From assembly GCF_009649685.1 (NCBI RefSeq), contig NZ_WJPK01000002.1, positions 412,202-476,201 of the forward strand: DNA of 64,000 nucleotides. The letters run 5' to 3'. The notes under the pieces were generated by a model. It was not told where the DNA came from. It did no database searches and saw nothing but the letters and a program-made list of their open reading frames with translations. The translations under genes and the position numbers were made by a program. Positions 1 through 64,000 of the stretch are shown piece by piece (position 1 is the first letter of the stretch; every line of letters starts with the position of its first letter). This DNA is from Flavobacteriaceae bacterium EG-1. Its GTDB lineage: Bacteria > Bacteroidota > Bacteroidia > Flavobacteriales > Flavobacteriaceae.

Positions 1-384
1 GGAAATAGAGTTTCTGGTCAAGAAATTGATTGGCTTTCTGAAAATCCAAAAATTCAAGAAGGTGCAGATATAATTTGGATGAGTCAATTTTTAGATTGTT
101 TCTCAAAAGAAGAAATTCTAAAAATATTGAGCACTAGTGTTAAAGCTATGAATTCTGAAACGGAATTAATAATTATTGAAACATATACGGATCGTCAGAA
201 ATTTGATAATGCAAAATTTATATTAGAAGCTACCTCATTATATTTTACAGCATTAGCCAACGGCAATAGTAAAATGTATAAAGCAACTGAGCTTATAAAT
301 TTAGCCGTCCAGGCTGGTTTATTAATTAAAGAAGATATTAGCTTAGGCGAATATCACACCATGTTTATTTGTAAAAAAAAATAA
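1..384 (+). CDS. SAM-dependent methyltransferase, C-terminal part (gene starts before the window)
   Basis: The reading frame is open from base 1, so this is the last 127 residues of a gene whose start lies outside. The visible part contains GADIIWMSQFLDCFS, the post-motif region of class I O-methyltransferases, followed by an EEILKIL helix and a terminal HTMFICKKK strand. It is the first gene of a run of co-directional pigment genes, where methyltransferases of this type decorate the aryl head group of flexirubin or aryl-polyene lipids. That role is inferred from context. The SAM-binding glycine motif is not in the window. Confidence 0.75.
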   Translation, partial: GNRVSGQEIDWLSENPKIQEGADIIWMSQFLDCFSKEEILKILSTSVKAMNSETELIIIETYTDRQKFDNAKFILEATSLYFTALANGNSKMYKATELINLAVQAGLLIKEDISLGEYHTMFICKKK

Positions 385-386
385 GC

Positions 387-974
387 CTGAATCAAAATCT
401 AAACATACAAGCCTATTGTCACATCAGAAATGGTGAAATTGTACTAAACGGGAAATCTATTTTCAAGCAAAATTCTGAAGCTTTTAAAGACTTCATAAAA
501 GCCGCATATAAATATTTAGAAATTGACCATTCTAAATTTTTTAAAATGGACAACCTAAGCAAATTGGCTTTTATAGCAGCCGAGGTATTGTTGAAAAATG
601 AGTCCGAAAAAAATATCGCCTTAATATTATCAAACAAAGCTTCTAGCATAGATACTGATCGTAAACATCAAAACGCCATTGAAAATGGTTTTGCTAGCCC
701 AGCTATATTTGTATACACATTGCCCAACATTTGCCTAGGAGAAATTAGCATTCGTCATCAATTATATTCTGAAAATGCATTTTTTGTTTTTGACGAAATA
801 AAACCTGATATACTATTTGATTATAGCGAAAACCTCATTAAGGAAGGAAAAGCTAAAAAATCGTTATGTGGTTGGGTAGACTTTGATAATGGAAAATATG
901 ATGCATTCTTGTACATTGTTGCCAATAGCGGTACTTTTGTTCATTCGATTAGCGAAATAACCAGATTATACTAG
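387..974 (+). CDS. Truncated beta-ketoacyl-synthase-like protein of the pigment operon, non-ATG start
   Basis: The first ATG in this frame is at 546, but the frame is clearly coding further up (residues such as IRNGEIVLNGKSIF and FKDFIKAAYKYL precede it) and is open back to 375. No ATG exists between 375 and 546, so translation must begin at a rarer codon. CTG at 387 is the best placed, directly after the methyltransferase stop, but ATA at 381 or 405 cannot be excluded. The product of about 195 residues resembles only the N-terminal part of ketosynthases (MDNLSKLAFIAAEVLL, then an ALILSNKASS strand). It has no catalytic Cys or His-His motifs. Short proteins of this kind accompany the ACP in aryl-polyene and flexirubin clusters. 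A non-catalytic partner role is inferred. Confidence 0.6.
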   Translation: MNQNLNIQAYCHIRNGEIVLNGKSIFKQNSEAFKDFIKAAYKYLEIDHSKFFKMDNLSKLAFIAAEVLLKNESEKNIALILSNKASSIDTDRKHQNAIENGFASPAIFVYTLPNICLGEISIRHQLYSENAFFVFDEIKPDILFDYSENLIKEGKAKKSLCGWVDFDNGKYDAFLYIVANSGTFVHSISEITRLY

Positions 975-979
975 ACCCA

Positions 980-1234
980 ATGAGCGCATTGAAAATAGAA
1001 TTGAAAGAAAAAATAATAGAACAATTAAACCTTGAAGACCTTTCTGTTGCAGAAATTTCAGACAGCGAACCGCTTTTTGGAGAAGGCTTAGGGCTTGACT
1101 CAATTGATGCTTTAGAACTTATCGTTATGCTCGATAAAGATTATGGCATTAAATTGGCGGATCCGAAAGAAGGTCGTAAAATTTTTGAGTCGATTGACAC
1201 AATGGCTGCCTATATTGAAGCCAATAGAAGCTAA
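980..1234 (+). CDS. Acyl carrier protein
   Basis: An 84-residue carrier protein with the phosphopantetheine site GLGLDSIDALEL, the modified serine being Ser41. It is acidic with the usual four-helix length. It starts 5 bases after the ketosynthase-like gene and belongs to the pigment operon, where it would carry the growing polyene chain rather than act in primary fatty-acid synthesis (inference from context). The DSID rather than DSLD sequence is usual for carrier proteins of aryl-polyene-type clusters. Confidence 0.93.
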   Translation: MSALKIELKEKIIEQLNLEDLSVAEISDSEPLFGEGLGLDSIDALELIVMLDKDYGIKLADPKEGRKIFESIDTMAAYIEANRS

Positions 1235-1265
1235 ATACACCAATAATTACATTTAATCGTAATTA

Positions 1266-1294
1266 AAATATCTCAACTTTAAATTGGGATATTT
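1266..1294 (+). other. Hairpin in the gap between ACP and ketosynthase genes
   Basis: An 11-base inverted repeat (AAATATCTCAA pairing with TTGGGATATTT, one G-T pair) encloses a 7-base loop in the 102-base gap after the ACP gene, followed by a T-rich stretch. This is the only sizeable gap early in the operon. It may act as an attenuator, a leaky terminator or an RNA processing site that alters ACP dosage. No recognisable riboswitch is present. Confidence 0.5.
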
Positions 1295-1336
1295 GTATTT
1301 TTACAAAGAACTCGTTTCACTTACCACAAACAGACA

Positions 1337-2536
1337 ATGAGTCAAGGAGTAGCTATCACGGGAATTGGTATTATTTCAGCAATTGGTAACAATGTAGCTG
1401 AAAATTTCGCATCTCTGATTTCTGAGAAAATAGGTATTTCGAAAATTTCTCAGATTGACACTATTCATAAGAATGACATTATGGTTGGTGAAATAGCTAT
1501 GCAAAACAAAGAACTTGAGGCTTTATTAAACCTTAATTCTGACGCCTATTCGCGCACTCCAATGATTGGCATAATTGCAGCTCAAGAAGCCATTACAAAT
1601 GCAGGAATATCAGATATTAATGATTGCGCAACAGGCTTAATTTCAGGAACTACGGTTGGTGGAATGGATAAAACAGAACAGTATTTCTACGATTATTTCG
1701 AAGGAAATTCGCATTGGAATCACATAACCGGACTAAGTGCAGGTGACTCATCAAAAAAAATAGCTGATTATTTAGGTCTCAAAGAAAGTTTTGTTACAAC
1801 GATTAGTACCGCATGTTCTTCTGCTGCCAATGCAATTATGCAAGGAGCAAAAATGATTAAATCTGGTGAATTAGACAGGGTAATAGTAGGTGGCACAGAT
1901 GCAATGTCAAAATTTACAATTAATGGTTTTAAAACTTTAATGATTCAATCAGACACCTTTAATGCACCCTTCGACAACAACAGAAAAGGTTTAAACCTCG
2001 GAGAGGCTGCTGGTTATTTGGTTTTGGAATCTGATAAAATTATCGCTAGAGATAACAAAAAGGTCTTAGCTTATATAAAAGGATATGGTAATGCCAATGA
2101 TGCCTATCATCAAACCGCATCTTCAGAACAAGGTGATGGTGCTGTTCTCGCTATGGAGAAAGCTTTAAAAGTCGCAGAACTTTCGCCCGAATCTATCGAC
2201 TATGTAAACGCCCATGGCACTGCCACTCCTAATAACGACCTTTCTGAAGGCAGAGCACTACTCCGTATTTTTGGAGATAAAGTGCCAGAATTTAGTTCTA
2301 CCAAAGCCTTTACCGGCCATACATTAGCTGCTGCAGGTGGCATAGAAGCTGTTTTTTCTGTACTTGCCCTTCAAAACAACATAATTTATCCAAATCTGAA
2401 TTTCAAGACCCCAATGATTGAATTCAATTTGCAACCTGAAATAAAACTAAAGCAGAAAGAATTGAAAACTGTACTTTCTAACTCCTTTGGGTTTGGAGGA
2501 AATTGTTCGACCTTAATATTTTCGAAAGAAGCATGA
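1337..2536 (+). CDS. Beta-ketoacyl-ACP synthase (FabF-like)
   Basis: A 399-residue condensing enzyme with the complete Cys-His-His set: TACSSAANAI with Cys160, NAHGTATPNND with His293 and FTGHTLAAAGG with His328. The C-terminal NSFGFGGNCS glycine motif is also intact. It extends an ACP-bound acyl chain by decarboxylative condensation with malonyl-ACP in the cytoplasm. The next gene is a ketosynthase homologue without the catalytic cysteine and overlaps its stop codon, so the pair probably forms the KS-CLF heterodimer that makes the polyene chain. Confidence 0.93.
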   Translation: MSQGVAITGIGIISAIGNNVAENFASLISEKIGISKISQIDTIHKNDIMVGEIAMQNKELEALLNLNSDAYSRTPMIGIIAAQEAITNAGISDINDCATGLISGTTVGGMDKTEQYFYDYFEGNSHWNHITGLSAGDSSKKIADYLGLKESFVTTISTACSSAANAIMQGAKMIKSGELDRVIVGGTDAMSKFTINGFKTLMIQSDTFNAPFDNNRKGLNLGEAAGYLVLESDKIIARDNKKVLAYIKGYGNANDAYHQTASSEQGDGAVLAMEKALKVAELSPESIDYVNAHGTATPNNDLSEGRALLRIFGDKVPEFSSTKAFTGHTLAAAGGIEAVFSVLALQNNIIYPNLNFKTPMIEFNLQPEIKLKQKELKTVLSNSFGFGGNCSTLIFSKEA

Positions 2537-3606
2537 AAAAATCGGTGTACATAAACAGCGTTGGTTCTATTTCTCCTCAGCATACTTTAGACAATACATT
2601 ATTTCTTGAAGAAGTTGTGAATTATAATTCTTCAACACTGAATGTTATAGCACCAAACTATAAAGAATTTATACCACCAGCCGCTGCACGAAGAATGGCA
2701 AAAGGGATAAAAATGAGCACAGTAAGTGCAAAAACGGTTCTTAATGAAGCTCAAATTGAAGAAAGTGAAGTAGATGCAATTATAGTTGGTACTGGTTTAG
2801 GTTGTATCGGTGATTCAGAAAAATTTATAAAAGATATTATTGATAATGACGAGCAGTACTTAACTCCAACTAGGTTCATTCAATCCTCACACAATACTGT
2901 TGCTGGCCAGATAGCGTTGGGTATGGGGTGTAAAGGATATAATTTTACCTATGTACATTCTACAATTTCATTTGAATCTTCTTTATTGGATGCTAAAATG
3001 CAACTTGAAGAAAATGAAGCACAACATATTTTAGTTGGTGGCGTAGACGAACTTGTAGACCATCATGAAAACACACATCGTTTAATTGGTCATATTAAAG
3101 ACACACCAACAAACTCGAACTCCTTATTAAATTCGAACACCTCCGGAGCTGTTTTTGCAGAAGGAGCAAATTTCTTCCTATTATCAAATAGTAAAACTAG
3201 TTCTGTTTATTCTGAATTAGTTGCACTCAAAACTTTCAATGAAATTGCTAAGGAACGAGTTGCTACACTTGCCCTTAAATTTCTTGCTGGTAATAATTTG
3301 GAAATTGAAGATATAGACCTATTAATAATGGGTAATAATGGCGATGTAAATTTTGATGATTATTACAGTCAATTAACTGAAAGTATTTTTAAACACACAC
3401 CACAAGCATACTATAAACATTTATCGGGTGAATTCGACACGGCTTCGGCATTCGGGTTTTGGCTTGGAAACAAAATTTTAAAACATCAGAATGTGCCAAA
3501 CGCCGTACAATTGAATGCCCTAAAACCTAAAAAATTAGAAATCGTTTTACTCTATAATCAATATAGAGGTGAAAATCAAAGTTTTGTATTATTAAAAAGA
3601 TGCTAA
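2533..3606 (+). CDS. Chain-length-factor-like ketosynthase homologue lacking the catalytic cysteine
   Basis: The ATG at 2533 overlaps the previous stop as ATGA and is preferred over an in-frame upstream ATG at 2503. The 357-residue product has the thiolase-fold layout (IIVGTGLGCIGDSEKF, then ILVGGVDELVDHH), but the active-site segment reads YVHSTISFES with no cysteine. The His-containing HGT and GHT motifs are replaced by NNGDVNFDD and HLSGEFDTASAFG. This matches the non-catalytic partner of polyene ketosynthases, which sets chain length. It is assigned by position and by loss of the catalytic residues. Confidence 0.82.
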   Translation: MKKSVYINSVGSISPQHTLDNTLFLEEVVNYNSSTLNVIAPNYKEFIPPAAARRMAKGIKMSTVSAKTVLNEAQIEESEVDAIIVGTGLGCIGDSEKFIKDIIDNDEQYLTPTRFIQSSHNTVAGQIALGMGCKGYNFTYVHSTISFESSLLDAKMQLEENEAQHILVGGVDELVDHHENTHRLIGHIKDTPTNSNSLLNSNTSGAVFAEGANFFLLSNSKTSSVYSELVALKTFNEIAKERVATLALKFLAGNNLEIEDIDLLIMGNNGDVNFDDYYSQLTESIFKHTPQAYYKHLSGEFDTASAFGFWLGNKILKHQNVPNAVQLNALKPKKLEIVLLYNQYRGENQSFVLLKRC

Positions 3607-4376
3607 AAAGAAAATACGTCAACTTTTTTGTTATTTCGCTTTTAGTCGCTTTAATTTCATTGAATTTTGTGATTGATATTCCTTGGTTTATTTACCTAAT
3701 CATTCTATTTCTTTGGCTATTAATCACACTTTTTGGTTCTTTTTTTATACGATGGAATTACCATTTAACATCATTAAGTTCCAATAAAAATATTCAAGAA
3801 AATAATGTTTCATTAACCTTCGATGATGGTCCGAACGCAGAATTTACCCCCCAAATTTTAGACTTATTAGAAAAACACAATGCTAAGGCAACCTTTTTCC
3901 TTATTGGAAAATATGCAGAAAAACACCCAACAATAGTACAAGATATTTTAAAAAAAGGTCATAGCATTGGCAATCACACCTATTCTCACACTAACGATTT
4001 CGGATTTTTTGGTACTAACAAAGTCATTTCAGAATTAAATACCACAAAAGGAATAGTTGAAAAAATCACAGGTTTTAAAATGCTTTTATATCGTCCTGCT
4101 TTCGGTGTTACCAACCCAAGCATACAAGAAGCTGTAGCTAATCTCAAGGTAAATTCCATTGGATGGTCGGTGCGCTCATTAGATACTACCAGTCGATCAG
4201 AAGATGCTATATTAAAACGTATTACTGCAAAAGTTTCTAAAGGAGACATTATTCTTTTACACGACACCTCAAAAAAAACCATAGTGGTGTTGGAACGGTT
4301 ATTGTTATTTTTACAAGCAAACAATCTTAAGTCAGTTCCTGCGGAACAACTTTTGAATATCAAAGCATATGAATAA
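3600..4376 (+). CDS. Membrane-anchored NodB-type polysaccharide deacetylase family protein
   Basis: There are two N-terminal hydrophobic segments (residues about 8-28 and 30-50), then a NodB domain with SLTFDDGPN at residues 71-79, FFLIGKYAEKHP, the metal-binding GNHTYSH, LYRPAFG and the terminal GDIILLHD. These are the five usual catalytic motifs, so an active metal-dependent hydrolase is expected. The domain would face the periplasm. It overlaps both neighbours by 7-8 bases. Deacetylase-family proteins recur in flexirubin clusters, but their substrate there is not established. It may act on an acylated pigment intermediate rather than on polysaccharide. Confidence 0.85.
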   Translation: MLKRKYVNFFVISLLVALISLNFVIDIPWFIYLIILFLWLLITLFGSFFIRWNYHLTSLSSNKNIQENNVSLTFDDGPNAEFTPQILDLLEKHNAKATFFLIGKYAEKHPTIVQDILKKGHSIGNHTYSHTNDFGFFGTNKVISELNTTKGIVEKITGFKMLLYRPAFGVTNPSIQEAVANLKVNSIGWSVRSLDTTSRSEDAILKRITAKVSKGDIILLHDTSKKTIVVLERLLLFLQANNLKSVPAEQLLNIKAYE

Positions 4377-5034
4377 ATGGCTTTTACATACAAATAAGTC
4401 GCGAATTACTCGGCTATTCATAATGAGTTTACTATTGCTTGTTTTAACAATTAATAATACACTTGCTCAAACAAAAATGAGTATCTCAGAAGCCGCTGCG
4501 TTACAAGTAAAAGTTAAATCATTAGCTAAAACTACAAGCACCATAACAGCAGATTTTGTACAAAAAAAGCATCTAGATTTTTTATCCAACGATATCGAAT
4601 CAAACGGCAAATTGTCTTTTAAAAGTCCTAATATGGTCAAATGGGCTTATATGAAGCCATTTCAATATTCCGTTTTGTTTAAAGATGACATGCTATATAT
4701 TAATAATGAAGGTGAAAAAAACAACATAGATATTGGTTCGAACAAACTATTTAAACAACTAAATAAACTAATAAGTGCTAGTATTACTGGGGATATGTTT
4801 ACCACGGAAGAATTTAACATCAGCTACTTTAATACAAAAAAGGGTAGTGTTGTATATTTTTCTCCTCTAAATGAAAAATTCGCCAAATACATTAAGGAGT
4901 TTCACATTAGTTTTAACAACAAATCTGAAGTGAGTGCCGTTAAAATGATAGAACCCTCAAACGACTATACACTTATACAGTTTTCTAATAGAATTACCAA
5001 TCAAAATATACCTGATGCGGTTTTTGCTCATTAG
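4369..5034 (+). CDS. LolA-like outer-membrane lipoprotein carrier
   Basis: A 221-residue protein with an N-terminal signal peptide (hydrophobic MSLLLLVLTINN segment ending at LAQ), followed by the LolA-type strands TITADFVQKKHL, GKLSFKSPNMVKWAY and YSVLFKDDMLYI. ATG 4369 is kept as the start because it overlaps the preceding stop (ATGAATAA). Household LolA ferries lipoproteins across the periplasm. Cluster-borne copies in aryl-polyene loci are thought to ferry the pigment lipid to the outer membrane, which fits the exporter gene downstream. Confidence 0.85.
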   Translation: MNKWLLHTNKSRITRLFIMSLLLLVLTINNTLAQTKMSISEAAALQVKVKSLAKTTSTITADFVQKKHLDFLSNDIESNGKLSFKSPNMVKWAYMKPFQYSVLFKDDMLYINNEGEKNNIDIGSNKLFKQLNKLISASITGDMFTTEEFNISYFNTKKGSVVYFSPLNEKFAKYIKEFHISFNNKSEVSAVKMIEPSNDYTLIQFSNRITNQNIPDAVFAH

Positions 5035-5620
5035 TCTTGTTTTATTAGTCGTTAGCTGTGCATCTTATCCAAAGAAGAAAAAATTTAAGCAAGCTAGTAA
5101 AGCTAAATTTGAAATAGAGAACCCATACTTCGCAAATGCCAGTTTAGACTATGTATACAAAGCTGATATTAAAGTTCTAAAAAAATCGTTCAGCGGAATT
5201 TTTATTGTAAAAAAATTAAATAATCAACATCATCGAATTGTTTTTACAACGGAAATGGGTAACAAACTATTTGATTTTGAATTTTTAAATGAAACTTTCA
5301 AAATCAATCATATTTTACCCGAAATGGACAAAAAAATACTAATTAACATACTAAAACACGATTTTTTTGCCTTAATTAAGCAAAATCCATTTTCAGAAAA
5401 ACAATTTTTCAAAGGAAATTCAAAAATGTTTCAATCTGAACTTTTGAAGAAAAACTATTATTATTTTTTTGAAAATGAAAAACTAAACAAAATAGTTCGG
5501 ACTTATAATGGAAAAGAAAAAGTTACATTTTTATTTTCGGGAAATAGTGATAACATTGTAAGCCGTATTAATATTCAACATTCGAATATTAAACTGAACA
5601 TTTATCTGAAAAAATTATGA
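5015..5620 (+). CDS. Pigment-cluster lipoprotein, LolB/DUF3261-like by context
   Basis: A 201-residue lipoprotein with lipobox LLVVSCASY (lipidated Cys15). The rest is a lysine-rich beta-strand protein with segments such as GIFIVKKLNNQHHRIVF and FTTEMGNKLFDFEF. The start overlaps the LolA-like gene by 20 bases and the end overlaps the dehydratase start. Aryl-polyene clusters encode a small outer-membrane lipoprotein at this position. It would be the acceptor partner of the LolA-like carrier. The family assignment is by position and general appearance only. Confidence 0.7.
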   Translation: MRFLLISLVLLVVSCASYPKKKKFKQASKAKFEIENPYFANASLDYVYKADIKVLKKSFSGIFIVKKLNNQHHRIVFTTEMGNKLFDFEFLNETFKINHILPEMDKKILINILKHDFFALIKQNPFSEKQFFKGNSKMFQSELLKKNYYYFFENEKLNKIVRTYNGKEKVTFLFSGNSDNIVSRINIQHSNIKLNIYLKKL

Positions 5621-5988
5621 GCGTACTCATCGAAAATTTATACGAAGTAAAATCATTTGAAAACAATGATAACATTGTTAAGGCAACAGTCTCATTGAAT
5701 AAGAATCATGAAATTTTTGACGGTCACTTTCCTGATAAATCAGTGATGCCAGGCGTATGCATGATTCAAATGATAAAAGAACTTACGGAAAGTGCAACGA
5801 ATAAAAAACTCTTCTTATCCAGTTGTTCTAACATTAAGTTTATGGCTATCATTAACCCAGACGAGAACAAAATATTACATTTAACCATCTCTTATAATGA
5901 AATAGATGGAGCTATTAAAATAAAAAACACGGTAGCTTTTGAGAAAACGCTGGCATTAAAATTGAATGCTACGTTTAAAATAATGTAG
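5617..5988 (+). CDS. 3-hydroxyacyl-ACP dehydratase (hotdog, FabZ-like)
   Basis: A 123-residue single hotdog domain with the dehydratase signature FDGHFPDKSVMPG (His37) and the following central helix CMIQMIKEL. It removes water from 3-hydroxyacyl-ACP to leave the trans double bond, and in a polyene pathway every cycle stops here, giving the conjugated chain. It begins with an ATGA overlap with the lipoprotein gene. No ketoreductase is visible in the window, so that activity must lie upstream of base 1 or elsewhere. Confidence 0.9.
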   Translation: MSVLIENLYEVKSFENNDNIVKATVSLNKNHEIFDGHFPDKSVMPGVCMIQMIKELTESATNKKLFLSSCSNIKFMAIINPDENKILHLTISYNEIDGAIKIKNTVAFEKTLALKLNATFKIM

Positions 5989-5993
5989 AGCAC

Positions 5994-6482
5994 ATGAAAC
6001 TTCTGACTTATATCATCTTAATTATAACATTATTAGTTAATTCAATCGGTTTAAGCGATTTACGCAAAAATTATCCTTTAGCTAATGATAACAGTGAAAT
6101 AACACAGAACATGTACAATGCGCTTTCTTCTATTTCCTCGAATGACAAAGCAATACTTATTGCCTATAAAGGTGCATTTTCTACTATATTGGCAAAACAC
6201 AGCAAACAAGTTAAAGACAAGAAAACATATTTTAAAGAAGGAATAACTTCACTTGAACTAGCTGTAGAGAAAGACCCAAACAACATAGAAATAAGGTGTC
6301 TTCGTTTGGGGGTTCAAGAAAATTCTCCAAAATTTTTAAAATATAAGTCTGCCATTCCCGCTGACAAGCAGTTTATAATTGAGCACTATGCTTCCGAAAG
6401 CTCTCAAGAAATTAAAAAATTTATAAAGGGTTACATTAAACTATCAAAGAGCTTTAACGAGTCGGAAAAGCAATTGTTTTAG
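5994..6482 (+). CDS. Pigment-cluster protein of unknown function, secreted or membrane-anchored, TPR-like
   Basis: A 162-residue protein with an N-terminal hydrophobic segment (LLTYIILIITLLVNSIGL) and an all-helical remainder. It includes a TPR-like helix pair, GITSLELAVEKDPNNIEIRC. Proteins of this size occupy the same place between dehydratase and glycosyltransferase genes in flexirubin clusters, but I know of no assigned function. It follows the dehydratase by 5 bases and is the last gene before a new internal promoter. Confidence 0.7.
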   Translation: MKLLTYIILIITLLVNSIGLSDLRKNYPLANDNSEITQNMYNALSSISSNDKAILIAYKGAFSTILAKHSKQVKDKKTYFKEGITSLELAVEKDPNNIEIRCLRLGVQENSPKFLKYKSAIPADKQFIIEHYASESSQEIKKFIKGYIKLSKSFNESEKQLF

Positions 6483-6503
6483 GCTATTGAATATGTATCT
6501 TTG
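6474..6503 (+). promoter_or_regulatory. Bacteroidota-type promoter (TTG-N19-TATCTTTG)
   Basis: TATCTTTG at 6496-6503 is an exact match to the Bacteroidota sigma -7 consensus TAnnTTTG, and a TTG at 6474-6476 sits 19 bases upstream as the -33 element. Transcription would start near 6510, giving the GT2 and exporter half of the pigment operon its own promoter. Confidence 0.6.
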
Positions 6504-6568
6504 CCTAATATTTTGGGGAAAGATTGATACAACCAATAACTTCTGATACAGCTACCTCTAGGGAACAA

Positions 6569-7738
6569 ATGATACAGCTCAAATGCTGTGTTATTATTCC
6601 AACATATAATAATGCCAAGACCCTAAGAAGAGTTGTAGACGGTGTATTATTGCAAACTTCAAATATAATTATTGTTAATGATGGAGCTACAGATAACACC
6701 AAAGAATTACTTAAAGAATATACACATGTAGTTCAAATAAATTTAAGTGAGAACAAAGGTAAAGGCAATGCACTTAGATTAGGATTTAAAAAAGCACTTG
6801 AATTAGGTTTTAATTTTGCAATAACAATTGATTCTGACGGGCAGCATTATCCTGAAGACATTGCTGTTTTTTTGAATGAATTAAAGGCCAATGATGACAA
6901 TAAATTACTGCTCATAGGAAGCAGGAATATGGAACACGAAAGCGTACCTAAAAAAAGTAGTTTTGGTAATAAGTTCTCGAATTTTTGGTTGTGGGTTACC
7001 ACTGGAACAACCTTAACCGACACACAATCTGGATTTCGCTTATATCCCATAAAAGCAATGCAAAACATAAAACTTAAAACGAATAAGTTTGAGTTTGAGA
7101 TTGAGGCCATGGTTAGATCTTCATGGAATGGAATTCAATTAAAAAATGTGCCGATTCGCGTACTTTACGATGAAAAAGAACGCGTTTCTCATTATCGTCC
7201 AACCAAGGACTTTTTACGCATTTTTGCTCTAAATACTATTCTTGTATTTATCGCCTTATTATATATAAAACCACGAGATTTATACCGAAAATTTAGAAGA
7301 AAAGGATTTAAACGTTTTTTCTATGAAGACTTTTTACAAAGTAATGATCCTCCCTTAAAAAAAGCATTGTCCATTGCATTAGGCACTTTTATTGGATTAT
7401 CACCACTGTGGGGGTTTCATACTGTTTTAGTAATTACTCTTGCCGTTCTTTTAAAACTGAATAAAGTAATTGCATTTGCATTTTCAAATGTTAGTATGGC
7501 TCCATTAATTCCGTTTGTTGTATTTCTAGGTTTGCAAACTGGATCTATAGTTACAGGACAAGAAGTAAATTTTGCCCTGAGCGATTTTACAGAAGATTTT
7601 GGGGCGTTAAAACAATTTAAAACCTACATTATTGGCAGTATAATTTTCGCCATATTTGGTGCAGTACTTTTTGGAATAATTGGATACTTCATATTGCTTT
7701 TTTTTAAACGAAATAATACGTCTGTAAGCAATGGGTAA
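6569..7738 (+). CDS. Family 2 glycosyltransferase fused to a DUF2062 membrane domain
   Basis: The N-terminal GT-A domain begins VIIPTYNNAKTL, with IIIVNDGATDNTKE and the metal-binding ITIDSDGQHYPED. A C-terminal DUF2062 domain with several membrane segments follows (ALGTFIGLSPLWGFHTVL onward). ATG 6569 puts the fold right at the start. An in-frame start at 6524 would add 15 unusual residues but is only 14 bases from the predicted transcription start. This fusion is a hallmark of flexirubin and aryl-polyene loci. The product probably transfers a sugar or acyl-type group to a lipid acceptor at the inner membrane; the donor is not known. Confidence 0.88.
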   Translation: MIQLKCCVIIPTYNNAKTLRRVVDGVLLQTSNIIIVNDGATDNTKELLKEYTHVVQINLSENKGKGNALRLGFKKALELGFNFAITIDSDGQHYPEDIAVFLNELKANDDNKLLLIGSRNMEHESVPKKSSFGNKFSNFWLWVTTGTTLTDTQSGFRLYPIKAMQNIKLKTNKFEFEIEAMVRSSWNGIQLKNVPIRVLYDEKERVSHYRPTKDFLRIFALNTILVFIALLYIKPRDLYRKFRRKGFKRFFYEDFLQSNDPPLKKALSIALGTFIGLSPLWGFHTVLVITLAVLLKLNKVIAFAFSNVSMAPLIPFVVFLGLQTGSIVTGQEVNFALSDFTEDFGALKQFKTYIIGSIIFAIFGAVLFGIIGYFILLFFKRNNTSVSNG

Positions 7739-10700
7739 TTTCTTTCTTAACAGTCACGAATGGATTAGCGCCAACAAACGGCAAAGTATTTTGCTACTTT
7801 TTATTTTGTTTAGTACACTTGCCTTTTTAGTCTCTAAAATTGAATTTGAAGAAGATATTTCAAAATTAATTCCGGTTAATGAAGATGCCAAGCAACTTCA
7901 AAAGGTATTAAAATCGGTCAACTTTGCTGATAAAATTATTGTCAATATACAATTGCAAGACAATGGTAAATTAAGTGACCTCACCCAGTTTGCAAATCAA
8001 TTCTTAGACAGTTTAAATAAATCATCAACCTATATAAAAGAAATACAGGGTAAAATTGAAGATGAAGCGGTTCTTAATTCAATTGAATTTGTTTATAAAA
8101 ATTTACCTCTATTTTTAGACGAAACCGACTATAGCAACATTTCTAAAAAACTAGAAAAAGATAGTATTGCAGCAATCACCAAAGAAAACTATAAAACCCT
8201 GATTTCTCCATCTGGAATAATTGCCAAAGAAACCATATTAAAGGACCCTCTCGGACTTTCATTTATAGCATTAAAAAAATTACAACAGCTAAGCTTTGGT
8301 GATGAATTCACTGTAAAAAACAGTTTTCTACTTAGCAAAGATGAAAGGAACATTTTGCTTTTTATTAATCCCGCTTTTGAATCTAGTGACACCGCTAACA
8401 ACGAAACTTTTGTTGACACCCTTTATCATCTTCAAAAACAGCTCAATAATTCGTATACCAGCAAAGTTAAACTAGATTATTTCGGAGGTGCATTAATAGC
8501 AGTTGCTAATGCAAGACAAATAAAAAAAGATATACAGTTTACTGTAGGTATAGCACTTTCGCTATTGCTATTAATTTTAATACTTTTTTATAAGAAACTT
8601 ACTCTTCCATTAATTTTATTTACACCAACCGCATTTGGTGGCCTATTAGCGATTGCTGTTTTATATTTAATTAGAATTAGGGTTTCGGCGATATCTTTAG
8701 GAATTGGTTCTATATTACTTGGTGTTACTTTAGACTATGCCTTACATATACTCACCCACATTCGAAATAAAAAGTCTATTAAACACTTATATGAAAAAGT
8801 TGGCCCAGCAATTATGATAAGCAGTTTAACCACTGCATCTGCCTTTTTATGTTTATTATTTATTAAATCACAAGCTTTACAAGACCTAGGAATATTTGCC
8901 GCAATTAGTGTTCTAGGTTCTGCCGTTTTTGCACTACTTTTCATTCCGCAGGTTTACAAATCGTCCATAGATAAAATTAGTAGAAACACCTTATTAGATC
9001 GAATTGCAGCCTTCAATTTTCATAAAAATAAATGGGCAATTACTATTGTTTTCTTAGCTTTTATTCTTAGCACTTTCACCTATTCTAAAGTGCTTTTCAA
9101 TAAAGATATAAGCCAACTAAACTACGAACCTCAAGATATAATAAACGCACGTAAACAACTAGACGTACTCACGAATTTAGAATCGAAGTCGATTTACGTT
9201 GTAGCTCATGCTCCTAATATTGAAGACGCCCTGCTAACTAACGACATGTTAAACCTAAAGCTAGCTGACCTAAAAAAAAGAGGTGAAATTATTGACTATA
9301 GCGGAATTGGTGGAGTCGTATCTTCGCAAGCCACACAAAAGAAAAAAATAGCCCTCTGGAAACAATTTTGGGATGCAGAAAAAAGTAACGCATTACAACA
9401 GAACTTAATTACTAGCGGAAATGAATTAAATTTTAAACCTGACACCTTTAAAGCTTTTTACCAATTATTAAATGCCGATTTTAAAACTTTAGAGATTAAT
9501 GAATTTAAAACTCTCAATGCTATCCCAATTCAAGACTACGTAAATACTGAAGCAAATTATAGCACTGTAAATTCATTGGTTAAAATAGATTCATCCCAAA
9601 TAGAAATAATTAACAAAGCATTTGAAAATTCGGCAAATACAGTTGTCATTGACCGACAAGGGGTTAATGAATCTTTTTTAGGTAATTTAAATAATGATTT
9701 TAATCGTCTTATTAGTTACTCAATTTTAGTAGTACTCTTAATTCTTGGTTTTTACTTTCGTAGTTTTTCATTAACCTTAGTAACCGCTTTACCCATATTC
9801 CTTACTTGGTTCGTAACCGTTGGTATTATGGGGCTAGTCGCTATTCAATTCAATATATTTAATATCATTATTTGCACTTTTATATTTGGACTTGGTGTAG
9901 ACTATAGCATTTTTATTACTAATGGCTTACTAGAAGAACTTAAAACTGGTGAGCGAATATTACCTACCCATCGCACTTCAATTATTCTTTCAGTTATCAC
10001 CACTGTTTTAGGTGTTGGTGCATTGATTTTTGCAAAACATCCAGCATTGTATTCAATTTCAGCGGTTTCTCTAATCGGAATTTTTTCCGCAGTTGCAATT
10101 GCCTTTACTATACAACCTTTGCTTTTTAACTTATTCATTGGTAGCTCTAAGAAAAGACCTATTTCTTTACGTGTACTTCTTCATTCCAGTATTTCTACGA
10201 CGTATTACGCATTGGGAGGTATGTTATTTTCATTCTTAAGTACAATTCTTGTGAAAATTGTACCGATTAGCAAAAAACTAAAAATGAAATGGTATCATAA
10301 AGGCATGTCATCGCTTTTAAAATCGGTCTTATATAGCAATCCTTTTGTTAAGAAAAAAGTAATTAATACAACGGGTGAGACTTTTAAAAAACCGGCAATG
10401 ATTATTGCTAACCACGCTTCAGCTTTAGACTCTTTAACTATTGGCATGCTACACCCAAAAATTATATTTTTGGTAAACGATTGGGTGTACAACTCTCCTG
10501 TATTCCGATTTGCAGCACGTCTGGCAGAATTTTATCCAGTTTCTGAAGGCATCGAAAAAAGCGTACCACATTTACAAAAGAAAATTGACCAAGGATATTC
10601 TTTAATGGCCTTTCCTGAAGGAACTCGTTCTGACACGAACAAAATACGACGTTGGCATAAAGGTGCTTTTTATCTTGCAGAACAATTAAACCTAGACATT

Positions 10701-11408
10701 GTTCCGATTCTTATTCATGGTAATTCTGAAGTACAGCCCAAAGGAAGCATTGTAATACGAGATGGTAGCATAAGCGTTAAAATCTTACAAAGAATTCTTT
10801 CTTCTGACGCTTCTTTTGGCGAAAATGACCGCCAACGCACCAAACAAATAGGTAACTATTTTAGAAATGAATTTCAAAATTTTAGAAATGAAATTGAAGA
10901 TGAATCGTATTTTAAAAAAGACTTATTGTCGGAATATCAATATAAAGGAAATGCTATTTATAAAGCGGTAAAAGAAGATTTTAATGCGCATAAAACGAAC
11001 TATAAAAGGATTATCGATTTTATCCCTAAAAAAACAACGATAGCTAACCTTTCCAATGATTATGGACAATTATCCATACTACTATCTATGGATTCCGCTG
11101 ACAGAAAAATAAACTGCTTTTTCGATTCAGTCGAAATCCAAAAATTAGTTCAAAATTCATTTACAAGCCAACTTAGGAATAGAATATCAACTTTTGAAAC
11201 TCCAGAAGAGGTACTAGCTCAAAATGCCCAAACACTAATTTTAAATACAAAAACTTGTGATTTAGAATTAATCACACCTAAAATAAGTATTGAAATTGCT
11301 AACTTCATTTTAATAAATGAAACCAATGATAATCAAGAAAAAATTATTTTTGATTTAGGTTTTACACCTATACATAAACAAAAAGCATTGTCCATTTGGC
11401 AAAGATAA
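7731..11408 (+). CDS. MMPL/RND-family exporter fused to a lysophospholipid-type acyltransferase and a degenerate methyltransferase-like tail
   Basis: A 1225-residue fusion. Residues 1 to about 840 are an MMPL exporter with two halves, each a periplasmic domain followed by five to six membrane segments (GIALSLLLLILILFYKKL and LISYSILVVLLILGFYF start the bundles), and the paired FGLGVDYSIF-type signatures. Residues about 870-1075 are a PlsC-like acyltransferase with the NHxxxxD box NHASALDSL (His895) and FPEGTRSD (961-968). The last about 130 residues look like a class I methyltransferase whose glycine motif has decayed to NLSNDYGQLSILLSM. It overlaps both neighbours. It is inferred to acylate and export the pigment lipid. 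Confidence 0.88.
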   Translation: MGNFFLNSHEWISANKRQSILLLFILFSTLAFLVSKIEFEEDISKLIPVNEDAKQLQKVLKSVNFADKIIVNIQLQDNGKLSDLTQFANQFLDSLNKSSTYIKEIQGKIEDEAVLNSIEFVYKNLPLFLDETDYSNISKKLEKDSIAAITKENYKTLISPSGIIAKETILKDPLGLSFIALKKLQQLSFGDEFTVKNSFLLSKDERNILLFINPAFESSDTANNETFVDTLYHLQKQLNNSYTSKVKLDYFGGALIAVANARQIKKDIQFTVGIALSLLLLILILFYKKLTLPLILFTPTAFGGLLAIAVLYLIRIRVSAISLGIGSILLGVTLDYALHILTHIRNKKSIKHLYEKVGPAIMISSLTTASAFLCLLFIKSQALQDLGIFAAISVLGSAVFALLFIPQVYKSSIDKISRNTLLDRIAAFNFHKNKWAITIVFLAFILSTFTYSKVLFNKDISQLNYEPQDIINARKQLDVLTNLESKSIYVVAHAPNIEDALLTNDMLNLKLADLKKRGEIIDYSGIGGVVSSQATQKKKIALWKQFWDAEKSNALQQNLITSGNELNFKPDTFKAFYQLLNADFKTLEINEFKTLNAIPIQDYVNTEANYSTVNSLVKIDSSQIEIINKAFENSANTVVIDRQGVNESFLGNLNNDFNRLISYSILVVLLILGFYFRSFSLTLVTALPIFLTWFVTVGIMGLVAIQFNIFNIIICTFIFGLGVDYSIFITNGLLEELKTGERILPTHRTSIILSVITTVLGVGALIFAKHPALYSISAVSLIGIFSAVAIAFTIQPLLFNLFIGSSKKRPISLRVLLHSSISTTYYALGGMLFSFLSTILVKIVPISKKLKMKWYHKGMSSLLKSVLYSNPFVKKKVINTTGETFKKPAMIIANHASALDSLTIGMLHPKIIFLVNDWVYNSPVFRFAARLAEFYPVSEGIEKSVPHLQKKIDQGYSLMAFPEGTRSDTNKIRRWHKGAFYLAEQLNLDIVPILIHGNSEVQPKGSIVIRDGSISVKILQRILSSDASFGENDRQRTKQIGNYFRNEFQNFRNEIEDESYFKKDLLSEYQYKGNAIYKAVKEDFNAHKTNYKRIIDFIPKKTTIANLSNDYGQLSILLSMDSADRKINCFFDSVEIQKLVQNSFTSQLRNRISTFETPEEVLAQNAQTLILNTKTCDLELITPKISIEIANFILINETNDNQEKIIFDLGFTPIHKQKALSIWQR

Positions 11409-12931
11409 AATCACATTACGATATTGTAATCATTGGCAGTGGCATGGGCGGCCTAGTAGCTGCAAACATTATGGCTCGTGAAGGCAAAACAGTTTGTGTA
11501 TTAGAAAAAAACAATCAATTTGGTGGTAACCTTCAAACCTTTGTAAGGGATCGGACTATTTTTGACACAGGTGTTCATTATGTAGGTGGGTTATCAAAAG
11601 GCCAAAACCTATATCGATATTTCGACTATTTGGATATTCTTGATGGATTGGAGTTAAAAAAATTAGATGAAAATGCATATGACGTTATTACCTTTGATAA
11701 TGATGACATTGAGTATCCACATGGACAAGGTTATGAAAACTTCAAAAAACAATTAGTTAAATATTTTCCTGAAGAAGAAAAAGCAATAGAAGCATACTGC
11801 ATCAAACTACAAGAGATTTGCAGAAAATTTCCACTGTACAATTTAGAGGCTGGAAAACCTTATGGTAACGACCCTGAACTTTTTGAACAATCAGCTAAAG
11901 ATTATATCGATTCTATTACAAATAACAAAAAGCTGAGAGCTGTTTTAGCAGGTTCAAATTTACTTTATGCAGGAATTGCAGATAAAACACCGATTTACGT
12001 ACATGCGCTTTCAATAAATTCATACATACAAAGTTCTTTTAGATGTGCCAATGGCGGAAGTCAGATTACAAAACTATTGGTCAAAAGATTAAAAGAAAAA
12101 GGCGGAGAAGCTTACAATCATCAAGAAGTTGTTAAAATAAATTGCATTGACAAAAAAATAACTTCAGTTATTACTTCACACGGACAAGAAATTACCGGTG
12201 ATAAATACATTTCAAATATTGAACCCAAAGTTACCCTTAAAATGGTTGGGGCTGAACATTTTAGAAAGTCGTATAATTCTCGTATTCAAAATTTGGAAAG
12301 CACGGTTTCGGCATTTAGTATTCATATTGTACTAAAACCAAAATCATTTAAATACATCAATAAAAATTATTACCATTTTACTAATTGCGAAAAGGTATGG
12401 ACTGGGCATGAATACACTCAAAAAACTTGGCCAGAAACTTACATGGTGTCAATGGGTGTAAGGAAAAACCAAGATGAATGGGGTGATCAGCTTACGGCTA
12501 TTACCTATATGCGTTATGATGAAGTAGAGCAATGGGAAGACACTTTTAATACTGTAGCACAAAAAAGTGATCGCGGTGAAGCCTATGAAAAATTTAAAAA
12601 TGATAAAGCTGAAGCTTTCTTAACCGCTCTTGAAAAAAAGTTTCCAAATATTCGTGAATGTGTGCAATCGCTACATACTTCAACCCCCTTATCTTATCGC
12701 GATTACATAGGTTGTACTAGAGGATCTATGTATGGTTATGTAAAAGATATTAAAGACCCACTATTATCTTTTATTTCTCCTCGAACAAAAATTGAAAACT
12801 TATATTTTACAGGACAAAGTTTAAATATGCATGGCATTCTAGGAGTAACAATAAGTGGTGTAGTTACTTGTTCCGAAATTTTAGGTGGTGAATACCTTAT
12901 TGAGAAAATTATACAGCGAACTAAAAAATGA
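11396..12931 (+). CDS. FAD-dependent phytoene-desaturase-like oxidoreductase
   Basis: A 511-residue flavoprotein with the dinucleotide-binding motif IVIIGSGMGGLVAANIM at the N-terminus, GGNLQTF after the second strand, and the terminal FTGQSLNMHGILGVTISG FAD motif of the CrtI/retinol-saturase group. The start is TTG at 11396, overlapping the exporter stop by 13 bases. No ATG exists before the fold begins. In flexirubin clusters such enzymes are thought to oxidise or desaturate the polyene or its resorcinol partner. The exact step is not known from sequence. Confidence 0.87.
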   Translation: MAKIKSHYDIVIIGSGMGGLVAANIMAREGKTVCVLEKNNQFGGNLQTFVRDRTIFDTGVHYVGGLSKGQNLYRYFDYLDILDGLELKKLDENAYDVITFDNDDIEYPHGQGYENFKKQLVKYFPEEEKAIEAYCIKLQEICRKFPLYNLEAGKPYGNDPELFEQSAKDYIDSITNNKKLRAVLAGSNLLYAGIADKTPIYVHALSINSYIQSSFRCANGGSQITKLLVKRLKEKGGEAYNHQEVVKINCIDKKITSVITSHGQEITGDKYISNIEPKVTLKMVGAEHFRKSYNSRIQNLESTVSAFSIHIVLKPKSFKYINKNYYHFTNCEKVWTGHEYTQKTWPETYMVSMGVRKNQDEWGDQLTAITYMRYDEVEQWEDTFNTVAQKSDRGEAYEKFKNDKAEAFLTALEKKFPNIRECVQSLHTSTPLSYRDYIGCTRGSMYGYVKDIKDPLLSFISPRTKIENLYFTGQSLNMHGILGVTISGVVTCSEILGGEYLIEKIIQRTKK

Positions 12932-12945
12932 ATGTATACATCTAA

Positions 12946-14619
12946 ATGAATTTAGTTTTAAAAAGAATATTATTTTTTTGTGGTATTGCACTGCTTATAA
13001 TTTCATGTGGGGTGAAAAAATCACTACATGAAATACCAGAGGTATCTGAGTATGAAACACCTATTGATCAGCGTAAAAAAATTAATGATTCTACTTATAT
13101 TTTAGGCTCCAATTTTCTAACAAAAAATAAGCAAGGCCAATGGGAGCTATTAGTTGATGGCAATCCCTACCAGCTTGGCTTAAAAACAGGTATACTTACC
13201 AAAGAACTTTTTAATTACCAAGAAGAAATATTTGTCAATAAAATAGATGAATTAGTGCCATCTGAAGGAAAACAAAATTTTCTTCGAAAATTCTTAGCTT
13301 GGTTTAATCGAAAAATGTATTTGAATATAGATGAGAAATTTAAAGCAGAAATTTATGGTATTTCAAAAAGTGCAAAACAAGACTTAGACTATATTGCAAA
13401 ACCTTACCAACGTGTAATGTATTTTCATGGAGCCCACGATATTGGCCATGCCTTGCAAGATTTAGCTTTGGTTGGTTGTTCCTCTTTTGCTGCTTGGGGT
13501 GAACACACCCAAGATGGTAAAATGATTGTTGGTCGCAATTTTGACTTTTATGTAGGAGAAGAGTTTTCGAAAAATAAAATAATTGCCTTTGTAAAACCCG
13601 ATGAGGGCCATAACTTTATGTCGGTTACTTGGGGAGGATTTATTGGTGTACTTTCTGGAATGAATGACCAAGGTTTATCTGTAACTATTAATGCAGGAAA
13701 ATCTGACTTTCCATTAATTGCTAAAACACCAATTTCATTAGTAACTCGTGAAATATTACAATATGCATCAACTATTGAAGAAGCAATTGCAATCGCTAAA
13801 ACTCGAGAAGTATTTGTATCAGAATCTATCTTTATAGCTAGTGCAAAAGATAAAAAAGCAGCTATCATTGAAGTATCTCCTAAGAATTTTGGGGTGTATG
13901 AAGTTGAAAATACCAATCAGTTAATTTGTTCGAATCATTTTCAGAGTGCTGCTTATGCTAATGACAAGAAAAATAAAGAACATATTTTGGAAAGTCATTC
14001 ACAATATCGGTATGAAAGAATGGAAGAGTTATTAGCCATGCAACCTAAAATTACACCCGAAATTGCCGTTGATATACTAAGAGATAAAAAAGGACTTGAT
14101 GAAAAAGAGATTGGCTACGGAAACGAAAAAGCTTTAAACCAATTATTAGCACATCATGGAATCGTTTTTAAACCAGAAGATTTATTGGTATGGGTATCTT
14201 CAAACCCATATCAATTAGGAGAATTTGTTGCATATGATTTGAAAGAAATCTTTACAAAAAAGGAATTTATCACCTCTAATTTAGCTCTGTCCAATTCAAA
14301 TTTAAATATTTCAACAGATCCGTTTTTATATTCTGAAGCCTATGCTAATTACATTAAATATCGTGGTTTATATACAGTGGTAAAAAAAGCCATAACTACT
14401 GAATCTCACTTAGAGCAATCAATTTTACAAGAATTTGAGACAAGTAATCCACAGTTTTGGGAAGTGCATTATTTAATAGGTCTATATTATTACAACCTTG
14501 GTTATGACACCCTGGCCTTGCAAGCATTTACTACAGCTCGCACAAAAGAAATTACTACTATACCTGATAAAGAAGAATTGGAAAGCTATATTCGTAAACT
14601 AAAGAGAAGATTGAATTGA
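12946..14619 (+). CDS. C45/Ntn-hydrolase-type acyltransferase lipoprotein
   Basis: A 557-residue lipoprotein with lipobox LLIISCG (Cys21). The Ntn-hydrolase fold of the C45 acyl-CoA:6-APA acyltransferase family is seen in VGCSSFAAWGEHTQDG with the nucleophile at Cys178, followed by VGRNFDFYVGEEF and GVLSGMNDQGLSVTINAG. Proteins of this family mature by cleavage before the cysteine. The long N-terminal part holds the lipid anchor. It ends in a TPR-like helical stretch. In this operon it may form the ester between polyene acid and dialkylresorcinol outside the inner membrane, but that is inference from family chemistry and location. Confidence 0.82.
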   Translation: MNLVLKRILFFCGIALLIISCGVKKSLHEIPEVSEYETPIDQRKKINDSTYILGSNFLTKNKQGQWELLVDGNPYQLGLKTGILTKELFNYQEEIFVNKIDELVPSEGKQNFLRKFLAWFNRKMYLNIDEKFKAEIYGISKSAKQDLDYIAKPYQRVMYFHGAHDIGHALQDLALVGCSSFAAWGEHTQDGKMIVGRNFDFYVGEEFSKNKIIAFVKPDEGHNFMSVTWGGFIGVLSGMNDQGLSVTINAGKSDFPLIAKTPISLVTREILQYASTIEEAIAIAKTREVFVSESIFIASAKDKKAAIIEVSPKNFGVYEVENTNQLICSNHFQSAAYANDKKNKEHILESHSQYRYERMEELLAMQPKITPEIAVDILRDKKGLDEKEIGYGNEKALNQLLAHHGIVFKPEDLLVWVSSNPYQLGEFVAYDLKEIFTKKEFITSNLALSNSNLNISTDPFLYSEAYANYIKYRGLYTVVKKAITTESHLEQSILQEFETSNPQFWEVHYLIGLYYYNLGYDTLALQAFTTARTKEITTIPDKEELESYIRKLKRRLN

Positions 14620-15917
14620 TGATGGAAATTCCTGAAATTGAAAAAGCATCAACTAAAGAAATAAAACGTTTTCAAGAAGAAAAACTGAAAGCGTTATTAT
14701 TGTATTTGAATGAAAATTCTAAATACTACCAAAAATTATTCAGTGCTAACAATATCGACATTTCTGATATTCAAACTTTAGAAGATTTAACTAAAATACC
14801 AATTACCACCAAAGAACATTTACAAGAATTTAATGACGATTTCTTTTGTGTACCTAAAAATGAAATTGTTGATTTTGTTACCACTTCAGGCACTTTAGGC
14901 GAACCGGTAACTGTTGGTTTAACCGATAAAGATTTAGACCGATTAGCATACAACGAGGCTATTTCATTTGCTTGTGCAGGTGTTGGTAAAGACGATATTT
15001 TACAACTTACAACAACCATTGATCGCAGATTTATGGCTGGTTTAGCATATTTTTTAGGAGCTAGAAAACTTAACGCTGGTATAATTAGGGTTGGTGCTGG
15101 GATACCTGAATTACAATGGGACACAATTAAAAAATTTAAGCCTACTTATTTAATTGTTGTTCCTTCCTTTTTATTAAAATTAATAGAATATGCTGAAAAA
15201 AATAAAATAGACATTAATACTTCTGGAATTAAAGGTGCCATTTGTATTGGTGAAGCGCTACGCGAACAAGATTTCTCTTTAAATACACTTGGCAAAAAAA
15301 TAAAAGCAGCTTGGAATATTGAATTATATTCCACCTATGCATCTACAGAAATGAGTACTGCATTTACTGAATGTAGTGAACAACAAGGTGGGCATCAACA
15401 CCCAGAACTAATTATCTCAGAAATACTGGATGATGCAGGTGAAAAGGTTCCGAATGGTAAAGAAGGTGAGTTGGTAATTACAACATTGGGTGTTGAAGCC
15501 ATGCCATTACTTCGCTTTAGAACTGGTGATATTGTTATTGCTCATACCGAAAAATGTAATTGCGGCAGAAATACAACTCGCTTAGGGCCTTTAGTAGGTC
15601 GAAAGAAACAAATGATTAAATACAAAGGAACTACCATTTACCCACCGGCAATGGATAATTTATTGAATGATTTTTCCGAAGTAGCGAGCCACGTAATCGA
15701 AATTTACAAGAACACAATTGGGACAGATGAAATCTTAATTAAAATTGCAGTCAAAACTTCATCAGACGAATTGCTAATACAAATAAAAGATCGTTTTAGA
15801 TCTAAACTAAGAGTTTCACCAAAAATTGAAGTTTGCAACTTTAAGGAAATACAGCAATTAAGCATGGGTAAATTAGGAAGAAAACCGGTAAGTGTAATTG
15901 ATAGAAGAAATCAGTAA
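14619..15917 (+). CDS. Phenylacetate-CoA-ligase-like adenylate-forming enzyme
   Basis: The ATG at 14619 overlaps the previous stop as TGATG. The roughly 432-residue protein has the AMP-binding P-loop VTTSGTLGEPVTVGLTDKD, the LYSTYASTEM segment, LRFRTGDIV and a C-terminal domain ending GKLGRKPVSVIDRR, as in PaaK-type ligases. A CNCGRNTTRLGP stretch resembles the short cysteine motif of that group. It would activate an aromatic acid (for example a tyrosine-derived starter) as an AMP ester and pass it to CoA or to the carrier protein. It is the last gene of the co-directional pigment run. Confidence 0.85.
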   Translation: MMEIPEIEKASTKEIKRFQEEKLKALLLYLNENSKYYQKLFSANNIDISDIQTLEDLTKIPITTKEHLQEFNDDFFCVPKNEIVDFVTTSGTLGEPVTVGLTDKDLDRLAYNEAISFACAGVGKDDILQLTTTIDRRFMAGLAYFLGARKLNAGIIRVGAGIPELQWDTIKKFKPTYLIVVPSFLLKLIEYAEKNKIDINTSGIKGAICIGEALREQDFSLNTLGKKIKAAWNIELYSTYASTEMSTAFTECSEQQGGHQHPELIISEILDDAGEKVPNGKEGELVITTLGVEAMPLLRFRTGDIVIAHTEKCNCGRNTTRLGPLVGRKKQMIKYKGTTIYPPAMDNLLNDFSEVASHVIEIYKNTIGTDEILIKIAVKTSSDELLIQIKDRFRSKLRVSPKIEVCNFKEIQQLSMGKLGRKPVSVIDRRNQ

Positions 15918-15929
15918 AATTCCCTTTGA

Positions 15930-16502
15930 ATGAACCAACCTATTATTGCTGATAAAACTTTTAAAAATCAAGATTTTTCTCAATTAATATTAGCCAAAGG
16001 TGAATATGAAAATTGCGTTTTTGAAGGTTGTAATTTTGAAAGCTCATTTCTTGACAACCAAAATTTTATGGAGTGCGAGTTTATTGATTGCAATTTAAGT
16101 AATGCCAATATTATACATACAACTTTTAATGAAGTAAGTTTTTCACATTGTAAATTGATGGGACTCAAATTTGAACACTGTAATGACTTTTTAATGACAT
16201 TTTCGTTTTTAAACTGTAACTTAAATTTTTCTTCATTTTATGGATTAACATTATATAGACAACAATTCATTGATTGTAAAATGAATCAAGTTGATTTCAC
16301 AGGAGCTAAACTTTCTGAAGCAAATTTCGAGAATAGTAATTTAGAAGGTGCAATTTTTCAACAAACAAATCTTGAAAAAGCGAATTTATATTCCGCATTT
16401 AATTTCAAAATAGATCCAGAAATTAATCGCATTAATAAAGCAGTTTTTGATAAAGAAAATTTAATGGGGTTATTGCATAAATATAAAATTATAGTAAAAT
16501 GA
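15930..16502 (+). CDS. Pentapeptide-repeat protein
   Basis: A 190-residue protein made almost wholly of A(D/N)LxX-type pentapeptide repeats such as FEGCNFESS, FIDCNLSNANI and GAKLSEANFENSNLEGA, predicted to form a right-handed beta helix. Cytoplasmic proteins of this length include the Qnr/MfpA type that mimic DNA and protect gyrase. The match here is to the repeat, not to a resistance subgroup, so no resistance claim is made. It starts 12 bases after the pigment operon and may be read through from it. Confidence 0.85.
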   Translation: MNQPIIADKTFKNQDFSQLILAKGEYENCVFEGCNFESSFLDNQNFMECEFIDCNLSNANIIHTTFNEVSFSHCKLMGLKFEHCNDFLMTFSFLNCNLNFSSFYGLTLYRQQFIDCKMNQVDFTGAKLSEANFENSNLEGAIFQQTNLEKANLYSAFNFKIDPEINRINKAVFDKENLMGLLHKYKIIVK

Positions 16503-16617
16503 ATAGGTTTGCACGCAATAATTTTCATCTCTGTTTTTAAGAATTTCTTCCAACTAATAAATAAAAATAACTTAAAATTCTAATATCTATAAATACCAAA
16601 TAAACGGTTATAACCTT

Positions 16618-16657
16618 AATAGTGGAGATGGGCTTTAAAAAACCTATCTCCACTATT
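16618..16657. terminator. Strong hairpin between convergent genes
   Basis: A 15-base-pair stem (AATAGTGGAGATGGG with CCTATCTCCACTATT, one G-T pair) and a 10-base loop lies between the end of the pentapeptide gene and the end of the minus-strand micro-ORF block. No clear T-run follows on either strand, so it may act in both directions as a terminator or as a 3-prime stabiliser. Confidence 0.65.
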
Positions 16658-16672
16658 ATGAACATTTATACC

Positions 16673-16786
16673 CTAATTAAGATATTGTATTGAAGCTACC
16701 CAACGAATTTTTTTGTTATCTTTTAATTGTTTGTAAAAAGTAAACTCTTTTGAATCTACTGGCGATTGATTGATGAAAAATTTCAT
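16673..16786 (-). CDS. Tandem microprotein, copy 3 (37 residues)
   Basis: ATG at 16786 to TAG at 16673 gives 37 residues, beginning MKFFINQSPVDSKEF and ending KKIRWVASIQYLN. It is the same length as copies 1 and 2 and shares the spaced pattern of a (E/D)SK near residue 12, aromatic residues near 16-18, a basic-rich stretch, a tryptophan at position 29 and a terminal (R/Q)x(F/L)N. It is the most diverged of the three. It lies 43 bases after copy 2, on the same strand. There is no signal peptide or known motif, so function is unknown. Confidence 0.5.
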   Translation of the reverse strand: MKFFINQSPVDSKEFTFYKQLKDNKKIRWVASIQYLN

Positions 16787-16829
16787 GATGATTTATTTAA
16801 AATGATTGATGTGTAATTAAATACCGTGA

Positions 16830-16943
16830 TTAGCGGTTAAAGTTTCGATAAGAAGCCCATTGAACTCTTCTACTATTACTAAAAGTAGAGAAGTATTGTC
16901 CACTTTTAGATTCTGTTGCCGTTTTTATGATTGATGCTTTCAT
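16830..16943 (-). CDS. Tandem microprotein, copy 2 (37 residues)
   Basis: ATG at 16943 to TAA at 16830, 37 residues. It begins MKASIIKTATESKSGQYF and ends SRRVQWASYRNFNR. It is clearly homologous to copy 1 (same TATESK-GQYFS core and same QWA-YRNFNR tail), and the bases after both stops (CGCTAATCACG) are also shared, so the two arose by tandem duplication of a unit of about 160 bases. It is strongly basic and has no hydrophobic segment. Conservation of protein rather than DNA at many third positions argues that it is translated. Confidence 0.6.
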   Translation of the reverse strand: MKASIIKTATESKSGQYFSTFSNSRRVQWASYRNFNR

Positions 16944-16988
16944 GTTTTTTAATTTTTAAAATTGATCCTTGATATAGTGTAATCGTGA

Positions 16989-17103
16989 TTAGCGATTGAA
17001 ATTTCTATATTGCGCCCATTGCGCTCTTTTGCTGTTTCCAAAAGAAGAAAAATACTGTCCTGTTTTTGATTCTGTTGCTGTTCTACTACTTGTTGCTTTC
17101 ATA
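16989..17103 (-). pseudogene. Tandem microprotein, copy 1, frameshifted relative to copy 2
   Basis: ATG at 17103 opens with MKATSSRTATESKTGQYF and FSSF, matching copy 2, but after a run of five T in the coding strand (A at 17040-17044) the frame changes and ends at a TAG at 17005, after 32 residues. The conserved tail GNSKRAQWAQYRNFNR continues in the +1 frame to the TAA at 16989. Removing one T would restore a 37-residue product. It is therefore a broken copy, a sequencing indel or a slippage site. The intact tail favours recent loss or an assembly error. Confidence 0.6.
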
Positions 17104-17452
17104 ATTTCTTGTTTTTAAAATTGATATTTTGTTTTGTTTATACTTGATAGACGAGAAACATTTCAATTTGTTACAGTACTATGTATAAAAAGGTACTATT
17201 TTATATAATATTTAACATTTTACACACTTAAACACTTCTACTTCAACACTTAACACCTATACATCAATACTATTAACTATTAATAATTCTTTGAAAAGGT
17301 GATTAAGAAAATAGATTAAAGTGAAAACAGCATTTCTAAATGAACAGGTAAAGACCTAATTTACTGGGCTATTCAGTAGCATTTTATAGACGAATCTGAC
17401 AATCCGTTTGAAATCTGATATTTCGTACCTTGTTATTCATATTAATAATTTT
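17104..17452. other. AT-rich intergenic region between divergent units
   Basis: No further copy of the micro-ORF, no ORF with coding character and no exact TAnnTTTG promoter was found on either strand. The region must contain the promoter for the micro-ORF block (leftward) and for the gene at 17453 (rightward). Confidence 0.5.
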
Positions 17453-17950
17453 ATGAAAATAATCTTAACACTATTAATTCTTTTTAGCATATCACTAAAT
17501 GCTCAAAATACCTTATCGTTTAAAAAAGGCAACAATTCACCGAAAGCTAGTATTTCAGAAATTTCATGGATGGAAGGACATTGGAAAGGAGAAGCATTCG
17601 GAGGAATAATAGAAGAAATTTGGAGCCCTCCCTTGGGTGGTTCTATGATGTTTTCTTTTAAATTGGTTTCTGAAGGCAAAGTTCAATTTTATGAATTAGG
17701 ACATATTCGTGAAATTGAACAGACCCTAGTATTTGAATTGAAGCATTTTCATGGCGATTTAAAAGGGTGGGAAGAAAAAGATGAAGTACAACAATTTAAG
17801 TTAATTCGTATTGCAGATAACAGACTCTATTTTGACAGTTTTACATTTGAAAAAGTAAATTCAAAAGAAATTAACATCTATGGTCTAATACATCAAGACG
17901 AAGGAACGGCGGAGGAAGTAATCTTTAATTATAAAAGAGTTGAATTTTGA
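17453..17950 (+). CDS. Secreted DUF6265-like protein
   Basis: The ATG at 17453 begins a clean Sec signal peptide (IILTLLILFSISLNAQ). A TTG 45 bases upstream would add an unlikely extension. The mature part begins with the family-like ISWMEGHWKGEAFGG and continues EEIWSPPLGGSMMF and FELKHFHGDLKGWEE, predicted as a lipocalin-like beta barrel. Such domains are common in Bacteroidota and have no assigned biochemical role. It is coupled to the next gene by a 4-base overlap. Confidence 0.75.
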   Translation: MKIILTLLILFSISLNAQNTLSFKKGNNSPKASISEISWMEGHWKGEAFGGIIEEIWSPPLGGSMMFSFKLVSEGKVQFYELGHIREIEQTLVFELKHFHGDLKGWEEKDEVQQFKLIRIADNRLYFDSFTFEKVNSKEINIYGLIHQDEGTAEEVIFNYKRVEF

Positions 17951-18297
17951 AAAAAAAATGTTTAGAATGCGACACTGAACTTTTTGGACGGGTCGACAAA
18001 AAATTTTGTTCAGATGGATGCAGAAATGCATATCACAATAAATTTAATACAGATAGTAAAAACCTAATTCGTAATATTAATAATAGACTAAGACGCAATT
18101 ATAAAATTCTTGATAGCTATATCCTAAAAGACGGCAAAACTAGAACAACGAAAAATAGTTTATTGGATAAGAATTTTGATTTTGACTACATTACTAATCT
18201 TTATACTACTAAAAAGGGAACGACATACTATTTCATTTACAATCTTGGATATCTTCCGCTAGACAATGACTATTATATGATTGTCAAAAGAGAATAA
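17947..18297 (+). CDS. Small zinc-ribbon protein
   Basis: A TTG start overlaps the previous stop (TTGA). The N-terminus has a four-cysteine zinc ribbon, CLECD at one end and KKFCSDGCRNAYH at the other, a treble-clef-like signature. The remaining about 85 residues are basic (NLIRNINNRLRRNYK) with a FDFDYITNLYTTKKGTTY strand segment, suggesting a nucleic-acid-associated role (inference). A clear terminator follows. Confidence 0.7.
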   Translation: MKKKCLECDTELFGRVDKKFCSDGCRNAYHNKFNTDSKNLIRNINNRLRRNYKILDSYILKDGKTRTTKNSLLDKNFDFDYITNLYTTKKGTTYYFIYNLGYLPLDNDYYMIVKRE

Positions 18298-18300
18298 AAA

Positions 18301-18330
18301 AAGCTCTCAAAATAGGAGAGCTTTTTTTTA
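18301..18330. terminator. Bidirectional intrinsic terminator
   Basis: AAGCTCTC pairs with GAGAGCTT around a 7-base loop, flanked by A-run on the left and eight T on the right. It separates convergent genes and can stop transcription from both. Confidence 0.85.
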
Positions 18331-18344
18331 TAGAAATCTTTTTA

Positions 18345-18809
18345 TTATTTATAGTTATGACCATTAAGCTTTAGTGCAGCAATAACAATATCTTTTCTTG
18401 AAATTTGACCAATTAACAAACCATCTTTCATTACTGGTAATCTTCTTCGGTTGTGTTTTACAAAAACATTTGCAGCATCAAATATGCTCATTTCATGAGG
18501 AATAGTCTCCACATTTTTAGTCATATAATTTTCAACACTTTTATCTAAAATCGGCATATTAAAATATCGACTTTCAGAAATTTGTTTCATGCAGTCGGCT
18601 TCTGAAATAATACCTACCAAAAATCCATTATCATCTAGTACTGGTCCACCAGAGATATTATATTTAGTAAATAATTCCATAACTTCAAGAATAGACTGTT
18701 TGGGACTAAAAGACACTAGCTTTTTTGTCATATAATCTGTAACTAAAATAGGGGCATCAAACTCCTTTTTAGTCTCCTTTCGGGCTCCTCTAAAACTCTT
18801 TATTCCCAT
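18345..18809 (-). CDS. CBS-domain protein
   Basis: A 154-residue protein of two CBS motifs, VTDYMTKKLVSFSP at about residue 23 and VENYMTKNVETIPHE at about residue 87, each followed by the typical ISGGPVLDDNG / RRLPVMKDG strand pairs and a GIISEADCM / GQISRKDIV motif. The pair forms one Bateman module that binds adenosine nucleotides in the cytoplasm. It has no fused catalytic domain, so it is likely a stand-alone regulator. It is divergent from the peptidase gene. Confidence 0.9.
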   Translation of the reverse strand: MGIKSFRGARKETKKEFDAPILVTDYMTKKLVSFSPKQSILEVMELFTKYNISGGPVLDDNGFLVGIISEADCMKQISESRYFNMPILDKSVENYMTKNVETIPHEMSIFDAANVFVKHNRRRLPVMKDGLLIGQISRKDIVIAALKLNGHNYK

Positions 18810-18950
18810 AATTATAATCTTTTTAAATAAATATTGGTCGGTTAGGGTTAATCTTAAATATACTATTTACTGATGATTTTGCCAAAAAAATCGGTTGAAA
18901 CAATCAAAACTTTAAGAATTTCATACTTTTATCGAATATCTATCAAACAA

Positions 18951-21230
18951 ATGAAACCATTTCAAAGCTTTTTATCACTGTTATTAATAATATTAGCTGT
19001 GTTCTGGTGTTTCAATGCCGAAATGCCGAAATACAATAAAAACGAGGATGTTAACCTTTCTGAATTCTCAACTAATAGGGCACTACAACATGTGAAAAAT
19101 ATTTCTCAAAAACCACACGGAGTTGGTTTGGGCAGTCATAAAGAAGTGCGAGAGTATATTGTAAAAGAACTTGAGAAATTAGGTCTTGAAACTCAATTAC
19201 AAGTAGGACATACAGCAGGTGACTGGGCCAATTACAGTAAGGCAACAAATATATTAGCACGAATTAAAGGAACTGAAAATGAGAAAGCCTTACTACTTAT
19301 GTCTCATTATGATAGTAGTCCGCATTCTTCTCTAGGCGCTAGTGATGCAGGTAGTGGAGTTGCAACTATTTTAGAAAGTGTTCGTGCCTTTCTACACCAG
19401 GGTAATACTCCAAAAAATGACATCATTATATTAATTACCGATGCGGAAGAACTAGGACTAAATGGTGCAGATTTATTCGTTAACAATCACGACTGGGCTA
19501 AAGAAACAGGATTGGTCTTAAATTTTGAAGCTCGTGGAAGTGGTGGAGCCAGTTATATGCTTTTAGAAACCAATACAGGAAATGCTACCTTGATTAAAGA
19601 GTTTACTCGGGCAAATCCAGATTTTCCTGTTGCTAATTCGTTAATGTACAGTATTTATAAAATGCTCCCAAACGATACAGATTTAACGGTTTTTCGTGAA
19701 GATGGGGATATTGATGGATTTAATTTCGCATTTATTGATGACCATTTTGACTACCATACCGTTAGGGACAATTATGATCGTTTAGACCGTAATACTTTAG
19801 CGCACCAAGGAGCTTATTTAATGCCTCTATTGAAATATTTTTCGAATACAAATCTAAATGAATTAAAAGATTCTGACGATTTAGTTTATTTTAATGTTCC
19901 TATTTTTAAAATGGTAACGTATCCTTTTTCTTGGATATGGCCAATGTTTGGATTTGCATTATGTACGTTTATAAGTCTTCTTATTTACGGATTAAAAAAC
20001 AATCAATTAAACATAAAATTAATTGCCTTAGGATTCACTCCGATGCTTATTTCATTAATAAGCACAGGAATTATAGGGTATTTTTCTTGGACGTTCTTAA
20101 TATGGTTATACCCCGAATACCAAGATATACTTCATGGCTTTACCTATAATGGTAAAGCATATATTAATGCATTCATATTTTTATCCATTGGCATTTGCTT
20201 TTATACATATCATCGATTCAAAAAAATAGATACCAAAAATCTATTAGTGGCACCCTTGTTTGTTTGGATATGTATATGTGGTGCTTTATCCTATTATCTT
20301 AAGGGGGGTGTATATTTTATTATCCCTGTAATTGCAGCTATTGCCGCGTTTATGGTACTAATTAATCAAAAAAAACCAAACCCTCTTTTATTGGTCTTCT
20401 TAAGTATTCCTGCTTTATGGATATTTTCACCTTTTATTGCTTTACTACCAATTGGTTTAGGATTAAAATTGATGGCTGGAACAACTATACTTACCACACT
20501 AACTTTTTTGCTCCTTTTACCACTTTTTGGCTTTTATAAGAAAAAATATAGGCTTGCTATCTTTAGTTTTATCTTATGCTTCTTTTTTTTAATTAAGGCA
20601 CATTTGAACTCTGAATTTTCCGAAGAAAATGCAAAACCTACAAGTTTAGCTTATATTTTAAATGTTGATACTAACAAAGCAAATTGGGTAACATACGAAA
20701 GAGTTTTAAGCGAGTGGACCAGTAATTACATTAGTAAAAATAATACTGTTACCCCTTCTACTAACGTTCTAAGCAGCAAATACAGTACTGGTTTCAGCTA
20801 TATTGCTGAAGCTCCTTTAAAAAATATAAAATCACCTTTAGTTGAAACTTCTCTTGATACCATTGTTGGAAACGACCGTATACTGCACATATGTATAACA
20901 CCGCAACGAATAGTTAATAGGTTAGAAATTTTCACAAACAAAACAGTTCTTAACGATGTTAAAATCAATGGAATAAACTTAAAAAAATCGCTTTTAGGCA
21001 TTAAAGAGGAAGGTAGATTATTAACGCATTATATAAGCAATAATGAGTATACAGAGCTACAAATAACAATTCCAAAAAACCAAAAATTAATATTAACTCT
21101 TTATGAGGCCTCAAACGACTTATTAACTCACCCAGATTTTACAGTGCCCTCTCGCCCTATTGATAATATTCCAATGCCCTTTGTTTTAAATGACGCCGTA
21201 TTAACTATTAAAAAAGTAACTTTTGAGTAA
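18951..21230 (+). CDS. Membrane-anchored M28-family metallopeptidase
   Basis: ATG 18951 (MKPFQSFLSLLLII) begins directly at the first membrane segment; an upstream in-frame ATG at 18873 would add 26 poorly hydrophobic residues. The M28 domain has the zinc ligands LMSHYDSSP, SDAGSGVATILE, TDAEELGLNGA and an IDDHFDYHT histidine, so the active site looks complete. From about residue 330 on there are some nine hydrophobic segments and a final extracytoplasmic beta region. This is the Bacteroidota layout of a periplasmic aminopeptidase on a polytopic anchor. The substrate is unknown. Confidence 0.88.
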   Translation: MKPFQSFLSLLLIILAVFWCFNAEMPKYNKNEDVNLSEFSTNRALQHVKNISQKPHGVGLGSHKEVREYIVKELEKLGLETQLQVGHTAGDWANYSKATNILARIKGTENEKALLLMSHYDSSPHSSLGASDAGSGVATILESVRAFLHQGNTPKNDIIILITDAEELGLNGADLFVNNHDWAKETGLVLNFEARGSGGASYMLLETNTGNATLIKEFTRANPDFPVANSLMYSIYKMLPNDTDLTVFREDGDIDGFNFAFIDDHFDYHTVRDNYDRLDRNTLAHQGAYLMPLLKYFSNTNLNELKDSDDLVYFNVPIFKMVTYPFSWIWPMFGFALCTFISLLIYGLKNNQLNIKLIALGFTPMLISLISTGIIGYFSWTFLIWLYPEYQDILHGFTYNGKAYINAFIFLSIGICFYTYHRFKKIDTKNLLVAPLFVWICICGALSYYLKGGVYFIIPVIAAIAAFMVLINQKKPNPLLLVFLSIPALWIFSPFIALLPIGLGLKLMAGTTILTTLTFLLLLPLFGFYKKKYRLAIFSFILCFFFLIKAHLNSEFSEENAKPTSLAYILNVDTNKANWVTYERVLSEWTSNYISKNNTVTPSTNVLSSKYSTGFSYIAEAPLKNIKSPLVETSLDTIVGNDRILHICITPQRIVNRLEIFTNKTVLNDVKINGINLKKSLLGIKEEGRLLTHYISNNEYTELQITIPKNQKLILTLYEASNDLLTHPDFTVPSRPIDNIPMPFVLNDAVLTIKKVTFE

Positions 21231-22026
21231 AAAAATTGCATTAATTGGTTGTGGTTGGCTTGGACTTCCATTAGCTAAAAGCCTTATTGAAAAAAAATAT
21301 ATCATAAACGGAAGCACCACTTCACCAGATAAACTAAATCTATTGATGACCGCTGAAATTAATGCCTATTTATTGGAACTAACAGAAGAAAAAATAAAAG
21401 GAAATATAAATGATTTTTTAACAGATGTTGAAATTGTAATTATTAATGTACCGCCTAAATTAAGAGGAAATAAGAAAGAAAATTATGTAAAAAAAATGCA
21501 GTTATTACATCAAGCCATTGCTACACACTCCGTTCAAAAAGTTATTTTTATAAGTAGTACTGCTGTTTATGGCACAATTGAAGGTGATGTAACAGAAGAA
21601 ACCGAACCAAATCCTTCAACTGAATCTGGAATTCAAATTTTAAGCGCCGAAAATCTTTTTAAAAACAATAAGCAAATTCAAACTACTATTCTGCGCTTTG
21701 GTGGATTAATTGGAGGTGATAGACACCCAATAAATATGCTTTCAGGCCGGTCAGATTTATCAAATGGCAATCACCCGATTAACCTCATTCACAGAAAAGA
21801 TTGCATCCGCATTATTGAAGCGATTATAGAAAAGAATTGGTGGAATGAACTCTTTAATGGGGTTTATCCAAAGCATCCTAAAAAAAAGGACTATTATATT
21901 TCTCAAGCCATTAAAAATAACCTGCAACCTCCTGATTATAAAGAAGATAATAAAAATAAAGGCAAAATAGTTCACTCAAATAGACTGATTTTTGTTAAAA
22001 AACACCTCTTTACAACCACGATATAA
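21223..22026 (+). CDS. NAD(P)-binding SDR/epimerase-like protein (YeeZ-type)
   Basis: A 267-residue Rossmann protein. The N-terminal glycine motif ALIGCGWLGLPLA lies 5 residues after the TTG start at 21223, which overlaps the peptidase stop. The catalytic-like VIFISSTAVYGTIEG has the S/T-Y arrangement of atypical extended SDRs, though the following Lys is not obvious. Later segments LRFGGLIGGDRHP and NLIHRKDCIRII match YeeZ-type proteins. Substrate unknown. Confidence 0.8.
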   Translation: MSKKIALIGCGWLGLPLAKSLIEKKYIINGSTTSPDKLNLLMTAEINAYLLELTEEKIKGNINDFLTDVEIVIINVPPKLRGNKKENYVKKMQLLHQAIATHSVQKVIFISSTAVYGTIEGDVTEETEPNPSTESGIQILSAENLFKNNKQIQTTILRFGGLIGGDRHPINMLSGRSDLSNGNHPINLIHRKDCIRIIEAIIEKNWWNELFNGVYPKHPKKKDYYISQAIKNNLQPPDYKEDNKNKGKIVHSNRLIFVKKHLFTTTI

Positions 22027-22144
22027 CGAGTTTTCACAACACAAGGTGTATATTTCACAACAAAAGTAGGATTCAGACTGTTAATATATAATGTATTACA
22101 TCGATTAACCGCTACCTTTATTATATAATTTAAAATATATTGCC

Positions 22145-22516
22145 ATGAGAAAATCAAGTTTAAGGACAAAGATTCTCAAAGAAATTGAAAATCTTGTCAC
22201 AGGTAGTACCAGTACCCAAGCCAGCCATAAATATGAAAACCTCCATGTTGCAATTTTGAAAAATCATTATAATGCAGCTTCGGTTTCAATTGACTACCAT
22301 CGCAAAAGAGTAGAAATGGATATTGTGGTAGATGATGATGCGTATGACCCCAAAAAGTTAAACACGCAATTACCGACTTTGTATGCTAATATTTTGTTTC
22401 AAAACTTAAGCGAATTTTTAAAATCTTGTTTAGATAGCGACTCTAAAAGTGTAGCCATCTACACTCGTTTATTAAAGTCATTTAAAAGTAAAGAGGCTAA
22501 ATACACAATTGCTTAG
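22145..22516 (+). CDS. Conserved hypothetical protein
   Basis: A 123-residue protein, rich in charged residues, with no signal peptide and no motif I recognise. It contains a predicted beta pair SVSIDYHRKRVEMDIVVDDD and a C-terminal helix. It stands alone between a 118-base gap and a strong terminator, so it is probably a single-gene transcript. Function unknown. Confidence 0.65.
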   Translation: MRKSSLRTKILKEIENLVTGSTSTQASHKYENLHVAILKNHYNAASVSIDYHRKRVEMDIVVDDDAYDPKKLNTQLPTLYANILFQNLSEFLKSCLDSDSKSVAIYTRLLKSFKSKEAKYTIA

Positions 22517-22546
22517 AATTCAATAAATAACCAACTTAATTTGTAT

Positions 22547-22576
22547 AAGGGGTGTCATATTTTGGCACCCCTTTTT
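22547..22576 (+). terminator. Intrinsic terminator
   Basis: AAGGGGTGTCA pairs with TGGCACCCCTT (one T-G pair) around a 5-base loop and is followed by TTTTT. It ends the transcript of the gene at 22145. Confidence 0.9.
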
Positions 22577-22652
22577 AGTTGTTAATTTTAAATGTTTTAT
22601 AACAGGTTTACCCAGATAATTTTAATAGTTTAGCGCACCAAAAATTTACAAA

Positions 22653-23354
22653 ATGAAAAATTTATTAGTTACCCTTGTATTTCTAGTTGGTTTTGCAAGC
22701 TCAGCACAAACAAATTCTGAACTACAAAAACATTATGAAGCGTTTTATAGAGAAATGCGATTACAAGGGGATATGAATGGCGTAATTAATGCGCTTACCC
22801 ACCTTAATATTTTATCTCCTTCACCAGCGCGCAAAGACACATTGGCATATATCTATGCGAACGACAACCAACATTTGCAAGCCTTAAATACTATTGGAAT
22901 TGAAAAAGAAGAATCCGATTCTGATTTAGCAGTGCAGGTTAAAGCGATTTCATTAAAAGCTCTTGGACAACCGAAAAGAGCATTAGAACAATTCGAAGTT
23001 CTTTTCAAAAGAGTACCAAACGCATATTTAGCCTACGAATTGGCTGATTTAAAAATTCAAACAGGTGACGGAGCGGGTGCTTCTAAAAACATAGAATATG
23101 GACTTTTAAACGTTAAAGAAGACCAGAAATATGCATTTTATGAAAGACAACAACCCTATGAAGTTTCTCTAAAAGCTGCTTTTACGCATTTAAAAGCATT
23201 GGCTCAATTTAACCAAGATAAAAATATTGACACAGCAATAGCTACTATTGATGAAGCTTTAAAAATTGATCCTAATTTTAATTTAGCCAGTTTAAGTAAA
23301 CAAGCTCTAGAGTCAAGAAAAAATGAATCTGAAGAAGCACCAACAGAAGAATAA
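22653..23354 (+). CDS. Secreted TPR protein
   Basis: A Sec signal peptide (LLVTLVFLVGFASSAQ) is followed by helical repeats typical of TPR units: AFYREMRLQGDMNGVINAL, ALKALGQPKRALEQFEVL-type, and AIATIDEALKIDPNFNLAS near the C-terminus. The 233-residue protein ends with an acidic EEAPTEE tail. A periplasmic scaffold is likely; no partner can be named. It is a single-gene unit bounded by terminators. Confidence 0.85.
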   Translation: MKNLLVTLVFLVGFASSAQTNSELQKHYEAFYREMRLQGDMNGVINALTHLNILSPSPARKDTLAYIYANDNQHLQALNTIGIEKEESDSDLAVQVKAISLKALGQPKRALEQFEVLFKRVPNAYLAYELADLKIQTGDGAGASKNIEYGLLNVKEDQKYAFYERQQPYEVSLKAAFTHLKALAQFNQDKNIDTAIATIDEALKIDPNFNLASLSKQALESRKNESEEAPTEE

Positions 23355-23376
23355 TTTTTATGTTTTTAGAACTAAG

Positions 23377-23407
23377 AAAAAGCGTCAAATTAGATTGACG
23401 CTTTTTT
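23377..23407. terminator. Bidirectional intrinsic terminator
   Basis: AGCGTCAA pairs with TTGACGCT around a short loop, with A-run before and T-run after. It lies between convergent genes ending at 23354 and 23442. Confidence 0.9.
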
Positions 23408-23441
23408 AATATCACTATTATTCAAGTTTTGAAAAAAATCT

Positions 23442-23942
23442 TCAATTATTACTTCCTTCAATTAACTCTTCATCTATTTTACTATTCAGAATCACATTAA
23501 ACTGATTACGTAAAGCATTAAATGCATCTATCATTTCTATCACTGATGGTTCAAAATCTAAACGATATTCTAAGCTACTCTTTGTTTTTAAAATATAAGT
23601 TTTAAGCATTACCTGCCTACTTTTTATATGGGGCTTATCAAACTCTAATGGATAAGTAGATTCTGCCATTGCTTTTTGTTTCTCAATTAAATCTTCAATA
23701 ATCAAAGACAAATCTTCAGCATTATCTATGTTATAAATACTCTCAAAGCTTCTCTCAAGCTCCTGATATTCTACCCAACTACTTAAAATTTCGGCTGCTT
23801 CCGAATTAACATTTAACTTTTTAGGCCATTCTTCAACATGAAATATAATATTACTCGTTTGATCCAATGATTGGCCTTTTTTATCCTTTTTACAAGAGGC
23901 AAGAAAAATAAATACAACCGTTATTATTAAAATTCTAAGCAT
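23442..23942 (-). CDS. Hypothetical lipoprotein
   Basis: A 166-residue protein with signal peptide and lipobox FIFLASCKK (lipidated Cys16), then a lysine-rich linker and an all-helical domain (for example SLIIEDLIEKQKAMAES). No family recognised. It is transcribed alone toward the shared terminator at 23377-23407. Confidence 0.7.
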   Translation of the reverse strand: MLRILIITVVFIFLASCKKDKKGQSLDQTSNIIFHVEEWPKKLNVNSEAAEILSSWVEYQELERSFESIYNIDNAEDLSLIIEDLIEKQKAMAESTYPLEFDKPHIKSRQVMLKTYILKTKSSLEYRLDFEPSVIEMIDAFNALRNQFNVILNSKIDEELIEGSNN

Positions 23943-24048
23943 GAAGCGAAGTTACAAATTTTAGTTTTCGGTAATTATTGAAGTGTATATCATATATTTC
24001 GATTTAGACTATTACAAAAACGAACTTATTTAAATTGAACTACAACTA

Positions 24049-25419
24049 CTATATTGTAAATTTCAACTTCTTTTCAATAGCCATGATCATTGTATTAGCA
24101 ATATCTTTTCCAGTGGCATTTTCTATACCTTCTAAACCTGGAGACGAATTCACTTCTAACAAAAGTGGCCCTTTATTTGAACGAATAATATCAACTCCGG
24201 CTACAGCTAAATTTAGAACTTTAGCTGCTTTCAAAGCTAATTTCTTCTCCTCTGCTGTAATTTTTATCATAGATGCTTTACCACCTTGATGGATATTTGC
24301 ACGAAACTCTCCTTTTTCGGCTTGACGCTGCATAGAAGCAACCACTTTATTATTAACCACAAAACAACGGATGTCTTGACCATTAGCTTCCTTAATAAAT
24401 TCTTGAACCAAAATATTTGTATTCACACTTTTAAAAGCATTAATAACACTTTCAGCGGCTTTATTAGTTTCGGCAAGAACCACACCTTTTCCTTGTGTAC
24501 TTTCTAATAATTTAATTATTAAAGGAGCACCATTAACCATTTTTATTAGGTCTTTGGTATCCATTGGTGATTTTGCAAAACCAGTTATTGGTATATGAAT
24601 ATCGTTTTTAGAAAACAATTGAGAGGCAAAGAGTTTATCTCTAGACTGCGTGATAGCCTCAGCCGAATTCTGGCAATAGGCCCCAAGATTATCAAATTGT
24701 CGTATTAAAGCGCAACCGTAAAATGTAACTGAAGGTTTAATACGAGGAATAATTGCATCAAATTCCGTTAAAATATTTCCTCCGCGGTATCGTATTTCAG
24801 GAGCTCTAGCATCTAATTTCATATATGCCAACTCTACATTTAAAAACACAATTTCATGACCCCGTGCTTCGGCAGCCTCTATTATTCTTTTATTACTATA
24901 CAAATTGGGATTACTAGCCAATAATGCGATTTTAAGCCCTGTTTTTTCCTTAAAATAGGATTTGTACTTTTGATTTATCTCTTCATCTGAAAAATATTGT
25001 ACTTGATAATTTAAGGCTGGATTAACTACAAATCGGGTATTAATTGCTTCTCTACCTAATAGCATTCGAAACTCCATTGTATCTCGATTTGCCAAAGTTA
25101 ACTCAACATTAAAGGTTTCATCTCCCATAGTTAATGGTGTTTGAACAACTAATCGTTCTTCAGAAATACCTGAAGAACTTTTTACCATTCTCCGGTCTAC
25201 CAAACGCGCCTCACATTCAATAGCTATACTTCTATTTTCTTGTAAAGGACTAACTTCAAACTTTACCCATTCTTCTACGCCTTTACTATAAACTTTAATA
25301 TTTGTTGCCTGAATTGACGATGTTTTTGCTCCAGAATCTACCCGAGCTTTAATTGCCGGCACACCTAAATCTTCAAAAACACACCACTCTTCTCCCCCAA
25401 TTATCTTTAAATCTTTCAC
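24049..25419 (-). CDS. RimK-type ATP-grasp ligase with N-terminal RimK-associated retropepsin-like domain
   Basis: A 456-residue fusion. Residues 1 to about 145 form the aspartic-protease-like domain (PF05618 type) with the D-S-G motif [12 protein letters not shown] at Asp28. From about residue 155 on is a RimK ATP-grasp domain: [32 protein letters not shown] and the terminal [15 protein letters not shown] metal/ATP motif. RimK adds glutamate residues to proteins or cofactors. RimB-like proteases in some organisms partner RimK, so the two steps may be joined in one chain. It sits 35 bases from the GNAT-nitrilase gene. Confidence 0.87.
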
Positions 25420-25453
25420 TATTTTTTGTTTTACTGCCCTTTATGAAACAATT

Positions 25454-26980
25454 CTATTTCTTTCTTAATTCAAATATATCTTTCCTTCTATCTTTTAAAT
25501 TTCTTACTGCACCAAACTGGTTTAATTCACGTAATAAATCAATATCAACATCTGCAATTAATATCATTTCGGTGTTTGGTGTTGCCTCTGCCTTTATTCC
25601 ATTTGTTGGAAACGAAAAATCGCAGGGCGTAAAAACCATACTTTGCGCAAACTGAATATCCATGTTTTGGACATTTGGTAAATTCCCTACACTGCCAGCA
25701 ATTGCAACATAACATTCATTTTCAATAGCCCTTGCTTGTGCACAATGTCTAACTCGAGAATAACCATTTTGAGTATCTGTTAAAAAAGGTACAAATAGGA
25801 TATCCATACCTTCATCCGCCAACAAACGACTCAATTCTGGAAATTCAGAGTCGTAACATATTAAAATACCTATTTTACCACAATCAGTATCAAATGCTTT
25901 TAATTGCGTTCCTCCCTGCATACCCCAAACTTTCGCCTCATCTGGTGTAACATGTAACTTTTCATAACGCTCCATGCTTCCATCTCTTCGACAAAGATAA
26001 CCGACATTATACAATCTACCATTTATCATTTCGGGCATACTACCAGTTATAATATTAATATTATATGATATAGAAAATTCCGAAAACTTTTGTACTATAT
26101 CTTGCGTATGTTTTGCTAATTCTCGTATGGCGTCTGGTGTAGATAAATGGTTATCTTTTGCCATCAATGGTGCATTAAAGAACTCAGGAAACAATGCAAA
26201 ATCGGAACGATAACCAGAAACAGCATCGATAAAATACTCTGCTTGTTGTAATAATTCTTCCAAATCTTTATAAGGTCTCATTTGCCATTGAATAAGCCCC
26301 AAGCGAATAATAGTTTTTTTTGTTGCTGCCTTTTTAGATGGCTTTTGATAATAAATATTATCCCACTCCATTAAAATGGCGAAATCATTAGAAGCTACAT
26401 CACCTTCCAAATAACCTTTCATAACTTTAGCAGGGTGAAAATCGTTACTTATCTGGAAGTTCAAAACCGGATCTTGTATCTCTTTCCGTCGTACTTGAGC
26501 TATATATTCCTTGGGTGTTAGCTCTTTTGAGTATTTATGAAAATTCGGCATTCGACCACCGAAAACTATACTTTTTAGGTTTTGTTTTTCACACAATTCC
26601 TTTCTATAATCATACAACCTACGGCCTAATCGCAAACCTCTAAATTGGGGTTTTATAAACACTTCTATTCCATAAAGCACATCACCATTATCGTTATGCG
26701 TATTAAAGGAATAATTGCCGGTTATTTGCTCGTATGTATGACTGTCGTCAAAATCATCATAATCAACAATAATAGACAAGGCAACACCAGCCAATTGTCC
26801 ATTAATTTTAATAACAACTTGACCTTCAGGAAACTTGTCGATTAACGATTTTATGTGTTCTTCCTTCCAATATGCCCCTGGCATATTGGCATAGGCCGAT
26901 ATCATTGCTGTTTTTAATTCTTGATAATCACTAAGATTCAAAAACTTTAATTCAATATTTTCAATCTCTTCTATTTTCAT
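25454..26980 (-). CDS. GNAT acetyltransferase fused to a carbon-nitrogen hydrolase (nitrilase family)
   Basis: Residues 1 to about 200 are a GNAT domain with the acetyl-CoA binding segment FRGLRLGRRLYDYRKELC. A linker with AAIKK-type lysines leads to a nitrilase domain from about residue 222, with the catalytic triad visible as FALFPEFF (Glu), YEKLHVTPDE (Lys) and ILICYDSEFPELS (Cys). Start MKIEEIEN at 26980 is chosen over 26992. Nitrilase-family enzymes of this kind often act on N-carbamoylputrescine or amides; adjacency to arginine decarboxylase and agmatinase suggests a polyamine-related substrate, which is inference. Confidence 0.85.
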   Translation of the reverse strand: MKIEEIENIELKFLNLSDYQELKTAMISAYANMPGAYWKEEHIKSLIDKFPEGQVVIKINGQLAGVALSIIVDYDDFDDSHTYEQITGNYSFNTHNDNGDVLYGIEVFIKPQFRGLRLGRRLYDYRKELCEKQNLKSIVFGGRMPNFHKYSKELTPKEYIAQVRRKEIQDPVLNFQISNDFHPAKVMKGYLEGDVASNDFAILMEWDNIYYQKPSKKAATKKTIIRLGLIQWQMRPYKDLEELLQQAEYFIDAVSGYRSDFALFPEFFNAPLMAKDNHLSTPDAIRELAKHTQDIVQKFSEFSISYNINIITGSMPEMINGRLYNVGYLCRRDGSMERYEKLHVTPDEAKVWGMQGGTQLKAFDTDCGKIGILICYDSEFPELSRLLADEGMDILFVPFLTDTQNGYSRVRHCAQARAIENECYVAIAGSVGNLPNVQNMDIQFAQSMVFTPCDFSFPTNGIKAEATPNTEMILIADVDIDLLRELNQFGAVRNLKDRRKDIFELRKK

Positions 26981-27000
26981 GAGTTGTAACATAAAAAAAT

Positions 27001-27024
27001 GGGATTTTCAAAAATGAAAATCCC
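27001..27024 (-). terminator. Intrinsic terminator for the minus strand
   Basis: GGGATTTTCA pairs with TGAAAATCCC around a 4-base loop, and the minus-strand sequence continues with a run of T. It ends transcripts of the gene at 27056-27379. Confidence 0.8.
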
Positions 27025-27055
27025 GGTTAAATTTTTGTGCTTTTTAATTGTAATA

Positions 27056-27379
27056 TTAATCGTTATCCTCATCATCGACCATATCTTCAGGGTCTGGAGC
27101 TACAACTGCCTCGGGATCGTCATCATCAAAATCTTCATAATCACTCTCTCTATAGTTTTCCATAGTATACTCAAGTTTTTCACTAATTTTCACTAAATAT
27201 TTAGTGTCTTCTGTTAAAACCTCCACAGCCTCTATGCGTTCGCCATGTGCATTTCTAAATGAAATTATATCTCTATCATCATACCCATCAGGATATTTTT
27301 CAACCGTAAGTCTTAATACTTCTGGGGTTAACTTTTTAAAATCAACAATTACTTTTTTTAGGTGTGCATGTTTGTCCAT
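27056..27379 (-). CDS. Acidic conserved hypothetical protein
   Basis: A 107-residue protein with an N-terminal domain (HLKKVIVDFKKLTPEVLRL, DIISFRNAHGERIEAVEV) and a strongly acidic tail of Asp/Glu (YEDFDDDDPEAVVAPDPED). No signal peptide. Short proteins of this composition sit next to the deoxyhypusine-synthase homologue in many Flavobacteriaceae (recollection of gene order, not tested). No function can be assigned. Confidence 0.75.
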   Translation of the reverse strand: MDKHAHLKKVIVDFKKLTPEVLRLTVEKYPDGYDDRDIISFRNAHGERIEAVEVLTEDTKYLVKISEKLEYTMENYRESDYEDFDDDDPEAVVAPDPEDMVDDEDND

Positions 27380-27391
27380 AATACTATCTAA

Positions 27392-28372
27392 TTACATTTC
27401 TAAAAGGTAAGCAAAAATTAAAGGCGCAACTATAGTAGCATCACTCTCAATTATAAATTTTGGGGTATCAATATCTAATTTCCCCCAGGTAATTTTCTCA
27501 TTAGGCACAGCCCCAGAATATGAACCATAACTAGTGGTACTATCACTTATTTGGCAAAAATAGCTCCAAAAAGATGTATCAATTCGTTCCATATCTTGAT
27601 ACAACATAGGTACTACGCATATAGGAAAATCACCTGCTATACCACCACCTATTTGAAAGAATCCTATTCCATTTTTTGAATTATTTGTATACCAGTCGGC
27701 TAAAAAAGTCATGTATTCTATACCAGACTTCATGGTACTTGCTTTTAATTCTCCTTTTAGTACATAAGATGCGAAAATATTACCCATGGTGCTATCTTCC
27801 CATCCTGGGCATACGATTGGCAAGTTTTTTTCGGCAGCAGCATACATCCAAGAATCTTTTATATCAATTTCATAATGCTCCTCCAATACGCCTGAAAGAA
27901 GTAATTTATACATATACTCATGCGGTAAATATCGCTCACCCTTAGCCTCTGCATCTATCCATATTTTTACGATATGCTCTTGAATTCTTCTAAAAGCTTC
28001 TTCTTCAGGTATGCAAGTATCCGTTACCCTGTTTAAACCTTTTTCTAGTAAATCCCATTCATCTTTTGGTGTTAAATCGCGATAATTCGGAACTCGTTTG
28101 TAATGTGAATGCGCCACCAAATTCATAATATCTTCTTCCAAATTAGCGCCAGTACAAGAAACTATTTGCACTTTATCTTGGCGTATCATTTCAGCAAATA
28201 TTTTACCCAACTCTGCTGTAGACATGGCACCCGCTAATGAAACCAACATTTTAGCGCCATTATTTAATTGGTTTTCATAGCCTTTTGCAGCATCAACTAA
28301 GGCAGCCGAATTAAAATGCAGATAATATTTTTCTATAAAATTCGAAATGGGTCCTTTAGATGTCATCATCAT
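27392..28372 (-). CDS. Deoxyhypusine-synthase family protein
   Basis: A protein of about 326 residues matching the deoxyhypusine/homospermidine synthase fold: LVSLAGAMSTAELGKIF, VQIVSCTGANLEEDIMN, NLPIVCPGWEDSTMGN and a terminal GAVPNEKITWGKLDID with the catalytic-lysine segment. The true deoxyhypusine enzyme modifies eIF5A, which bacteria lack, so the bacterial homologue probably makes homospermidine or acts on another amine. Its start lies inside the end of the agmatinase gene and shares a GATGATGATG repeat with it, which gives tandem ATG codons (28366-28372). Confidence 0.9.
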   Translation of the reverse strand: MMMTSKGPISNFIEKYYLHFNSAALVDAAKGYENQLNNGAKMLVSLAGAMSTAELGKIFAEMIRQDKVQIVSCTGANLEEDIMNLVAHSHYKRVPNYRDLTPKDEWDLLEKGLNRVTDTCIPEEEAFRRIQEHIVKIWIDAEAKGERYLPHEYMYKLLLSGVLEEHYEIDIKDSWMYAAAEKNLPIVCPGWEDSTMGNIFASYVLKGELKASTMKSGIEYMTFLADWYTNNSKNGIGFFQIGGGIAGDFPICVVPMLYQDMERIDTSFWSYFCQISDSTTSYGSYSGAVPNEKITWGKLDIDTPKFIIESDATIVAPLIFAYLLEM

Positions 28373-29297
28373 CAAATTTTAAAGGGTTATTATTGCTTTT
28401 AAATTCTGTATCGTAGGTGTTATCATAATCATCATCGATAGCTTCATCCATAAACTTATAGCTCAACATTTTGTAATATAATTTGGCTGCTAAAAAATCG
28501 GATGGTTTACTTGTTTGATTTGGGCATAATTCTACAATATCGAAACCCACAACATTTTTCTCTTTAAATAATTGTTTTAAAAAATCTAGTGTTTCATACC
28601 AAAATAAACCTCCCGGTTCAGGAGTACCAGTTGCTGGTAAAATTGACGGGTCTAATGCATCTAAATCAAATGTTATGAAAACATTTTCTGTACACATTTC
28701 TATGACTTTATCAAACCAGAACTCATCATTAACCATATCATGAGCGAAAAAAGTTTTTTCCTCATCCATGATAGTTTTTTCTATAGCATCCATAGAGCGA
28801 ATTCCAACTTGAATTAAATTAGTTGTCTGACTTGCTTCGTGTACAGCACATGCATGATTGTATTTTGACCCTTCGTACGTTTCACGTAAATCGGCATGCG
28901 CATCAAGATGAAGCACAGTTAAATTGTCAAAACATTCATTAAAAGCACGAATTGATCCTATTGAAATTGAATGTTCTCCGCCAAATAATGTTACAAATTT
29001 ATTTCGTTTTATATATTCTTTGGTAGCCTTATGAACCTTATTTACCATGGCCTCTACTGAACTATTTTCTTCAATAGGAGCGACTAAGTGTATGCCTTGT
29101 TTGTAAACCTCTGTTGCTGTTTCAATATCATAAAGCTCCATGTTTTCAGATGCTTCTAAAAATGCCTCAGGGCCTTTATCAGCTCCTTTTCCCCATGTAC
29201 TTGTGCCGTCATATGGCACAGGGATTAATATTACTTTTGCAGTTTCTAACTGCGCGAATTCGTCAGCGATACCTGCGTAATTCTTCGTTGTTTTCAT
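28356..29297 (-). CDS. speB: Agmatinase (ureohydrolase)
   Basis: A 313-residue ureohydrolase with the manganese motifs FGGEHSISIG, VLHLDAHADLRETYEG and FITFDLDALDPSILPATG. The TGTPEPGG substrate motif is present. It hydrolyses agmatine to putrescine and urea in the cytoplasm. It lies 82 bases downstream of arginine decarboxylase, on the same strand, so the two enzymes make putrescine from arginine in sequence. The C-terminus is a DDDD run over a trinucleotide repeat that also supplies the next gene's start. Confidence 0.93.
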   Translation of the reverse strand: MKTTKNYAGIADEFAQLETAKVILIPVPYDGTSTWGKGADKGPEAFLEASENMELYDIETATEVYKQGIHLVAPIEENSSVEAMVNKVHKATKEYIKRNKFVTLFGGEHSISIGSIRAFNECFDNLTVLHLDAHADLRETYEGSKYNHACAVHEASQTTNLIQVGIRSMDAIEKTIMDEEKTFFAHDMVNDEFWFDKVIEMCTENVFITFDLDALDPSILPATGTPEPGGLFWYETLDFLKQLFKEKNVVGFDIVELCPNQTSKPSDFLAAKLYYKMLSYKFMDEAIDDDYDNTYDTEFKSNNNPLKFDDDDI

Positions 29298-29379
29298 TTT
29301 TGTAAATTGTTATTTAAAATATTTCGTTTGTTACTCGATATTGAATTTAAGGACAGTATCGATAACTCTATTTTATAGA

Positions 29380-30828
29380 TTAGTTTTCAATTAATAAGGC
29401 CTTTGTCTCACTTTTTATAGTAGCTACACATTGAGAGTTATATCCAAGAATTTTCAATAGGTCTTCCGATTTTTGTTGTGGGCTAAAAAGTGTAGTCACT
29501 ATATTTCCATCTGTATCTCTATCAATTAAAATATGCTTTGGCTGAGGTATTAGACAATGTTGTAACCCTCCATAACCTCCTATAGTTTCTTGATAAGCAC
29601 CTGTATTAAAAAAACCAATATACAATGGTTTTTCACGCTTGTATTTAGGTAAATATATTGCATTCATATTTTGCTCACTATTGTAATAATCATCACTATC
29701 ACATGTAAGTCCACCGAGTAATACACGTTCGTATTCATCATTCCATCTATTAATTGGAAGCATAATAAAGCGCTTGTTAATAGCCCAAGTATCTGGTAAA
29801 GTTGTGATAAATGAAGAGTCAATCATATTCCATTTCTCGCGATCATTCTGTTGCTTTTGATACAATATTTCATAAATAGCACCACCACTTTCACCAACAG
29901 TAAAGCTTCCAAACTCAGTAAAAATATTTGGAACAGGTACATCAGCTTCGGCACAAGTAAGATTTATTTGATTTATGATTTCGTCAATCATATATTCATA
30001 ATCATATTCGAAAGCCAAAGAATTTTTTATTGGAAAACCTCCTCCTATATTCAAACTATCTAACGTAGGGCAAATCTTTTTTAGTCGAACATAAACTTTA
30101 AGACATTTGGCCAATTCATTCCAATAGTAGGCATTATCTCTAATTCCAGTATTTATAAAAAAGTGCAGCATTTTTAGCGTTACTTTATCATTTCCTTGAA
30201 TTTGATTTTCATAAAAAGGCACTATATTCTTATACCCAATACCCAATCTTGAAGTATAAAATTCGAATTTAGGTTCTTCTTCAGATGCTATTCTTATTCC
30301 GACTTGAAAATCATCATCAATGACATCCGATAGCAAATCAATCTCTTCATAATTATCAATTATTGGAATGCAATTACGATGACCATCATTTATTAGTCGA
30401 CCAATATTTTCTACGTATTGTGCTCTCTTAAATCCATTACATATTACGAAAGTGTCGTTTTTAATTTTCCCAACCTCTTTTAATTGCTCAATAATATTTA
30501 TGTCAAATGCTGAAGATGTTTCAATATGAATATCATTTTTTAAGGCCTCATATAATACATGTTGAAAATGAGAGCTTTTTGTACAATAACAATATTTATA
30601 ATCACCTTTATATTTATGTTTTGCAATAGCATTTGCAAACCAACTTTTGGCTTTATTAATATTATCAGAAATTTTAGGCAAATAGGTGAATTTTAAAGGA
30701 CTACCATATTCAGCAACCAATTCATTTAATTCAATTCCGTGAAAACGTAAGTGTTCTCCCTCTAGCGTAAATTCTTCCTGAGGAAACTCATAGGTTTGAT
30801 CAATTAGATCAATATATTTTGTGTTCAT
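29380..30828 (-). CDS. speA: Arginine decarboxylase, PLP-dependent
   Basis: A 482-residue enzyme of the alanine-racemase-fold group (short Bacteroidota form). The PLP-lysine segment is KYCYCTKSSHF, with Lys84, followed by GIRIASEEEPKFEFYTSRLGIG, LNIGGGFPI and a C-terminal GAYQETIGGYGG region. It decarboxylates arginine to agmatine, the substrate of the agmatinase 82 bases downstream. It has an unusually long leader, described separately, that may control expression by polyamine level or translation status. Confidence 0.92.
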   Translation of the reverse strand: MNTKYIDLIDQTYEFPQEEFTLEGEHLRFHGIELNELVAEYGSPLKFTYLPKISDNINKAKSWFANAIAKHKYKGDYKYCYCTKSSHFQHVLYEALKNDIHIETSSAFDINIIEQLKEVGKIKNDTFVICNGFKRAQYVENIGRLINDGHRNCIPIIDNYEEIDLLSDVIDDDFQVGIRIASEEEPKFEFYTSRLGIGYKNIVPFYENQIQGNDKVTLKMLHFFINTGIRDNAYYWNELAKCLKVYVRLKKICPTLDSLNIGGGFPIKNSLAFEYDYEYMIDEIINQINLTCAEADVPVPNIFTEFGSFTVGESGGAIYEILYQKQQNDREKWNMIDSSFITTLPDTWAINKRFIMLPINRWNDEYERVLLGGLTCDSDDYYNSEQNMNAIYLPKYKREKPLYIGFFNTGAYQETIGGYGGLQHCLIPQPKHILIDRDTDGNIVTTLFSPQQKSEDLLKILGYNSQCVATIKSETKALLIEN

Positions 30829-31008
30829 TACTGATACTTAATTAAAATAGAAAATTCGACAATAGTTATAGCAATGATGTTTGCTAAGTATTAAAAAATT
30901 GCAATGAAATTCTATCTCAGATTAATATCTGTCTTTGAGTAGTAGGAAGAAAAAAATAATCGTGCTGACTGCCGACTATTTCAAATACTACAGAAGTTAG
31001 CTTTAAAA
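30829..31008 (-). promoter_or_regulatory. 5-prime leader of speA, AT-rich
   Basis: The 180 bases before speA hold no ORF of coding quality. A perfect 5-base-arm hairpin (CAGAT with ATCTG, 30918-30931) is the only simple structure. The leader is long for a flavobacterial gene and connects the folded element upstream to the start codon. Confidence 0.45.
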
Positions 31009-31069
31009 TTCGGTTACCCATCTGATGGGCTGTTATGAGGTTTGACTTCTTAATTCCCCATAACCCGAA
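31009..31069 (-). promoter_or_regulatory. Candidate three-way-junction RNA element upstream of speA
   Basis: The sequence can fold as an outer stem TTCGG (31009-31013) with CCGAA (31065-31069), an inner hairpin CCCAT/ATGGG (31017-31029) and a second inner stem TTATGAGG/CCCCATAA (31033-31063) with one mismatch. The arrangement of two hairpins inside a closing stem, in a G+C-rich island amid AT-rich sequence, suggests a structured leader. It is 180 bases from the speA start on that strand. I do not recognise a known riboswitch class. Confidence 0.4.
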
Positions 31070-31455
31070 CATAGAAACATGGTTCATAATGTTCAGCTAT
31101 CGCTAAAAAAGAAAAATCGTTTTTGTTTCGATTTGACACCGCAAAACAAAACAAAAAAAATTAAAAAACAAGTATTTTATAACAAATTACGAAAACATAT
31201 GCTAAAAAGATTTTTTAAATTAAAAACAATCATTTAATTTACTCTAAATCAACTCATTAATAAAATATTACATTAGTAAAACATTTTTGAATTTCTAAAA
31301 ATAAATTTGAAAAAGCTGTTTTTAGAGTCATTTATTACTTAATAATTCTATTTTCAATTTAAAAAAATTCAAATTTTAACTAAGGACTTATTATTATGTA
31401 TTTATTATTCTTAGAAACTACTCTTAGATAGATATATAAGCTATAATCAATTCTT
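31070..31455. other. Intergenic AT-rich spacer
   Basis: No ORF and no repeat of note. It includes poly-A and poly-T tracts and probably holds the speA promoter on the minus strand, though no exact TAnnTTTG was found there. Confidence 0.5.
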
Positions 31456-31463
31456 TATATTTG
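31456..31463 (+). promoter_or_regulatory. -7 element (TATATTTG)
   Basis: An exact TAnnTTTG lies 27 bases before the ATG at 31491, with no TTG at -33. It predicts a transcription start near 31470, which rules out the in-frame TTG at 31461 as the start codon. Confidence 0.55.
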
Positions 31464-31490
31464 AATCAATCTATTTTAACAACTATTGCA

Positions 31491-32198
31491 ATGAAATCTC
31501 ACCATATTTTAAAATTTATACTTTTTTTATACTGCTTAACATTGGGGTTAAACGCTCATGCACAGATTAAATCGGGAGTATACACTTCTGATCTCGATAA
31601 TATTATTCATGAACTTAAAATAACTAACAATTATATGGTTCATAGTATTTACGAAAAATCTCCTGCCAGATTTATTAAAACTGAAGGTGGTTTTTATTCA
31701 GTTAAAGATTCTGAGTTACATGTGAAACTAGAATTTAATTCGAATTTTGAGGGTGATAATATTAAAACTTTACACATACCCTTTACCGTTAAAAACCATC
31801 AATTAATTTTGGGTACTAATCCAAGATTAATCTTCGACAAATCTGAGTCCAATTCTCAAGAATTAGATGGCCAATGGCTTTTTGCTACGCGCGGACCAGA
31901 TACAGGACAAGAACGTAGAGGAGAAAAAAGTGCTAGAAAAACATTAAAGTTTTTAATTGATGGTAAATTTCAATGGATAGCGTACAATACCGATACTTTT
32001 AAATTTCATGGTACTGGAGGTGGTACATTTTCATCTAAAAATGGCATTTATTCCGAAAACATCGAATACTTCTCAAAAGACAATTCTAGAGTTGGGGCTA
32101 CTTTGAATTTTCAGTATGAACTAAAAAATAATGATTGGCACCATACAGGAAACAACAGCAAAGGTGAACCAATGTATGAAATTTGGTCTAAGCGGTAA
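31491..32198 (+). CDS. Secreted protein of unknown function
   Basis: ATG 31491 follows the promoter and starts a Sec signal peptide (LKFILFLYCLTLGLNAHAQ). The 235-residue product is beta-rich: GVYTSDLDNIIHELK at the N-terminus, then DGQWLFATRGPDTGQERR and FQWIAYNTDTFKFHGTGGG. A repeated small beta unit is possible. It resembles conserved secreted proteins of unknown function found near exported dehydrogenases in marine Bacteroidota. No catalytic motif is seen. Confidence 0.7.
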   Translation: MKSHHILKFILFLYCLTLGLNAHAQIKSGVYTSDLDNIIHELKITNNYMVHSIYEKSPARFIKTEGGFYSVKDSELHVKLEFNSNFEGDNIKTLHIPFTVKNHQLILGTNPRLIFDKSESNSQELDGQWLFATRGPDTGQERRGEKSARKTLKFLIDGKFQWIAYNTDTFKFHGTGGGTFSSKNGIYSENIEYFSKDNSRVGATLNFQYELKNNDWHHTGNNSKGEPMYEIWSKR

Positions 32199-32245
32199 AA
32201 TAACATTACTATTTAACTAAACAGCATGACTTTAATGGCACTGGA

Positions 32246-35200
32246 ATGCTCTTTTTATTCTTATATTTAAAGAGAAGATTAAACTCATTCTACGAAGTGC
32301 ATTATAATCCATTTAAATTCTTGGCTACATTAGCAATATTTTTGCTTACCCTATACTCATGTGGAGATAGCAAGGATTTTGCGGAACCATTACCCGATGT
32401 TGTTGATTTTAATTTTCATGTTCGTCCAATATTAGTGCAAAACTGTTATTTATGCCATGGTCCGGATGCAACCAGTCGAAAGGCAGGTCTGCGATTGGAT
32501 ACTTACGAAGGTGCAATTGCGGCTTTAAAAGAAGAAGGACATGCCATTGTACCAGGTAACGCGTCGAAAAGTAAATTAATTTATCGCATTAATCATTCGG
32601 CACCTGATCAAATAATGCCACCGCCGGAATCAAATTACAAACTCACAGATCGCGAAAAATCTTTATTAGAAAAGTGGATTGACCAAGGAGCAGAATGGAA
32701 AGACCATTGGGCATTTATTAAACCTGAAACCAACGAGAGTAGTTTTGAAGCAAAAACTATAGACATATTAATTGACCAGAAATTGCAACAAAAAGGGTTG
32801 CTAAAAATGCCAGAAGCCAACAAAAATTCACTTATTCGAAGAGTTTCCTATCTCTTAACAGGATTACCCCCATTACCAAATGATGTAGAAAAATTTGTTG
32901 CTGATAATTCGCCGAATGCCTATAATCAAATGGTAAATAAGTATCTCGAATCTCCCGCTTTCGGCGAACGTTGGGCCAGACATTGGATGGACCTTGTTCG
33001 TTATGCAGAAACCAAAGGACACGAATTTGATTATCAAATAACTGGTGCTTATAAATACAGGGATTATCTAATCAGAGCTTTCAATAACGATGTTCCATAC
33101 AATCAATTCTTAAAAGAGCATTTGGCAGGTGATTTAATTGATCAACGCGTAGACAAAGAAACCGGAGTCTTAGAATCTCAATTAGGAACCACCTTCTATG
33201 CTATGGGTGAAGGCAAACACAGTCCTGTAGACATCAAACAAGAAGAAGCAACATACATCGACAATTTAATTGATGTAACAAGTAAAACTTTTCAAGGCCT
33301 AACTGTATCATGTGCAAAGTGTCATGATCATAAATTCGACCCAATATCTGCTGCCGATTATTATGCTTTTTACGGTATTATGGAAAGTTCACGATTAGGT
33401 CCTATTGCAGACATTACTAAAGAAACTAAACAGACCGCCAAAGAAATTAACGATCTAAAGCGCTATATGAAAAAAATGATAGGGGGCAAATGGTCTAAGC
33501 TACCTATTAAAACTTTAGCTGAAAAACCTGAAGAAAAATTAGCAGCCATAAACACAACAAATTATAAGAGCATTGGCGATTTTAGAGGTTTAGATTTTGA
33601 TGGTTGGCTAACAAAAGGGTTGGCTTTTGGAAATCAAACAACACTTGGCGACCCCATTATGGACAGAACTTCAAAAAATCTAGAAAGACTAGACAAAGGA
33701 AGAGCATCAAGTAAGACCTATAGAAAAGGTCTTTTTGGAGTTTTACAATCTCCAAATTTCATTTTAGAAAAAGATTTTATTGGGGTCAAAGCAAGAGGAG
33801 AACATAGTAGTATTCGTATCATTATTGATAATTTTCAGATGATTCAAAATCCTATTTATGGAGAACTAGAACATAAAATTAAGGACCAAAATTGGAAAAA
33901 TTATGTTTTTGACATTAGTCCATGGAAGGGCCATAAAGCTTATATCGAAATTTTACCTGGAGAATTTAAAGGACATAATTACGAGCTTTCCAATCAAGCT
34001 TTTATTGAGTCTGAATATGCAATTGCATTTGATTCTGTTTGGCCATCAGAAATAGAACATACCACTCCTATCTTACAGCAACAAAAAATAAACTTCGCCA
34101 ATTTAAAAATTTCCCCGAAATCAGTAAATCAACTTAATACTGCATTAAAAAACAGCCATTTGCATACAAGATTTCCTGAAATTAAAGCCGTTAAGGACAG
34201 CATTAAAAATTTAACTCAAAATTTAAAAGCAAATGGGTTCTTTTATGGTTTTTCGGAAGGCATCGCAATCAATAGTCCAATTTTTAATAGAGGGAATCAT
34301 AACGATTTATCAGAAGATGAAATTCCACGTAGCTTCTTATCAGCACTTCCTTTAGGTGAAATTCCTTTCCAATCAAAAGGTAGCGGACGCTTGGAATTAG
34401 CCGAAGCAATGTTGAACAAAGAAAATCCATTGACTGCAAGAGTTATGGCCAATCGTATTTGGCACCATCTTTTTGGAAAGGGTATTGTAGAAACCGTAGA
34501 TAATTTTGGACTTCAAGGCAATCTTCCCTCTAACCCAGAATTACTAGATTATTTAGCAGTTAACTTTCAAAAAAATGGCTGGTCAATTAAAAAACTTATA
34601 AGAGAAATAGTTTCTTCCGATACTTTTAAAAGAAGTACAATCCGTAGTGAAGAACTATCCAAAAAAGATCCTAACAACGACTATTTAGCTTCGTTTCCTG
34701 TCCGACGAATTGAAGCAGAAGCTATTCGTGATGGAATTTTAGTGGCTACCGAAAACCTTGATTCAACCATGTATGGTCCACCAGTGAAAACTTATTTAAC
34801 CGAATTTATGCAGGGCAGAGGTAGACCTTATGAATCCGGGCCTTTAGATGGGGCTAGACGTCGGAGTATTTATCAAGAAGTACGTCGAAATTTTCTTGAC
34901 CCAATGATGGTTACTTTCGACCGGCCTATTCCATTTAGCACTTTTGGCAAACGAAATATAACGAATGTTCCTGCACAATCGCTAACCTTAATGAACGATC
35001 CTTTTATTAGTGAACAAGCCGCATCAATGGCAACTAAACTACAAGCCCAAATAAATTTAAGTTTTGAAGATAAAGTTGAATGGATTTATGCACGAACTTT
35101 TTCTAGAAAACCGACTTTAGAAGAATTACAAAAAGCACGGCAATTTTTTTCTCAACTTAAAAAACTGCAATCAAAAAATGAAAACGAAAAATCAATAGAA

Positions 35201-35266
35201 ATTGCAATTTGGAAAGATTTCTGCCATAGCATATTTAACTTAAAAGAATTTATATATCTTATTTAA
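32246..35266 (+). CDS. PSCyt1 - DUF1549 - DUF1553 protein (planctomycete-type), long form
   Basis: A 1006-residue lipoprotein (LTLYSCGD lipobox, Cys39). The PSCyt1 domain begins at about residue 55 with a heme c site CYLCHG (67-71) and GKAGLRLDTYEG-type segment. DUF1549 follows (SFGERWARHWMDLVRYAETKG-type core), then a beta-rich insert at residues about 410-640, and the C-terminal DUF1553 (NPLTARVMANRIWHHLFG, GLQGNLPSNPELLDYLA). The family is probably an extracytoplasmic electron-transfer protein of polymer or small-molecule catabolism. Its stop overlaps the DUF1501 start. Confidence 0.9.
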   Translation: MLFLFLYLKRRLNSFYEVHYNPFKFLATLAIFLLTLYSCGDSKDFAEPLPDVVDFNFHVRPILVQNCYLCHGPDATSRKAGLRLDTYEGAIAALKEEGHAIVPGNASKSKLIYRINHSAPDQIMPPPESNYKLTDREKSLLEKWIDQGAEWKDHWAFIKPETNESSFEAKTIDILIDQKLQQKGLLKMPEANKNSLIRRVSYLLTGLPPLPNDVEKFVADNSPNAYNQMVNKYLESPAFGERWARHWMDLVRYAETKGHEFDYQITGAYKYRDYLIRAFNNDVPYNQFLKEHLAGDLIDQRVDKETGVLESQLGTTFYAMGEGKHSPVDIKQEEATYIDNLIDVTSKTFQGLTVSCAKCHDHKFDPISAADYYAFYGIMESSRLGPIADITKETKQTAKEINDLKRYMKKMIGGKWSKLPIKTLAEKPEEKLAAINTTNYKSIGDFRGLDFDGWLTKGLAFGNQTTLGDPIMDRTSKNLERLDKGRASSKTYRKGLFGVLQSPNFILEKDFIGVKARGEHSSIRIIIDNFQMIQNPIYGELEHKIKDQNWKNYVFDISPWKGHKAYIEILPGEFKGHNYELSNQAFIESEYAIAFDSVWPSEIEHTTPILQQQKINFANLKISPKSVNQLNTALKNSHLHTRFPEIKAVKDSIKNLTQNLKANGFFYGFSEGIAINSPIFNRGNHNDLSEDEIPRSFLSALPLGEIPFQSKGSGRLELAEAMLNKENPLTARVMANRIWHHLFGKGIVETVDNFGLQGNLPSNPELLDYLAVNFQKNGWSIKKLIREIVSSDTFKRSTIRSEELSKKDPNNDYLASFPVRRIEAEAIRDGILVATENLDSTMYGPPVKTYLTEFMQGRGRPYESGPLDGARRRSIYQEVRRNFLDPMMVTFDRPIPFSTFGKRNITNVPAQSLTLMNDPFISEQAASMATKLQAQINLSFEDKVEWIYARTFSRKPTLEELQKARQFFSQLKKLQSKNENEKSIEIAIWKDFCHSIFNLKEFIYLI

Positions 35267-36711
35267 TGGGCAAGTATAATAATTTTATGAAACGCTCCCT
35301 TTCGCGTCGCGAGATGCTAAGTATTTGTAAAGGAGGTTTTGGAGCGCTTGCTTTCACAAGCTTGTTCGGTGGCTTGCCCTTTGGTTGCGAACGACCTAAA
35401 AACATAATAAAAACACCAAATCTCTACCTTGGACCACACTATTTACCGAAAGCAAAAAATGTTATTTTTTTGTATATGGATGGCGGTGTTTCACAAGTAG
35501 ATTCTTTTGATCCAAAACCGCGGCTGGCTAAAGAAAATGGTGAAGACCCTAGAAAGAAATTTAAAGTAGATGCCACACAATTTGATAATGTTGGTAAAAT
35601 ATTAAAGAGCCCATGGCAATTTAAACAATATGGTGAAAGCGGGATACCAGTAAGTGAACTTTTTCCACATATAGCCACTTGTGTTGACGACCTTGCTCTT
35701 ATTCGATCAATGACATCAAACTTTCCGGAACACACGAATGCCAATTATTTTTTACATACCGGAAGTGGCATTCAAGGAAGACCAAGTATGGGTTCGTGGA
35801 TGACATATGGATTAGGAAGTGAAAACAAGAATATTCCAGGTTATGTCGTGCTAGATGGAGGATTAATCCCACCTGGTGGATTAGATAATTTCAAAAATGG
35901 GTTTTTACCTGCTTCCTATCAAGCGTCGGTACTTAGAGCTGGTGCTGCACCTGTAGCGAATATTACTCCACATGAAACCATCAGAAACCTTCAAGAAGAA
36001 AAACTCAATTATATCAAAGAATTAGATAATAGCTTAATTGGTAAAATGGGTGAAGTTGATGCAGTTGAATCTGCAATTTCAAATTATGAGCTTGCTTATA
36101 AAATGCAATCTTCCATTCCCGAACTCACACAGTTTTCATCAGAAACCAAAGCAACAAAAAAACTATACGGTATGGATTCTGACGACCCACATACCAGAGG
36201 ATATGCCGCACAATGTTTGTTAGCAAGAAGATTAGTTGAACGTGGGGTACGTTTTATAGAATTAACTTGTCCAAAAGTAGCTGCTGATCGCTGGGATCAA
36301 CATAGTAATTTAAGAGACGGTCACGAACGTAATGCTCATGCTGTTGACCAACCTATCGCAGGATTGCTCAAAGACCTAAAATCTCTTGGCTTATTAGAAG
36401 AAACACTTGTAGTTTGGACGGGAGAGTTTGGACGTACTCCTTTTGCCCAAGGCACAGATGGTCGAGACCATAATCCTTCAGCATTCAGCATGTGGATGGC
36501 TGGTGCTGGTATAAAAGGAGGTACGATTTTCGGTAGGACTGATGAATATGGTTATCGTGTTATTGAGAATGAAGTAACCATACATGATTTACATGCTACT
36601 ATCATGCATTTATTAGGCATTAATCATGAACAATTGACCTTTCGCTTTGGTGGAAGAGATATGAGACTTACCGATGTTCACGGCCATGTTATGAAAGATA
36701 TTTTGGCATAA
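35266..36711 (+). CDS. DUF1501 protein with Tat-like signal
   Basis: A 481-residue protein of the alkaline-phosphatase/sulfatase-like DUF1501 family. The N-terminus carries SLSRREMLSICKGGFGALAF, a Tat-type signal. Later motifs include NVIFLYMDGGVSQVDSFDP, MTSNFPEHTNANYFLHTG, WDQHSNLRDGHERNAHAVD and WTGEFGRTPFAQGTDGRDHN. Conserved Asp and His residues at metal-ligand positions are retained. The start overlaps the previous stop (TAATG), so the two proteins are made together, as in the second copy at 55395-59422. Confidence 0.92.
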   Translation: MGKYNNFMKRSLSRREMLSICKGGFGALAFTSLFGGLPFGCERPKNIIKTPNLYLGPHYLPKAKNVIFLYMDGGVSQVDSFDPKPRLAKENGEDPRKKFKVDATQFDNVGKILKSPWQFKQYGESGIPVSELFPHIATCVDDLALIRSMTSNFPEHTNANYFLHTGSGIQGRPSMGSWMTYGLGSENKNIPGYVVLDGGLIPPGGLDNFKNGFLPASYQASVLRAGAAPVANITPHETIRNLQEEKLNYIKELDNSLIGKMGEVDAVESAISNYELAYKMQSSIPELTQFSSETKATKKLYGMDSDDPHTRGYAAQCLLARRLVERGVRFIELTCPKVAADRWDQHSNLRDGHERNAHAVDQPIAGLLKDLKSLGLLEETLVVWTGEFGRTPFAQGTDGRDHNPSAFSMWMAGAGIKGGTIFGRTDEYGYRVIENEVTIHDLHATIMHLLGINHEQLTFRFGGRDMRLTDVHGHVMKDILA

Positions 36712-36727
36712 AATCGACAATTACAGT

Positions 36728-37642
36728 ATGAAATTAATAGTAAAGTTATCATTTGTAGTATTCTTACTATCTCCTTGGTTTTTATTAAGCCAGAAAAATT
36801 CAAAAATCAAACATTCTTTCTTTATTGCTGGTCCTCAATTTACAGGAATTATAGGAGAGTCTGGTGAAGTTAAATGGGATGCAGAAAAACCTAAAGCTAG
36901 AGATGGATATGTACTTAAAAATGGTAACATTTTGATCTGTTGGGCAGATGCCGTTATGGAGTTTGACAAAAATAAAAACGTTGTTTTTAACTATAAACGA
37001 CAAGAAGAATCAATGGAATTAGGAACAGCTGTTCGACTTAAAAATGGCAATACTATGATTACTGAATCTGGTAATAATCCAAGGATTATTGAAGTCAACA
37101 AAAAAGGTGTCGTTGTTAAGAGTACTCCCTTACAACCTGAAACGAACAATGTTCATATGCAAACACGAATGGCTCGCAAATTAGATAATGGCAACTATCT
37201 TGTTCCTCATTTACTTGCCTTTTCAATAAAAGAATATCAACCCGATGGCACTGTAGTAAAGACTTTTAAAACTGATAAAATAGAATTGGGTGGAAGAGAA
37301 GCTGAAAATTGGCCATTTACTGCAATTCGACTTAAAAACGGAAATACAATTGCAACATTAACTCATGGGAACAAAATTGTTGAGTTCGATATAGAAGGTA
37401 ATGTTGTTTGGAAAGTTTCAAACGAAAACTTTAAAGAAAATCCTTTTGCTGATCCATGTGGTGCCCAAAGACTATTAAACGGAAATACTGTTATAGCAAG
37501 TTATGGTGCAAAAGATGGAATTAAATTATTTGAAATTGATGAAAACAAAAATCTAGTTTGGACTTATTCAAATTATAAAGTACATCATTTTCAAATCTTA
37601 ACCACTAACGGAAAAAAACTTACTAACAACCCGTTAAAATAG
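36728..37642 (+). CDS. Secreted beta-propeller protein
   Basis: A signal peptide (LSFVVFLLSPWFLLSQ) is followed by about five repeats of the LKNGN-T type: YVLKNGNILICWADAV, VRLKNGNTMITESGNN, KLDNGNYLVPHLL, IRLKNGNTIATLTHG, RLLNGNTVIASYG. The 304-residue protein is a PQQ/NHL-like propeller without recognisable PQQ ligands. It lies 16 bases after the DUF1501 gene and precedes the membrane cytochrome by 5 bases, so it belongs to the same transcript. A binding or electron-transfer-partner role is inferred. Confidence 0.82.
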   Translation: MKLIVKLSFVVFLLSPWFLLSQKNSKIKHSFFIAGPQFTGIIGESGEVKWDAEKPKARDGYVLKNGNILICWADAVMEFDKNKNVVFNYKRQEESMELGTAVRLKNGNTMITESGNNPRIIEVNKKGVVVKSTPLQPETNNVHMQTRMARKLDNGNYLVPHLLAFSIKEYQPDGTVVKTFKTDKIELGGREAENWPFTAIRLKNGNTIATLTHGNKIVEFDIEGNVVWKVSNENFKENPFADPCGAQRLLNGNTVIASYGAKDGIKLFEIDENKNLVWTYSNYKVHHFQILTTNGKKLTNNPLK

Positions 37643-37647
37643 GAGTC

Positions 37648-39063
37648 ATGGAATTGGAAGTAATGCTGATAACTGGCTTTTTTGAAAATCCTCCTGACTT
37701 TCTAAAGTTTTTAGGTAGATTTCATCCATTAGTAGTACACCTACCTATTGGTTTTTTATTGCTAACGATTATAGCACAGTTCGCTGCGCGATGGCCAAAA
37801 TTCAATGCTATTAAACCGTTCATAATTTACTTATGGGGATTAGGTGCGATTGGAGCATTCATTTCTGTACTTTTTGGCTATCTTCTTTCACTATCTGGGG
37901 ATTATGATAGCGACACTTTATTTTGGCATAAATGGAGTGGAATTGGGGTTTTTATTTTATCAATAGCAATGTTCTATGTTTATAAAACCACTTTAAAAAT
38001 TAATGAACTTGCTAAATGGTTTTTATCAATTCTTGTAGTAATAGCAATAGCATTTACTGGTCACCAAGGAGGCAATTTAACCCATGGCAAAACGTATTTA
38101 TTGGAATACGCTCCTAATGCTGTTAGGAGTATTGCAGGCCTTCAACCAAAAGCAATGCCAAGAAAAAAAGTGACTGTATTAGACTCCGCTGATATTTATT
38201 TAGATCTTATACAACCAATGATGGATAGCAAATGTACCAGCTGCCATAACAATGGAAAAAAGAAAGGAAACTTACTCTTAACATCATACAATGATATGAT
38301 GTTGGGAAGTGAAAATGGAGAAGTTATTATTCCTGGGAATTCTGAAGCAAGTGAATTATTTAGAAGAATTACTTTGCCTGAAAATCATGATGATTTTATG
38401 CCATCCGAAGGTAAAAGACCACTTTCTGAGGCGGAAGTTGAAATTATAAATTTTTGGATTGCGAATGGTGCTCCATCTAACGGATTACTAACTGAAATAG
38501 ATACTGATAAAAAAATTATTCAGATTGCAAAAAACTACTTCGGTTTAGATAAAAACAACATTCTAAATAAAATAGTTCCTGTACCGAATAAAACAGTGGT
38601 AGATTCTTTACAAAGTAGAGGGTTTATTATTAATCGTTTAATGAATAGCAATAACTTTATTGATGCTAATTTTAGTTTAAGTGAACGACAATTAGATTTT
38701 AAAGACCTCGATTTTCTATTACAACTAAAAGAACAATTAATTTGGTTAAATCTAGCTAATGCGACAACTAAAGATGACCATCTCGAAAAAATAGGTCAAT
38801 TAGAAAATTTGGTCAAATTAAACCTACACAACAATAATATCACTGACAATGGTATAAAACATCTCCATAATCTTAAAAATATTGAATCAATTAATTTATC
38901 GAAAACAGAAGTATCTGAGGGAGTATTAGAATTCAGTACAAAATTAATGCATCTTAAAACGTTATACCTATGGCAATCCAGTGTAAATGACTCGCTTATT
39001 AAACGTCTTCAAAATGACAACAAAAACCTTAACATTATTTACAAGAGAGCATCTGAGCTTTAA
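37648..39063 (+). CDS. Membrane DUF2231-like / cytochrome c / leucine-rich-repeat protein
   Basis: The first about 170 residues are a four-helix membrane domain beginning FHPLVVHLPIGFLLL, a DUF2231-type signature. It is followed by a cytochrome-type PSCyt1-like region with heme site MDSKCTSCHNNGKK and IIPGNSEASELFRRI, and residues about 345-470 form leucine-rich repeats such as LVKLNLHNNNITDNGIKHL. The three-part layout would place heme outside the inner membrane and offer a repeat surface for a partner. It is the last gene of a four-gene run with the first PSCyt1 pair. Confidence 0.85.
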   Translation: MELEVMLITGFFENPPDFLKFLGRFHPLVVHLPIGFLLLTIIAQFAARWPKFNAIKPFIIYLWGLGAIGAFISVLFGYLLSLSGDYDSDTLFWHKWSGIGVFILSIAMFYVYKTTLKINELAKWFLSILVVIAIAFTGHQGGNLTHGKTYLLEYAPNAVRSIAGLQPKAMPRKKVTVLDSADIYLDLIQPMMDSKCTSCHNNGKKKGNLLLTSYNDMMLGSENGEVIIPGNSEASELFRRITLPENHDDFMPSEGKRPLSEAEVEIINFWIANGAPSNGLLTEIDTDKKIIQIAKNYFGLDKNNILNKIVPVPNKTVVDSLQSRGFIINRLMNSNNFIDANFSLSERQLDFKDLDFLLQLKEQLIWLNLANATTKDDHLEKIGQLENLVKLNLHNNNITDNGIKHLHNLKNIESINLSKTEVSEGVLEFSTKLMHLKTLYLWQSSVNDSLIKRLQNDNKNLNIIYKRASEL

Positions 39064-39072
39064 TTAACAAAA

Positions 39073-40479
39073 CTAATCGAACCAAACAGTTTCAAAATCA
39101 GTACGAAGATTTGCCAATATTTTTTTATGGTCATCACTAGCCGTAAAGTGTTTTGTTTCGAAAGGATCAAGATTTAAATCTAATAATTGCTCTTCCTCAT
39201 CTTCACCAAAATAACGTATAAACTTATACCCATCTTCATGTACCACCATTCTACCCACCTCTGTTTCAACCCCTAACGTTTTTCTCCAATCGCCTTTATT
39301 TTCAATTAATGACTTAATACTCATACCCCTAGGATCCGAAGTTCCTTTTAATCCAGCATAATCGGTAATAGTAGGAAGCAAATCGAGTCCGTTCGAAATC
39401 ATATGTTTATCATCTACCACTCCTGCAGGAATTTTCCCTTTCCACATCATTAAAAAAGGAACATTGGCAGACTCCTCGTAAGGTGTAGATTTATGTTCCA
39501 TTCGATGTGAACCATCCATATCTCCATGGTCTGAGGAGAACACAATTAAAGTATTTTCTTCTTGACCCGATAAACGAACTGCATCGAGCACCGTTTGAAT
39601 TTGTTGATCCACCGTTTCGGTTAACCGACAGTAGGCCCATCGGTGCAAACGCCAATTTTCATCTGTATATTCTTCCCTAGCCTTTTTTCTAAAATTACGT
39701 TGATTTAAGAGTGCCTGAATTGCCTTTGGCTCTCCTTCTTGTGGTTCATAGTTTGGTGGTAAGGGTGGTGCATACGATTTATAAAATTCTTCATCGGTTA
39801 CTCCTTTTGGTTTTACTAGTGCTTTATCTAAAGTTGATACTTCTTGCACCCCATTTGAAATAAGCCTTTTCTCATGATCAGTCTCGGCAAAATCACGAAT
39901 TGCCATATAGCAAATGTCGTGTGGATTTATTAAGGAAACCACCATAAAATAAGGATTATTTGGTTTACTATTAATGATTTTTGCAGCATCTTTAGCTAGC
40001 TCCGACCTTTCATCTTCACTAAAAATAGTAAAACCATGTGCTTCAGGTAAAAGTGGTTTTGGCAAATGTTGTTTTCCACCAAAATATAATTCATAACCTG
40101 CCTTTTTTAACCAAGATGCAATTGTTGTATTCTTTACTTCATCTGATATTTCAGATACCCGAATTGCTCCCCAATTTTCATAAACTTTATTTCCTTTATC
40201 ATCTTTAAAAGCTCCTGGAAAACGACCAGTCATCAAACTCATACGAGATGGGGTACAAACCGGATTAGTAACATAGGCGCGCGTAAATCGCACTCCACTT
40301 TCAGCAATATAATCCATGGCAGGTGTCTTGAGCCATTCATTTCCAGCACAGCTCATCATCCTTGCATGTTGTTGATCAGTAAATATGTAAATGATATTTG
40401 GCTTATTAGAAGACTGGGCATACGAAAAACTAACAATGAGAATTCCAAAAAATAAGAATATCGATTTCAATTTAATCAT
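39073..40479 (-). CDS. Type I sulfatase
   Basis: A 468-residue sulfatase with a Sec signal peptide (FLFFGILIVSFSYAQ). The formylglycine site is CTPSRMSLMTGR with Cys75, matching C-x-P-x-R, and IIYIFTDQQHARMM gives the first metal aspartate. A DHGDMDGSHRMEHK metal motif lies about two-thirds along. It desulfates a sulfated sugar or related substrate in the periplasm. It needs a formylglycine-generating enzyme, which is not in the window. Its end is 10 bases from the convergent cytochrome gene. Confidence 0.92.
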   Translation of the reverse strand: MIKLKSIFLFFGILIVSFSYAQSSNKPNIIYIFTDQQHARMMSCAGNEWLKTPAMDYIAESGVRFTRAYVTNPVCTPSRMSLMTGRFPGAFKDDKGNKVYENWGAIRVSEISDEVKNTTIASWLKKAGYELYFGGKQHLPKPLLPEAHGFTIFSEDERSELAKDAAKIINSKPNNPYFMVVSLINPHDICYMAIRDFAETDHEKRLISNGVQEVSTLDKALVKPKGVTDEEFYKSYAPPLPPNYEPQEGEPKAIQALLNQRNFRKKAREEYTDENWRLHRWAYCRLTETVDQQIQTVLDAVRLSGQEENTLIVFSSDHGDMDGSHRMEHKSTPYEESANVPFLMMWKGKIPAGVVDDKHMISNGLDLLPTITDYAGLKGTSDPRGMSIKSLIENKGDWRKTLGVETEVGRMVVHEDGYKFIRYFGEDEEEQLLDLNLDPFETKHFTASDDHKKILANLRTDFETVWFD

Positions 40480-40742
40480 ACCGCTTAATTTTAAAACTAT
40501 TTAGTTTTGAAAATAGTTAAAATGAATGACTCCAATCAACAAAAAACAAAATAAATCTTAAAGCCTTAATACAACGAATGCTCTTTTTAGGCAAAGTATA
40601 TCAATTTTTAAATTCCTTGTGATATTATAGTTTACACCTTTCAATTTACTTGTACCTTTTAGTATCTTGTACTTCATTATAAAAAGACCTATTCAAACCA
40701 TTCATCATGCAAAAAAAACAAACAAAACTATCGTCCAGCAAT

Positions 40743-42074
40743 ATGGATTCTAGAAGAAAATTTATTAAAAAAAGCTCTATGGCTTTTTTAGCAGGCAGTA
40801 TACTACCACAATTTAGCGCTAAAAGTTACAGTCAAATTATTGGCGCTAACGAACGAATTAAAGCCTCAGTAATGGGAGTTAATAGTCGTGGTAATGCATT
40901 AGCTCAAAATTTCGCTAGTCAAAACAATTGCGATGTTATTCATGTTTCAGATGTAGATAATAGGGCAATTACGAAATGCTTAACAGGTCTTAAAGAGCGT
41001 CAAAATATAAAAGTAAAAACATATACCGATTTCCGTAAATCTTTAGAAAGTAAAGATGTTGATGTATTGGTAATTGCTGCCCCTGATCATTGGCATGCAC
41101 CAGCGTCACTACTAGGAATGCAGGCGGGCAAGCATATATATGTAGAAAAGCCTTGCAGTCATAATCCTAAGGAAGGTGAAATTCTTGTTGAAGCCGCTAT
41201 TAAATACAATAAGATTGTTCAAATGGGTAACCAACGACGATCTTGGCCAAATGTAGTTGCTGGAATTAATGCTATTAAAAATGGAGAAATAGGCAACGTA
41301 TATTTTGGCAAAGGATGGTACACCAACAACAGGGCATCTATTGGTGTAGGCCAAGAAACAGCAGTGCCAGATTGGCTTGATTGGGAACTTTGGCAAGGCC
41401 CTGCACCGCGCAAAAATTTCAAAGACAATATTGTTCATTATAATTGGCATTGGCTTTGGCATTGGGGTACTGGCGAAGCATTAAATAATGGCACTCACAT
41501 GGTTGATCTTTTAAGATGGGGTATGGATGCTGAATATCCAACTAAGGTTAGTTCGAATGGAGGACGATACCGTTATTCAGATGACTGGGAAACACCGGAC
41601 ACCCAAGTAATAAATCTTGATTTTGAAGGAGGCAAGACCATGTCGTGGGAAGGCAGAAGTTGTAATGGAAAACCAATAGAAGGTAGTGCCGTCGGGGTCA
41701 TGTTTTATGGAGATAATGGAAGCCTACTAATCCCATCAGGTAATAGTTATACTCAATTTGATTTAAAAGGTAACATTGTAAAAGAAGTAAAACCAACCGA
41801 AATTATAGACCCAAGAAATAAAAGTAATCCAGCAGAAAAACTGGATGCCTTACACATACAAAATATGTTTGAAGGAATTCGCAATGGTGGAACCTTAAAC
41901 GCAGATGTAGATTCAGGTCACAAGAGTACTTTATTAGTTCAGTTAGGTAATATTGCGCAGCGTGTTGGACAAACATTAGACATTGATGATTCTAACGGCC
42001 ATATAAAGGATAACGCTGACGCCCAAAAACTATGGAGTCGTCAGTATGAGAACGGATGGGAAATGAAATTATAA
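40743..42074 (+). CDS. Tat-exported Gfo/Idh/MocA-family oxidoreductase
   Basis: The ATG at 40743 opens MDSRRKFIKKSSMAFLAG, a twin-arginine signal; an in-frame ATG at 40707 adds 12 residues. The Rossmann domain follows with ASVMGVNSRGNALAQNF and the signature VYVEKP-type segment HIYVEKPCSHNP, with C-terminal alpha/beta domain. Exported members of this family in planctomycetes and Bacteroidota carry bound NAD(P) and turn over sugars or polyols in the periplasm; the substrate is unknown. It is divergent from the sulfatase and coupled to a second family member 9 bases after it. Confidence 0.87.
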   Translation: MDSRRKFIKKSSMAFLAGSILPQFSAKSYSQIIGANERIKASVMGVNSRGNALAQNFASQNNCDVIHVSDVDNRAITKCLTGLKERQNIKVKTYTDFRKSLESKDVDVLVIAAPDHWHAPASLLGMQAGKHIYVEKPCSHNPKEGEILVEAAIKYNKIVQMGNQRRSWPNVVAGINAIKNGEIGNVYFGKGWYTNNRASIGVGQETAVPDWLDWELWQGPAPRKNFKDNIVHYNWHWLWHWGTGEALNNGTHMVDLLRWGMDAEYPTKVSSNGGRYRYSDDWETPDTQVINLDFEGGKTMSWEGRSCNGKPIEGSAVGVMFYGDNGSLLIPSGNSYTQFDLKGNIVKEVKPTEIIDPRNKSNPAEKLDALHIQNMFEGIRNGGTLNADVDSGHKSTLLVQLGNIAQRVGQTLDIDDSNGHIKDNADAQKLWSRQYENGWEMKL

Positions 42075-42083
42075 AATTATACT

Positions 42084-43079
42084 ATGCAGAACAGAAGATC
42101 ATTCATCAGCAAATTAAGTAAAGGCTCAGCATTATCTGCGCTTGCAATTGCAAGTCCGGTTTCACTCTTTCCTCAATTTAATGTAAAAAATAATAACACC
42201 GCCAAACCATTTAAAATAGGAATTATAGGTGCTGAAAATTCACATACAGCTGGATTTGGAAAACTCTTTAATATTGAAAAGGCTTTTCCCAATATGGAAG
42301 TTAAGTATGTCTGGGGTGAAACTGAAGAGTTTGCTAAAATTGCCATGGAAAAAGGTAGTATTCCTAATATGGTAAAGAACCCCAACGATATGTTGGGTAA
42401 AATAGACGGACTAATCGTTGACCATAGACATGGAAAGTTTCATTTAGAACCCGCTATTCCATTCATAAAAGCCGGCATTCCTACATTTATAGATAAACCT
42501 TTTTGCTATCGTGCAAAGGAAGGAAAAGCATTCTTAGCCCTTGCTAAAAAACACGGGACGCCTGTAACTTCATTTAGCTCTATTGCCCATAGTTATGAGA
42601 CTTTTGACATAAAAGAACAACTTAAAAATTATAAAGAAATTAATCAGGTGGTGCGGTATGGTCCTATTAAATTGGATTCAAAATATGGTGGTATTTTCTT
42701 TTATGGTGCTCATATTGTACAACCCATTTTATACCTTTTCGGGAATAATGTAAAAAAAGTTCAAGTACACGAAAATGGTCAAAATAGCAGCGCTAGTTTA
42801 GTATTTGAAAATGGCATGCTCGTAACTCTTGTATCTACAACTAAAAAATATGGTTGGGAAACTCATATTGAAACGGAAGAAGGAATTATTCCTTTACAAG
42901 CAAAGTCACAAGAAAAATCACCGGGCAAAAACTATGTAGATATGGTAGAAATGTTTAAAACCGGTAAAGAACCACGAAGTCATGAAAGTATTTTGTATTG
43001 TGTGACTGTCCTTGAAGCTCTAGAAAAATCAATTAGTAGTGGACAATGGGAAAATGTGACCCCACTTGAACAAATTTAA
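42084..43079 (+). CDS. Second Tat-exported Gfo/Idh/MocA-family oxidoreductase
   Basis: A 331-residue paralogue of the upstream gene with its own Tat signal (MQNRRSFISKLSKGSALS). IGIIGAENSHTAGFGKL is the Rossmann motif, with a histidine in place of the usual glycines, and FIDKPFCYRAKEG the conserved Lys-Pro segment. It lacks part of the C-terminal lid found in the first protein. Two consecutive exported paralogues probably act as partners or on successive substrates (inference). Confidence 0.85.
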   Translation: MQNRRSFISKLSKGSALSALAIASPVSLFPQFNVKNNNTAKPFKIGIIGAENSHTAGFGKLFNIEKAFPNMEVKYVWGETEEFAKIAMEKGSIPNMVKNPNDMLGKIDGLIVDHRHGKFHLEPAIPFIKAGIPTFIDKPFCYRAKEGKAFLALAKKHGTPVTSFSSIAHSYETFDIKEQLKNYKEINQVVRYGPIKLDSKYGGIFFYGAHIVQPILYLFGNNVKKVQVHENGQNSSASLVFENGMLVTLVSTTKKYGWETHIETEEGIIPLQAKSQEKSPGKNYVDMVEMFKTGKEPRSHESILYCVTVLEALEKSISSGQWENVTPLEQI

Positions 43080-43118
43080 TTGGCGTTGTAAATAAATATA
43101 TTACATAATTGTTTTAAC

Positions 43119-43203
43119 ATTCGCCTTATCACTAGTTTAATAAACTCCAGATATTAGATGTTCCTATCGAAAAAGACATTTTTTAACTAGTAATAAGGTG
43201 AAT
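43119..43203. repeat. Large imperfect inverted repeat
   Basis: The arm 43119-43140 pairs with 43183-43203 (about 20 bases, two mismatches and one bulge) around a 42-base loop. It sits in the gap between convergent genes. It may be a bidirectional terminator or a remnant of a small inverted-repeat element. No T-run is present. Confidence 0.55.
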
Positions 43204-43283
43204 TACATTTAAAATCGAATTAGCCTATTTTAACTTGTAATTAAAGCAAAATTGATTTATTAAGTTTTCTAAGAAATGTAGAA

Positions 43284-44555
43284 TTAATCAAATAAACTTG
43301 GAAGCCATAGTGATATTTCAGGGATTAAAGTCACCAATATCAATACCATAAAACTAACAATTAAAAACGGGAAACCAGATTTAGCAACTTCACCTATTGA
43401 AATTTTTCCAATACTTGAAGCAACAAAAAGACAAACTCCAACCGGTGGTGTCGTTAAACCTATGATGAGATTTAAAACAGCAATTACAGCAAAATGAATA
43501 GGGTCAACTTCAACAGCAATAGCTACTTTTAATAATATAGGAAAAAGTATTAAAAGCGCTGCTATAGTCTCCATAAATGTTCCAACTACAATCAACAAAA
43601 GATTAATAAGCAAAAGGACTACATATTTATTAGTTGTAAAGCCTAGAATCTCGCTTGATATAGTCTGCGGAATTTGCTCAGTAATCAAAATATACCCAAA
43701 CAAATTTGCAAAACCAACCAGCACCATTAAAGACGCTGATGTTTTCATGCTATCTAAAATAACAACCTGAATATTTTTAAAATTTAATTTTTTATACACA
43801 AAAAATCCAATAATTAATGCATACAACACTGCTATAATAGAGGCTTCTGTAGGAGTGAATATCCCTCCAATTATTCCATATAGAATAATGAAAGTCATTA
43901 ATAGCGACCAAAAGGTATCTACAAAACCTCGTGCAACTTGACCCAAACTACTACGTTCATGTTTTGGATAATTTTTCTTCTTTGAAATAAAGTATGCTGT
44001 AAATAGCAATCCAACTCCTAAGAGTAAACCAGGTAGAGCACCTGCCAAAAATAATTTTCCAACAGACAATCCACTTAGTGTTGCTGCAATAATCATTGGT
44101 ACACTTGGAGGAATAATTGGACCTACTGTTGAAGATGCTGCCGTAACAGCACAAGAAAATCCAGCATCATAACCTTCTTTCTTCATAGCAGGTATCATTA
44201 TAGATCCCATACTTGCCGTATCTGATATAGCGGTGCCAGAAATTCCTGCAAAAAGCATAGAAGCTCCAATATTTACCAAAGAAAGCCCTCCTCTAATATG
44301 CCCCAATAAATGATTACAAAATGAAATTATCTTTTCTGTTAAACCACCATGGTTCATTAAATTACCTGCCATTATAAACCCTGGAACACTTAACAATACA
44401 AAAACATCAATGCCCGAATACATTTTCATAGGCACAATAATTAAAGGGATACCATTAATGAGTAAATAGCTTAAACAAGCCAAACCCAAAGAAAAAGCAA
44501 TAGGGAAACGGAGTACTAAACATATAGCAAAAACAAGTACTAAGACCCAAATCAT
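43284..44555 (-). CDS. TRAP transporter large membrane subunit (DctM-like)
   Basis: A 423-residue polytopic protein of about 12 membrane segments with the DctM/SiaM signature SVPGFIMAGNLMNHGG near residue 55 and the GTAISDTASMGSIMIPAM loop. It couples solute uptake to a sodium or proton gradient together with the small subunit and receptor upstream. It is the last gene of the nine-gene operon. Confidence 0.92.
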   Translation of the reverse strand: MIWVLVLVFAICLVLRFPIAFSLGLACLSYLLINGIPLIIVPMKMYSGIDVFVLLSVPGFIMAGNLMNHGGLTEKIISFCNHLLGHIRGGLSLVNIGASMLFAGISGTAISDTASMGSIMIPAMKKEGYDAGFSCAVTAASSTVGPIIPPSVPMIIAATLSGLSVGKLFLAGALPGLLLGVGLLFTAYFISKKKNYPKHERSSLGQVARGFVDTFWSLLMTFIILYGIIGGIFTPTEASIIAVLYALIIGFFVYKKLNFKNIQVVILDSMKTSASLMVLVGFANLFGYILITEQIPQTISSEILGFTTNKYVVLLLINLLLIVVGTFMETIAALLILFPILLKVAIAVEVDPIHFAVIAVLNLIIGLTTPPVGVCLFVASSIGKISIGEVAKSGFPFLIVSFMVLILVTLIPEISLWLPSLFD

Positions 44556-44560
44556 ACCTT

Positions 44561-45016
44561 CTATTTTGTAAAATTCTTAATAATCTTAAATATTAAATAA
44601 TAACAAATTGAAACTGACATAATAAACATGCTAAAGAATGCCACTCCCATATTAAAACCCATACTAGGTGATTTCTCAGCCAAACCTTGTATTACAAAAT
44701 GTATAGAATAGAATGCCATAATTAAAAAAAGAATTAAAGACATCACAGGTATCACAGCTAATAAAAAGCGTTGAAAGTTTTTCGAAAACCGACTATAAAA
44801 CATCTCTAAATGAACATAATAATCACTTTTCATCGCCAAACCAGCAGCAAAAGCCATAGCATAAATAAAAAAGATACGAGATGCTTCTTCGGTCCAAGAA
44901 GGTGTTGAAATCGGCGTAAAACGACATGTAATTTGTATTACCACAGTTAAAATCAACCCCCATGTGCTAATTAACACGCCGTATTTTAATAAACGACCAA
45001 CGGTTTTACGCAGCAT
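44561..45016 (-). CDS. TRAP transporter small membrane subunit (DctQ-like)
   Basis: A 151-residue protein of four membrane segments (YGVLISTWGLILTVVIQI first) with the TEEASRIFFIYAMAFAAG segment of DctQ proteins. It starts inside the receptor gene (11-base overlap) and lies 5 bases before the large subunit gene. Confidence 0.9.
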   Translation of the reverse strand: MLRKTVGRLLKYGVLISTWGLILTVVIQITCRFTPISTPSWTEEASRIFFIYAMAFAAGLAMKSDYYVHLEMFYSRFSKNFQRFLLAVIPVMSLILFLIMAFYSIHFVIQGLAEKSPSMGFNMGVAFFSMFIMSVSICYYLIFKIIKNFTK

Positions 45017-46016
45017 CTTTTTCAGCTTTTAATTGATGGTAAATCTCCTGCATTTCTGGGGACAAACTTTCGAAAATAGCTTTTTCGCTTTTCTTTTGAA
45101 AAGCATCTTTATCAACTTCAATAAACTCCATCCCTTTAGACTTTAATTCTTCTTGGACACTTTTTTCATTTTCCAAAAAAAGTCGGTGTTCATAGGCTTG
45201 CATATCTCTTCCTGCTTGCAAAAAAATTTCCTGAAGATCTGGTGGTAATTTTTGAAATTGCTTTTCTCCAACAACTGGATATACCCAACTCAATACATGA
45301 CCTGTAAGATTTAAATATTTCTGAACCTCAGCAAATCCGGCATTATTTATCATGGCAAAAGGATTTTCCTGGGCCTCAATAGTTCCTTGTTGTAAAGAAG
45401 TGAATACCTCAGAAAATGCCATCGGAGTAGGCTTGGCTCCTAACGCTTTCCAAGTATCAACAAAAGAAGGCACATTTGGCACACGTATTATTAACCCTTT
45501 TAAATCATCAGGATGTCGAATAGGTCTATTGGAAGTAAGATGTCTTTCACCTCGCTGAAAATGCCCCAATGCCCGAAGACCTGATTTTTCAATCATTTCA
45601 GTTTCCATTAATTTTCCTATTGGACCTTTAATATAACGCTGCATATCAATAGAATCCTGCATTAAAAACGGAAGTTCACAAAAAGTAGCAACTTCAAACC
45701 AATTGGTTAGGGTAGAACCTGTTGTGGTCATATCTATAACCTCGGCTTGTATAAGTCTAATTGCTTCAATTTCCTTCGCTAATTGTTCGGAAGGATACAC
45801 CTGTACTTGTATTCTTCCTTTAGAACGCTCTTCAATAATTTCACTGAAATATTCGAAGGCCTTATACCACGTGTGATTTTCATTTACCAATAGCGCGGTT
45901 CGAAATAAAAACTCTGGTTCAGGTTCTTTAGTTTTACAACTCAACAATAAAAGCATAGTGAATATAAGCAACAATGCTTTTGCCGTTAATTTCACAAATT
46001 GCTCTTTATTCTCCAT
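45006..46016 (-). CDS. TRAP transporter solute receptor lipoprotein (DctP-like)
   Basis: A 336-residue receptor with lipobox TMLLLLSCKT (lipoprotein form). The DctP fold is seen in VNENHTWYKAFEYFSEII, GRIQVQVYPSEQLAKEIEA and the carboxylate-binding RVPNVPSFVDTWKALGA region with conserved arginine. Most TRAP receptors bind carboxylic acids, so the operon likely imports an organic or amino acid. It overlaps the small subunit by 11 bases. Confidence 0.92.
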   Translation of the reverse strand: MENKEQFVKLTAKALLLIFTMLLLLSCKTKEPEPEFLFRTALLVNENHTWYKAFEYFSEIIEERSKGRIQVQVYPSEQLAKEIEAIRLIQAEVIDMTTTGSTLTNWFEVATFCELPFLMQDSIDMQRYIKGPIGKLMETEMIEKSGLRALGHFQRGERHLTSNRPIRHPDDLKGLIIRVPNVPSFVDTWKALGAKPTPMAFSEVFTSLQQGTIEAQENPFAMINNAGFAEVQKYLNLTGHVLSWVYPVVGEKQFQKLPPDLQEIFLQAGRDMQAYEHRLFLENEKSVQEELKSKGMEFIEVDKDAFQKKSEKAIFESLSPEMQEIYHQLKAEKDAA

Positions 46017-46020
46017 TATC

Positions 46021-46602
46021 TTATTCGTACACTTCCACTATCATTTCTATTTCTACAGCAATATTACCAGGCAAAGAACCCATCCCAACTGCTGCTCTGG
46101 CATGTTTACCATTCTCTCCAAATACCGATACCATTAAATCGGAATAACCATTAATTACTTTTGGATGATCACCAAAATTTGGTGATGAATTTACCATCCC
46201 TTTTACTTTTACTATTCTTTTTACTTTATTTAAATTACCCAGCTCACTTTTTAAAACTGAAAGTTGGTTAATTCCAGTAATTCTAGCAGCTTCGTATCCT
46301 TGCTCAATGGTTAAATCTTCTCCAACTTTACCTATAATATCTTCGCCATTCGCCTTTTTAGGGCCTTTACCGGCTAAAAAAATTAGATTGCCAGTACGCA
46401 CTGCGTTCACATAATTTGCTACGGGAGATGATGGCGGTGACAAAGCTATTCCTAGTTCTTTTATTTTTGCTTCCGGATTATAATCTGGATCAATCAATTC
46501 TTTTGCTTCAATTGAATTTTCTACCTCCTGTTTTTGCTCTATAACCTGATTACATGAAACAAACAAAATTAAGGATAGCAGAAAAAATATAGTTCTTTTC
46601 AT
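46021..46602 (-). CDS. Exported RidA-family protein (lipoprotein)
   Basis: A 193-residue RidA/YjgF protein with an N-terminal lipobox (LILFVSCNQ). The domain starts NYVNAVRTGNLIFLAGKG and includes VKRIVKVKGMVNSSPNF and ARAAVGMGSLPGNIAVEIEMI, the position of the imine-binding arginine. RidA hydrolyses reactive enamines and imines released by PLP dehydratases. Household RidA is cytoplasmic, so a lipid-anchored form is unusual. It lies between the PLP enzyme and the TRAP receptor genes. Confidence 0.88.
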   Translation of the reverse strand: MKRTIFFLLSLILFVSCNQVIEQKQEVENSIEAKELIDPDYNPEAKIKELGIALSPPSSPVANYVNAVRTGNLIFLAGKGPKKANGEDIIGKVGEDLTIEQGYEAARITGINQLSVLKSELGNLNKVKRIVKVKGMVNSSPNFGDHPKVINGYSDLMVSVFGENGKHARAAVGMGSLPGNIAVEIEMIVEVYE

Positions 46603-46618
46603 TTTAACTATTTAAACA

Positions 46619-47851
46619 TTAAGCATTTTCTAATATTTCTTTTACTCTACTGGCTACAATTCTTTCTTGGCCAGGCTCCATCATCCATGTAGTTATGCCT
46701 ACTTCTTTTTTATTACCAACAGTTTCTATTGAAGGATGACCATCTCTCAACTGCTTCCGCATCTCATCTTTGGATATTTTTACAACACTTTCATCCCAAT
46801 GAATTTTTAAACTTGGCACATGATTCGCATAAGGTGGCACATGAATTTTGGTTTCTACACCTTTTACAGATTTGGCACTATCACTAATCAATTTAATTTG
46901 ATTTTCCCATAATTCCCATTCTTTATCATGATCCCTTCCTAAATATAACTCTAAAGCAACTAACATTCCTAAAACTTCTTCTTTATTTACTTTCATACCT
47001 CTAGCAATGGTTGTACCCCTAGGCGGCGTATGAAGTCTGGCTGCTTCAATATACTTTCTTTTACCTAATAATAATCCTGCACTTTGTGGCCCTCGAATAC
47101 CTTTTCCGCCAGAAAACGCAACCAAGTCAAAGCCCATTTTGGTAAATTTAAATAGGTTATCTACAGGCGGCACATCGGCAGCACAATCAATAAATGTTGG
47201 AATATTATGTTTCTTACCCAAAGCCACAAATTCTTCCCATTTAATATCACCAGCATCCGTATTAGCATTCAAATACCAGAGCATGGCTGTATTTTTAGTA
47301 ATTGCCTTCTCTAAATCTTTTGCTGTTTTAACTGAAACTATTTTAGCACCAGTATTAATTAGGGCATGAGTATACCCAATTGCATGTGCTTCTTGCACAA
47401 TAACTTCATCTTTTATTCCAGTAGTGTCTGGTAATTGCGCTACCTTTTTAGTATCTGTGCCACACATAACACCTGCAAGACCTATTGTCATAGCACCAAA
47501 ACATCCTGAGGAAACAGTTGCATATTCACAATCTAGAAGCTCGGCAATTCTATCTCCAACCTTATCATGTAATTCATCTAAATTAACATATTCTGTAGCT
47601 CCATAATTAATTGCTTCTGTTACTTCTTTATGCATTAAAGAGCCAGTCATAGAAGTGTATGTTCCAGCCGCATTTATAAAAGTACGTATGCCTAATTCTT
47701 TAAAAAAATCTCGTTTTAAAGGTTCGGTTATCGGGCAAGCTAATTTTGATGCTACTTTACTACTTGTTGCTCCTAAAATACTTGGTCCTAACATTCCACC
47801 CACTAAAGGTAATGCCGATATTGTTTTTAATGCTTTTCTTCTACTGCTCAT
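46619..47851 (-). CDS. SelA-like PLP enzyme with Tat signal
   Basis: Start at ATG 47851 (MSSRRKALKTISALPLVGG), a twin-arginine signal; an upstream TTG only adds residues. The 410-residue protein matches the SelA-related, D-glucosaminate-6-phosphate ammonia-lyase-like PLP family, with FSGGKGIRGPQSAGLLLG carrying the PLP lysine and FINAAGTYTSMTGSLM near the N-terminus. Such enzymes eliminate ammonia from amino acids or amino sugar acids. Export by Tat fits a folded cofactor-bound enzyme. Two RidA genes flank it, which fits an enamine product. Confidence 0.85.
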   Translation of the reverse strand: MSSRRKALKTISALPLVGGMLGPSILGATSSKVASKLACPITEPLKRDFFKELGIRTFINAAGTYTSMTGSLMHKEVTEAINYGATEYVNLDELHDKVGDRIAELLDCEYATVSSGCFGAMTIGLAGVMCGTDTKKVAQLPDTTGIKDEVIVQEAHAIGYTHALINTGAKIVSVKTAKDLEKAITKNTAMLWYLNANTDAGDIKWEEFVALGKKHNIPTFIDCAADVPPVDNLFKFTKMGFDLVAFSGGKGIRGPQSAGLLLGKRKYIEAARLHTPPRGTTIARGMKVNKEEVLGMLVALELYLGRDHDKEWELWENQIKLISDSAKSVKGVETKIHVPPYANHVPSLKIHWDESVVKISKDEMRKQLRDGHPSIETVGNKKEVGITTWMMEPGQERIVASRVKEILENA

Positions 47852-47873
47852 AATTTTTAAATTTACTTTTTCA

Positions 47874-48350
47874 CTAATCAACCGCTGCTATACAATCCAT
47901 TTCAACTAAAGATTTTCCTGGCACACCACCATAAGTTGCTACCGTAGTTCTAACCGGTGGGTTTTTTCCGAAACGTCCACGAAAAACCTCATTCATACCT
48001 TTATAATCTGCTAAATCGGCGAGGTATACATTTACCTTTAAAACCTTATCCATAGAAGAACCATTTCGCTCAAGTTCTTTTTGTAGTTCTTGCAAAACTA
48101 TTTCTGTGTGCGCTTTTATTTCAAAAGGCTCAACATGTGCTCCTTTTCCAGCAATATATAAAGTATTACCATGTTTTACTGCACCTGAAAAAAGTGGAAT
48201 ATCTTGATCAGTTACAATATCACCAACGACCTCTTTTTTTGTACTCTTTTGTTTTTTGGTCATTGCACTTACAGAGCCCACACCTAAAATTGTTGCCAGA
48301 CCCATTCCAATTTTTTTAAACGATGCTCTTCTTGTTGTTTTTTGTTCCAT
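47874..48350 (-). CDS. Exported RidA-family protein (Tat signal)
   Basis: A 158-residue RidA protein with an N-terminal TTRRASFKKIGMGLATIL twin-arginine-like signal. The core contains HGNTLYIAGKGAHVEP, KVNVYLADLADYKGMNE and PVRTTVATYGGVPGKSLVEMD, with the arginine before TTVAT at the imine-binding position. It lies 23 bases before the SelA-like gene and is a second exported RidA in the same operon. Confidence 0.87.
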   Translation of the reverse strand: MEQKTTRRASFKKIGMGLATILGVGSVSAMTKKQKSTKKEVVGDIVTDQDIPLFSGAVKHGNTLYIAGKGAHVEPFEIKAHTEIVLQELQKELERNGSSMDKVLKVNVYLADLADYKGMNEVFRGRFGKNPPVRTTVATYGGVPGKSLVEMDCIAAVD

Positions 48351-48381
48351 TTTTATTTTTTTAGTGTTATTTTTTATTCAT

Positions 48382-49473
48382 TTACTTTACTTCATTTTTA
48401 ATTTTTTCTGGGTCTTTATCTCGCCAATACAATGCAAGTGATGAACCTGAAATATTCATCCAAGGACCGAAAACTGCTGGTGCTAATCCTACCGTAGCAA
48501 CTTTACCCATCTCAAGAGCAATACCCGATGCCAATCCTCCATTTTGCATTCCTACTTCTAAAGCAATTGTACGACAATCTCTTTCATCCATCTTAAAAAG
48601 ACGACATCCCCAATATCCAAGAAAATATCCTGCTGCATTATGAACTATTGCGGCTACAATTAAAAACAACCCAATGGATAGCAAACTATCTCTCCCAGCT
48701 GCAGTAATTACCATAATTATTAATGCTATCCCAGCCATAGAAAGAATAGGCATGGCTTTGTCTAGCCAAGGAGTCTTTCCATGAAAAAAGTGATTAAATA
48801 CAAGTCCTCCTATAATTGGTAAAATGACCATTTTAACAATACTCCACATCATTCCCCAAAAATCAATCGGTACAAATTCACCTGCAAAGAATTCCATTAA
48901 AGTAGGTGTCATTAATGGAGCTAACATAGTAGCCACCGCAGTTAATGTAACCGATAGTGCTACATTTGCCCTTGCCAAATAAGCCATTACATTTGAAGCT
49001 AATCCACTTGGCGAAGAACCAATTAAGACTACCCCTGCTGCAATTTCTGCTGAAAACCCAAAAATACTAGCAATAGTAAATCCTAATATTGGCATAATTG
49101 TAAATTGGCATACCAAACCAACCAAAACCCCTTTGGGCATTTTTATTACTCCAACGAAATCGTTAAAGCTCATAGCTGTACCCATACCAAACATAATTAT
49201 TTGAAGTAAGGGAACAATTAATCTTTTCATTTGAAAATCACCAATCTGTACAAACGGCTGTGGATAAAACATTGATAAAGAAACTGCACCGAATATTAAT
49301 ATAGCAAAAGAAAAACCTTTGAAAGTCCTATGTTGTTTTGCGGTTAATGCCAAAAACAAAAAGAATAACACCAAAAATGGACCCGAAGAATCAACCTTTC
49401 CCAGAACCAACATTATTATAAAAATAATGAGACATATTGCTGATACTCCTAAAAGTAATTTGTTGTTTTTCAT
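48382..49473 (-). CDS. Bile-acid:sodium symporter-family transporter
   Basis: A 363-residue protein of about ten membrane segments with the family motifs MFGMGTAMSFNDFVGV, AAGVVLIGSSPSGLASNVM and the ALEVGMQNGGLASGIALEMG sodium-site loop. It probably takes up or releases an organic anion with sodium. In this operon it may handle the keto acid or amidated substrate of the exported enzymes (inference). Confidence 0.9.
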   Translation of the reverse strand: MKNNKLLLGVSAICLIIFIIMLVLGKVDSSGPFLVLFFLFLALTAKQHRTFKGFSFAILIFGAVSLSMFYPQPFVQIGDFQMKRLIVPLLQIIMFGMGTAMSFNDFVGVIKMPKGVLVGLVCQFTIMPILGFTIASIFGFSAEIAAGVVLIGSSPSGLASNVMAYLARANVALSVTLTAVATMLAPLMTPTLMEFFAGEFVPIDFWGMMWSIVKMVILPIIGGLVFNHFFHGKTPWLDKAMPILSMAGIALIIMVITAAGRDSLLSIGLFLIVAAIVHNAAGYFLGYWGCRLFKMDERDCRTIALEVGMQNGGLASGIALEMGKVATVGLAPAVFGPWMNISGSSLALYWRDKDPEKIKNEVK

Positions 49474-49517
49474 TTCTATACTAAGTTAGTCATTGATTTT
49501 GGCGTTATAAGATAATA

Positions 49518-50768
49518 TTATTCATCCCAAGGAACCGCAGCAAGACCATTTAAATCATAAACAACCTTACCATCCCTAATTGTTAATTCACATTCCAATT
49601 TTTTATTCCCATCCATTCGCTTCCCTTTGGTATCAATAAAACCAAAATCACCTTCGCGTATATTTAAAATAGTAACATCAGCTACAGCCCCTTTTGAAAG
49701 ATGACCTAATTCTTCTCTCTTAATTGCTTTAGCTGAATTCCAGGTAGTAGCTGCAATAATATCTGCAACTGGCATGTCCATATTTAAAAATTTAGACATG
49801 ATGTTAACAATGTCTTTCATACCACCGTTCATACTTCCAGTATGCAAATCGGTACTAATTGTATTTGGAATAAAACCTTGTTTCATAGCAGGCACTGCTT
49901 GTTCAAAAAGAAAACTTCCACCGCCATGTCCTACATCGAAAATGATGCCTCTTTTTTGTGCAGCCCATGCAAATTCTTCTACCTTTCCATTTTCATTAAC
50001 AATTGGGGTACGACCATTTACATGAGCATAAGCATGTGTAAATATATCTCCCGGGCGAAGTTTCTCCATAAATAAAGTCTCTAGTGAAAGCTCTGGTTGA
50101 CTACCTCCAAAGTCAATTACAACAGGTTTGTCGGCAAGTCTTCCAGCCTCAGCAGCACGTTCAGTTGGAGTCCAGTCGAAACCAGAATAATGCGCTAATT
50201 TTACGCCGACAATTTCATTTGGAAACTGCTTTGCCACAATAGCCGTAAGCTTCGAATCCATATCTGCTATATTTTGTTCTATGGCACCTCCTTTCATACC
50301 AGATCCAACAATATTCAAAAACGACAAGACTCTAGTCTTTGATTGATCGATTACATTTTCTTTAAATTGTCTAAAATTGCGCCAACCAGCTCCGCCACAA
50401 TCAACTAAAGTTGTCACTCCACTTCTAAACGAAAAACCATCTGGAGGTAAGGCAGTAAAACTATTACTGAGATAAGCATTATGCTCTGTTCCATGAAAAT
50501 TATGACTATGAATATCTATAAGACCAGGAGACACTAATAACCCTTTAGCATCAATTATTTTTTTTGCCTTCTTTTCTGAAATAGATTTAGCTACCTCAGC
50601 TATTTTTCCTTCTTTAATAGCAAGGTCTGAAACTTTATCAATTCCATTTTTGACATCTATCAAACGACCGTTCTTTATTAGGATGTCATATTCTTGTGCA
50701 TTAAAAACTAGACTACTGAATAAGAATAATAACGTCATTAGTCGTGTAAGGCATATCATATTTTTCAT
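49518..50768 (-). CDS. Secreted amidohydrolase (dihydroorotase / D-amino-acid deacylase-like)
   Basis: A TIM-barrel amidohydrolase with signal peptide (LMTLLFLFSSLVFNAQ); ATG 50768 is preferred over an upstream TTG. The metal ligands are seen in GLIDIHSHNFHG (HxH), VGVKLAHYSG (a lysine region), FTHAYAHVNG and NTISTDLHTGS. It is most like the metallohydrolase family that is paired with SelA-like PLP enzymes in gene-neighbourhood reports, so a deacylase making the amino acid for the next step is plausible. Confidence 0.87.
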   Translation of the reverse strand: MKNMICLTRLMTLLFLFSSLVFNAQEYDILIKNGRLIDVKNGIDKVSDLAIKEGKIAEVAKSISEKKAKKIIDAKGLLVSPGLIDIHSHNFHGTEHNAYLSNSFTALPPDGFSFRSGVTTLVDCGGAGWRNFRQFKENVIDQSKTRVLSFLNIVGSGMKGGAIEQNIADMDSKLTAIVAKQFPNEIVGVKLAHYSGFDWTPTERAAEAGRLADKPVVIDFGGSQPELSLETLFMEKLRPGDIFTHAYAHVNGRTPIVNENGKVEEFAWAAQKRGIIFDVGHGGGSFLFEQAVPAMKQGFIPNTISTDLHTGSMNGGMKDIVNIMSKFLNMDMPVADIIAATTWNSAKAIKREELGHLSKGAVADVTILNIREGDFGFIDTKGKRMDGNKKLECELTIRDGKVVYDLNGLAAVPWDE

Positions 50769-50784
50769 AATCTTTAAATTCAAA

Positions 50785-52545
50785 TTATTTTGTGGATACT
50801 TTTATTGGTCCGTTATTCTCTTTATTTTCTTCAATCTTTTTTCTTGATTCAGAGACCTGCTCTGCGCTTATTTCTGAAGCTGAATTACCAAAGTTTGATC
50901 TTATATAGGTAAGTATTTGAGCTATCTCTTGATCTTTTAAAAATGAATGTTGCGGCATTACTCCATTATAAACTTCACCATTAACCTCAAGGCTTCCTTC
51001 CATACCTTTCAGTAAAACTTGTATTAATCGGTTACTATCCCCTGTAACCCAATCTGTATTTACTAATGGCGGAAATCTTCCTGAAGCACCTTTACCATTA
51101 GTTTGATGACATGCACTACAATACTGATAGTATAGTTTTTCACCACCTACAGCATCATTCTTCATTAAATTATCTTTTATTATATCTGGAGTACGAACAT
51201 TTGAAGCTTTTTTACGCTTTTCCATGGCAATGAGCTGATTTTCATTAAAATCTTCTTTTTTACCATCATAGCTAACTTTCCAAATTTTGCCTCTTACAGA
51301 ATCAGAAATATAGAGTGCACCATCTGGCCCTACAGCTAGCCCCATTGGTCTGTGTGCAGCATCTTTGGTATTTATTATAGGATCAACTTCAGCAAATCCA
51401 TCTGCAAAAATTTCGTATTCTTCACTAAACTTACCATCTATAAACGGCACAAATCCAACCACGTAACCTGATTGCGGATAAGGTGCTCGATTTGTTGAAC
51501 CATGAAACGCAATAAAGGCCCCATTTTTATATCGCTCTGGAAACTGGTCTCCTTGATAAAATAATAAATCATTAGGTGCCCAATGACCAGGAAAACCAAT
51601 AATAGGATCATCAAATTCAGCACATCGACCTATAACATCTCCATCACCACCATATTCAGGTGCCAGTACTTTTTTACCTTTTACTTGATCATAATAACAA
51701 TAAGGCCATCCAAAATTAGAACCTTCTGTTACTTTAATAAATTCTTCAGAAGGCAACAAAGCACTTTCTTGAGGTGTATACAAATTTGGCCAAAGACGCA
51801 ACAAATCGTCTCTTCCATGTACTACGGCATAAAGTTCTTCATCAACAGGATTCCAATTCATTGCTACCAAACTTCTAATACCTGTAGCGTATTTATAACC
51901 ATCCTTTTGTGTTTGACCCAATTTATTTGCATCAAACCGCCATACACCACCATGATTATCTAATTGTGGACAAGGATCCAATCCAGGGGCACCTGGGGTT
52001 CTCTTTGGACTTTGACATGCATTTGAAGGTGCTCCAAATGGCACATATATATGTCCTTTATTATCAAATGCAATTGGCTTTCCAATGTGTTCGTGCTTAC
52101 CATGTTCATGATCATCAGTTACCACAACTTCAACTTCACCCTCTGGAAGCAAGGAACCGGAGATTAACTTTTGACGATATACAACAAGATCTGAACTATA
52201 ATATAAATAACCATTGTATATACGCATAGCAGTTGCATAACTCCATCTGGATTTCTGACCTTTTCCAAAACGTTCTATTTCATCTGCTTTAACATCACCA
52301 TTGGTATCTTTTAGGGCTATTGCCACCCCTTTCTCTGTAGAATTTCTAAGTTTAGCGTAAATGACATGATCATCATTAACAGCCATATGTCTCACCGTTT
52401 CACTAATACTATCTACAACTACTGCCGAGCTAAATCCATCAGGTAATAACAATTTGCCATCAACAGGATTTTTTTTGCAAGTAGAAAAAAACAATATCAA
52501 TAATGAAAAAAAGACAAAGCCCCTTAATTTGAAAAGTAACTTCAT
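50785..52545 (-). CDS. PQQ-type dehydrogenase lipoprotein with C-terminal cytochrome c
   Basis: A 586-residue lipoprotein (lipobox ILFFSTCKK). A six-bladed beta-propeller of the glucose/sorbosone dehydrogenase group spans most of the chain (NEELYAVVHGRDDLL-type and GLAVGPDGALYISDSVRGKIWKVSY-type blades). From about residue 470 a cytochrome c domain has YCSACHQTNGKGASG and a later MPQHSFL methionine ligand. It would oxidise a substrate outside the inner membrane and pass electrons to the heme. It is the first gene of the tightly spaced operon. Confidence 0.87.
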   Translation of the reverse strand: MKLLFKLRGFVFFSLLILFFSTCKKNPVDGKLLLPDGFSSAVVVDSISETVRHMAVNDDHVIYAKLRNSTEKGVAIALKDTNGDVKADEIERFGKGQKSRWSYATAMRIYNGYLYYSSDLVVYRQKLISGSLLPEGEVEVVVTDDHEHGKHEHIGKPIAFDNKGHIYVPFGAPSNACQSPKRTPGAPGLDPCPQLDNHGGVWRFDANKLGQTQKDGYKYATGIRSLVAMNWNPVDEELYAVVHGRDDLLRLWPNLYTPQESALLPSEEFIKVTEGSNFGWPYCYYDQVKGKKVLAPEYGGDGDVIGRCAEFDDPIIGFPGHWAPNDLLFYQGDQFPERYKNGAFIAFHGSTNRAPYPQSGYVVGFVPFIDGKFSEEYEIFADGFAEVDPIINTKDAAHRPMGLAVGPDGALYISDSVRGKIWKVSYDGKKEDFNENQLIAMEKRKKASNVRTPDIIKDNLMKNDAVGGEKLYYQYCSACHQTNGKGASGRFPPLVNTDWVTGDSNRLIQVLLKGMEGSLEVNGEVYNGVMPQHSFLKDQEIAQILTYIRSNFGNSASEISAEQVSESRKKIEENKENNGPIKVSTK

Positions 52546-52624
52546 TGAGTAATTAGTTTGGTTGTTACTGGAATAACCCTATCAATATAATATTCTTTCA
52601 CATTAAAACCAAGCAACTTTAGAC

Positions 52625-52648
52625 AAAAGTGTGCACGAACACACTTTT
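52625..52648 (-). terminator. Hairpin downstream of the CBM9-like gene
   Basis: AAAAGTGTG pairs with CACACTTTT around a 6-base loop. On the minus strand it follows the gene at 52701 and precedes the operon start at 52545. A modest T-run makes partial read-through possible. Confidence 0.65.
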
Positions 52649-52700
52649 TAGTAAAAAAGAAGAATTCTTAACTATAAACAGCAGCAGCACTACATATTAA

Positions 52701-53444
52701 TTATTCAAATATAATTGAACCGAAAAATTCTGGTCGATGAAAATCAGGGCGTTCAGTAGTAATTGAATTCCAGCTTAAATAATGTTCCTCTGCACTTTTG
52801 TCTCCACACTTATAAAAATTAGCACTACTATTTAAGCCTTTTAATTGAAGAGCCTTGTTGTATGTTAAACTAGAAGCAGGTATTACTATTGTCATTTCCC
52901 AAGAATGAGCACCTGTAATTTCGTTAAATGGCTCGTCCCCTAAAGTAGAACTAATTTGAATTTCATTCTGAATGATTTCGGGTGCTATAAAATTTCGATT
53001 ACCCCTGCCAGGCCCATAGGCTAAATGAGTAGTGCCTATACAATTAAACTCAAAATTATAATAACTGCCATTTCCCAATGGATCAAAGAAAAATTCAACA
53101 CAACTATCGGTATGCACAGCACCATTAGTTTCTGCTATAACCGCTCGAATACTTTTCTCCTTCACATAATATTTAAGCCAAATTTGATTATTGTTATGCG
53201 CAATTCTAAATTTAACATCAGGCGAGTATTGATATGTATCCCAATTAAGAACACTAATAGAATGCAATTCAGAATTTAATTCCAATAATTCGGATACTTT
53301 CTTAAGATCTGCACTTCCTGCATACTCTATTTCTTTAACTTTTAACACCTTCTTAGATTTTGAATTTTGCGCAATTACTGAACCAAATAAGCAAATACAC
53401 AAGAACGTAATTAATTTTCTTTTCATTTTCATTTTCATTTTCAT
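52701..53444 (-). CDS. Secreted CBM9-like carbohydrate-binding protein
   Basis: A protein of about 247 residues with a signal peptide (LITFLCICLFGSVIAQ), then a beta-sandwich of CBM9 type: VKFRIAHNNNQIWLKYYVKE, SCVEFFFDPLGNGSYYNFEF and SWEMTIVIPASSL. Four tandem in-frame ATG codons come from a TTTCAT hexamer repeat (53421-53444) and a further ATG lies at 53465, so the exact start is not certain. It may bind a substrate for the dehydrogenase operon downstream. Confidence 0.78.
   Translation of the reverse strand: MKMKMKMKRKLITFLCICLFGSVIAQNSKSKKVLKVKEIEYAGSADLKKVSELLELNSELHSISVLNWDTYQYSPDVKFRIAHNNNQIWLKYYVKEKSIRAVIAETNGAVHTDSCVEFFFDPLGNGSYYNFEFNCIGTTHLAYGPGRGNRNFIAPEIIQNEIQISSTLGDEPFNEITGAHSWEMTIVIPASSLTYNKALQLKGLNSSANFYKCGDKSAEEHYLSWNSITTERPDFHRPEFFGSIIFE
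53421..53444 (-). repeat. Hexamer repeat over the start of the CBM9-like gene
   Basis: Four perfect copies of TTTCAT on the plus strand (ATGAAA on the coding strand) give tandem Met-Lys pairs at the N-terminus. Copy number changes would keep the frame but vary the number of start codons and the length of the basic n-region. Confidence 0.75.
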
Positions 53445-53590
53445 TTTCCTTAAAACAAGATACATATTAAAAATGAACTTAATTGAATATTACTTGTCTT
53501 CATGAAGATTAAAGCATTAGAATTAAAATATAAGCTTTAAAATTTAATAACGAATTATTAACATTTTATTTACAAACCCATGAAAATCAA

Positions 53591-53598
53591 TATCTTTG
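53591..53598 (+). promoter_or_regulatory. -7 element (TATCTTTG) close to a start codon
   Basis: An exact TAnnTTTG ends 6 bases before the ATG at 53605, so the predicted start of transcription falls at or just at the start codon. This suggests a leaderless or near-leaderless transcript. No TTG lies at the -33 position. Confidence 0.5.
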
Positions 53599-53604
53599 TC
53601 TGTT

Positions 53605-55143
53605 ATGAAAAAAATAATCAAGCCAGTTATTGAAAACAAGAAATACTTGTTATTGAGCATTTTAATTTGCGTATTAACAATGCTGCCACAATACATCTAT
53701 TTTATATCCTTCAATAGAACAATTTTTATTACCGCTGTATTAATTCTTTTATTTTTATTTTCAATTTTTAGCAAGTTTCTTTTTACAGTTTTCACGATAT
53801 ATCTCAACATTATAAACATGCTAGTTATTCATATGAACTCCACTTGGGGTCGTATAACTATTTTAGAACCAATTGTTGAATTAATTTATTTCTCATCAAA
53901 AAGAGAGTCCTTTGAGTATCTTCAGAAATACATTTCTTTTATTGACGTATTCATTATTCTCCACACAGCCTTTGTTGGCTTTATTTTATACAAATTAGTT
54001 AGATATCATTCATTGAAATTTAAACCACTTCGAATAACATCTTTAGTTCTTATCGTTGTACTCCTCGGTGGATTAATTCAAGTAAAAGGGAATATTTTAA
54101 AGCTTATGCCCCTTTCATTAATTCATGATTATAACATGGTAGTTCGTAGAGGCACAGCTTTTAAAGACCGTAATGAATTTCTAAAAAAAAGAACCTTTGA
54201 AAAAGCAAAAAACGAAATGATTTATGATAAGGTAGTTTTAATTATGGGAGAATCTGTAAACAAAAATTTCATGGGACTCTATAACGACAAATACAACACT
54301 ACTCCGTTTTTCTCTAAAATTAAAAATGACATTTATACTTTTAATGCTATCGCTCCCGCAACACAGACCCACCTTGCCATTCCTCTTACTTTAACGGAAA
54401 CAACACATCAAGACTTCAATGCCTTTTTTAAGTCGAAGTCAATAATAAGTGATTTTAAAGAAAACGATTATAAAACCTATTGGATTTCTAATCAAGAAGG
54501 TGCAGGGGGAAAACATGAGTCTTCAACAACAACAATTGCTAGAGAATCGGATTTTGTAAGTTTTCAAAATTATGATGTAGCACTTACAAATCCAGATGAA
54601 GTTTTATTTGATGTTTTAGATGAGATTGAAATTAACAATAGTGATAAACAAATGTTTGTTTTTCATTTGATGGGTTCACATGCGGACTATGACCAAAGAT
54701 GTACTGATGAAGTTATTCTCCACAAAAATCCTAAAAATTTACTTGAAGAATACCAAAACACTATTTACTATTCAGATTTTTTTATTGAAGAACTTTTTAA
54801 AAAATTTAATAATACCAATAAAAATGTACTAATTATCTACACATCGGATCACGGAGAAACACTTGATGAAAATGAAGGAGGTCATGGCTTTTACGATTCT
54901 CATAAAGAAAGCGTAGAAATCCCATTAGTTATGTACTCAAATATAAAGAATGAAAGAATAGAAGATTTACTTTCTGATAACAGTAATGGTTTTTTTAATA
55001 ATGAAAGTCTGTATAGTATAATTAAATATATAAGCTCAATCTCTGACGAAAAATTCGTTTCAAAATCTCCATATTTTATTTCTCAAAGTCTTGAAAATAT
55101 TATCGACTATACCGAATTAGACTACTATTACGAACATGAATAA
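53605..55143 (+). CDS. Inner-membrane phosphoethanolamine-transferase-like protein (EptA/sulfatase fold)
   Basis: ATG 53605 begins KKIIKPVIENKKYL, then four to five membrane segments up to about residue 170. The soluble domain has LIMGESVNKNFMGLYND, in which a serine takes the place of the usual threonine nucleophile, HLMGSHADYDQRC and TSDHGETLDENEGGHGF with the metal ligands. The family transfers phosphoethanolamine to lipid A or other glycans in the periplasm. Ser in the nucleophile position should be treated as a difference, not as proof of inactivity. It has its own promoter and is divergent from the CBM9-like gene. Confidence 0.82.
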   Translation: MKKIIKPVIENKKYLLLSILICVLTMLPQYIYFISFNRTIFITAVLILLFLFSIFSKFLFTVFTIYLNIINMLVIHMNSTWGRITILEPIVELIYFSSKRESFEYLQKYISFIDVFIILHTAFVGFILYKLVRYHSLKFKPLRITSLVLIVVLLGGLIQVKGNILKLMPLSLIHDYNMVVRRGTAFKDRNEFLKKRTFEKAKNEMIYDKVVLIMGESVNKNFMGLYNDKYNTTPFFSKIKNDIYTFNAIAPATQTHLAIPLTLTETTHQDFNAFFKSKSIISDFKENDYKTYWISNQEGAGGKHESSTTTIARESDFVSFQNYDVALTNPDEVLFDVLDEIEINNSDKQMFVFHLMGSHADYDQRCTDEVILHKNPKNLLEEYQNTIYYSDFFIEELFKKFNNTNKNVLIIYTSDHGETLDENEGGHGFYDSHKESVEIPLVMYSNIKNERIEDLLSDNSNGFFNNESLYSIIKYISSISDEKFVSKSPYFISQSLENIIDYTELDYYYEHE

Positions 55144-55302
55144 ATGTTGACTCTTTCTTATTATATTATTATACTTTAATATTTAAAAAAACTCTGTCTT
55201 TATTGTTTAAACCCACTTAGTGATTTATTCCTTCTTCAAAATCGTTAGAATTGTAATCGACATATAAATCCCAAATTTTGTATTTGAATCGAAACTTAAG
55301 TG

Positions 55303-55325
55303 CTTAAATGTTTTGTACATTTAAG
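55303..55325 (+). repeat. Perfect 9-base inverted repeat upstream of the second PSCyt1 gene
   Basis: CTTAAATGT and ACATTTAAG flank a 5-base spacer, 70 bases upstream of the start at 55395. There is no T-run, so it could be an operator for a dimeric regulator rather than a terminator. No regulator gene lies beside it. Confidence 0.45.
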
Positions 55326-55394
55326 GAAACGTCATCAAACTATTTTGCATAACTGTGCTTACGAGCAAGAAGTTGAAACCTGCCTATTTAAAAA

Positions 55395-57938
55395 ATGAGA
55401 AACATAAAAAAGCTAGTTGTTCTTTTTATTTTCACTGTTTTATTTAGTTGCGGTGTGGATAAACCGGCAGATGTAGTGCTGGCATATGACAAACTGCCTG
55501 AAGAAATTGATTTCAATTTTCATGTTAGACCCATTTTATCCGACCGTTGCTTTAATTGTCATGGACCAGATGAAAACACCAGAAAGGCCAATTTAAGATT
55601 AGACACCGAAGATGCTGTTTTCTCAGTCATTCCTGGCAAAGAGACCTTCCCAATAGTAGCAGGTAAGCCAGAAAAAAGTGAACTAATAAATAGAATTCTT
55701 ACTGATGATCTTAATTTGATAATGCCCACACCAGAATCCAATTTAATTTTAACCGCTGAAGAAAAAGCTATTCTAATAAAATGGATAGAACAAGGAGCAA
55801 AGTGGAAAACACATTGGGCATATAATCCACCGGTAAAGTCAGATTTACCCGAGGTTGAAAATAATTCATGGCCTAAAAATGAAATCGATTACTTTGTATT
55901 AAATAAGTTGGAATCAATGGAATTGCAACCTTCTAATGAAGCTGATAAGGAAACTTTAATTCGAAGGCTATCATTTGATTTAAATGGTTTACCCCCTACT
56001 CCTGAAGAAATTCGAATTTTCATAAACGATAAGGCTAATAACGCATATGAAAAACTTGTAGACCGCTTACTTGAATCCAATAGGTATGGCGAGCGTTGGG
56101 CTTGGGAATGGTTAGACGTTGCCAGATATGCCGACACAAATGGATTTCAAGGAGATTTTACACGTGATATGTGGCCGTGGCGCGATTGGGTAATACGTGC
56201 TTTTAATGAAAATATGCCCTATGACCAGTTTACTATTAAACAAATAGCCGGCGACCTATTACCTGATGCTTCACGTGAAGATATTATGGCTACAGCCTTT
56301 AACAGAAATCATCCATACAATACAGAAGGCGGAACAATACCCGAAGAAACTAGAGTTGTTAATGTTTTTGATCGTGTTGAAACCACCGGTACTACCTGGT
56401 TGGGATTAACCATGAATTGTGCCCGATGCCATGATCATAAATATGATGCAATTTCTCAAAAAGAATATTATCAACTGTTTGATTATTTTAATCAAACTTC
56501 AGAAGAAGGCGGTAATTGGGGTGGACAAATTAAGCCTGTACTAAATTTAAGTTCTAAAGAAAAAAGAGATGAAATGGCTGCCATACAGAAATATGCAGAC
56601 AAATTAGTAGCAAAGGTTGACCATTACGAGGATGAGAAATTTCCGAGAGCTTCTGGTTTACCCGTATCGGAATCAAAAGTTGCAAAAAAATTAAAAGGTC
56701 TAGATCCAAGAATCTTACTAAAACCACCTAATAAAAGAGGGTCTGGTAATTTAAAAACCTTGGCGAACTACTTTGCTAACAAAGACAAAACTTATGCGAA
56801 TCTTTTAAAAGATGCATACATAGAACAAGAAAAACACAACAAATTAGCAGCTACTTCTACGATGGTTATGGTTATGGATGAACGCGAAGAACCTCGAACC
56901 ACTTTTATACTTAATAGAGGTGGTTATAATAATCCGCAAGTAGAGGATACTATAGTTAGAAATGTACCTGCCGTATTACCTCCTTTACCAAAGGAAATTG
57001 AAAACAATCGTTTGACTTTAGCTAAATGGTTAGTTTCTAAAGAACAACCTTTAACCGCTCGTGTAACTGTAAATCGATATTGGCAGCAATTTTTTGGGAA
57101 TGGAATTGTAAAAACAATAGAAGACTTTGGTGTACAAGGTGCTTTACCTAGTCATCCTAAATTATTAGATTGGTTAGCGGTTGATTTCCAAGAAAACAAC
57201 TGGAATTTAAAGCGCCTTTTAAAAAAAATAGTAATGAGTTCCACCTACAGACAGTCGTCTAAAGTTTCGGGTAAACTCTTACAAAAAGACACTGAAAACA
57301 AATATTTGGCAAGGGCAACACGTATGCGATTACCCTCTTGGATGCTCCGAGATCAAGCACTTTATATTAGTGGTTTGATGGTAGATTCTATAGGTGGCAA
57401 ACCCGTAAAACCCTATCAACCAGAAGGAATTTGGGCCGAAGCAACTTTCGGACTACGCTCTTATGAACAAGACAAAGGCAATGCTTTATATAGACGCTCT
57501 TTATATACTTTTTGGCGAAGAATAGTTGGACCAACTTTTCTATTTGACAATGCATCTAGACAGTTATGCTCAGTAAAATCATTTAACACAAATACACCCC
57601 TACACGCCTTAACTACATTAAATGATATTACTTATTCGGAAGCTGCAAGGGTAATGGCCGAAAATATAATTACTCACGTAGAGGATGACTCTGAAAGGCT
57701 TAAATATGCGTTTAAAAAAAGTACAGGACGCTTAATTAAAGCGGAGGAGTTTAAAATTTTAAACGATAGATTAACTTCATTAAGAAAAGATTTTTACGAG
57801 AACAAAAAAGAAGCATTGGCTTTAACAACAATAGGCGAATACAAAAGTAATAAGGAAATTGATTTAATAGATCATGCTGCATATACGGCTATATGCTCTT
57901 TACTTTTAAATTTAGATGAAACTATAAATCGGCAGTGA
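55395..57938 (+). CDS. PSCyt1 - DUF1549 - DUF1553 protein (planctomycete-type), shorter form
   Basis: An 847-residue lipoprotein (lipobox FTVLFSCGV, Cys19). PSCyt1 heme motif RCFNCHGPDENTRKANLRL; DUF1549 core RYGERWAWEWLDVARYADTNG; a second heme-like NCARCHDHKYDAIS site and the DUF1553 region LTARVTVNRYWQQFFGN. It lacks the long insert of the protein at 32246-35266. Both copies keep the CARC/AKCHDHK motif, so both probably bind two hemes. The stop overlaps the next start. Confidence 0.9.
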   Translation: MRNIKKLVVLFIFTVLFSCGVDKPADVVLAYDKLPEEIDFNFHVRPILSDRCFNCHGPDENTRKANLRLDTEDAVFSVIPGKETFPIVAGKPEKSELINRILTDDLNLIMPTPESNLILTAEEKAILIKWIEQGAKWKTHWAYNPPVKSDLPEVENNSWPKNEIDYFVLNKLESMELQPSNEADKETLIRRLSFDLNGLPPTPEEIRIFINDKANNAYEKLVDRLLESNRYGERWAWEWLDVARYADTNGFQGDFTRDMWPWRDWVIRAFNENMPYDQFTIKQIAGDLLPDASREDIMATAFNRNHPYNTEGGTIPEETRVVNVFDRVETTGTTWLGLTMNCARCHDHKYDAISQKEYYQLFDYFNQTSEEGGNWGGQIKPVLNLSSKEKRDEMAAIQKYADKLVAKVDHYEDEKFPRASGLPVSESKVAKKLKGLDPRILLKPPNKRGSGNLKTLANYFANKDKTYANLLKDAYIEQEKHNKLAATSTMVMVMDEREEPRTTFILNRGGYNNPQVEDTIVRNVPAVLPPLPKEIENNRLTLAKWLVSKEQPLTARVTVNRYWQQFFGNGIVKTIEDFGVQGALPSHPKLLDWLAVDFQENNWNLKRLLKKIVMSSTYRQSSKVSGKLLQKDTENKYLARATRMRLPSWMLRDQALYISGLMVDSIGGKPVKPYQPEGIWAEATFGLRSYEQDKGNALYRRSLYTFWRRIVGPTFLFDNASRQLCSVKSFNTNTPLHALTTLNDITYSEAARVMAENIITHVEDDSERLKYAFKKSTGRLIKAEEFKILNDRLTSLRKDFYENKKEALALTTIGEYKSNKEIDLIDHAAYTAICSLLLNLDETINRQ

Positions 57939-59422
57939 TGAAGAAAAAAATCTTACATCCATTTGAAGAATATCAAGCCCAAATAACACGTAGAAATTTT
58001 TTCGGAAAAATGGCTATGGGTATTGGAGGCTTGGCACTAGGGTCTATGGTAAACCCATTATCATTATCTGCTGCTGCTACGAACCCAAAAGTTTTAAATT
58101 CCACTATTGGAGGTATACCTCACTTTACACCTAAGGCTAAAAGAATTATTTATCTTTTTCAAAATGGTGCTCCTTCACATGTAGATTTATTTGATTATAA
58201 ACCCTTACTTAAAAAGTGGCATGGAAAACAAATTCCAGATTCACTTACTGCAGGAAAACGCTTTTCTACCATGACCGGTGAACAAGCGGCAAGACCAATA
58301 ATTGGAGAAATCAGCAACTTTGCACAACATGGAAATAGCGGAGCATGGGTTTCCGATTTTATGCCAGAAACTGCAAAAATTGTTGACGACCTTTGTTTTA
58401 TAAAATCAATGTATACAGAATCTGTTAATCACGCTCCGGCAATTACATTTTTTCTTACTGGTTCCGAACAACCGGGAAGACCAAGTTTGGGCTCATGGTT
58501 AACATACGGATTAGGTAGTACTGCAAAAGACCTACCTGATTTTGTTGCAATGACTTCAAGAGATAAAGAAGCTAGTTGCGGCCAAATTTTCTATGATTAT
58601 TATTGGGGAAGTGGTTTCTTGCCAACCAAATTTCAAGGTGTAAAATTCCGAGGAGGTGGCGACCCTGTTTTATATTTAAAAAATCCTGATGGGATGAGTC
58701 GTAAAATGCGTCGCAAAATACTGGATGACATGCAGGCTCTAAATGAAATTAACCATGCAAATTATGGCGACCCCGAGATACAAACACGTATTGCGCAATA
58801 CGAAATGGCTTATAAAATGCAAATGAGCGTACCTGAACTTACTGATTTTTCAGATGAACCACAACACATCTTAGATATGTATGGCCCAGATGTGCATCGA
58901 AAAGGAAGCTATGCATACAACTGTCTAATGGCTCGAAGATTAGCAGAACGTGATGTACGTTTTATACAATGCATGCACGCCGGGTGGGACCAACATACCA
59001 ATTTAAATTATCAACTAATAACCCAATGCAACGACACTGATAGAGCAAGTGCTGCTTTAATAAAAGATTTAAAACAACGTGGAATGCTCGAAGATACTCT
59101 CGTTATTTGGGGAGGAGAATTTGGGCGCACACCCTTTCTGCAAGGCAATATTAAAGACGTACGCAATTGGGGTAGAGACCATCACCCATATGTCTTTACA
59201 TTATGGATGGCTGGTGCTGGTGTAAAACCTGGATTTACCTATGGTGCCTCTGATGAGTTTGGTTTTAACCCCATTGAAACACCTGTTCATGTTCACGATT
59301 TTCAAGCTACTATAATGCACTTAATGGGCATTAACCATGAACAGTTTACTTTTAAACACCAAGGTAGACGCTATCGACTAACAGATGTTCACGGGCATGT
59401 TGTTAAAGATTTATTGAGTTAA
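57938..59422 (+). CDS. DUF1501 protein with Tat-like signal (second copy)
   Basis: ATG 57938 overlaps the previous stop as TGATG. The Tat signal is TRRNFFGKMAMGIGGLAL. Family motifs parallel those of the first copy: RIIYLFQNGAPSHVDLFDY, MYTESVNHAPAITFFLTG, WDQHTNLNYQL and WGGEFGRTPFLQGN. The pair with the gene at 55395 repeats the pair at 32246-36711, which is why a common extracytoplasmic complex is inferred. Confidence 0.92.
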   Translation: MKKKILHPFEEYQAQITRRNFFGKMAMGIGGLALGSMVNPLSLSAAATNPKVLNSTIGGIPHFTPKAKRIIYLFQNGAPSHVDLFDYKPLLKKWHGKQIPDSLTAGKRFSTMTGEQAARPIIGEISNFAQHGNSGAWVSDFMPETAKIVDDLCFIKSMYTESVNHAPAITFFLTGSEQPGRPSLGSWLTYGLGSTAKDLPDFVAMTSRDKEASCGQIFYDYYWGSGFLPTKFQGVKFRGGGDPVLYLKNPDGMSRKMRRKILDDMQALNEINHANYGDPEIQTRIAQYEMAYKMQMSVPELTDFSDEPQHILDMYGPDVHRKGSYAYNCLMARRLAERDVRFIQCMHAGWDQHTNLNYQLITQCNDTDRASAALIKDLKQRGMLEDTLVIWGGEFGRTPFLQGNIKDVRNWGRDHHPYVFTLWMAGAGVKPGFTYGASDEFGFNPIETPVHVHDFQATIMHLMGINHEQFTFKHQGRRYRLTDVHGHVVKDLLS

Positions 59423-59592
59423 TACTCCTTACGATGTTCAAGCATTTTCTCATTAAAAAAACCGCTTTACGATACGCGTTGAATAACCTGATATAAATCA
59501 TATTTTAACTACAACGGAAATCGCAATTTTGATAGCTTAAACTTTAGACTAACCGGCAAAATGGGTTTAAGACTTTAAAAAATTAGCTTCTT

Positions 59593-61395
59593 ATGGCATA
59601 CGCACATTCTTTTCACATTCCTGTAATGGGCATTGGTTTTACAATTGACTCTCCTTTAAAAGTCTCGCAATACGGAATTGACTCTGTTATTTCATTGGTT
59701 GATGATATTCTTCTCGAGAAGCTCCGAAAAATGTACTGTAATAAATACAATCTTCCTTACGATGAGATTACTGACAAATTAGAGGACTTTAGAGCAAAAC
59801 GAATAACATCATACTTAAATACCATACAGAATCTTGCTCAAAAGAAATTTGAAGAATTCAAAAATACGACTACCGAAACTGTTTCTGATATTAAGGAGTA
59901 TTTTAGTGCTTTACCAGACTCATCTACCTTTAAACAAGAATTTTATCAGCTTTCTAAGAATCATAATACCATAGAAGATATTAAAGAATGGGTTAAAGAA
60001 CGCATGCCATTGGGTAGTATAGATGTTAATATAATGACGAAGGTTGATAAAGATAATTATGTCAAAAAAGAAAAACTAGCTTCTGAGTTTAACGATGCCC
60101 ATGCAGCTCTTAGAGGCTACGCCAATAGCAATTTACATTCTTCAGTAATTCTTTCTGCAGGTATGAACCCAAGACTCTATAGCTATTTAGAACAATTTGA
60201 TGATTTCTACCCCGATGTTAATGGATACATTAAAAAGAAAATTGTACTCAAAGTTAGCGACTATCGTTCAGCGCTTATACAAGGTAAATTTTTAGCTAAA
60301 AAAGGAATATGGGTTTCCGAATATAGAATTGAATCTGGACTTAATTGTGGCGGCCATGCATTTGCTACAGACGGCTTTTTAATGGGCCCTATTTTACAAC
60401 AATTCAAGGACAATAAGCAAGAATTAATAGATACGGTTTACGAACTATTTGTCGGAGCCCTAGAACAAAAAGAACGTGTTATTCCAGATAACATAATCGC
60501 CTTAAAAATTTCGGCACAGGGTGGTGTAGGAACTAACGAAGAGCACGAATTTCTTCTTAACGAATACGAAGTAGACTCGGTAGGTTGGGGTTCTGCTTTT
60601 CTATTAGTACCAGAAGCTACCACCGTAGATACAGAAACCTTAAGCAAACTAGCAACTGCAAAAGAAGATGATTTATATTTAAGTAATATATCTCCTCTAG
60701 GCATTCCTTTTCATAGTTTAAAAGGAAATACTAAAGATGAGGAAAAAGCTACTCGAATTATAAATGGTAAACCAGGTAGTCCATGTCCTAAAAAGTTCGT
60801 GGCACTCAATAAAGATTTTAACGAAAAAGGACTTTGCACTGCTTCACGACAATACCAAAATCATAAATTAAAAGAATTAGAGAACCAAGATTTATCACCA
60901 TCGGAGTACGATTATCACTATAATAAAATAACCGAGAAATCTTGTACCTGTGTAGGTCTTGGAACTTCTGCATTACTAGCTTATAATCTAGACACTAAAA
61001 TAGAAGGTAAAGGTGTGTCTATATGCCCTGGTCCAAATATGGCCTATTTTTCGAAAATCACGTCTTTATCTGATATGATACAACATATTTACGGTGCTAA
61101 AAATATAATCTCACGAAAAGATCGCCCAAATATGTTTGTCAAAGAACTTTATATTTATCTTGAATATTATAAAGAACAAATTGCTGAAAATAAAATATCC
61201 CCTACCGAAAAACGAAGAAAACAACTAATATCCTTTGGCAACAATCTCAACGATGGGATTAAGTATTATTTTAATCTGTTTAAAGAACAAAATACATTTG
61301 ACAATGTTTCTCCAAATACCTTAACCCAACAATTGGAAGAGTGTCAATTTATATTAAAAGAATTGACTAGTGATATTGAGGTTATGATTTTTTAA
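59593..61395 (+). CDS. Conserved 600-residue protein of unknown function, TIM-barrel-like, with cysteine motifs
   Basis: No signal peptide, so cytoplasmic. It begins HSFHIPVMGIGFTIDSPLK. Middle segments such as GLNCGGHAFATDGFLMG and ISAQGGVGTNEEHEFLL resemble the flavin-binding ends of TIM-barrel enzymes (nitronate-monooxygenase or glutamate-synthase type). The C-terminal part has cysteines in GSPCPKKF, GLCTASRQY, EKSCTCVGLG and ICPGPNMAYF, a possible Fe-S or zinc site. The residues before 200 are helical. The chemistry cannot be assigned from the sequence. It has 170 bases of upstream spacer and stands alone. Confidence 0.7.
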   Translation: MAYAHSFHIPVMGIGFTIDSPLKVSQYGIDSVISLVDDILLEKLRKMYCNKYNLPYDEITDKLEDFRAKRITSYLNTIQNLAQKKFEEFKNTTTETVSDIKEYFSALPDSSTFKQEFYQLSKNHNTIEDIKEWVKERMPLGSIDVNIMTKVDKDNYVKKEKLASEFNDAHAALRGYANSNLHSSVILSAGMNPRLYSYLEQFDDFYPDVNGYIKKKIVLKVSDYRSALIQGKFLAKKGIWVSEYRIESGLNCGGHAFATDGFLMGPILQQFKDNKQELIDTVYELFVGALEQKERVIPDNIIALKISAQGGVGTNEEHEFLLNEYEVDSVGWGSAFLLVPEATTVDTETLSKLATAKEDDLYLSNISPLGIPFHSLKGNTKDEEKATRIINGKPGSPCPKKFVALNKDFNEKGLCTASRQYQNHKLKELENQDLSPSEYDYHYNKITEKSCTCVGLGTSALLAYNLDTKIEGKGVSICPGPNMAYFSKITSLSDMIQHIYGAKNIISRKDRPNMFVKELYIYLEYYKEQIAENKISPTEKRRKQLISFGNNLNDGIKYYFNLFKEQNTFDNVSPNTLTQQLEECQFILKELTSDIEVMIF

Positions 61396-61503
61396 TTAAT
61401 AGTATAAAGTTTATTTACTTATTAAATCGAATATATTTATTTGACGATTTTTTATTAGTTTAAATTTAACTTAAGATTATATTTAATTTTTAATCAAAAT
61501 CTA

Positions 61504-62352
61504 ATGAAGAATAAGCTAATTCTCCTATTGGTGACAACGTGTTTTTCTTTTGGGTTCTGCCAAACAAAAAGCCCAAAATTAATAGTAAGAGGTGATGATA
61601 TGGGATATTCTCATTCTGGCAATCTTGCCTTAATTCAAAGTTATAAAGAAGGTATAGAAACTTCAATTGAAGTAATTGTTCCTGCTCCTTGGTTTCCTGA
61701 GGCTATAAAAATGCTTAAAGAAAATCCAAATATAGATGTTGGTATTCATCTTGCAATAACAAGTGAATGGGACAATGTTAAATGGAGACCTATCTCCGAC
61801 TGTCCTAGTCTAAAAAATGAAGACGGATACTTTCACCCTATGGTGTTTACCAATCCAAATTATCCAAAAGAATCTATTTCCGAAAATGAATGGAAAATTG
61901 AAGATGTAGAAAAAGAATTTAGAGCACAAATTGAACTTGGGCTAAAACACATTCCACAAGTTAGTCATATTTCTGGTCACATGGGTTGTTCAAATTTGAG
62001 TGAAGCAGTACATGATATGACCAAAAAATTAGCTAAAGAATATGGTCTTCTGTATGACCTGAGTAAATTTAATGTTGAAAGACCAAAATACGATGCTACT
62101 CCAAAAACTTACGAGGGTAGATTAAAAAGCTTTCTTGATATGCTAGACACTTTACAGCCTAACAAAACATATATTTATGTTGAACATCCAGGAATAGACA
62201 ATCAAGAATTGCAAGCAATCTCACATATAGGATACGAAGATGTTGCCAAACATAGACAAGATGTAACTTCAATTTTCACTAGCAAAATAGTAAAAGACAA
62301 AATATTAGAAAAAGGCATTAAACTTATTAGTTATAAAGATATTATTAAATAA
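61504..62352 (+). CDS. Secreted YdjC/ChbG-family carbohydrate deacetylase
   Basis: A 282-residue protein with signal peptide (KLILLLVTTCFSFGFCQ), then the metal motif LIVRGDDMGYSHSGNLA, VGIHLAITSEWDNVKW (a His) and VSHISGHMGCSN. This is the ChbG/HpnK-type deacetylase layout. Family members deacetylate chito-oligosaccharides or similar; an exported version fits the accessory region, and the substrate is not known. Confidence 0.88.
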   Translation: MKNKLILLLVTTCFSFGFCQTKSPKLIVRGDDMGYSHSGNLALIQSYKEGIETSIEVIVPAPWFPEAIKMLKENPNIDVGIHLAITSEWDNVKWRPISDCPSLKNEDGYFHPMVFTNPNYPKESISENEWKIEDVEKEFRAQIELGLKHIPQVSHISGHMGCSNLSEAVHDMTKKLAKEYGLLYDLSKFNVERPKYDATPKTYEGRLKSFLDMLDTLQPNKTYIYVEHPGIDNQELQAISHIGYEDVAKHRQDVTSIFTSKIVKDKILEKGIKLISYKDIIK

Positions 62353-62367
62353 TTCTGTACTCATAAA

Positions 62368-62401
62368 ATATAAAAGCCAGTCAATAAACTAGCTTTTATA
62401 T
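62368..62401. terminator. Hairpin between convergent genes
   Basis: ATATAAAAGC pairs with GCTTTTATAT across a 14-base loop. It lies between the deacetylase end and the end of the enolase-family gene and probably ends both transcripts. Confidence 0.7.
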
Positions 62402-62422
62402 TAGTTGAAGACATTTATACCG

Positions 62423-63811
62423 CTATATTTCCTTAAACAAATCAGTATAATGTTGCGATGGAAGTAGTATTCCTCCACTTTCATCATAAAATGATTGCCC
62501 CGTATTATACACACCATTTTTTGTTTGCGTCCATTCTGCACCTGCTTTAGGGTGGTAAGACACCATTCTATCCCAATCATTATAAAATTGATGACCATTT
62601 GTTTCTAATAATCCTATATCCATCATAGGCAATGGTGCCAAACGAGCTGCAATCGATTTGTTCCAATCTACTAGAATCGGATTAACAGTTAAATCTGCAC
62701 TAAAACAAGGCACTTTGCGCTCATGACAAGCCTGTACAATTTTCATTGTCATACTTAAGGTCTTCGCAATGGCCTTTACGACAATTGTACCATAGCCTTG
62801 TTCCATTCTAACAACAGCATCTTCAACTGCATGTGCACTTTCATCAGCTGCAATTGTAACCCCTAAATCGCCCACAAAAGATTCATCAGTTAAAGCCAGC
62901 GGTTCTTCGATTACTGCTATTTGATCGAACGCACCTATTTTTTTTGCATGATCTAAAAACCGTAAAAGTGTTTCTTTAGATTCGTACCGTCCGTTAGGAT
63001 CAACATAATATGGAATTTTACCATCTCTAGTATGGGGTGTTTCGTAATGCCCAATGTTTTTGTGAACATTGGTTAAGAATTCCATATCCTTAGCCAACAT
63101 TTCTTTTTGAGTACCCTTAGCACCCATTTTTAATTTCATAATAAAATAACCTTCATCGGCAGCAGTTTTTATTTTTTCAATTTCTGTACCTACTGGAAAT
63201 GAAGGAATACTTGCCACTTTCTCATGTTTATGTGATAATCCAGGGCGATACTTCTCTGGTATCATTTCATCGAAATTTCTCATTTTATTTTCATGAGCAT
63301 ATAACAACCAAGCTGCATTATCCACAGCCACTAAAGAATTAAGTGCAAAGGTTTTTCTTAGATCTGCTTCTCCAGTTATTTTCTTACCATATTCATGTAC
63401 TTCTGGTAAAATTTCATCGAGCAATTTAATTGGATCCGTAAAAGAACGGCCTTTAATTATTTGCAATGCCCGTTCACTTAATGCGAACATTAAAGCATTA
63501 GCTCCGTTCTCGGAGTGCGCACGTGCAACCCTACCATCAGACCACAAAGGACTTTGTGTTCCAAGACCAACTTTTGAGATACCAGAATCACTTTGCAACC
63601 AAGCAGCAGATTGCCAGAGTTGCGTAACCGCTCCGCCTCCAAAACGATAAGGCGTAAGTGACTCCCTTTCAAAATTTGAGTTCGTATTATTTATCGTAAT
63701 TTTTGTTTGCATATTTCTTGCTTTAATTGATGCCTTCATAGTCATAGGTAGTCCCATCGAACTTAGTACCGTAGCTGCGGAAGTCTTATTAATAAATTCT
63801 CTACGCTTCAT
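62423..63811 (-). CDS. Tat-exported enolase-superfamily (mandelate racemase/muconate lactonizing-like) protein
   Basis: A 462-residue protein whose N-terminus MKRREFINKTSAATVLSSM is a twin-arginine signal. The enolase barrel shows the KxK lysine motif YFIMKLKMGAKG, metal ligands YYVDPNGRY, AVIEEPLAL and TIAADESAH, and the opposite-face lysine IVVKAIAKTLSM. These are all the usual acid-sugar dehydratase or racemase residues. Export of such an enzyme is unusual and parallels the exported oxidoreductases. It is followed upstream by another gene on the same strand. Confidence 0.87.
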   Translation of the reverse strand: MKRREFINKTSAATVLSSMGLPMTMKASIKARNMQTKITINNTNSNFERESLTPYRFGGGAVTQLWQSAAWLQSDSGISKVGLGTQSPLWSDGRVARAHSENGANALMFALSERALQIIKGRSFTDPIKLLDEILPEVHEYGKKITGEADLRKTFALNSLVAVDNAAWLLYAHENKMRNFDEMIPEKYRPGLSHKHEKVASIPSFPVGTEIEKIKTAADEGYFIMKLKMGAKGTQKEMLAKDMEFLTNVHKNIGHYETPHTRDGKIPYYVDPNGRYESKETLLRFLDHAKKIGAFDQIAVIEEPLALTDESFVGDLGVTIAADESAHAVEDAVVRMEQGYGTIVVKAIAKTLSMTMKIVQACHERKVPCFSADLTVNPILVDWNKSIAARLAPLPMMDIGLLETNGHQFYNDWDRMVSYHPKAGAEWTQTKNGVYNTGQSFYDESGGILLPSQHYTDLFKEI

Positions 63812-63853
63812 AAATCTTTTGTTTTCATAGGATCATCAATACTTATAAATTTT

Positions 63854-64000
63854 TTATTTTGGAATGGCATTTAAAGTGTACCAGGCCTCTGTCGACCATA
63901 GCTTTTGATTTTCTACACTTTGTAAATCGACGGGAGTCCTTAAATATACAACATGTTCTTTTTTTAGTCCCGGAAGTTCTAAATATAGTTTTGTTCTATT
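63854..64000 (-). CDS. C-terminal end of a gene that continues beyond the window
   Basis: The frame is open to the window edge and ends at the TAA at 63854, 43 bases before the enolase start. The 48 visible residues include YLELPGLKKEHVVYLRTP and LWSTEAWYTLNAIPK. Ends of this form close large secreted propeller/heme-binding proteins of the PQQ-dehydrogenase type in Bacteroidota. That is a recollection of family ends only. It may be co-transcribed with the enolase-family gene. Confidence 0.6.
   Translation of the reverse strand, partial: NRTKLYLELPGLKKEHVVYLRTPVDLQSVENQKLWSTEAWYTLNAIPK

Follow-up and report, generated by a model that had tools for sequence, protein, structure and literature searches.

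The window analysed here (64,000 nucleotides of Flavobacteriaceae bacterium EG-1, contig NZ_WJPK01000002.1, positions 412,202 to 476,201 of the forward strand) contains an operon in which a SelA-like PLP enzyme, two RidA proteins and an amidohydrolase all carry putative export signals. What substrate could such a set process outside the cytoplasm, and why would RidA proteins accompany the PLP enzyme? The gene set, its conservation, the export-signal motifs, the folds and the key residues were computed. The host is a marine flavobacterium, and the conserved gene set is common to many of its relatives.

Organization of the operon

The preliminary description listed nine genes on one strand. They lie on the minus strand, and both their coordinates and their families were borne out, the latter by profile scores (Table 1). 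The gaps of 5–45 bases given there were nearly right: when junctions are counted with two moved starts, they range from dctP/dctQ, which overlap by 11 bases, to a gap of 44 bases. These starts are those of the amidohydrolase, better placed at ATG 50768 than at TTG 50783, and of the SelA-like enzyme, better placed at ATG 47851 than at TTG 47881. A tenth gene, absent from that list and encoding a CBM9-like protein, was identified 155 bases upstream of the PQQ-cytochrome gene. The scan for sigma-70 promoters and terminators gave counts lower than the shuffle means, and the Rfam scan gave no match.

Table 1. Predicted genes of the operon, with their positions in the window and the profile evidence for each.
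Predicted product	Coordinates	Strand	Evidence
CBM9-like exported protein (PF16011)	52701..53465	-	PF16011 228.2 bits
Lipoprotein-type PQQ sugar dehydrogenase domain fused to cytochrome c	50785..52545	-	PF07995 43.2 bits, PF00034 44.3 bits
Amidohydrolase/deacetylase, Sec-type signal	49518..50768	-	NF006689 440.7 bits vs cut-off 371
BASS-family sodium symporter	48382..49473	-	PF01758 132.9 bits
RidA1, Tat-type signal	47874..48350	-	PF01042 65.3 bits; Tat-like rule
SelA-like PLP enzyme, Tat-type signal	46619..47851	-	PF03841 46.6 bits
RidA2, lipoprotein-type signal	46021..46602	-	PF14588 65.4 bits, PF01042 47.9 bits
TRAP solute-binding protein DctP, visible lipobox	45006..46016	-	PF03480 255.2 bits
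TRAP small permease DctQ	44561..45016	-	PF04290 67.9 bits
TRAP large permease DctM	43284..44555	-	PF06808 405.5 bits

Export signals

Signals were called with simple in-house pattern rules (Tat-like, Sec-like and lipoprotein-like) and not with SignalP. By these rules the export signals proposed earlier were found again: Tat-like on the SelA-like enzyme and RidA1, Sec-like on the amidohydrolase, and lipoprotein-like on RidA2 and the PQQ-cytochrome protein. Leaving out ORFs cut by a contig end or shorter than 120 aa, the Tat-like rule was satisfied by 45 of 50 SelA-like and 33 of 34 RidA1 relatives, versus 10 of 257 other ORFs. A TatC gene is present in the genome (214.6 vs 25.1 bits), and with their twin-arginine signals the SelA-like enzyme and RidA1 are predicted Tat substrates. 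The rules also missed some proteins. The Sec-like rule overlooked 7 of 39 amidohydrolases, most of which have signals visible by eye, and the lipoprotein rule overlooked DctP, in which the lipobox LLSC is visible all the same.

The SelA-like PLP enzyme

Searches against solved structures covered the SelA-like, amidohydrolase and PQQ-cytochrome proteins. The fold of the SelA-like enzyme matched 8t7j (Cap15), 7lc0 and SelA, the first two being tied (Z 38.9 and 37.7, respectively; rmsd 2.4 over 351 residues for 7lc0). All 52 SelA-like sequences longer than 300 aa have the PLP lysine. None of the 52 has the phosphate-site arginine at 301, 332 or 346, and only one has histidine at 163, counts that depend on an alignment at about 25% identity. 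The enzyme scored under the curated cut-offs of TIGR01437 (189.9 vs 385.3) and NF047797 (150.8 vs 600). When TIGR01437 was run against 295 genomes of the class, it matched in 143, mostly by short and weak hits, and none was above the cut-off.

RidA proteins and their association with the PLP enzyme

Both RidA1 and RidA2 exceeded the PF01042 threshold of 27.3 bits and did not reach the TIGR00004 cut-off (59.0 and 33.1, respectively, vs 106.25). An arginine and a glutamate are conserved in each, R134/E150 in RidA1 and R169/E184 in RidA2, in 35 of 35 rows in both cases. Family score and conserved residues place the two proteins in the Rid superfamily by sequence, and the conserved arginines are presumably the catalytic ones.

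The presence of RidA beside SelA-like genes was compared among relatives, with SelA-like ORFs shorter than 300 aa dropped. RidA is adjacent in 7/7 relatives of the RRC class, which has the HH pair along with partial retention of the arginine site, and in 0/7 of those that retain the whole of RRR (six are HH and one is AH); four plasmid regions lack annotated features, their genes having been found by our own profiles only. In the plasmid-collection set, HH did not predict RidA (p 0.67), whereas the full arginine triad predicted its absence (0/7 vs 13/16, p 0.0005). All these counts come from few clades rather than from independent events, two Granulicella enzymes have one RidA in common, and the RidA profile was seeded with the RidAs of eight of the compared loci. 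The idea that the RidA partners are explained by the loss of the lyase proton donor His163 was considered and is contradicted by these adjacency counts. For H163A DGL an absorbance near 293 nm has been reported, at which the enamine can be followed.

Other enzymes and carriers

The amidohydrolase, above its curated cut-off, keeps H92, H94, K195, H250 and D312 in 38/38 rows, that is, the metal ligands HxH, Lys, His and Asp, and is thus predicted to be a PRK09237-type amidohydrolase/deacetylase. The PQQ-cytochrome protein has the CxxCH motif in 30 of 31 rows, its GSDH domain scored over the PF07995 threshold of 25 bits, and its predicted model matched best the AA12 PQQ enzymes 6i1t, 6i1q, 6h7t and 6jt5. 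Domain and quinoprotein fold together identify it as a putative PQQ sugar dehydrogenase. No PQQ synthesis gene scored above cut-off in the own genome (PqqE model 78 vs 381 bits), and the cofactor may be taken up from outside. All three TRAP components were over their cut-offs, and the BASS symporter was under that of PanS (243.6 vs 400).

Conservation among relatives

The SelA-like enzyme (E<=1e-40) and RidA1 (E<=1e-30) were detected in an identical set of 33 of 397 genomes of the family, the own genome counted, and in 30 of these 33 the two genes lie 50 bases or less apart. Their co-occurrence exceeds chance. Among 38 related loci, the amidohydrolase is present in 32, the PQQ-cytochrome gene in 31, RidA1 and RidA2 in 30 each, and the CBM9-like gene, directly upstream in relatives, in 21. 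An exported RraA-type aldolase was found in 24 of the 38. This operon lacks it, and the own genome has two partial RraA homologues at contig ends plus one remote homologue. Transporters are the least constant part (TRAP in 12 loci, BASS in 19), and nag-type genes are close to a minority of loci (nagB-like in 7, nagA in 4, 2-epimerase in 3). In another phylum, Granulicella has adjoining RraA, SelA-like, RidA, amidohydrolase and lactonase genes, with signal-like N-termini.

No RidA was detected within the sequence stretch examined for 11 of 51 Bacteroidota members, six of these stretches being 4.3 kb or less. Two such loci (L051 and L052) contain the PQQ-cytochrome and amidohydrolase genes, and in a third (L055, 21 kb) none of the partner genes was found. 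At the level of sequence, a conserved unit is supported: its PLP enzyme is of the lyase type and bears an export signal, and RidA proteins and an amidohydrolase of the deacetylase type go with it.

Proposed pathway

We infer the reactions, their order and the substrate as follows. The lipoprotein PQQ-dehydrogenase/cytochrome would convert an amino sugar into the corresponding aldonic acid by oxidation, unless the acid is supplied as such, and the exported amidohydrolase would take off the N-acyl group. Then, the Tat-exported SelA-like enzyme would eliminate both water and ammonia by way of an enamine/imine, leaving a 2-keto-3-deoxy sugar acid, which in the case of glucosaminate would be KDG, and the exported RidAs would hydrolyse the released enamine/imine. 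Finally, the TRAP or BASS carrier would import the 2-keto acid, which in most relatives an exported RraA-type aldolase would cleave first. To this reading, in which an amino-sugar acid loses its acetyl group and its nitrogen in the periplasm and enamine clearance and import follow, we assign a probability of about 0.5. Against it stand the tie with the Cap15-like fold, the PqqE score under cut-off, the missing RraA, the loci without RidA and the rarity of nag-type genes.

More tentatively, the whole amino-sugar branch may be periplasmic. Oxidation, deacetylation, PLP-dependent deamination and the clearance by RidA would take place outside the cytoplasm, as would, in most relatives, the aldol cleavage by RraA; acetate, ammonia and keto acids would be made before import, and RidA would go with non-phosphorylated lyases and not with phosphorylated Dga.

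Comparison with known systems

The phosphorylated Dga version shares the SelA-like PLP fold and the PLP lysine, and in other bacteria members of the family adjoin the same type of amidohydrolase. It differs in being cytoplasmic by sequence, in having a phosphorylated substrate with the arginine triad and a KDGP aldolase instead of RraA, and in that all seven such relatives have no RidA beside them. Similar in logic is the ong pathway for GlcNAc1A of Pseudoalteromonas, in which a deacetylase and a PLP deaminase yield KDG from a non-phosphorylated substrate and a RidA protein, OngD, is needed for growth, its role being stated there as unknown (PMC9537276). It differs in that OngC belongs to fold type III of the PLP enzymes, OngB is a D-aminoacylase relative, the ong proteins are predicted to be cytoplasmic, the importer is of the SSS family and a KDG kinase is present (PMC9537276). 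The PLP enzyme of this operon has its fold matches in 7lc0, 8t7j and SelA, and the likeness to the ong pathway is one of working and not of homology.

Haloarchaeal clusters (L072, L077 and L079) combine a PIG-L deacetylase, a glucose 1-dehydrogenase, a SelA-like enzyme and a Rid protein, a set similar to that of this operon, but the one SelA-like enzyme inspected (L072) shows no signal peptide. For haloarchaeal chitin clusters, glucosaminate use has been predicted, as a prediction only, in a paper that has a phosphorylation step in its scheme and takes the Rid-type gene (RutC) to encode a repressor (PMC12343721). Because of the characterised ong pathway and these predicted clusters, an amino-sugar acid is favoured over an N-acyl amino acid. 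The preliminary description had admitted both; the signals and the conserved unit uphold its general outline, now narrowed toward the former.

It had also remarked that exported PLP and RidA enzymes together look undescribed. Taken alone, exported PLP enzymes have precedents: PvdN and PtaA of Pseudomonas are exported folded by Tat and act in the periplasm; they serve siderophore tailoring and not catabolism, and the accessible text describes no RidA partner (PMC6206403). The literature searches found no exported RidA among the matches listed.

Alternative explanations

The same exported module could instead act on an N-acyl D-amino acid or another beta-hydroxy alpha-amino acid, the PLP enzyme being a dehydratase of the D-serine/D-threonine type. 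We counted for it the amidohydrolase 2ogj (Atu3266), which we take to prefer small alpha-acyloxy acids, and the loss of the phosphate-site arginines, which suits any small non-phosphorylated substrate. OngC also takes D-serine and D-threonine. Such substrates make poor sense beside an AA12-like PQQ sugar oxidation, the RraA aldolase, the lactonase of Granulicella and the haloarchaeal glucose 1-dehydrogenase, and we consider this reading rather unlikely.

It is still less probable that the SelA-like protein is no lyase and that the module modifies a compound and breaks nothing down, the protein being either an O2-dependent enzyme like Cap15, described as O2- and PLP-dependent, or a carboxamide-forming one like PvdN. 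The fold tie with 8t7j and the unusual periplasmic PLP reaction of PvdN (PMC6206403) are consistent with such a role; however, the arginine triad of both 8t7j and 7lc0 is lost in this enzyme, and enamine release and catabolism fit the RidA partners, the RraA-type aldolase and the carboxylate-type importers. That the proteins are cytoplasmic and their N-terminal motifs not working signals seems very improbable: ten counterparts from other phyla, judged by eye, are cytoplasmic by their sequences, and export is here a prediction from sequence, but R14 and R15 of the Tat-type signal are invariant in a 24-row alignment although the first 55 residues of the predicted model are of low confidence, several signal types occur within one operon, and signal-like N-termini were seen again in Acidobacteriota.

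If an amino-sugar acid is indeed deacetylated and deaminated in the periplasm, two kinds of enzyme considered intracellular, RidA and a SelA-like ammonia-lyase, would form a periplasmic metabolic pair, and the need for the RidA protein OngD in the breakdown of non-phosphorylated amino-sugar acids would become testable. A gene pair present in 33 of the 397 sampled genomes of the family would then have a function as well.

Gene content and genomic context

The nine minus-strand ORFs belong to the families assigned to them in the preliminary description, with better starts at ATG 50768 for the amidohydrolase and ATG 47851 for the SelA-like PLP enzyme, each in place of a TTG. The genome of the strain has 4.45 Mb and its nearest named relative by PLP enzyme is Aurantibacter crassamenti (90%), in a search from which records very close to this genome were possibly excluded.

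Gene set and neighbouring features in the window
Feature	Position	Strand	Remarks
Nine-ORF set	52545 down to 43284	minus	Order: PQQ-dehydrogenase/cytochrome c, amidohydrolase, BASS symporter, RidA1, SelA-like PLP enzyme, RidA2, DctP, DctQ, DctM
CBM9-like gene	52701-53465		155 bases upstream of the set; conserved with it
Two Gfo/Idh-type oxidoreductases	40707-43079		Tat-like signals; adjoin the operon region in loci L023 and L038 too
Two PSCyt1-DUF1549-DUF1553 + DUF1501 gene pairs	32246-36711, 55395-59422		'Planctomycete cytochrome' type, both in this Bacteroidota window
YdjC-type carbohydrate deacetylase (61504-62352), family-less 600-aa protein, enolase-superfamily gene	59593-63811		Adjacent; possibly further amino-sugar or sugar-acid genes
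Zinc-protease/RimK fusion, GNAT/carbon-nitrogen-hydrolase fusion, agmatinase, deoxyhypusine-synthase-like and arginine-decarboxylase-like genes	24049-30828		Grouped

The amidohydrolase clears its curated cut-off (440.7 vs 371), and its HxH, Lys, His and Asp are retained in 38/38 rows, as in the amidohydrolase structure 2ogj. RidA1 and RidA2 each keep, in 35/35 rows, the Arg and Glu that we take to be catalytic. The best matches of the PQQ-cytochrome model were the AA12 PQQ enzymes 6i1t, 6i1q, 6h7t and 6jt5, and H153 (31/31 rows) and R224 (30/31) are presumably the PQQ-site pair. No PQQ synthesis genes were found above cut-off in the genome. The KDPG-aldolase family has three members there, and a single GH20 is also encoded.

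Export signals

The export-signal motifs reported earlier recur among relatives of the predicted exported proteins. Our in-house Tat rule was satisfied by 45/50 SelA-like and 33/34 RidA1 relatives and by 10/257 other ORFs; the five SelA-like exceptions retain RR followed immediately by D or E. Under in-house rules, Sec-like signals were recognized in 34/35 RidA2 and 32/39 amidohydrolase relatives, and a lipobox in 27/35 of the former. The twin arginines R14 and R15 did not vary in a 24-row alignment, residues 1-55 were modelled with low confidence, and TatC is encoded in the genome. In the acidobacterium Granulicella the neighbours are RraA, a SelA-like enzyme, RidA, a second PLP enzyme, an amidohydrolase and a lactonase, and all six N-termini looked signal-like by eye; there (L070, 7872-11299) the second PLP enzyme, distinct from the first, carries a Tat-like signal and is encoded immediately after RidA. 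No signal was seen by eye in ten counterparts from alphaproteobacteria, one haloarchaeon and Klebsiella.

Conservation of the gene set

A single genome-contig scan with the PLP enzyme as query, which as a single-protein query recovers close relatives only, gave 38 loci, all Bacteroidota by title. Counting presence anywhere in each stretch, some being short contigs, these contained SelA-like (38), amidohydrolase (32), PQQ-cytochrome (31), RidA1 (30), RidA2 (30), RraA-like (24), CBM9 (21), BASS (19), downstream esterase (14) and TRAP (12) genes. In the 20 loci with near-full flanks the figures were 19 each for amidohydrolase, RidA1 and PQQ-cytochrome, 18 for CBM9, 17 for RidA2, 13 for RraA, 10 for TRAP and 8 for BASS.

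Whole-genome counts are independent of this selection of loci. Counting the strain itself, the SelA-like enzyme was found in 8/395 genomes of the phylum (E<=1e-20) and 33/397 of the family (E<=1e-40), and RidA1 (E<=1e-30) in the same 33 family genomes; a plain probability for this co-occurrence would mislead because the genomes are related. Both genes lie within 50 bases of each other in 30 of the 33, the exceptions being genomes G721, G843 and G919.

The RraA-type aldolase of related loci (PF03737, 68.6 bits) has a signal-like N-terminus; no RraA-type gene lies between BASS and RidA1 in the window. Elsewhere in the genome there are two partial RraA homologues, both at contig ends and with 58% identity across 127 residues, as well as a single remote homologue; RraA could therefore be supplied in trans. 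The partial genes (L065, 9606-10001; L066, 2-397) are near-identical yet distinct and run off the ends of contigs C5 and C3, as if the assembly had been broken by a repeat. Genes resembling nagA, nagB or a 2-epimerase lie close to a minority of Bacteroidota loci. In L023 (14675-17999), L027, L028 and L036, the TRAP genes are followed by oppositely oriented nagB-like, Nramp-like and nagA-type genes; the latter are absent from this position in the window, and a nagB-like gene (72%) is found elsewhere in the genome.

The SelA-like enzyme and its RidA partners

In an alignment of the window enzyme and 51 relatives with the reference lyase 7lc0, the PLP lysine was retained in 52/52 and the proton donor His163 in 1/52. 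On the basis of docking, three arginines have been proposed as the binding site of the substrate phosphate (PMC9529869); each of them was found in 0/52. In a tree without L020 and L021, the putatively exported Bacteroidota members formed a single clade of 50 sequences (support 1.0); a broader one of 55 sequences (support 0.998) adds these two, two Granulicella enzymes and one Rhizobium gallicum protein.

As the H163A lyase releases the enamine (same source), histidine loss would be expected to account for the RidA partners. However, the plasmid-collection relatives oppose this explanation, and loss of the HH pair was not associated with RidA (p 0.67). Seven of these relatives have the full Arg triad (six HH, one AH), with RidA in 0/7 of the stretches examined; six are annotated next to an amidohydrolase or KDGP aldolase, and the seventh (L082) carries no annotation. 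RidA accompanies 7/7 relatives with HH and RRC and 4/6 haloarchaeal enzymes without either the HH pair or the full triad; the two Granulicella enzymes have one RidA in common, and none was present in the stretch examined for the R. gallicum protein. Thus RidA occurs with 0/7 full phosphate sites vs 13/16 others (p 0.0005, from few clades), a lead suggesting that it accompanies loss of the full phosphate site and not HH loss. Among Bacteroidota members RidA lies within the stretch examined in 40/51. Six of the remaining 11 are in stretches of <=4.3 kb; L051 and L052 retain PQQ-cytochrome and amidohydrolase, and L055 lacks every partner gene.

Known systems and proposed pathway

Exported PLP and RidA enzymes had together looked undescribed. 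For RidA, no exported form was found among the matches listed in open-access literature, most subscription journals lying outside the search; Tat-exported PLP enzymes are already known (PvdN and PtaA; PMC6206403). The ong pathway (PMC9537276) already combines a deacetylase (OngB), a PLP deaminase (OngC) and a RidA (OngD, required for growth, role not known) in the same logic, but its proteins are predicted to be cytoplasmic whereas their counterparts in the operon bear predicted signals; no exported version was found among the open-access matches listed. Haloarchaeal clusters L072, L077 and L079 encode a PIG-L deacetylase, glucose 1-dehydrogenase, a SelA-like enzyme and Rid. In PMC12343721 such clusters are predicted to use glucosaminate, with phosphorylation, and the RutC/Rid-family gene is taken for a transcriptional repressor; a simpler reading would be that its product is an enzyme working alongside the SelA-like lyase.

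Of the two substrates first put forward, the N-acyl amino acid may still apply. An amino-sugar acid is favoured because of the ong pathway, the haloarchaeal clusters and the nag-type or 2-epimerase-like genes near some loci. In this favoured amino-sugar pathway, the sugar would first be oxidized and then deacetylated, PLP-dependent elimination would lead to a 2-keto-3-deoxy acid, RidA would hydrolyse the released enamine or imine, and the product would be imported via TRAP or BASS, after aldol cleavage where RraA is present.
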